Source: a virus
DNA: 21,013 bases
Direction: 5' to 3' (one strand)
IMG/VR virus record: IMGVR_UViG_3300020450_001459
Span: 1 to 21,013 of that record
Shown here: positions 1-21,013 of the stretch, piece after piece
Layout of the letters: each line of letters opens with the position of its first letter
Numbering within the stretch: the first letter of the stretch is position 1
Position numbers and translations under genes: made by a program
The notes under the pieces: generated by a model
The model's database searches: none
The model's input: only the letters and a program-made list of their open reading frames with translations
Told to the model about the DNA's origin: nothing

Positions 1-689
1 TATTCGTTTCTACCTAGTTCTGCATCATGCCACAGTCGGTAAAAATGATTCATACCTCGTGGGGTAGAAACAATAATTACCTTAGTAGACTTACCAGAAC
101 TAATAGTAGGATATACACTACTAAAGAAATCATCTGCTAAATGGTTGGCAACGAACGCAAATTCGTCTAAGAATATGATGTTGAATGACATACCTCGAAC
201 AGCAGATGCAGAGGTTGATGCAGCAATGATCTTGGATTTGTTTTCCAATTCCATAGATCCCTTGTTCCATGCAATGATACCCTGTTGCATCCACTTGGGT
301 AAGTTCTCATATGCAATCTGTAATCTACCAAGTAGATCTCGTGCAGTCTGAGCTTTGTTTGCAAGTATACCTATAGTTACACTATCATTGAAGATGGCAT
401 AATGTAGGAGATATGATACCACAGTCGTTGACTTACCTGACTGACGAGGCATCTTACAAATATTAAATCTGTTATTGTGAAAATTATTAACTAACTTTTC
501 TTGAAAGTCATACATCTTGAATGGCACTAGACCTTCATCCAAGTTGATGATCTTCACATATTTTTGTGCAAAATATACAGGATCCTGAGCACACTTTAGA
601 AACTCAGATACTTGTTTCTTTGTAAAGTTCTGAGCAACGTTAGCTTTTTTTAGATTAGGATTTCCAAGATATTGTTCATGACTAGGCAT
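1..689 (-). CDS. 17: Terminase large subunit gp17, N-terminal part (runs off left edge)
   Basis: ATPase motor that packages DNA into the prohead. The frame is open from ATG at 689 to the window edge, giving 229 N-terminal residues of a protein usually 550-610 long. Visible ATPase motifs are Walker A RQSGKST (residues 82-88), Walker B IIFLDEFAF (171-179, with the D-E pair) and the coupling motif VSTPRG (207-212) followed by MNHFYRLW, which closely parallels T4 gp17. The nuclease domain lies outside the window. The start follows the stop of the 83-residue gene by six bases, has no strong ribosome-binding site, and probably relies on re-initiation. It is the last visible gene of the gp15-gp16-gp17 late operon. 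Identification is by motifs and gene order and is secure. Confidence 0.95.
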   Translation of the reverse strand, partial: MPSHEQYLGNPNLKKANVAQNFTKKQVSEFLKCAQDPVYFAQKYVKIINLDEGLVPFKMYDFQEKLVNNFHNNRFNICKMPRQSGKSTTVVSYLLHYAIFNDSVTIGILANKAQTARDLLGRLQIAYENLPKWMQQGIIAWNKGSMELENKSKIIAASTSASAVRGMSFNIIFLDEFAFVANHLADDFFSSVYPTISSGKSTKVIIVSTPRGMNHFYRLWHDAELGRNE

Positions 690-695
690 AATTTA

Positions 696-947
696 TTAGG
701 AGTCAATTACTAATAGGGGTTTCGTGGGATCTTTATCACTAGCATCAAAGTATAATACTTTACCGCCTGGATATATCTTATTTAATTCATATTGCACATT
801 CTTCTTCAACGGTCTTGCCCTTTGAGGGAAGAACATCTGAATCATCTTAGTCTGACCTCTAAACTGAAAAGTGATGCTATAGGTTGCACCATACTTGTTC
901 AGTCTTTGCCAGTTACCTTCTTCGTTGATTGATTTAAAACTTTTCAT
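696..947 (-). CDS. Small conserved phage protein (83 aa) between gp16 and gp17
   Basis: An 83-residue basic protein of unknown function, resembling small proteins I recall beside gp17 in marine T4-like phages. Its N-terminus, MKSFKSINEE, is like that of its upstream neighbour and like the T4 capsid-targeting sequence that sends internal proteins into the prohead and is then cut by protease gp21. The rest (QFRGQTKMIQMFFPQRARP, then NKIYPGGKVLYF and KPLLVI) looks like a small folded beta-rich domain with no enzyme motif. Its ATG overlaps the previous stop (ATGA), so it is translationally coupled. An internal head protein or virion component is plausible but not shown. Confidence 0.8.
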   Translation of the reverse strand: MKSFKSINEEGNWQRLNKYGATYSITFQFRGQTKMIQMFFPQRARPLKKNVQYELNKIYPGGKVLYFDASDKDPTKPLLVIDS

Positions 948-1375
948 TTTTTTGAATAGTGTTGTCCTTTTCCTCTTGGTATCATATCAGTAAAAACTTT
1001 TCTAGCTGCGCTTGGACTCATCTTGATTTGTTTTTGTCCAAGAACACTTCTACTTCCATATTTATCAATATACCTCTGAGGAAGCGTTCCCTTATCAACA
1101 GTTCCTTTTGGATTTGGTTTCTTACCTGTGCCAGGCGCTCCTGTTATTGGGCCTGGATTGGTATAAGTATTAGCTGTTTGTTGATCAGTTGTAGCAAAGG
1201 CTTTCCTATCTTGTCTTGGTCCTTTATTTGTTCTACCAGTAAAAACAGGAACTCTCTTTCTACCCTCAGCTCCTGATCTAACTTCTTTTTGACCGAAAGG
1301 ATTTATTGCTCCTCTTTTCATACGATTTTTCATCGATTGCATAACACTCTCGTTAAATTCTTCGTAAGTCTTCAT
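944..1375 (-). CDS. Basic, low-complexity phage protein with capsid-targeting-like N-terminus
   Basis: A 143-residue, strongly basic protein, rich in Gly, Lys, Arg, Pro and Thr, with no enzyme motif. Residues 1-10, MKTYEEFNES, closely resemble the T4 capsid-targeting sequence (MKTYQEFIAE as I remember it). In T4 that peptide directs internal proteins into the prohead and is removed by gp21 after a Glu. The middle (about 40-95) looks disordered; the C-terminus (SPSAARKVFTDMIPRGKGQ) may form a helix. Its ATG overlaps the gp16 stop (ATGA), and its own stop overlaps the next start in the same way. A DNA-binding internal head protein is an attractive guess. A packaging accessory factor is the alternative, given the gp16/gp17 neighbours. 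Confidence 0.8.
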   Translation of the reverse strand: MKTYEEFNESVMQSMKNRMKRGAINPFGQKEVRSGAEGRKRVPVFTGRTNKGPRQDRKAFATTDQQTANTYTNPGPITGAPGTGKKPNPKGTVDKGTLPQRYIDKYGSRSVLGQKQIKMSPSAARKVFTDMIPRGKGQHYSKK

Positions 1376-1809
1376 TGGTTCTCTTTACTGACTTTTTTGA
1401 GCATCTTCTGTAGATCAGCAGTGCTTCCTACAAATAAAGAATTGTTAGTAACGTTTGTAGTATTTTGCTTAGTATTTACCTCATCAATCTCTTTCATTTT
1501 CTTTTGAAGGTCTACTAACTTATCAGCCGTATCTGCAACGTGTTTGATAAGTTGACCAGCAACTTCATATGCCCTTGCAGAATCGGATTGTTGTGCGACA
1601 TCCAATGCACCATCAACTGCTTCCTGTCCTTTCTCAACTAAAGAGTATAGTTGAGCTCTACTATATTCATAATCCTTTGTAAGATCTTCTTTGTCTGATT
1701 TTACTTTCTTGACAGGTTTAGATACAGGTTCTTTCTTCATGATCTCAGCGCCTCTATCCGTTATGTCTAGAGCGTCATCTATAGAATCAAATGTTTCATC
1801 TTCAATCAT
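1372..1809 (-). CDS. 16: Terminase small subunit gp16
   Basis: DNA-recognition and regulatory subunit of the packaging motor, partner of gp17. The 145-residue length fits the family (T4 gp16 is 164). An acidic N-terminus (1-25) and a Lys-rich linker precede a helical core at about 45-115 (KDYEYSRAQLYSLVEKGQEA, then SDSARAYEVAGQLI and a coiled-coil-like LVDLQKKMKEID). A conserved C-terminal block, NVTNNSLFVGSTADLQKML (119-137), is typical of marine T4-like gp16 as I recall it. Its ATG overlaps the gp15 stop by four bases. Order and sequence agree, so the call is firm. Confidence 0.9.
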   Translation of the reverse strand: MIEDETFDSIDDALDITDRGAEIMKKEPVSKPVKKVKSDKEDLTKDYEYSRAQLYSLVEKGQEAVDGALDVAQQSDSARAYEVAGQLIKHVADTADKLVDLQKKMKEIDEVNTKQNTTNVTNNSLFVGSTADLQKMLKKVSKENQ

Positions 1810-2891
1810 GTCTCAGCATCCCTTTGTTGACTAGTGCTAAATTGTTGACCATCAGCATAATCTGTAATGGTTTCACCAAATCCAAAATCATCACCACTCT
1901 GTAGAACTTGATCAATTATTTGAGTATCGTCCTGAGCGTTGATAACATTAATAGGAATATTGATGTCATGTGCCATTACTAAACTACCAAACTCACCTCT
2001 TCTCACAGTCAATCTGTTTCCAGAGATGGCTCTGATCAACATCTTCTCATCATCTATTTGTATGTAGTCACCTTTAGAAAATGGGGTAGCACTATTTACA
2101 GAGAACTCTGTGATATCAGATTTAACTACTTCATTTGTCCTAGCAGTATCATCTTTATTGTAATCCTTAGTTGCAATAGGAACAGCTGTGTATCTCTGTT
2201 GTCTAGATGCGATCTTAAGATTTTCTGTCTCTGTGTAGTAGTCTGTCTGAACTTTCTTAATAAGTCCATCAGTGCTATTGTTGATAGGACCGAATAGATA
2301 TGTTTTACACACAAAGTTAAGTGTGTATATCAATGCTCTTCTTGTAAGATAATCATCTTCATAACTATCTTCCATTTGTATACCTTCTAGAGTAATTGGC
2401 ATATCTCTCTTTTCTCCAATTACATCTACTAAGTCTACTGTTAAATTAAATGCTGGTTGAAAGTATGGTAGTATTTGTTCTAGTATTTGTATTGCGTCTT
2501 CGTTTAACTTAGATAAGATACTAAGTTGCATATTAATATTGTATGGAACAGGCATGAAAGCCTTGATCATTTTATTTGTCTTCTTATTAGTAGATTTGAA
2601 AGTCTGCATGGTAGAGACTTTTCTAGTTGAGTCATAGTTCATTCCTATGACTTCAAATGACATTCTTGGCAGGGTGAGTGTAGTTCCAATATTTCTCTCA
2701 TCCTGATATTCCCTACCCTGAGATACTCTTGCTAAAAATTTCTGCTGAGGTCCGTAAGACACTGGCACTTTGACAACACTTATTGTCTTGCCACTCTTGT
2801 CTGTATGTTGGATCTCAATGTTATTAAACAAGGTTCCGAAAGACACGATTGTCTTACGAATGATCTCATGATAGAAATGATTTGTTAACAT
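1806..2891 (-). CDS. 15: Tail sheath terminator/stabiliser gp15 with extra C-terminal module
   Basis: Caps and stabilises the contractile tail tube and sheath at the neck. Residues 1-205 have the gp15-family pattern (NHFYHEIIRKTIVSFGTLFN, PVSYGPQQKFLAR, LPRMSFEVIGMNYD, FMPVPYNINMQLSILSKLNE, QPAFNLTVDL). At 361 residues it is about 90 longer than T4 gp15 (272). The extra length includes a small module at about 257-318 (GDYIQIDDEKM, then ISGNRLTVRRGEFGS), a motif style seen in many phage structural proteins, followed by an acidic, Gln-rich tail. A good ribosome-binding site (AAGGTGG) lies seven bases before ATG. A late-promoter-like CTAAATAC lies just upstream, so gp15 probably begins its own late transcript through gp17. 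Confidence 0.9.
   Translation of the reverse strand: MLTNHFYHEIIRKTIVSFGTLFNNIEIQHTDKSGKTISVVKVPVSYGPQQKFLARVSQGREYQDERNIGTTLTLPRMSFEVIGMNYDSTRKVSTMQTFKSTNKKTNKMIKAFMPVPYNINMQLSILSKLNEDAIQILEQILPYFQPAFNLTVDLVDVIGEKRDMPITLEGIQMEDSYEDDYLTRRALIYTLNFVCKTYLFGPINNSTDGLIKKVQTDYYTETENLKIASRQQRYTAVPIATKDYNKDDTARTNEVVKSDITEFSVNSATPFSKGDYIQIDDEKMLIRAISGNRLTVRRGEFGSLVMAHDINIPINVINAQDDTQIIDQVLQSGDDFGFGETITDYADGQQFSTSQQRDAET
1938..2123 (-). other. Extra structural module in gp15 (residues about 257-318)
   Basis: The region encodes FSVNSATPFSKGDYIQID, the turn ISGNRLTVRRGEFGS and AHDINIPINVI. This 'keeps GDYI...ISGN.LTV.RG..G...AH' pattern recurs in phage structural proteins, and T4 gp15 appears to lack it. 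It is probably a small surface-exposed beta domain. Boundaries are approximate. Confidence 0.5.
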
Positions 2892-2898
2892 AATATTA

Positions 2899-2905
2899 CC
2901 ACCTT
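2899..2905 (-). promoter_or_regulatory. Ribosome-binding site of gp15
   Basis: Minus-strand AAGGTGG, seven bases before the gp15 ATG at 2891. It is one of the stronger Shine-Dalgarno matches in the window. It fits gp15 starting a translation unit rather than being coupled to gp14. Confidence 0.7.
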
Positions 2906-2911
2906 ATGAAA

Positions 2912-2919
2912 GTATTTAG
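2912..2919 (-). promoter_or_regulatory. Late-promoter-like box CTAAATAC upstream of gp15
   Basis: The minus strand reads CTAAATAC, one or two substitutions from the T4 late-promoter element TATAAATA read by the gp55-type sigma factor. It lies 21 bases before the gp15 start, and the gp14 stop codon TAA (2916-2918) falls inside it. The same octamer precedes gp13 at 6051-6058, which raises confidence that both are functional. Confidence 0.6.
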
Positions 2920-5207
2920 AATTCCCCAAACGGATTTCTTTCTGAGAAGTCTAGAATCTCGTCTGCTTCTGTCTCTAGAACCTCATTACTAGCGAAAGGT
3001 ATATCTGAGGATAGGTCTTCTCCCACTGATAAGATTCTATAACTTGCAGCTGCACCAACGATTGTTTCTCCTACAGTAAAGTCACCACTTGATGCAACGA
3101 CTTTGAGGATATTATTTGCAGTATCCCAGTTAGCTACATATGCACTTATACCTGTAGATACCTGTGTTACCAGTTCATCCACTTCAAACTCACCAAAGAA
3201 ACTTGATGTCACTGACTCAATACCAACATATGCAGTTGTGTTAGTATAACCAGCACCAGCATTACTATATCTAATTTCTTTGACTGTACCTGCCGTGCTT
3301 ACAACTGCCTCTGCTTGTGCGTTCTGTAGTAGTGGTATAGTTTCATTTGATTGTTGTATGTACACAGATGTAATACCGACTGTGGGTGTAAATGTATATC
3401 CTCTACCACCAGTCGTAATTCCAATAGGACCTAACACTGCTTCTGATATAACAGCAGTAGCAATCGCAACAGAGATAGGATTACCACCAGTAAACATTAC
3501 CTGTGGAGGTTCTGTATATCCAGCGCCAGGATTTGTAATTAGTATTCTATCTACAGATTGATTTGGAACTCCAGTTCTACTTGTCATAATAGCAACAGCA
3601 GTTGCCTGAGTTCCCAATGCTGGAGATTCGATAGTCATGAGAGGAACTGAGGTATATCCCCATCCTTCATAGTTGACAGTCAATCCTGTTACAACTCTGT
3701 TTGCATCAGTGGTTGCGACTACTTGAGGTAACTCACTATCCATTTTACGGATGAATGAAGAGTTACTATTTGTCTGTGCATCAGTTTCTTGTTGCACTTC
3801 TGATGTTGGAACCTGAGTGGCAGTGGTGTTTCTTAGTGCATTATCGCCAGTTAAGTTGACAGTTAGGTGATCTAAGAATCCTTCAAATGATGCAGTTTGA
3901 CTAGGAATAAATCCAGCACCAGCAGTATCAGCACCTAGTTTTAGATTATCACCAGCAAAGAACATGATTGGATTTGCAGTGTTTAGAGTATTACTTACAG
4001 TTCCGTTTACAGATATGGTTGCATCAGTATTGTACTGTTCTACTCTTATGAAGTTCCAAGCGTTTAGATTAAGTTGTGTTGTGTTCTCGATAGATCCAGA
4101 GCCAGAAGCAAATACTATATTGCCTGTCTCTCTGTAATATATCTTGAATCTATCAGTCCACATGACTGTTCCGCCATTGACTGCTGGGTCAAACTTAGTA
4201 GGATACAACCAGAAACTTAATGATAGTCTACCGTTGCCACTATCTCTAGAATCTACATTGGTTGCAAAATGGAAGTTAGCACCAATTACATCTGTGACTG
4301 AGGTATGATGTAATGAATTATTACCAAATTTAATCTGTGATGATGTGGTTAGATTAGGTGGGGTAAATGTTACAGTAGGAACACTAAGGTAATTAGATCC
4401 ACTGCTTGTTAGAGTTACGGTGTCTATGCCACCCTCTGCAATAGTTACAGTTCCAGTAGCTTGATTGCCCTGTTTTGGTTTAAATATCTGAACTGTTGGA
4501 GTTCCCAAGTAGTTACCATCATTGAATAGTGGCACACGTTGAACAGATTTTACGCCTGGAACTGTGGATGCGAGTGAAACATATGCTAAAGCATTTGTAT
4601 TATCATCCTTGTCTAGTTGTAAAGTTATAATATTACCACGAGTAATGATACCATCATCTACATCTTCACCATTCTTATCAGTCAATCCATCTGGTAGATC
4701 AACAACTTCATCCTCAGGCTCAAAGATTTCACATCTAAACTCATACATGAAGAGTTCATTCACTTGGTAGAATGGCACTTTTCTTTCAATGTATTTGATT
4801 TCAAATAAAGCGTTATCTAAAGGTAAGTAAATCAAATCACCTTCTTGTGGTGACACAGCACTTGCTCTTGAATCTTCTGGAAACTTGTTTATAAAGGGGG
4901 TGATGAAATCGTCATATCTTTCTTTGGATACAACTAAAGTAATTTCATCTTGTTCTCTGACACCAAATTTGGTGAGTACGTCAGAGGGAGTTCCGAAACC
5001 ATCAACGTTTACGAGATACGCCTCCAATCTAAAACTATCATCAAACTTGGAAGCAGTGATTTCTTTAATCACTGTATTTTGATTGATGATTTTTCTAGGT
5101 AAATATAGGATATCTTGACCGAACAACTGTAAATGTTCGTTCACCAAGTCTTGAACTAGTCTTTGTTCACTTGGAGATCCATGTAGAAAGAAAGGTGATA
5201 AAGGCAT
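2916..5207 (-). CDS. 14: Neck protein gp14, enlarged by beta repeats and a LamG-like insert
   Basis: Forms the neck with gp13 and helps join head and tail. Residues 1-165 are gp14-like (SEQRLVQDLVNEHLQLFGQD, YLPRKIINQ, VDGFGTPSDVLTKFG, QEGDLIYLPLDNALFEIKYI). The C-terminus (ADEILDFSERNPFGEF, 748-763) looks like the conserved gp14 end. T4 gp14 has about 256 residues; this protein has 763. The extra part holds two repeats of the type GxxYxxxPTVxF (about 221-284), a concanavalin-A/LamG-like domain (about 288-460), four more repeats with GxGYT (about 504-665) and a module ending near 728. The start overlaps the gp13 stop (TAATG). The insert would sit on the neck surface and may act as a fibre or whisker. 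The gp14 core is secure; the insert's function is inferred. Confidence 0.88.
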   Translation of the reverse strand: MPLSPFFLHGSPSEQRLVQDLVNEHLQLFGQDILYLPRKIINQNTVIKEITASKFDDSFRLEAYLVNVDGFGTPSDVLTKFGVREQDEITLVVSKERYDDFITPFINKFPEDSRASAVSPQEGDLIYLPLDNALFEIKYIERKVPFYQVNELFMYEFRCEIFEPEDEVVDLPDGLTDKNGEDVDDGIITRGNIITLQLDKDDNTNALAYVSLASTVPGVKSVQRVPLFNDGNYLGTPTVQIFKPKQGNQATGTVTIAEGGIDTVTLTSSGSNYLSVPTVTFTPPNLTTSSQIKFGNNSLHHTSVTDVIGANFHFATNVDSRDSGNGRLSLSFWLYPTKFDPAVNGGTVMWTDRFKIYYRETGNIVFASGSGSIENTTQLNLNAWNFIRVEQYNTDATISVNGTVSNTLNTANPIMFFAGDNLKLGADTAGAGFIPSQTASFEGFLDHLTVNLTGDNALRNTTATQVPTSEVQQETDAQTNSNSSFIRKMDSELPQVVATTDANRVVTGLTVNYEGWGYTSVPLMTIESPALGTQATAVAIMTSRTGVPNQSVDRILITNPGAGYTEPPQVMFTGGNPISVAIATAVISEAVLGPIGITTGGRGYTFTPTVGITSVYIQQSNETIPLLQNAQAEAVVSTAGTVKEIRYSNAGAGYTNTTAYVGIESVTSSFFGEFEVDELVTQVSTGISAYVANWDTANNILKVVASSGDFTVGETIVGAAASYRILSVGEDLSSDIPFASNEVLETEADEILDFSERNPFGEF
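3213..3698 (-). repeat. Four GxGYT-type protein repeats in gp14
   Basis: Residues about 504-665 hold four related units of 20-26 residues: VNYEGWGYTSVPLMTI, ITNPGAGYTEPPQVMF, ITTGGRGYTFTPTVGI and YSNAGAGYTNTTAYVGI. Two more divergent copies lie before the LamG-like domain (4356-4547). Such units recur in marine phage virion proteins and are probably beta-strand decoration repeats. The array is seen directly; its function is not known. Confidence 0.75.
3828..4346 (-). other. LamG/concanavalin-A-like domain inside gp14
   Basis: Residues about 288-460 show the pattern of a LamG-type jelly-roll: LSLSFWLYPTKFD, a strand pair with KIYYRETGNIVF, LNAWNFIRVEQYNTDATISV followed by NGTVSN, then LKLGADTAGAG and FEGFLDHLTV. 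The 'NxWNxIRVE...TxSVNGT...LxLG...F.G.LDxL' sequence is characteristic of the fold, which often binds glycans. Binding here is inferred only. Confidence 0.65.
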
Positions 5208-6025
5208 TATCCAACAAAGTCTAGAGGTGGCATTGCGTATTCTTCCATTAACTTCTCATCGAGTTTTTCTAACTCCATGACAGCATCATCATATATCTGT
5301 CTACCATTAAGTTCTAATCCGCCAGGTAGTTTTACGCCAGTAAATTTAATAAGGTTCTGTCCCCATTGACGTTTGATGAGAGATGTTACATACATCTTTA
5401 ACCAATGATCATTGTAAACATTAGTTTCACTTTCTGGATCTACAATACGATAACAATCTATGATTAAGAAATCATCATTCGTAAGTTCCTTTACATTTAC
5501 ATCTAAGTATAGTCTGCTGTTTTTCTTATTAAATCTTATCTGAACATCTGGGTTGAGTATATAATCAAGAGTTTCTAGATATGATTTAGTCATTGCATAG
5601 TTGAGTAAATCAATCGCTCCGTAGTAGTATAAATCATTAAGAAAGATCTGGTATTTAAGATTGAACATACCAGCAGATATGGTTGATGAGTCCATCTTAA
5701 ATACTTTCTGGACTGCTATGATAGTGTCTGGTAAAGGAAGATAGTTTGTGCCCTCTGTATAATCTACAGAAGTAAGACCACCAAATGTACTAGATCCAGT
5801 AGTAGTGACAGGATTACCAAGCATTATTTCTTTTTCTGCCTCAGTAATTCTGTGTTTTAAAAATACCCTATCAATACCCTCACCATGTCTTTCATGGAAT
5901 CTCTGGAGGGCATCGTCAATTAGATCATCAATTTGATCATCATCAACATTGATTTCCAGAACTGGCTTTCCAAGTTTCCTAAGAGCATATTCTTTCAAAC
6001 TGTCTTTACTATTGGGTTTTGCCAC
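5207..6025 (-). CDS. 13: Neck protein gp13 (head completion)
   Basis: Joins the portal/head to the tail together with gp14. The 272 residues begin with a helical, acidic region (LKEYALRKLGKPVLEINVDD, then DDLIDDALQRFHERHGEGID) typical of marine T4-like gp13. A conserved middle (YQIFLNDLYYYGAIDLLNYA, ETLDYILNPDVQIRFNKKNS) and LKMYVTSLIKRQWGQNLIKF follow. T4 gp13 is 309 residues, so the length is normal for cyanophage-type proteins. The start is GTG, chosen because GGAGAGG lies just before it and the nearby ATG is out of frame. A late-promoter-like CTAAATAC lies 26 bases upstream. It couples directly into gp14. Confidence 0.9.
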   Translation of the reverse strand: MAKPNSKDSLKEYALRKLGKPVLEINVDDDQIDDLIDDALQRFHERHGEGIDRVFLKHRITEAEKEIMLGNPVTTTGSSTFGGLTSVDYTEGTNYLPLPDTIIAVQKVFKMDSSTISAGMFNLKYQIFLNDLYYYGAIDLLNYAMTKSYLETLDYILNPDVQIRFNKKNSRLYLDVNVKELTNDDFLIIDCYRIVDPESETNVYNDHWLKMYVTSLIKRQWGQNLIKFTGVKLPGGLELNGRQIYDDAVMELEKLDEKLMEEYAMPPLDFVG

Positions 6026-6027
6026 AA

Positions 6028-6034
6028 CCTCTCC
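6028..6034 (-). promoter_or_regulatory. Ribosome-binding site deciding the GTG start of gp13
   Basis: Minus-strand GGAGAGG is placed two bases (GGAG five bases) from the GTG at 6025. It supports GTG over an out-of-frame ATG slightly upstream. Confidence 0.6.
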
Positions 6035-6050
6035 ACATTAGTTCTCCGAA

Positions 6051-6058
6051 GTATTTAG
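6051..6058 (-). promoter_or_regulatory. Late-promoter-like box CTAAATAC upstream of gp13
   Basis: The octamer is identical to the one before gp15 and close to the T4 late element TATAAATA. It lies in the 37-base gap between divergent genes, four bases from the plus-strand ATG at 6063. It would drive gp13-gp14 and could collide with transcription of the plus-strand pair. Confidence 0.6.
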
Positions 6059-6062
6059 TTAT

Positions 6063-6668
6063 ATGAAAAAGTATTTTATCGATGAATCAAAAACCTTTGC
6101 AATCACTGAGCCAGTGGATGTTAGAGTAGAACTTGCTGGATGGGAGAGTTTTCCTATAGTTTACATAGACAATTTTTACCAAAACCCAAACATGGTAAGG
6201 AATCTTGCTCTAAGGTTTCCCTCTGATGAGACCGATATGTCAATAGATATGGAGGGTTTTGTTGATGTATGGACACCCATATGTGAGCAAGTGTATGGTG
6301 TAAAAGATATAACATCTCTTAAAGCAGACTCAACCTTTTCAGTAAGATCTTCTCAGTCTAAGGATAGAAAAGAGAGACCCCACATAGATGATGGTATTCA
6401 TGATACAGGATGGGCTGGGGTAATTTATTTGAATAAAGGTAAGGAATGTAAGGGAGGCACTGGATTCTACACATACAAAGGGATACAAGCTGACCCAGAT
6501 CAATCAGGAATAGATGACAATTCATTCAAACTTGTGCATCTTGCGAAAATGAAGTATAATAGGTTTGTAATGTATCCTTCTAATATTCTTCACAAAGCTA
6601 TTGACGAAGAGGGATGGTTCGATGAAGATTTACACAGATTAGTACAAGTATTTTATTTAAAAACATAA
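6063..6668 (+). CDS. DUF6445-like putative Fe(II)/2-oxoglutarate oxygenase
   Basis: A 201-residue protein of the double-stranded beta-helix oxygenase type, most like the DUF6445 family. Visible elements are FPIVYIDNFYQNPNMVRNLA (30-49), the HxD pair PHIDD (H107, D109), CKGGTGFY (129-136), MKYNRFVMY (163-171), a candidate distal His (H177) and an Arg (R192) in HRLVQVFY that could bind 2-oxoglutarate. It is related to the minus-strand gene at the far side of the island (15398-16060): both share CxGGTxFY, MKYNR and RLxQVF. Its stop overlaps the HldD start (TAATG), so the two plus-strand genes form a unit. No clear ribosome-binding site or plus-strand promoter is visible. The substrate is unknown; tailoring of a sugar or amino acid is inferred. 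Confidence 0.75.
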   Translation: MKKYFIDESKTFAITEPVDVRVELAGWESFPIVYIDNFYQNPNMVRNLALRFPSDETDMSIDMEGFVDVWTPICEQVYGVKDITSLKADSTFSVRSSQSKDRKERPHIDDGIHDTGWAGVIYLNKGKECKGGTGFYTYKGIQADPDQSGIDDNSFKLVHLAKMKYNRFVMYPSNILHKAIDEEGWFDEDLHRLVQVFYLKT

Positions 6669-7483
6669 TGCACGATATTATTCTTACAGGATCAAACGGT
6701 TTTATAGGTAAAGCGTTTGCAAATAAGATAGGAGGTAAAAATTTATATCAAGTAGAACAATCACATGCTTTTGATTTTTTGAATCAGTATGATAGGTGGG
6801 ATAAAGTAGATTACATACTACATCAAGGAGCAATATCAAGCACAACTGAAACAGATGTAAATAAGATTCACAAATACAATGTAGAGTTTTCAATCAAACT
6901 ATTTGAAAAAGCAATAGAACATTCAATCCCAGTTAAATATGCCTCAAGTGCATCTGTCTATGGTAAGATACACGCTGATTTTGGATACCTAAAAGGAACA
7001 ATCAATCCGTTAAATTTCTACGCACTGAGCAAAGCGACTGTAGACTACTGGGTACTAGATAATATTGATAGATTTGAACAAGTACAGGGATTTAGATACT
7101 TTAATGTATACGGAGAAGGTGAAGAACATAAAGGAGATCAAGCAAGTCCCATAAGCAAGTTTACCAAACAAGCTAAAGAAACTAAGGTAATTAAAATCTT
7201 TGAAGATTCTGAATATGCCTTTAGAGATTTTGTATGTGTAAATGATGTAGTAGATGTTGTCCTAGATAATACGGCAGGGAGCGGCATCTACGATGTTGGG
7301 ACTGGCAATCCTATCTCATTCCATGAGGTTGCAGAATTGATTGCCAAAAAAGAAGGGGCGGAGATTGAAGTAATCCCCTTCCCCAAACATCTAGAAGGTA
7401 AGTATCAAGAATATACATGTGCAGATACCTCATGGTATCCACATAATTATGCTTCTGTATTTGAATACATTGGCATGTCGTAG
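6668..7483 (+). CDS. hldD: ADP-L-glycero-D-manno-heptose 6-epimerase (HldD/RfaD)
   Basis: Short-chain dehydrogenase-type enzyme that converts ADP-D-glycero- to ADP-L-glycero-D-manno-heptose using tightly bound NADP. The 271 residues show the nucleotide-binding TGSNGFIG (7-14), HQGAISSTTETD (52-63), YASSASVYG (91-99), the catalytic YALSK (Y118, K122), GFRYFNVYG (141-149) followed by HKG, RDFVCVNDV and IPFPKHLEGKYQEYTCAD (236-253). Several of these blocks match E. coli HldD rather than generic GalE-like epimerases. It is about 40 residues shorter than E. coli HldD (310), mostly at the C-terminus. It lies on the plus strand, opposite the other heptose genes. Its 3' end overlaps the 3' end of the convergent oxygenase gene by 37 bases. 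Confidence 0.9.
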   Translation: MHDIILTGSNGFIGKAFANKIGGKNLYQVEQSHAFDFLNQYDRWDKVDYILHQGAISSTTETDVNKIHKYNVEFSIKLFEKAIEHSIPVKYASSASVYGKIHADFGYLKGTINPLNFYALSKATVDYWVLDNIDRFEQVQGFRYFNVYGEGEEHKGDQASPISKFTKQAKETKVIKIFEDSEYAFRDFVCVNDVVDVVLDNTAGSGIYDVGTGNPISFHEVAELIAKKEGAEIEVIPFPKHLEGKYQEYTCADTSWYPHNYASVFEYIGMS

Positions 7484-8061
7484 TTATAGTTTATAAAAGC
7501 AGTTAGTACATATTTTTCACCCGATACAGTCACATTAGATCCATGTGGAAATATCCAGTTGCATGGAAATAATAATATTTTACCTCTCTCGCATTTACAT
7601 CCAATATTCCAATGAGGAAAGAATGTTTCTCCGCCTTCTTCTACATCATTGAGATAGATGATGCAACCAAAAAGTCTTGATATAGTTCCCCCATCACCTT
7701 GATCAACGTGTGTTTTGAAAAAGCCTTCGCCTTTAGGATAAACCCTTATTGTATAATCTAATATTGCAAGTTCTGCTGCTGGTAATACTGGTAATTGTTT
7801 TCTGTACTTCATATATGCGTCTTGAATTACTTGTGTCATCAAGTTTGCATACTTGTGACCAGGCTCAAACATAAATTGAGTACAATTTTTATGATCCTTG
7901 TTTACTAACTTACCCTTGTATTCACCATTGACAAAGTGTTCTACTTTACCATCATCATGTTTATCTTTACTTTCCCAAAAATATTTTATCAACTCATCAC
8001 ACTGATCTTGAGATAGAACATCTCTTTCAACATATAACATGTCTGTTATTTTTTCTATCAT
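7447..8061 (-). CDS. Prolyl-4-hydroxylase-like Fe(II)/2-oxoglutarate oxygenase
   Basis: A 204-residue dioxygenase of the P4H family. It has the full set of metal and cosubstrate residues: HxD (H118, D120) in FFKTHVDQGD, the P4H signature NDVEEGGETFFP (138-149), the distal H173 in FPHGS and K183 ten residues later for 2-oxoglutarate. Residues 1-25 (ERDVLSQDQCDELIKYF) match the usual P4H N-terminal helix. It would hydroxylate a protein side chain or small molecule in the cytoplasm. Its ATG overlaps the cupin stop (ATGA). Phage P4H-like genes are common in marine T4-like genomes and their substrates are mostly unknown. An active enzyme is likely; the substrate is open. Confidence 0.85.
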   Translation of the reverse strand: MIEKITDMLYVERDVLSQDQCDELIKYFWESKDKHDDGKVEHFVNGEYKGKLVNKDHKNCTQFMFEPGHKYANLMTQVIQDAYMKYRKQLPVLPAAELAILDYTIRVYPKGEGFFKTHVDQGDGGTISRLFGCIIYLNDVEEGGETFFPHWNIGCKCERGKILLFPCNWIFPHGSNVTVSGEKYVLTAFINYNYDMPMYSNTEA

Positions 8062-8459
8062 ATCAAATCGCCAGGCATAATTCTATGTGAATCAGAATCC
8101 ATATGTTCTGTGCTAAATTCAAATAATTCTGTATCCTCTATTGCAAACATACGATGTTTCAATCCAATAGGCACATGAAACTTGTCTCCTCTTTCAAGGA
8201 TTTTTACTTCTGCTTTTTCAATATCATCATCCCATCCATAATATATTTTTATCTTACCACTCTGTATATAAAATACTTCGTCTTTTAATTTATGATAGTG
8301 CCATGAACACTGTTTATCCTTTGCGATAAACAAAAGTTTACCACAATATTTCTCGCAGTTCGCAATCCATTTTTCATATCCCCATCCCTTTGGAACAAAC
8401 TTTACTGGTTCCGCTGCACGGGCATTACGAGGCCTTCTACTTGGTCCTAAAGAACTCAT
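8058..8459 (-). CDS. Cupin-domain protein, sugar isomerase-like
   Basis: A 133-residue single-domain cupin. The first motif is WHYHKLKDEVFYIQSGKIKI (53-72), with two His and a Glu in metal-binding positions; the second is the PIGLKHRMFA block near 97-106. KFVPKGWGYEKWIAN near the N-terminus and the spacing resemble type-II mannose-6-phosphate isomerase-like or nucleotide-sugar cupins often found in polysaccharide loci. The start ATG lies inside the 3' end of the HAD gene (23-base overlap) and is preceded by an excellent AAAGGAG, which fixes it. It could isomerise or bind a sugar phosphate for the island's pathway. The exact reaction cannot be read from the sequence. Confidence 0.8.
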   Translation of the reverse strand: MSSLGPSRRPRNARAAEPVKFVPKGWGYEKWIANCEKYCGKLLFIAKDKQCSWHYHKLKDEVFYIQSGKIKIYYGWDDDIEKAEVKILERGDKFHVPIGLKHRMFAIEDTELFEFSTEHMDSDSHRIMPGDLI

Positions 8460-8775
8460 CAGAATTCACTCCTTTGTCATCAATAAAGAAATCAGCATGT
8501 GGTTTTCCTAAAATCAAAGTATGATATTTGCATCCCCAATCCTTTAATTGTCTCTCAGTAAGATCAAATAAAAGAGCAGATGCTTTTACACTTGCATCTG
8601 GACTATCACAAAATCTACCCATTCCACGAGCAGTGAAATAAGTGATATGATGTCCTTCATCATACAATTTATTTATCTTGTCAATTCTATCCTTCCATGG
8701 CTCTGCATCCTCATATGTTTTAGGATCTGGTGTGAGGGTACAAATAGTCCCATCAATATCTACACAGTATCTCAT
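8437..8775 (-). CDS. HAD-family phosphatase, small
   Basis: A 112-residue hydrolase of the HAD superfamily. It has the nucleophile motif DIDGTICT (6-13), the Thr motif in YFTARG (46-51), a Lys near 90 in ILGKPHADFF and the acidic motif FIDDKGVNSDEFF (96-108) for Mg binding. It resembles small phosphatases found in capsule and LPS loci. Because the adjacent genes make ADP-heptose, it may supply the step of GmhB (removing the 7-phosphate of heptose bisphosphate). It is much shorter than E. coli GmhB (about 190) and is not clearly orthologous. Its start overlaps the methyltransferase stop (ATGA). The fold is confident; the substrate is inferred. Confidence 0.82.
   Translation of the reverse strand: MRYCVDIDGTICTLTPDPKTYEDAEPWKDRIDKINKLYDEGHHITYFTARGMGRFCDSPDASVKASALLFDLTERQLKDWGCKYHTLILGKPHADFFIDDKGVNSDEFFRTK
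8469..8475 (-). promoter_or_regulatory. Strong ribosome-binding site for the cupin gene
   Basis: Minus-strand AAAGGAG, nine bases before ATG at 8459, lies inside the end of the HAD coding sequence. It shows that the 23-base gene overlap is real rather than a wrong start. Confidence 0.75.
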
Positions 8776-9473
8776 TTCTTTACCTCCATATAATAGATAT
8801 CATTATATTGTTTACTCTGTAAAATGCCAGTAATTTTCATTCCAGAATCTTCAACCATTGGTTTAAATGTCTCTGGGCTTGATCCGCCTGAGTGAAGTTG
8901 TAAACATATTGTACCATCATCTGAGAGTCTTGTCGATAGGTTATTAAACATATCTTTATGAGCATCCCAATTTGGATCTAAGATAATATCTTTCAGATGA
9001 TCATTGAAAACAGGACTACCCATAACACTCAAAGCTTTGATTGCATCTTCTTCATTTTCAAAATGAGGAGGATTACCTACAACTAAATCTATCTTTTCAT
9101 CTTCTGGTAATACTGAACAATTATCTGAGTGATATATTTTTGTACGAGGAAAGACTCTCCTATGATATATTTTTTCCGTGTCTGCCATGTCTATAATTTT
9201 GATAAAAGAATTTTCAGCAGTCTTCTTTGCTACAGTTATTGCTGGTTCAAATTTATCCAATAGTGTAAGATGATCACACATATTGCAAGCCATCATTCCA
9301 TAACCTATGAATCCAGGCCCACTACACCACTCCATGATGTGACCAACTCTACCATAATATTCAATGACTAAATCCAAGTATTCTGGAAAGAAATGATCTC
9401 CGCCACCATTTGTTTCTGGTGTGTAAAAAATATCAGATCCTTTTACTCTCCAAATATATTCAATATTCATCAT
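8772..9473 (-). CDS. Class I SAM-dependent methyltransferase (NPPH motif)
   Basis: Transfers methyl from S-adenosylmethionine. Numbered from the start chosen here (233 residues), motif I is EWCSGPGFIGYG (48-59), the acidic end of strand 2 lies near LLDKFEPA, and motif IV is VVGNPPHF (132-139). An NPPH/NPPY motif is typical of enzymes that methylate amino groups (N-methyltransferases of the HemK/PrmB kind), though sugar methyltransferases are possible. I prefer the ATG-ATG pair at 9470-9473, which overlaps the upstream stop by 14 bases with GGAAG nearby. A longer frame starts at 9500 but adds nine residues and overlaps 41 bases. It is coupled to the HAD phosphatase. The target is unknown; a sugar amine or a protein is possible. 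Confidence 0.82.
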   Translation of the reverse strand: MMNIEYIWRVKGSDIFYTPETNGGGDHFFPEYLDLVIEYYGRVGHIMEWCSGPGFIGYGMMACNMCDHLTLLDKFEPAITVAKKTAENSFIKIIDMADTEKIYHRRVFPRTKIYHSDNCSVLPEDEKIDLVVGNPPHFENEEDAIKALSVMGSPVFNDHLKDIILDPNWDAHKDMFNNLSTRLSDDGTICLQLHSGGSSPETFKPMVEDSGMKITGILQSKQYNDIYYMEVKK

Positions 9474-9672
9474 CAGGAACTTCTTCCATCTCCAATTCAT
9501 GAATCATATCATGAAATACTTCATGTTCTCCAATACGATACAAATGTTTCATCTCACCATCTTTATCTTTTGACTCTCCCAGATATGCTATATCTTCGCA
9601 TGTATGTTCTCTCAACCAAGCTTGCAATCTGTGGTGCATTAAGTCCGCTTTACTTATTGATATCTTGTCCAT
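9460..9672 (-). CDS. Small acidic protein of unknown function (70 aa)
   Basis: A 70-residue, His- and Glu/Asp-rich protein that I do not recognise. It has no membrane segment and no signal peptide. The N-terminal half (ISKADLMHHRLQAWLREH) looks helical. The C-terminal part (HEVFHDMIHELEMEEVPDD) is acidic and carries several His. It starts inside the end of the kinase gene (23-base overlap) with GGAG six bases before the ATG, and it overlaps the methyltransferase start. The ribosome-binding site and its fit in the operon support a real gene. A small metal-binding or adaptor protein is only a guess. Confidence 0.65.
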   Translation of the reverse strand: MDKISISKADLMHHRLQAWLREHTCEDIAYLGESKDKDGEMKHLYRIGEHEVFHDMIHELEMEEVPDDEY

Positions 9673-10441
9673 TTCTTGCTCCGTATAATGATTCTATATC
9701 ATCTTGACTTAAGTAATAAGCGCCAGGATGAGTTACTGAAATTGCAGCAGCTCTATTCGCCAAATCAATAGACTTCTGCATGTTATGTGTTTTTAAAAAT
9801 TCGTAGACTAACGCTGCCATAAAAGTATCTCCAGCCCCACATACATCAAAAACTTTGACTAGTTGAGGAAGAAATTTGGCACCACCCCATACTGCACCAG
9901 CACTCCCCAGAGTGACAATAAGATGAGTGTCGTGAGGTAAATGGTCTTTGTCGAGGTCATTGTACTCTTTCTCGTTTATTTTCCAGTATACATTATCTTT
10001 TTGAAAAAGGCGACGCTTCTTCGTATCTACGAACACTGGTCTGTTAATATTGTTACATATATGCCATAGATCATCATCATTAAGATATCCTTTATCATAA
10101 TCTGAAATAACGACTGCATCTGGATTCATGTGAATTAGTGCCATCTTCAATTCGGCATTTGCAATTCTACCCACCTCTGGCGTTTCATCTAAACGCATCA
10201 ACTGATACCCACTTTTAGTATCTATGAATCTAGTTTTGGTTATTTGTTCTCTTTGAGAAAGTAGAATGGTATTGATACCAAATGCTTTAAGATTAACTTC
10301 AACATTAGCAGCCATGCCAGGCCTTTCTTCTATTCTATTTTGATCTAAAACAGGAACAGGTTGTTCTGGGCTTAGCCTAGTAGTCTCACCGTAGACATAC
10401 TTATCAGTACACTTATCACCTATGACAATTACATTATGCAC
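9650..10441 (-). CDS. hldA: D-glycero-D-manno-heptose-7-phosphate kinase, PfkB family (HldA/HldE-N)
   Basis: Phosphorylates heptose 7-phosphate at C1 using ATP. The 263 residues show the N-terminal signature GDKCTDKYVYGETTRLSPEQ (8-27), close to E. coli HldE (GD...DRYWYG..SRISPEAPVPV), then RIEERPGMAANVEVNL (36-51), VISDYDKGYL (111-120) and the PfkB signature DVCGAGDTFMAAL (199-211) with catalytic D205. It is about 50 residues shorter than the HldE kinase domain. Roughly 25 of these are missing after residue 60, where the lid and dimer region normally lies. In E. coli kinase and adenylyltransferase are fused; here they are separate adjacent genes. The start is GTG, overlapping the adenylyltransferase stop by eight bases. 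Confidence 0.88.
   Translation of the reverse strand: MHNVIVIGDKCTDKYVYGETTRLSPEQPVPVLDQNRIEERPGMAANVEVNLKAFGINTILLSQREQITKTRFIDTKSGYQLMRLDETPEVGRIANAELKMALIHMNPDAVVISDYDKGYLNDDDLWHICNNINRPVFVDTKKRRLFQKDNVYWKINEKEYNDLDKDHLPHDTHLIVTLGSAGAVWGGAKFLPQLVKVFDVCGAGDTFMAALVYEFLKTHNMQKSIDLANRAAAISVTHPGAYYLSQDDIESLYGARNGQDINK
9679..9682 (-). promoter_or_regulatory. Ribosome-binding site of the 70-residue gene
   Basis: Minus-strand GGAG, six bases before ATG at 9672, inside the kinase coding sequence. It supports the small gene as real. Confidence 0.55.
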
Positions 10442-10829
10442 GAATCTTTTTGATTATGTCAGTTGTAGAATAATTTAGTCGAGGAAGAAATCTAACTTCT
10501 TTGGCATATTCTATACCAACCACATCTCCTCCTTGCCAATCATCACCCAGTAGTAGTATATCAGGTGAGTATAATTTTATCAACCCCTCCAATTCTTTTC
10601 TATTATCAAAGTAATGAACTTGATCAATATATCTTATCGCTTGTAACATAGAAATTCGGTCACAAAGATTGTTGACGGGCTTAGACGTACCTTTATCTTG
10701 ACGTATCTTTTCATCTGTATCTGTTGCAACTATGAGTTTATCTCCCAAAGATTTTCCAACTTTAAATAATTCTATGTGGCCTGGATGTAGAATGTCAAAA
10801 GTTCCATTACACCATACTATTCTTTTCAT
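10434..10829 (-). CDS. hldC: D-glycero-beta-D-manno-heptose-1-phosphate adenylyltransferase (HldE C-domain)
   Basis: Joins heptose 1-phosphate to AMP from ATP, giving ADP-heptose. The 131 residues form a complete cytidylyltransferase-like fold: NGTFDILHPGHIE (8-20) with the HxGH nucleotide-binding site (HPGH, 15-18), SLGDKLIVATDTD (28-40), KPVNNLCDRISMLQAIRYID and YSTTDIIKKIR near the C-terminus. The Y/C-STTxIIKKI end is very close to E. coli HldE. Related enzymes such as glycerol-3-phosphate cytidylyltransferase share HxGH, but the HldE-like ending and the adjoining kinase favour the heptose role. Its start overlaps the halogenase stop (ATGA). Confidence 0.88.
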   Translation of the reverse strand: MKRIVWCNGTFDILHPGHIELFKVGKSLGDKLIVATDTDEKIRQDKGTSKPVNNLCDRISMLQAIRYIDQVHYFDNRKELEGLIKLYSPDILLLGDDWQGGDVVGIEYAKEVRFLPRLNYSTTDIIKKIRA

Positions 10830-12313
10830 TTGAGTGTGTATATATGTGAGATGTATTCCCCATGAGGAACTGAGTTTCCTTGATTTGCTGGCAAAGTATT
10901 ATTTACAAAATTTCTTAATCTAGGAATACAACTATCATCTTTTTTCCAATATTCTTTTGAATTAATTTTATCAGTCATCAATTGCAATAACCAAACTTGC
11001 CAATTACTACCATCAAAGAAAGATCCTGTCTTTCCAGTTTGAGGTGTTTGCACTTCTGGGTCTTGAATCATCTCCTCATAATAAAGTTGAGAGGAAGTTT
11101 TTTTATATTTAGATCGCACAAAGTCCCAGAACTTACCTTTCCTTCTACAGTATGAGTAGTGCATACTTATATAATCAACAGCTGTCTCAAAACTAGATCT
11201 CATCTTTTCGTTATAGAAAGCAGGATCTGTTTTCTTGTTCCAACTACCTCCATAAATCGATTCGTCAAGATACTCAACTCCTCTAATCATCATAGCAAGA
11301 CCAGTGCTTTCTAATGGTTCAATGAATCCAGCACTTAATCCAATAGAAATTACATTACCATCCCAAAAATTCTTAGAATATTGAGGTTTCCAATCTAACA
11401 ATCTCATATCTTTTGGTTTTATTCTACCATCCCACTGATCAGAAAATGCCTGTGCAACTTCTTCTGGATCATTTACATCTTGATTAAAACAATATCCTGT
11501 TCCTATTCTGTATCTGGTAGGTATTTTCCATATCCATCCGTGTTCTTGTGCTGGACAAGCAGTGTATGGATGTTGTTCTTTTGGATCTTTGTAATCAACT
11601 TTAGCAGCAAGAGCTGCATTTATGAATAATCTATCACTACAATCAACATTCCTTTGTCCTATGAGCATCTGTTTCCAACCTGTGCAATCTATGAACAGAT
11701 CTCCAGTAATTTTTGATCCATCATCTAACACTAGTTCTTTTATATTTGATCTTGTTATATCATCAGCATTACCATCTCTATAGATATCTACTACATCAGA
11801 TTGAATATATTCTTTCAAGTATGGTATCGTATTTTTTTGTAAAAATTTTACTAATTTACCACAATCAATCTGAAAAGCATACGAGTCATGTGTATATTCT
11901 GTTTCAATTCTATTAGCCAAAGAAGAATTATACATTGGCGATATTTTTTTTATGTCATACTCATCTTGAAATGATTGCCACATATCATATAGTGGTGTTT
12001 TGGAGTCTCCCACACTTGTAAATGAGAATGGATGCCATATTGTTTGATCTTCTACACCCCAGCCTGGAAACAATATACCAGATTTTAATGTTGCATCTAT
12101 TTCTTTTATCCAATCTGTAGGTTTATATCCCATTTGTTTCATGACATTTGGGAAACTTAAAAGAGTTGCTTCACCTACACCTACTCTCTCAGGTGCTGAC
12201 TTATCAATTACAACCACCTCAAAGATCTTACCCCACCTACGAGCAAACCAAGATGCAGCAATCCACCCAGCAGTTCCGCCGCCAACAATAACTAATCTTT
12301 TAATTCTTTTCAT
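10826..12313 (-). CDS. prnA: Flavin-dependent tryptophan-type halogenase
   Basis: Uses FADH2, O2 and chloride or bromide to halogenate an electron-rich ring, classically tryptophan. The 495 residues carry all the diagnostic features: FAD-binding GGGTAGW (11-17), catalytic Lys K77 in ATLKSGILFPGW, WIWKIP (260-265, the WxWxIP motif separating halogenases from monooxygenases), GTGY (271-274) and GFIEPLESTG (329-338), which includes the active-site Glu/Ser region. The length is normal (PrnA/RebH about 530). The phage would need a flavin reductase, and none is in the window. The start overlaps the carbamoyltransferase stop (TGATG). I recall halogenase-like genes in other marine T4-like phages, so the gene class is not new. 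The substrate is unknown, and a sugar-linked or protein substrate is possible. Confidence 0.88.
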   Translation of the reverse strand: MKRIKRLVIVGGGTAGWIAASWFARRWGKIFEVVVIDKSAPERVGVGEATLLSFPNVMKQMGYKPTDWIKEIDATLKSGILFPGWGVEDQTIWHPFSFTSVGDSKTPLYDMWQSFQDEYDIKKISPMYNSSLANRIETEYTHDSYAFQIDCGKLVKFLQKNTIPYLKEYIQSDVVDIYRDGNADDITRSNIKELVLDDGSKITGDLFIDCTGWKQMLIGQRNVDCSDRLFINAALAAKVDYKDPKEQHPYTACPAQEHGWIWKIPTRYRIGTGYCFNQDVNDPEEVAQAFSDQWDGRIKPKDMRLLDWKPQYSKNFWDGNVISIGLSAGFIEPLESTGLAMMIRGVEYLDESIYGGSWNKKTDPAFYNEKMRSSFETAVDYISMHYSYCRRKGKFWDFVRSKYKKTSSQLYYEEMIQDPEVQTPQTGKTGSFFDGSNWQVWLLQLMTDKINSKEYWKKDDSCIPRLRNFVNNTLPANQGNSVPHGEYISHIYTLK

Positions 12314-14115
12314 CAGTTCTTTATTTCGATCATAAGACCATACTCAGGCAAATATAGGTATTCTATCAAACTATTTGCAAGAGTCCTTAGAGCGTCGTCT
12401 AGGGTCTCTACAAGAGGTTCTCCGCCTAGGTTAAAGGATGTATTGAATATGATAGGGCACTCTGTTTTCTCGTAGAAGGTATTGATTACATCATAGTAAT
12501 TTGGATTTACTTCTTTAGTAACAGTCTGTATCCTACATGTATCGTCAACGTGAATGATTGCTGGAATCTTTTCTTTGATTCCCTCTTGACATTTGACTGC
12601 ATACATCATGAATGGTGTCTCATCCATACCACGAAGATCAAACCATTTATGCACATGTTCTTTTAATATTGATCCAGCAAAAGGTCTAAAGTATTCACGA
12701 CGTTTGATAGTATTGACATGATCTTTTCCTTTTGGATCTCTAGGATCATACATGATAGATCTATTACCTAATGCTCTAGGACCTGCCTCTGATTTGCCTT
12801 GGAACATTGCAACAATATTCTTCTTAGTAATTAAATCAACTGCATCCTCATGTGTGGCTTCAAAGATTCTAGTTGCATCATAATAATTAGCAAGGTCTGT
12901 AATATATTCTGTATCATATTCATACTTAGGTCCATAATATAGATCGGTAATCATAGGTTTGATTTCCTTATCTTTTGTTACTTTATGATAATGCCAGTAT
13001 GCAGCACCAATTGCAGTTCCAGCATCATTACTTACTGGTTCTGCAAATAGATTGATACCTTCACCTTTTAACTGTTCAAGATACCAATAGTTTGCAACAC
13101 AATTTAATCCATATCCACCAGATAGAACTACATTCTTTTCGCCACTCATCTTGACTGCCTTACGAATCAAATCTAATACCATCTGTTCTGATTCTACTTG
13201 AATTGCATAAGCCATATCTCTACGATTTTGCAACTTAGTAAGATCTTTGACATCTCTAGTATCCATAGGATCTCTAAGTTCTGTGAATCTACCTTTGTTT
13301 ACTATAGCGCCATTGGGATAAGTAGGTACAATCAAATCTCTGTTTGTTGTAGACCAATCACTCATACCATCATAATCCGTGTAGATGTCGGGTATCTTTA
13401 AGTTCTGTTGTCCATATGGGAACAGTCCCATAGTTTTACCAGCTTCAATAGGAGCCCAACCGCAATATTGTGTGACTGCCTCATACGCTTTTACGATCCC
13501 AGCAGAATCATCTAAAACTAATTCATGTGTGCCTTCCTCACCTTCTCTATCGGATGGAAAGTTAGGAATCGTAACTGCACCCCAAGGACCTCTACCTCCC
13601 TGATGTTTGTATAAAGTCTTGAAGTTATCTGGATAAGCACATTTAATAATGGTTTCTAATTCCCATGTCATCTCCTGTTCATTATCAATCTCCATAGGAA
13701 TAAATGTCCCAGCGCCATCAACAATGACTGATACTGCACTTTTAAATCCTGATCTATAAAATGCACAAGAAGCGTGAAGTTTATGATGAATATGACTGTA
13801 ATCTACTACTTGAGGATGATTATAAATGTCCGCTTTCCTATCAATCAAACCTAACTTTCTTGCTAGACCTGTGTACATATTTTCGCCAGTAAAATCTATA
13901 CTACCAGCTTGATCCAATGGTTGTGTATGTGCAACCACAAGATAATCAAGACTATCAGTATAATCCAATATCTTGATCATGGATGCCAAAGGACCTCCAT
14001 CATATTTTTTCCTAGATAATCTTTCCTCTTCAATCGAAAAGACCATCTTCCCATCTTTCAGTAAACAAACACCAGAGTTATGTCCTCTGGCGATTGCTGC
14101 AATCCACTGTGTCAT
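12313..14115 (-). CDS. O-carbamoyltransferase, NodU/CmcH/TobZ family
   Basis: Transfers carbamoyl from carbamoyl phosphate, through a carbamoyl-adenylate, to a hydroxyl, often on a sugar. The 600 residues match the two-domain family. The N-terminal YrdC/Kae1-like domain has GHNSGVCLLKDGK (11-23), EEERLSRKK (29-37), HHKLHAS (110-116, metal-binding His), VDGAG (132-136) and LSGGYGLNCVAN (331-342). The C-terminal domain has GKSEAGPRALGNRSI (440-454), YFRPFAGSIL (475-484) and FNTSFNLGGEPLVET (557-571). No key motif is lost, so it should be active. It begins two bases after the glycosyltransferase stop and overlaps the halogenase start. In this setting it probably carbamoylates a heptose or other sugar, as NodU does on Nod factors. 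Confidence 0.9.
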   Translation of the reverse strand: MTQWIAAIARGHNSGVCLLKDGKMVFSIEEERLSRKKYDGGPLASMIKILDYTDSLDYLVVAHTQPLDQAGSIDFTGENMYTGLARKLGLIDRKADIYNHPQVVDYSHIHHKLHASCAFYRSGFKSAVSVIVDGAGTFIPMEIDNEQEMTWELETIIKCAYPDNFKTLYKHQGGRGPWGAVTIPNFPSDREGEEGTHELVLDDSAGIVKAYEAVTQYCGWAPIEAGKTMGLFPYGQQNLKIPDIYTDYDGMSDWSTTNRDLIVPTYPNGAIVNKGRFTELRDPMDTRDVKDLTKLQNRRDMAYAIQVESEQMVLDLIRKAVKMSGEKNVVLSGGYGLNCVANYWYLEQLKGEGINLFAEPVSNDAGTAIGAAYWHYHKVTKDKEIKPMITDLYYGPKYEYDTEYITDLANYYDATRIFEATHEDAVDLITKKNIVAMFQGKSEAGPRALGNRSIMYDPRDPKGKDHVNTIKRREYFRPFAGSILKEHVHKWFDLRGMDETPFMMYAVKCQEGIKEKIPAIIHVDDTCRIQTVTKEVNPNYYDVINTFYEKTECPIIFNTSFNLGGEPLVETLDDALRTLANSLIEYLYLPEYGLMIEIKN

Positions 14116-14116
14116 A

Positions 14117-15379
14117 TTAAATAGTTTTCTTTTCTATAGTAATCGAGTTATCTTTATCTGACTTTAAGAGATTTTTAATTTCAGATTGAAAACCTTTTTT
14201 ATTTTTTGGTTTTTTCTTAGGTGATGGTGCATCTAAACTAAATGTAGGTTTTGGAGCTCCTGTCATACTAGGAACATTTGATGTTGGTGTCCAAGAAGAA
14301 CTGAAATTTTGGTTGCTAGGAACGCTGGGAGCACTCATAGATTGCATTGGTGATGCAATTGCTGGTTGTTGATTTGGTGAACCAGATTGTACTTGTTGCT
14401 GTTGTTGTTGTGGAGGAACAAAATTACCAGTGTATGTTTTTGGTTTACCTAGTCTCTTTTTACAAGATGCAACAATTTCATCAATTTGTTTCTTACTTAA
14501 CTCCATCGCTTCATCATTAAAACGATCAACTCTTTCATCCATTGTAATCCTGATTGGAGCATATTCTCTCCTACCATTACCAACATCAAAAATATCAAAG
14601 TCTTTATGGCCTGGATAACTTATGTTTTCTGGATATGTAGACCCAACAACCACAGTTGCAGTTTTATCAAATGCTCTTGCAATATGTTGACCCATACTAT
14701 CACATCCTAAGAAATGATCTGCAATTTCAATAACTGCAGCCCATACTCTCATATCACTTATCTGTGGTCTAGCTATGGGATATTTTTCCTCATTCTCCTC
14801 TGTAGAAAAATGATGTTCACTCATTACGATTACTGCATAATCTTTTTTGAGTTGATTAATAATATCGATAGCTCCCACGAGGGAGAAACTTCTTGAAGTT
14901 GGATCTGCAATAAACTCTCCCATCTGTTCAACAGATCTTCCAAATGGTTGTACGACTATTACCTTATCTTTTTTGGTTACTGATTTTATTTCTTCAACAA
15001 TATTATATCCAGCAATAATCTCCATTTTATTGAGACTAATTGTTGGTTTTGGTAATTCTCTAGGTTCATCTAAACCATTGATTGCAATATCATATGCTTG
15101 TGCTAAACTACACTTCTGATTGTAATAGTGCCATATTCTATAAGGTTCTGGACTCTCACAATCTCTGTCTTTGATATGTTCTTGGAAAAGGTTTTTATGC
15201 CAATGGTCATAAACCTTATCATCTAATGTTGGGTGTCCCTTGAAGAAATCAGTTCCACCTTCACATACGATAATAAAGTCTTCGTTGTTCTCTGCATATT
15301 TTTCAAATGCAGGGATTGAACTTATAACTCTACCCGCTCCACCATTAATAAAAAACGCCTTCGATCTCATAGTTTTCAT
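14117..15379 (-). CDS. GT9-like glycosyltransferase (heptosyltransferase type) with low-complexity tail
   Basis: Probably transfers a sugar from a nucleotide donor. Residues 1-315 look like a GT-B enzyme related to family GT9 (ADP-heptose:LPS heptosyltransferases): an N-terminal FFINGGAGRVISSIPAFEKY (9-28), KVIVVQPFGRSV (139-150), and the donor-site block FLGCDSMGQHIARAF (223-237) with VVGSTYPENISYP, equivalent to the GNDSGxxHxA...GPT motif. The call fits the ADP-heptose genes nearby but is less certain than theirs. Residues 316-420 are unusual: six consecutive Gln (324-329), then a Q/P/S-rich stretch and a basic end (PSPKKKPKNKKGFQ). The tail could tether the enzyme or mark it as virion-associated. 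ATG at 15379 has AGGA just before it; an internal ATG at residue 4 is also possible. Confidence 0.7.
   Translation of the reverse strand: MKTMRSKAFFINGGAGRVISSIPAFEKYAENNEDFIIVCEGGTDFFKGHPTLDDKVYDHWHKNLFQEHIKDRDCESPEPYRIWHYYNQKCSLAQAYDIAINGLDEPRELPKPTISLNKMEIIAGYNIVEEIKSVTKKDKVIVVQPFGRSVEQMGEFIADPTSRSFSLVGAIDIINQLKKDYAVIVMSEHHFSTEENEEKYPIARPQISDMRVWAAVIEIADHFLGCDSMGQHIARAFDKTATVVVGSTYPENISYPGHKDFDIFDVGNGRREYAPIRITMDERVDRFNDEAMELSKKQIDEIVASCKKRLGKPKTYTGNFVPPQQQQQQVQSGSPNQQPAIASPMQSMSAPSVPSNQNFSSSWTPTSNVPSMTGAPKPTFSLDAPSPKKKPKNKKGFQSEIKNLLKSDKDNSITIEKKTI
14393..14410 (-). repeat. CAA/CAG trinucleotide tract encoding six Gln
   Basis: Minus strand reads five CAA and one CAG codon in a row. It marks the start of the low-complexity tail of the glycosyltransferase. 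Such tracts can expand or contract, so the length may vary between relatives. Confidence 0.8.
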
Positions 15380-15397
15380 AATTCCTATAGTATATAG

Positions 15398-16060
15398 TCA
15401 CATAAAAAACACCTGTGCCAGTCTAGGATATTCCTTAAACATAGACCTGTTCAAGGTAGCTCCATGAGTGTGGCGTGCCTCATATAACACCATTCTATTA
15501 TATTTCATCTCCATAGTCAACTTTATATCTTTTTTAATGTTATATCCAAAATCATATGGATGATCTTCTATGAATTTATAAAAATCTGTACCACCATCAC
15601 ATTCTTCTGGCGTGTTCAGATAAACCAATGCAGCCCACTTAGTATCGATGTTATCTTTATGGTGAGTATTACAGAAAATAGTCTTACTAAATCTTTCATT
15701 TATATCTTCATTTGTCGTATGATTGACCATGAATTTCATATTGTCCCACACATAATGAAACATAGCATCACCATATTCTAAGTTTGTCCATTCTTCATGT
15801 TGACAGAGTTTACTAAACACTGGTAGGAGAGTATCAATCATCTCTTGATTTTCTTCCATAACTCTTGATCCTATCAAACCACCACAGACTTCTTTATCCT
15901 TCGACCTTTTACATGATAGAGCGTAATCTCTTACTTGATCTGGATACTTGTAAAAATCATCTACTACAAAAACTTTTCTCCAAACAAATCCAGCATCGTT
16001 AAATCTAGAATGATCATAAACCCTGTGTATCACAGGATCTTGGTTGTATACTTCAAACAT
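15398..16060 (-). CDS. DUF6445-like putative Fe(II)/2-oxoglutarate oxygenase (paralogue)
   Basis: A 220-residue protein related to the plus-strand gene at 6063-6668. It shares a start-region block (KVFVVDDFYKYPDQVRDYAL, 29-48), an HxD pair (H134-K135-D136), WAALVYLNTPEECDGGTDFY (142-161), MKYNRMVLY (185-193), candidate distal His residues H197/H199 in ARHTHGA and a C-terminal RLAQVFF with R213. The overall pattern is that of a double-stranded beta-helix dioxygenase. DUF6445 proteins are, as I recall, found beside tryptophan-halogenase-like genes in bacteria, which matches the halogenase here. It starts just after a terminator and may be the first gene of the accessory transcript. The substrate is unknown. 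Confidence 0.75.
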   Translation of the reverse strand: MFEVYNQDPVIHRVYDHSRFNDAGFVWRKVFVVDDFYKYPDQVRDYALSCKRSKDKEVCGGLIGSRVMEENQEMIDTLLPVFSKLCQHEEWTNLEYGDAMFHYVWDNMKFMVNHTTNEDINERFSKTIFCNTHHKDNIDTKWAALVYLNTPEECDGGTDFYKFIEDHPYDFGYNIKKDIKLTMEMKYNRMVLYEARHTHGATLNRSMFKEYPRLAQVFFM

Positions 16061-16073
16061 AACCCCAGATAAT

Positions 16074-16099
16074 AAAAAAGATCCTCATAAGAGGATCTT
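16074..16099 (-). terminator. Rho-independent terminator after the chaperone-like gene
   Basis: A nine-base-pair perfect stem, AAGATCCTC with GAGGATCTT, around a four-base loop. On the minus strand it is followed by a run of six T. It lies 28 bases past the stop of the gene at 16127-16912 and separates the fibre region from the accessory island. Confidence 0.85.
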
Positions 16100-16126
16100 G
16101 AATTAACTTATATATAAAAGTTTATT

Positions 16127-16912
16127 TTACATTGCAGTTGGTGGCTTCCATGATTCAGCTGTTACTGTCTCATCTTCTGGACCATCTGGTGGATTTTGGA
16201 ATTCGGGTTCCATTGGGAACATCATGTCAGCAAAGTTAGGGTGAACTCCAGCAGCTTGCATTTTAGTTGGAAGATCTCTTAACTGTTGACGATAATCTTT
16301 CCACTTTTGCTTAAGTGCATCTGGCATATCTTCTGCAATTTGACCATCACTGTTAGCAAGAACTTTATTTCTATGTTGTCTAACATGATCCCAAGTTTTG
16401 TCATAGTCAACACCATTCATCTTTTCTTTAGGTGTGAAAACTTGAATTGAGATGTCATCAGGACCAGCACTGCCTGCGTTTGCAACTGTAATAGATTCCC
16501 AATTGTAAATGTCATCTGGGAACAGTGTTGAAGAATATGTGAATTGAGGGTATACACCTCCATCTATTTCTGGAGATCCAGCATGGAATACATCAGATCC
16601 AGCACCTCTATCTTCTTCCTTCTCGTTGACAACTGGGCCTCTGAGTTGACAGATAAGTGTGTGTAGATTTGATCTAGCGCAGTCTACTTCATACCACTGT
16701 ACAACGTCTAGTGGTTTTGGACGACCATCTGCGATATCATCCTCTGTTAGAGGACCATATACCTCTTTTCCTTCTGCATTAATTTGCAGAAAAATCTTGT
16801 CTGGACCATCATAAGTTTGGTCTCTTTGTTTTCCATCAGACATTGAATGATCTGTTAGGAAGTCGTTCGGCAGACTTAGTTGCCATCCTTGTGAAATAAT
16901 TTTTGTTGCCAT
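16127..16912 (-). CDS. Tail-fibre region protein with tail-assembly-chaperone-like C-terminus
   Basis: A 261-residue acidic protein. The N-terminal 150 residues are beta-rich and unfamiliar (WQLSLPNDF, then VVQWYEVDCARSNLHTLICQ). The region from about 180 (VRQHRNKVLANSDGQ, then LKQKWKDYRQQLRDLP) matches the pattern of phage tail-assembly chaperones of the Phage_tail_APC type: R..R...L..SD, then W..YRQ.LRDLP. In that family SDW is usual; here it is SDG. It is the only gene in the region with an exact T4 late promoter, and it sits between two terminators, so it is a monocistronic late gene. It may assist folding of the Cys-rich adhesins, or be a virion protein itself. The ribosome-binding site (GAAGAAA) is weak. 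Confidence 0.72.
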   Translation of the reverse strand: MATKIISQGWQLSLPNDFLTDHSMSDGKQRDQTYDGPDKIFLQINAEGKEVYGPLTEDDIADGRPKPLDVVQWYEVDCARSNLHTLICQLRGPVVNEKEEDRGAGSDVFHAGSPEIDGGVYPQFTYSSTLFPDDIYNWESITVANAGSAGPDDISIQVFTPKEKMNGVDYDKTWDHVRQHRNKVLANSDGQIAEDMPDALKQKWKDYRQQLRDLPTKMQAAGVHPNFADMMFPMEPEFQNPPDGPEDETVTAESWKPPTAM

Positions 16913-16944
16913 TGCGGATTTCTTCGGGTTTTCTCCTTCGGCAC

Positions 16945-16952
16945 TATTTATA
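16945..16952 (-). promoter_or_regulatory. Exact T4-type late promoter TATAAATA
   Basis: Minus strand reads TATAAATA, the canonical gp55-dependent late promoter, 33 bases before the ATG of the downstream gene. It directly follows the T-run of the upstream terminator, so ending and restarting occur within about 35 bases. The full match makes this the best promoter in the window. Confidence 0.85.
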
Positions 16953-16979
16953 AAAAAAGAGGGTCTATAACCCTCTTTT
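16953..16979 (-). terminator. Rho-independent terminator after the Cys-rich gene trio
   Basis: A nine-base-pair stem, AAAAGAGGG with CCCTCTTTT, with a seven-base loop and seven T on the minus-strand side. It lies 21 bases past the stop of the third Cys-rich gene (17000). Its T-run abuts the late promoter at 16945-16952. Stem symmetry could also let it work weakly on the plus strand. Confidence 0.85.
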
Positions 16980-16999
16980 GATAAATTTTCTTATTCGGT

Positions 17000-17788
17000 T
17001 TAGACGTATGTGATCTTAACAAGTCCAGATCCACCTTGTCCGCCTTGTCCACAACATCTTCCACAGTAGTTACTGTTTGCACCCTGACCACCATGTCCGT
17101 ACGGAACTGTCCAACAACCACAACGCATCCAACACTCTCTTTGTCCGTAGGAAACACCAAGAGTTCCGATGAACGGAGCACCTGTTGGTCTACCTTCATT
17201 GAAGTAACAGTGACAGTTGAATCCATCAGGTCTGTATGAGTTACCACCGTGGTTGCCCATTCCGAAGTCTCCTCCGTGAGCGCCAGGTTGCATACAACAA
17301 GTATGGAACTGAGAGTAACAGTTTGAAGACCAGTCACCAGTTGCACAACCTCTAACACCACCTAAGGCACAGAAGTTAGAGAGGTTATACCCATTTACAT
17401 AGGAGTTACATCCGCAACACCCTGTACACTCTCTAGAACAGCAACGGTAAACACCAGCAGCACAAACGGTATATTGGCATCCAGCATTAGTCGAAATAGT
17501 TTTTGTATTGTAGTATCCACCACCAGCACCGTGCCAGTTTTGACATCTGTTACATGAACATGCACCATGTCCATTTCCTCCAGCACCCCAGATTTCCCAA
17601 GTAATTCTTGTCACTCCAGTAGGAACTTGCCAGTTACAGCAACAGCCAGGTGTACAGTAACATGGATGACCATAGACCCATTTTACACACCAGTTAGAGA
17701 ACGCACCAGATTGAACCGCAGAACTAGGGATAGTGGTATCCGTAATCTGAGAATTGTCAATCTTTTTATAACTTGAATAAGAAGCCAT
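17000..17788 (-). CDS. Cys/Gly-rich fibre-like protein, copy 3
   Basis: A 262-residue protein with 30 Cys (about 11%) and many Gly, related to the two genes upstream of it. Layout: an N-terminal YSSYKKIDNSQI motif, CYCTPGCCC (about 43-51), WEIWGAGGNGHGACSCNRCQ (65-84), a central Cys cluster CCSRECTGCCGC, YVNGYNLSNFC, a variable segment (about 165-215), and ECWMRCGCW followed by CGRCCGQGGQGGSGLVKITY. The VPTGV...WEIWGAGG block and the ending GLVKITY are typical of glycine-rich phage fibre tips and adhesins. The Cys could form disulfides or bind metal; free Cys is unusual for a cytoplasmically assembled virion. AAGGAAAAG precedes ATG. A host-binding adhesin is inferred. Confidence 0.8.
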   Translation of the reverse strand: MASYSSYKKIDNSQITDTTIPSSAVQSGAFSNWCVKWVYGHPCYCTPGCCCNWQVPTGVTRITWEIWGAGGNGHGACSCNRCQNWHGAGGGYYNTKTISTNAGCQYTVCAAGVYRCCSRECTGCCGCNSYVNGYNLSNFCALGGVRGCATGDWSSNCYSQFHTCCMQPGAHGGDFGMGNHGGNSYRPDGFNCHCYFNEGRPTGAPFIGTLGVSYGQRECWMRCGCWTVPYGHGGQGANSNYCGRCCGQGGQGGSGLVKITYV

Positions 17789-17797
17789 TTCTTTTCC

Positions 17798-18592
17798 TTA
17801 GAAGTATGTAATTTTGACGAGACCGCCACCGCCAGTACCGCCTTGTCCGCAGCACCTACCACAATATGTAGACATTGCGTTCTGTCCGCCGTGTCCATAA
17901 GGAACGATCCAACAACCACAACGAATCCAACATTCTCGGATAGACTGTGTGACTTGTGTACCAATTAGAGGTGCAGAAGCGGGTCTATGACCGTAATGAT
18001 AACAGTGACACCAACCTCTGTAAGTATCATGTCTTGATACGTTCCATACACCAGCATGATCACCTAGTCCGAAGTCTCCTCCGTTGTTTCCAGGCGCTCT
18101 ACAACAGGTGTTGACAGATGTACAACCAGTTGACCAACTTGGGTTAGCGTTCGCACGACATCCACCAATAGCACAGAAGTTTGATAGGTTGTATCCGTTT
18201 ACATAAGATGAACAACCTGTGCAACCAAAACATTCTCTAGATAGACACCTATAAACTCCAGCAGCACAAACACTATATGTACAACCACCATTGGTTGTAA
18301 TCATCTTAGAGTTATAATATCCTCCACCAGAACTTGAATAGTGTTGACATCTGTTACATGAACATGCACCAGTACCGTTTCCACCAGCACCCCAAGCCTG
18401 AATCCACATGTTGTTTACCCCAGATGGGACTGACCAGTTGCAACAGCAACCAGGCGAACAACGACACATAATACCAAAAACCCATTTTACGCCGTAGGTA
18501 CAGTTCGGAGAACCACTAAAACTCGATGCCGATAGGGCATTTGAAGCTATCTGGTCTCCATTAATTTTTTTGTATGATGAATAACTTGCCAT
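17798..18592 (-). CDS. Cys/Gly-rich fibre-like protein, copy 2
   Basis: A 264-residue paralogue with 28 Cys. It shares the N-terminal YSSYKKINGDQI, CRCSPGCCC, AWGAGGNGTGACSCNRCQ, LSRECFGCTGC, YVNGYNLSNFC and CGRCCGQGGTGGGGLVKITY with its neighbours. The segment around 165-215 (GDHAGVWNVSRHDTYRGWCH) differs in sequence and length from the other copies and is the most likely recognition loop. It lacks one Cys of the paired CC in the central cluster (CL instead of CC). The ATG is preceded by AAGGAA at a rather long spacing of about 11 bases. The function is taken from the family pattern: a tail-associated adhesin or virion decoration. Confidence 0.8.
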   Translation of the reverse strand: MASYSSYKKINGDQIASNALSASSFSGSPNCTYGVKWVFGIMCRCSPGCCCNWSVPSGVNNMWIQAWGAGGNGTGACSCNRCQHYSSSGGGYYNSKMITTNGGCTYSVCAAGVYRCLSRECFGCTGCSSYVNGYNLSNFCAIGGCRANANPSWSTGCTSVNTCCRAPGNNGGDFGLGDHAGVWNVSRHDTYRGWCHCYHYGHRPASAPLIGTQVTQSIRECWIRCGCWIVPYGHGGQNAMSTYCGRCCGQGGTGGGGLVKITYF

Positions 18593-18607
18593 TTCTGTTT
18601 AAATTCC

Positions 18608-19393
18608 TTAGACGTAAGTAATTCGGACGACACCAGAGCCGCCTTGACCGCCCTGTCCACAACAACGACCACAATATGTAGTCATAGCACCTTGACCACC
18701 AGTTGCATAAGGAGCAGTCCAACAACCGCAACGTGACCAACACTGTTCCATTTGATGTTCAACACTGTTTGTTGATAAGAATGGAGCACCTGATGATTCT
18801 CCACTTGCAACCGCACCAGTACAGTGACAGTTCCAGTGACCTGACCAACCTTTTTGGTGAGGAGACATTGCGAAATCTCCACCCCATGTTCCAGGCGATA
18901 CACAACAGAAGTGTCTAGATGTACATCTAACTGACCAGTCGGGGTTTGCACAACCTCTTGCACCACCTATGGCGCAGAAGTTACTTAAGTTGTGACCGTT
19001 AACGTATGAAGTACAACCTTGACATCCGTTACATTCTCTCGAACAGCAACGATAAACTCCACCAGCACATACAGTATATTGACAACCAGGCGTTGTGCTG
19101 ATTGTTTTAGTATTATATGTTCCTCCAGAAGCTTGTTGATAGTGTTGGCATCTATTACACGAACAATGTCCGTGTCCGTTACCTCCAGCACCCCAGAGTT
19201 CTAGAGTTAATTTCTCTACACCTGATGGAACTTGCCAATAACAGCAACAGCCAGGAGTACAATAACATGGATGTCCGTAGAACATCTTCACACAGTAAGC
19301 AGGAGCCACACCAGATTGCAGCTTATTGGGACTAATATTCCCACTGACAATCTGGTCTGACTGTATTCTTCTGTATGATCTATAATTGGCCAT
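18608..19393 (-). CDS. Cys/Gly-rich fibre-like protein, copy 1
   Basis: A 261-residue paralogue with 29 Cys, first in the array. It starts with YRSYRRIQSDQIVSGNIS, a motif like those found at the N-terminus of marine phage fibre proteins, then has CYCTPGCCCYWQVPSGV, LWGAGGNGHGHCSCNRCQ, CCSRECNGCQGC, YVNGHNLSNFC, a variable segment (FAMSPHQKGWSGHWNCHC) and CGRCCGQGGQGGSGVVRITY. Lys is replaced by Arg at several positions where the other two copies agree, so it is the most diverged copy. AGGATC lies six bases before ATG. The 54-base gap to the upstream fibre gene contains TATATAATG, a possible promoter element. Confidence 0.8.
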   Translation of the reverse strand: MANYRSYRRIQSDQIVSGNISPNKLQSGVAPAYCVKMFYGHPCYCTPGCCCYWQVPSGVEKLTLELWGAGGNGHGHCSCNRCQHYQQASGGTYNTKTISTTPGCQYTVCAGGVYRCCSRECNGCQGCTSYVNGHNLSNFCAIGGARGCANPDWSVRCTSRHFCCVSPGTWGGDFAMSPHQKGWSGHWNCHCTGAVASGESSGAPFLSTNSVEHQMEQCWSRCGCWTAPYATGGQGAMTTYCGRCCGQGGQGGSGVVRITYV

Positions 19394-19447
19394 TTATGAT
19401 CCTAAAAGTTTGCGTTGAAAAAATATCATTATATAGAGGATCTCAAA
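19394..19447 (-). promoter_or_regulatory. Gap before the Cys-rich trio, possible weak promoter
   Basis: The minus strand holds CTATATAATG about 30 bases before the start of copy 1. It partly resembles the late box TATAAATA but differs at two or more positions. No terminator hairpin is evident after the upstream fibre gene, so the trio may be read through from it. Confidence 0.3.
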
Positions 19448-21013
19448 TTAGATGGAGAAGATTCTCCAACCGTATGTTGAACCAGAGTAAGTAAGACTAA
19501 ACGCAGCGCCCTCTGTGTTAACTGTTAAGTTAGCATTGTCACCTTGAATTGGTCTACCGTTTCTAGAAACAACTAAGTTGTTTGAGTCAAATGTCTTAGC
19601 AACATCATAGAATGTAATTGTTGCACCTAAGTCAGGAGATGCAGGGAGTGTTGCAGTAACCTGTCCACCACCAGTGTTAACGAAGTAAACAAGTCCAGAT
19701 TCAGCATTGTAACTTGAAGAAACAGTGCTGTATGCCTGAACACCTGGCTGAATCCACTGAGAACCGTTGTAGTATTCAAGAGCACCTAATGTGGAGTTGA
19801 ATCTTAACGCACCAGTATTGAACTCTTCGTCAACACCGCCAGGTCTTTGAGCAGTTGTACCTACAGGAGGTGTCATTGCCTTAGTACCCATCTTCGCACG
19901 AGTTAAGAATCCCTTAACCGCAAATTCAGTAGGACAAGCAGTGTTTGAGTTACCAGCGAGTGACTCATCAGAGGAGAACTCGTTGATCGCCTCACCGACC
20001 TGACCACCAATCGCACCAAGTCTCAATTCTGTCAAACCAGAAAGGTTGAACGCGGAGGCATCCAATGTCGCACGACCTGTTAACTGGTCAACGGAGAAGA
20101 AGTCTCCAACTCTGAAGTTACCACCTTGGTCGGTTGATACGAAGAACACCTTACCAGGCCCGAATACGTTAGTTTCTTGACCTTGGATGACGTTCGCCAA
20201 GTTGACGTTTGGATATCCAGTTTCGGTCTTGTTACCAGTACCAACTGCGAGGAAGTCGTGTCCTGTTAGTCTTGCCTGTGAGAACAGTGTTCTGATTTGA
20301 ATATCAGATCCTTGACCAGAACCGAGGTTTCTAGTATCCCATATTCCTCTCTGTTTCTCAGGAGATATGGTTAGAGTTGCACGGTTACTGTAGATAACTT
20401 GTTGTCCAGCACCCGATCCAGCCTGCCATTCAAAGTAAGTGGCCGCCGTTGCAACGTTCGTGATTGTGTTAATGATGTAGAATCTATCGTCTGCACCGTA
20501 AGTTGTGGTTGTAAATCCGATAGCGTCACCAATTAGAAGTGTGCCAGATGTCTGATCAACTTCTAGAATTGTACCTTTCTGTCCTGTGATAGAAGAAGTA
20601 ACACCAGAGACTGTGATTGAACCAATACCAGAACTCTGTTCTGCACCAGCACCGAACCAAACTACTTCTCCGTCTACGAATCCAGTAGTACCGATACCAG
20701 CGTTACCGTATCCACCCTGATACTTGAAGTAAATCTTATCAGCAGAGATTTGGTCGTTTAACATCCATGCAGTAGCCTTAGATGTTGCACCGAACATTGT
20801 TTGTCCAACAGCAACTGTACCACCTTTAGTTGTTCCTACGACTGTCATCATGTCACCAAAGACTTTTGCAGTTCTTGGAACTTCATCAGTTGAGAAACCA
20901 GATGAGATAACACCATAGTCACCGTAAGAGTTGTTTCCACCAACACCCCTGATTCTTGATCCACCACCTGAGTAGTAACCCCACTTAGCGTAGTATGTGA
21001 AACAGGAAACGAT
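19448..21013 (-). CDS. Large tail-fibre-like structural protein, C-terminal 521 residues (runs off right edge)
   Basis: The frame is open to the right edge with no stop, so the true start lies beyond 21013; an internal ATG at 20851 is probably not the start. The visible part has YAKWGYYSGGGSRIRGVGG and GFSTDEVPRTAKVFGDMM at its beginning, a region typical of long virion proteins of marine T4-like phages. VDQLTGRATLDASAFNLSGL follows, then ACPTEFAVKGFLTRAK, the fibre motif LRFNSTLGALEYYNGSQW, and a terminal domain (about the last 95 residues) with ESGLVYFVNTGGGQVTATLP and YSGSTYGWRIFSI. That terminal domain is shared by many marine phage fibres as I recall them. It is probably a baseplate or tail-fibre subunit. 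Which T4 gene it corresponds to cannot be told. Confidence 0.85.
   Translation of the reverse strand: MVSCFTYYAKWGYYSGGGSRIRGVGGNNSYGDYGVISSGFSTDEVPRTAKVFGDMMTVVGTTKGGTVAVGQTMFGATSKATAWMLNDQISADKIYFKYQGGYGNAGIGTTGFVDGEVVWFGAGAEQSSGIGSITVSGVTSSITGQKGTILEVDQTSGTLLIGDAIGFTTTTYGADDRFYIINTITNVATAATYFEWQAGSGAGQQVIYSNRATLTISPEKQRGIWDTRNLGSGQGSDIQIRTLFSQARLTGHDFLAVGTGNKTETGYPNVNLANVIQGQETNVFGPGKVFFVSTDQGGNFRVGDFFSVDQLTGRATLDASAFNLSGLTELRLGAIGGQVGEAINEFSSDESLAGNSNTACPTEFAVKGFLTRAKMGTKAMTPPVGTTAQRPGGVDEEFNTGALRFNSTLGALEYYNGSQWIQPGVQAYSTVSSSYNAESGLVYFVNTGGGQVTATLPASPDLGATITFYDVAKTFDSNNLVVSRNGRPIQGDNANLTVNTEGAAFSLTYSGSTYGWRIFSI

Follow-up and report, generated by a model that had tools for sequence, protein, structure and literature searches.

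The island of halogenase, carbamoyltransferase, heptose and oxygenase genes in the virus record IMGVR_UViG_3300020450_001459 is, on balance, best explained as a late-expressed set that modifies the virion, namely its tail adhesins. The whole stretch analysed, here called the window, is 21,013 nt long, and in it the cassette is placed between the distal tail-fibre and Gly/Cys-rich genes and gp13, as follows.

19448–21013, minus strand: distal tail-fibre gene (phrog_9851 tail fiber protein, E 2e-92 on 19448–20851), continuing past the window edge
17000–19393, minus: three Gly/Cys-rich paralogues, the proposed acceptors (Gly1 17000–17788, Gly2 17798–18592, Gly3 18608–19393)
16945–16951, minus: T4-type late promoter core ATAAATA, 5' of the tail-chaperone gene
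16127–16912, minus: tail-fibre assembly chaperone-like protein, APC (PF16778 Phage_tail_APC, 38.9 bits vs 26.6)
16078–16099, minus: terminator-like hairpin separating APC from the enzyme genes
15398–16060, minus: DUF6445/2OG-Fe(II)-like oxygenase (PF20043, 28.6 bits; PF13640 sub-threshold)
14117–15379, minus: GT302 (phrog_8954, "unknown function"), predicted GT-B, heptosyltransferase-like fold over residues 1–313, tail disordered
12313–14115, minus: CT303, NodU/TobZ-type O-carbamoyltransferase (PF02543 and PF16861; 600 aa)
10826–12313, minus: flavin-dependent halogenase, FDH (PF04820; 495 aa)
10434–10829, minus: NT304, heptose-1-phosphate adenylyltransferase-like, HldE domain II (TIGR02199, 101.9 bits, cut-off 181.5)
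9650–10441, minus: kin305, heptose-7-phosphate kinase-like, HldE domain I (TIGR02198, 137 bits, cut-off 345)
9460–9672, minus: small conserved protein (phrog_2020)
8772–9500, minus: methyltransferase-like protein, an optional member (PF05175, 21.7 vs 23 bits; PrmC-like match also sub-threshold)
8437–8775, minus: HAD306, small HAD phosphatase-like protein (family profile vs "capsule biosynthesis protein" 9iqw, E 5e-17)
8058–8459, minus: cupin307, candidate sugar ketol-isomerase (PF07883)
7447–8061, minus: 2OG-Fe(II) oxygenase (PF13640, 40.4 bits)
6668–7483, plus: epim308, HldD-like ADP-heptose 6-epimerase (TIGR02197, 214.4 bits, cut-off 274.6)
6063–6668, plus: DUF6445 protein (PF20043, 52 bits)

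In the list of open reading frames, the FDH and CT303 genes, both on the minus strand, have one base in common, the FDH stop falls in a 4-nt overlap with the NT304 gene, which is overlapped in turn by the kin305 gene. The initial annotation's linkage of the halogenase to a complete carbamoyltransferase and heptose genes in co-oriented, overlapping frames is thus borne out. Of the other enzymes it had named, the cupin holds, whereas the methyltransferase remains sub-threshold; of its three Fe/2OG oxygenases, that at 7447–8061 exceeds a 2OG Pfam cut-off, whereas 6063–6668 and 15398–16060 are DUF6445 genes. Among the Gly/Cys-rich proteins, Gly3 matches PF21722 Gly_rich_2 above its cut-off, Gly1 falls slightly below (23.6 vs 24.3), and Gly2 is not matched at E 0.001. 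The window has no Rfam match.

We fetched loci by similarity to cassette members (80 kept from more than 599 matched stretches, two scans), so the synteny counts are not independent; the related set comprises 52 IMG/VR loci, L059 being an edge fragment only. The overlap of the FDH and nucleotidyltransferase genes recurs in all 48 testable related loci and persists at 57–92% FDH identity. Testable loci of the FDH clade also retain the kinase (44/44), GT302 (26/26), a Gly-rich gene (25/26) and gp13 (14/14), with carbamoyltransferase upstream of FDH in 32 of 33. The joint occurrence of halogenase, carbamoyltransferase and heptose genes, proposed in the initial annotation, therefore extends to related phages beyond chance. 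In the 54 non-redundant groups that span GT302, a chaperone or positional equivalent lies upstream in all, a Gly-rich relative in 53 and a distal tail-fibre gene in 48, and carbamoyltransferase comes after GT302 throughout (54/54). Heptose genes without FDH occur in 13 of these 54 cassettes and FDH without heptose genes in 11, so the two are separable; GT302 without heptose genes is likewise found in 11. Values of dN/dS (0.06–0.28; 11 genes, comparisons with up to 4 loci) indicate purifying selection. Chance clustering of the cassette genes is excluded by synteny across related loci.

The halogenase matches PF04820 over residues 6–442 (276.6 bits) and retains GGGTAG, K77, WIWKIP and EPLEST, which agrees with the earlier reading of intact K77, WxWxIP and FAD motifs. 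K77 and E335 are invariant across all 48 phage FDHs aligned, and 33 of these rows have the complete strict set (Lys, Glu, GxGxxG, WxWxIP), the exceptions being Ala for the last Gly in 10 rows and Phe for the second Trp in 5. The closest solved folds to its AlphaFold2 model (mean pLDDT 92.8) are FDHs. Flavin loss, named in the initial annotation as grounds for abandoning its view, is not seen, since flavin and catalytic motifs and the modelled FDH fold are kept; the genes also co-occur in relatives, and the underlying observation is confirmed. FDHs act on electron-rich aromatic rings, not sugars. A halogenated sugar was therefore rejected as product, given that the predicted chemistry requires such a ring.

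GT302 is a 420-aa protein whose predicted model (pLDDT 79.9) appears to adopt a heptosyltransferase (GT9/TibC) type GT-B fold. Foldseek ranks TibC top (E 5e-10), and Z scores are 22.4 for GT9, 19.7 for WaaF, 18.9 for TibC and 18.1 for WaaC, most other rows reaching about 12 or less; superpositions on heptosyltransferases/GT9 give an rmsd of 3.5–4.1 across 251–279 residues. Identity to TibC/BAHT, WaaC and WaaF is about 10–13%. The C-terminal DSxGxH-type motif aligns with DTG/DSG..H of WaaC/WaaF, a profile-to-sequence match that is non-significant on its own. A single-sequence search found no solved relative, and the GT302 profile gave three matches among solved structures (E 0.18–0.92), none a glycosyltransferase. 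The N-terminal xGD catalytic Asp is absent and replaced by Arg17 in 36 of 36 rows, at a position where WaaC has SMGDVL and WaaF WVGDMM in an alignment made by eye for this part; it corresponds to the catalytic base of TibC, which heptosylates adhesins (PMC4358343). All seven GT302 loci in GTDB genomes resemble the same phage cassette within MAGs and thus supply no cellular ancestor.

For heptose supply, kin305, NT304 and epim308 are closest in NCBIfam to HldE domain I, HldE domain II and HldD, all under curated cut-offs, and the best solved relative of epim308 is E. coli HldD (E 1e-39). A GmhA-type (SIS) isomerase was not seen: none of the 6 related phage genomes has an SIS_2 match, whereas control rings matched in 9 of 14. 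The cupin307 profile lies nearest an unnamed cupin and L-ribose/D-lyxose isomerases, weakly (E 0.001–0.009), and judging from its sequence, cupin307 may substitute for that isomerase. Both CT303 domains, N-terminal PF02543 and C-terminal PF16861, are above cut-off, and its solved relatives include TobZ (E 2e-43).

The T4-type late promoter consensus is NATAAATA (PMC2984593). Its core lies about 25–50 nt 5' of the chaperone gene in 63 of 67 cases and of the equivalent (S7_118, equivalent by position only) in 24 of 26, against about 3 expected from mononucleotide shuffles; over the whole window the motif is not enriched (3 found vs 7.98 expected). The core also precedes GT302 in 36 of 99 cases and was not found 5' of CT303 (115), FDH (80), NT304 (89) or kin305 (88). 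With 26 groups set aside for gaps above 400 nt, a 2OG-type gene leads the enzymes in 46 groups; 37 of these have a hairpin with a T run between chaperone and enzymes, and none of the 46 leading genes has a late motif 5' of it. Read-through or another promoter would therefore be needed. In named phages, the late motif stands before the gene preceding FDH in 4 of 10 fibre-linked cases and 0 of 8 others.

Across whole genomes, we compared 21 FDH genomes, one record per named phage, selected among the 60 matches listed of 73 matching records and leaving out near-copies, unannotated, gut and Campylobacter records and 13 further ones. With two split FDH genes each joined into one place, one 31-aa piece omitted and Gly-rich matches below cut-off left out, 18 of 31 FDH places, VirX1 among them, have a Gly_rich_2 gene no more than 9 kb away (3.15 expected), and for 15 it is within 2.5 kb. 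The observed count was reached in 0 of 20,000 random placements, which ignore kinship (Sf-FP1 and Sf-CH3 carry near-copies) and genome architecture and use a 9-kb limit picked after the loci were seen. On the FDH tree, fibre-locus residence requires at least 4 changes, with 9 of 47 cassette rows called fibre from cassette synteny on contigs without a fibre gene and HTVC008M called not fibre despite a Gly-rich gene 8 kb away. In eight of the 21 genomes every FDH is more than 9 kb from any Gly_rich_2 gene; fibre linkage of all phage halogenases is ruled out by S-PM2, Syn1, S-MbCM6, P-SSM2, S-B64, S-SCSM2R and S-H38. S-RIM44, Sf-FP1 and Sf-CH3 have a second FDH copy away from the fibre locus, and a second halogenase class lacks fibre linkage. 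We looked for an acceptor footprint in the Trp/Tyr content of Gly-rich proteins and found none, the content being the same with or without FDH (p 0.17, 0.86); Gly and Cys content differs nominally by FDH presence (p 0.009, 0.03, uncorrected).

In the pathway that we infer, including its late expression, sugar, acceptor, halogenation target and step order, the cupin isomerase would convert sedoheptulose-7-phosphate to heptose-7-phosphate, which kin305, HAD306 and NT304 would turn into a nucleotide heptose with stereochemistry fixed by epim308. GT302 would transfer the heptose to products of the neighbouring late genes, either tail-fibre or Gly/Cys-rich tail proteins, and CT303 would carbamoylate this sugar. 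The DUF6445/2OG enzymes could hydroxylate, and the methyltransferase methylate, acceptor or sugar, while the halogenase would halogenate exposed Trp/Tyr rings on the same tail proteins, giving a receptor-binding tip with altered chemistry. This reading is favoured because the cassette sits at fibre genes, late promoters precede it, the GT302 fold is TibC-like, and FDHs lie near Gly_rich_2 genes more than expected, VirX1 included. It is weakened by the missing catalytic Asp of GT302, by Trp/Tyr content that does not track FDH, by the FDH genomes and second halogenase class outside fibre loci, by GT302 in cassettes devoid of heptose genes, by the heptose genes of S-SM2 and P-TIM68, which lie apart from fibres, and by the hairpin ahead of the enzymes together with a late motif in fewer than half of the fibre-linked cases. 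More tentatively, marine T4-like phages might armour their receptor-binding tail tips by hydroxylating, heptosylating, carbamoylating and halogenating Cys/Gly-rich adhesins, and tail Trp/Tyr might be what viral halogenases, VirX1 among them, natively act on. In that case virions would bear bromo- or iodo-aromatic residues with halide from sea water.

A less probable alternative, the strongest of the rivals, is host-surface remodelling, in which a heptose-containing carbamoylated glycan on host LPS or envelope blocks superinfection; the halogenase would then either play no part or modify some molecule of the surface. Sugar clusters of cyanophages and pelagiphages have been read in this way in print (PMC3037559; PMC2984593; PMC7029224), LPS heptosyltransferases have the GT302 fold, and S-SM2 and P-TIM68 carry the same heptose genes in polysaccharide-like, glycosyltransferase-rich clusters away from fibres. 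However, no polymerase, flippase or lipid-carrier transferase was seen among the scanned window proteins, and late promoters and fibre adjacency argue against it. A simple LPS top-up also fits poorly with Synechococcus WH8102 and CC9311, whose LPS is given as heptose-free in a review (PMC4515613), although these may not be the window's host.

The initial annotation had favoured natural-product tailoring or a decorated sugar, and its interpretation is only partly supported. We consider a halogenated, carbamoylated, glycosylated metabolite improbable: the enzyme types fit such tailoring, and host protection has been suggested for a phage tryptophan halogenase (PMC2984593; PMC9964418), but FDHs use aromatic rings, profile scans of the window proteins recognised no scaffold-making enzyme, FDH and heptose genes are separable, and position and late promoters indicate virion tail proteins. 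Somewhat less credible still is linkage without joint function, with passengers of a variable region held together by common descent. The region is hypervariable (PMC7029224), "stuffer DNA" was raised by Sullivan 2010 (PMC3037559), and part of the synteny is ancestry because the loci were found by similarity; against this stand the low dN/dS, the overlap retained across divergent FDHs, and the fibre linkage of unrelated FDH clades. DNA hypermodification systems include 2OG oxygenases and sugar transferases, but hydroxylation, glycosylation or carbamoylation of phage bases is very improbable here, as no base-modifying enzyme was recognised among the scanned window proteins and neither FDH chemistry, the GT9-type fold nor the tail-gene neighbours suggest it.

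The glycosylation of virions known elsewhere, in mycobacteriophage and related capsids/tails, would be the same kind of process as the proposed tail modification; among the matches listed in our searches, heptose, carbamoyl and halogenase genes did not appear together. The island is not the undescribed system first supposed. In Synechococcus phage S-SSM7 (NC_015287, SSSM7_119-134; Lipsvirus), the genes run in the window's order all the way from fibre to gp13 (identities: FDH 76%, carbamoyltransferase 90%, GT302 83%, kinase 77%). S-SSM7 differs in three extra genes (2OG, a second carbamoyltransferase and "denV") between CT303 and FDH and in another protein at the chaperone place. By the S-SSM7 annotation, the cassette has T4-GC 304, 305, 307 and 308 of the cyanophage LPS cluster, four genes that Sullivan 2010 placed among "LPS genes" of unknown function (PMC3037559). 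P-SSM2, S-CAM3 and Sf-FS3 carry GT302, CT303, kinase, HAD, cupin and epimerase (T4-GC 302–308; the "LPS cluster" near phoH in P-SSM2) behind tail-fibre genes as here but, unlike the window, without FDH, which lies 60 kb away in P-SSM2 and is absent from Sf-FS3 and S-CAM3. What seems new is thus the reading as tail modification, the DNA being known and published in part in 2010. If correct, this reading would recast the published "LPS" genes, so far assigned to host-surface remodelling, as a set for virion modification, and would give phrog_8954 a function.

Since 2010 the halogenases of cyanophages have been taken for genes of antibiotic or host metabolism. If the fibre-linked ones act on tail adhesins, their spread is explained, a testable substrate is given, and halogenation joins virion chemistry. 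VirX1, the iodinating halogenase of cyanophage Syn10 (PDB 6QGM), is a useful biocatalyst for which we found no natural substrate in the literature. It shares the window's FDH family at about 28% identity, in another clade, and its 13-kb stretch has, unlike the window, no recognised heptose genes or carbamoyltransferase. VirX1 lies downstream of Gly_rich_2 tail genes, with one 164-aa gene between, and 2OG genes follow.

The window, a virus record of 21,013 bases, comes from a T4-like marine phage, judging from the terminase, gp13-gp15 homologues and tail genes on the flanks of its island. Its nearest named relative is the Synechococcus phage S-SSM7, which shares the gene order of the window cassette. 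The initial annotation had placed a flavin-dependent halogenase (FDH) next to an O-carbamoyltransferase in a heptose island, and its coordinates and main motifs proved correct in ORF, family-profile and motif checks. The cassette reads in this order:

Minus strand: tail fibre
17000-19393, minus strand: three Gly/Cys-rich paralogues (Gly1-3)
Minus strand: tail-fibre assembly chaperone-like protein
Minus strand: DUF6445/2OG-like protein
14117-15379, minus strand: GT302, 420 aa, phrog_8954, no assigned function
12313-14115, minus strand: O-carbamoyltransferase CT303
10826-12313, minus strand: FDH
Minus strand: nucleotidyltransferase NT304, kinase kin305, small protein, methyltransferase-like protein
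Minus strand: phosphatase-like HAD306, cupin307, 2OG oxygenase
Plus strand: HldD-like epimerase epim308, second DUF6445 gene
Then gp13

Sullivan 2010 lists T4-GC 304, 305, 307 and 308 as LPS genes common to P-SSM2, S-SM2 and S-SSM7, and prnA and a carbamoyltransferase as sporadic genes; the region has been termed a host recognition cluster (PMC7029224). We found the cassette to be a conserved unit. Among 52 IMG/VR loci whose FDH is a close match (57 to 92% identity over complete matches), the FDH-NT304 overlap is kept in 48/48 testable loci, and the kinase (44/44), CT303 (32/33), GT302 (26/26), a Gly-rich gene (25/26), the epimerase (17/17) and gp13 (14/14) recur in the testable loci. Three scans gave 184 loci in 126 non-redundant groups, gathered by similarity to cassette members, so that counts are not independent. 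CT303 follows GT302 in all 54 groups that span GT302 and its flanks; upstream lie the chaperone or its positional equivalent (54/54), a Gly-rich gene (53/54) and a fibre match (48/54). Heptose genes and FDH occur together in 30 of these groups, heptose genes without FDH in 13 and FDH without heptose genes in 11. P-SSM2 offers a natural example of the cassette lacking an FDH. Some loci (L033, L038, L051, L052) carry two or three FDHs in tandem. Across 11 genes, compared with up to four relatives, dN/dS is 0.06-0.28 (FDH 0.15-0.19), and the cassette genes are therefore maintained as functional.

In cassettes lacking heptose genes (L101, L103, L106-L110 and others among L101-L131), VirX1-like halogenases and several oxygenases accompany GT302 and CT303. 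The same phage cassette also occurs on contigs binned as MAGs (L211-L217; labelled Euryarchaeota, Actinomycetota, Flavobacteriales, Rhodobacteraceae and Neomarinimicrobiota), with GT302-CT303 plus a fibre or Gly-rich gene in 7/7.

The FDH model adopts an FDH-type fold (pLDDT 92.8; best Foldseek match Xcc4156, E 3e-40), and its solved sequence relatives include VirX1, the iodinating halogenase of cyanophage Syn10 (PMC8407142). The catalytic Lys and Glu are invariant in 48/48 alignment rows, and 33/48 keep all motifs in strict form. Halogenases have been reported in 20/153 cyanophages (PMC10452541), with antibiotic protection as a suggested role (PMC2984593, PMC9964418). We mapped 31 FDH places across the FDH-carrying genomes of 21 named phages. 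For 18 of these places a Gly_rich_2 gene is no more than 9 kb away, and for 15 no more than 2.5 kb; random placement, which ignores kinship and genome architecture, gave an expectation of 3.15 and no value as high in 20,000 placements, under a 9-kb limit set after the loci had been seen. The linked FDHs include VirX1 of Syn10 and the FDH next to it, and pairs in S-RIM44, P-TIM40 and P-RSM6. In S-SRM01 the FDH is flanked by a tail fibre gene and an adhesin-tip gene, despite zero Gly_rich_2 matches. No FDH lies near a Gly_rich_2 gene in eight of the 21 genomes, and a second FDH class has tRNA, hli or psbA genes close by. On a 72-row FDH tree, at least four changes are needed to account for presence at the fibre locus, so distant FDH lineages repeatedly arrived at, or left, this locus. 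Further, shortened halogenase frames lie distant from the cassette in S-SSM7 (NC_015287, 168252-169244) and P-TIM40 (NC_028663, 183737-184705).

The published late-promoter consensus is NATAAATA, with core ATAAATA (PMC2984593). This core precedes the chaperone gene in 63/67 groups (2.2 expected) and its positional equivalent in 24/26 (1.0 expected); in the window it lies at 16945-16951. It also occurs upstream of Gly1 (31/93), GT302 (36/99), the fibre (13/47) and gp13 (8/31), and is absent before CT303 (0/115), FDH (0/80), NT304 (0/89), kin305 (0/88), HAD306 (0/77) and cupin307 (0/73). Across the whole window ATAAATA is not enriched; the signal is the conserved position of the motif, not its frequency. 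Where a 2OG-type gene comes first, the stretch between chaperone and enzymes holds a terminator-like hairpin in 37/46 groups (window 16078-16099), a TATATATAA-like element in 32/46 and ATAAATA in 0/46; in the GT302-first arrangement ATAAATA is found in 16/22 groups. The conserved element and hairpin are possibly regulatory.

GT302 has no match in Pfam or NCBIfam, and single-sequence and profile searches returned no convincing solved relative. Its AlphaFold2 model, built from 36 sequences (pLDDT 79.9, low beyond about residue 330), best matches TibC in Foldseek (E 5e-10, TM 0.43), an enzyme that attaches heptose to adhesins (PMC4358343). A second structural alignment gave Z 22.4 for a GT9 enzyme, 19.7 for WaaF, 18.9 for TibC and 18.1 for WaaC, with plant NDH-PSI complex chains at 17.9-19.0 and the next rows at 12.0 or below. 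GT302 keeps a DSxGxH motif alignable with the LPS heptosyltransferases WaaC/WaaF, while profile comparison alone is not significant (E 0.12). All 36 rows have Arg at the catalytic-Asp position of TibC/WaaC, and activity is therefore not assured. Residues ~315-420 form a disordered tail, rich in Gln and Pro, that includes one short predicted helix (397-407); the tail is perhaps a tether.

For the sugar itself, kin305, NT304 and epim308 are closest to HldE-I, HldE-II and HldD, respectively, and HAD306 resembles capsule-type HAD phosphatases. No GmhA-type isomerase turned up in any of the six related phage genomes searched. By profile, cupin307 is closest to an unnamed cupin, then to L-ribose and D-lyxose/D-mannose ketol-isomerases (weak, E 0.001-0.009); the protein could convert sedoheptulose-7-phosphate, which is an intermediate of the Calvin cycle, to heptose-7-phosphate. 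The database names 'phosphoheptose isomerase' (HAD) and 'cysteine dioxygenase' (cupin) are probably wrong. The LPS of two Synechococcus hosts, which may not be the host of the window phage, lacks heptose (PMC4515613), and the phage therefore appears to supply the heptose pathway itself.

Our best reading is that the enzymes modify tail adhesins while these are being assembled, the acceptor being suggested solely by gene position; in the Gly-rich proteins, Trp/Tyr content is unrelated to the presence of an FDH. Host-surface remodelling stays the main rival because heptose genes also lie within polysaccharide-like clusters of S-SM2 and P-TIM68 and because it is the published view. Among the papers listed on cyanophage halogenases, VirX1, and halogenase with tail fiber, titles and abstract openings contain no proposal of virion halogenation.

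Gly1-3 contain 28-30 cysteines per ~262 residues, very unusual in a cytoplasmically made phage protein. The gp14 neck homologue (2916-5207, minus strand; 763 aa) has a long C-terminal extension with a sub-threshold lectin-like (LamG) match; its length is shared by S-SSM7 and Sf-FS3, and gp14 of S-CAM3 is 879 bp.
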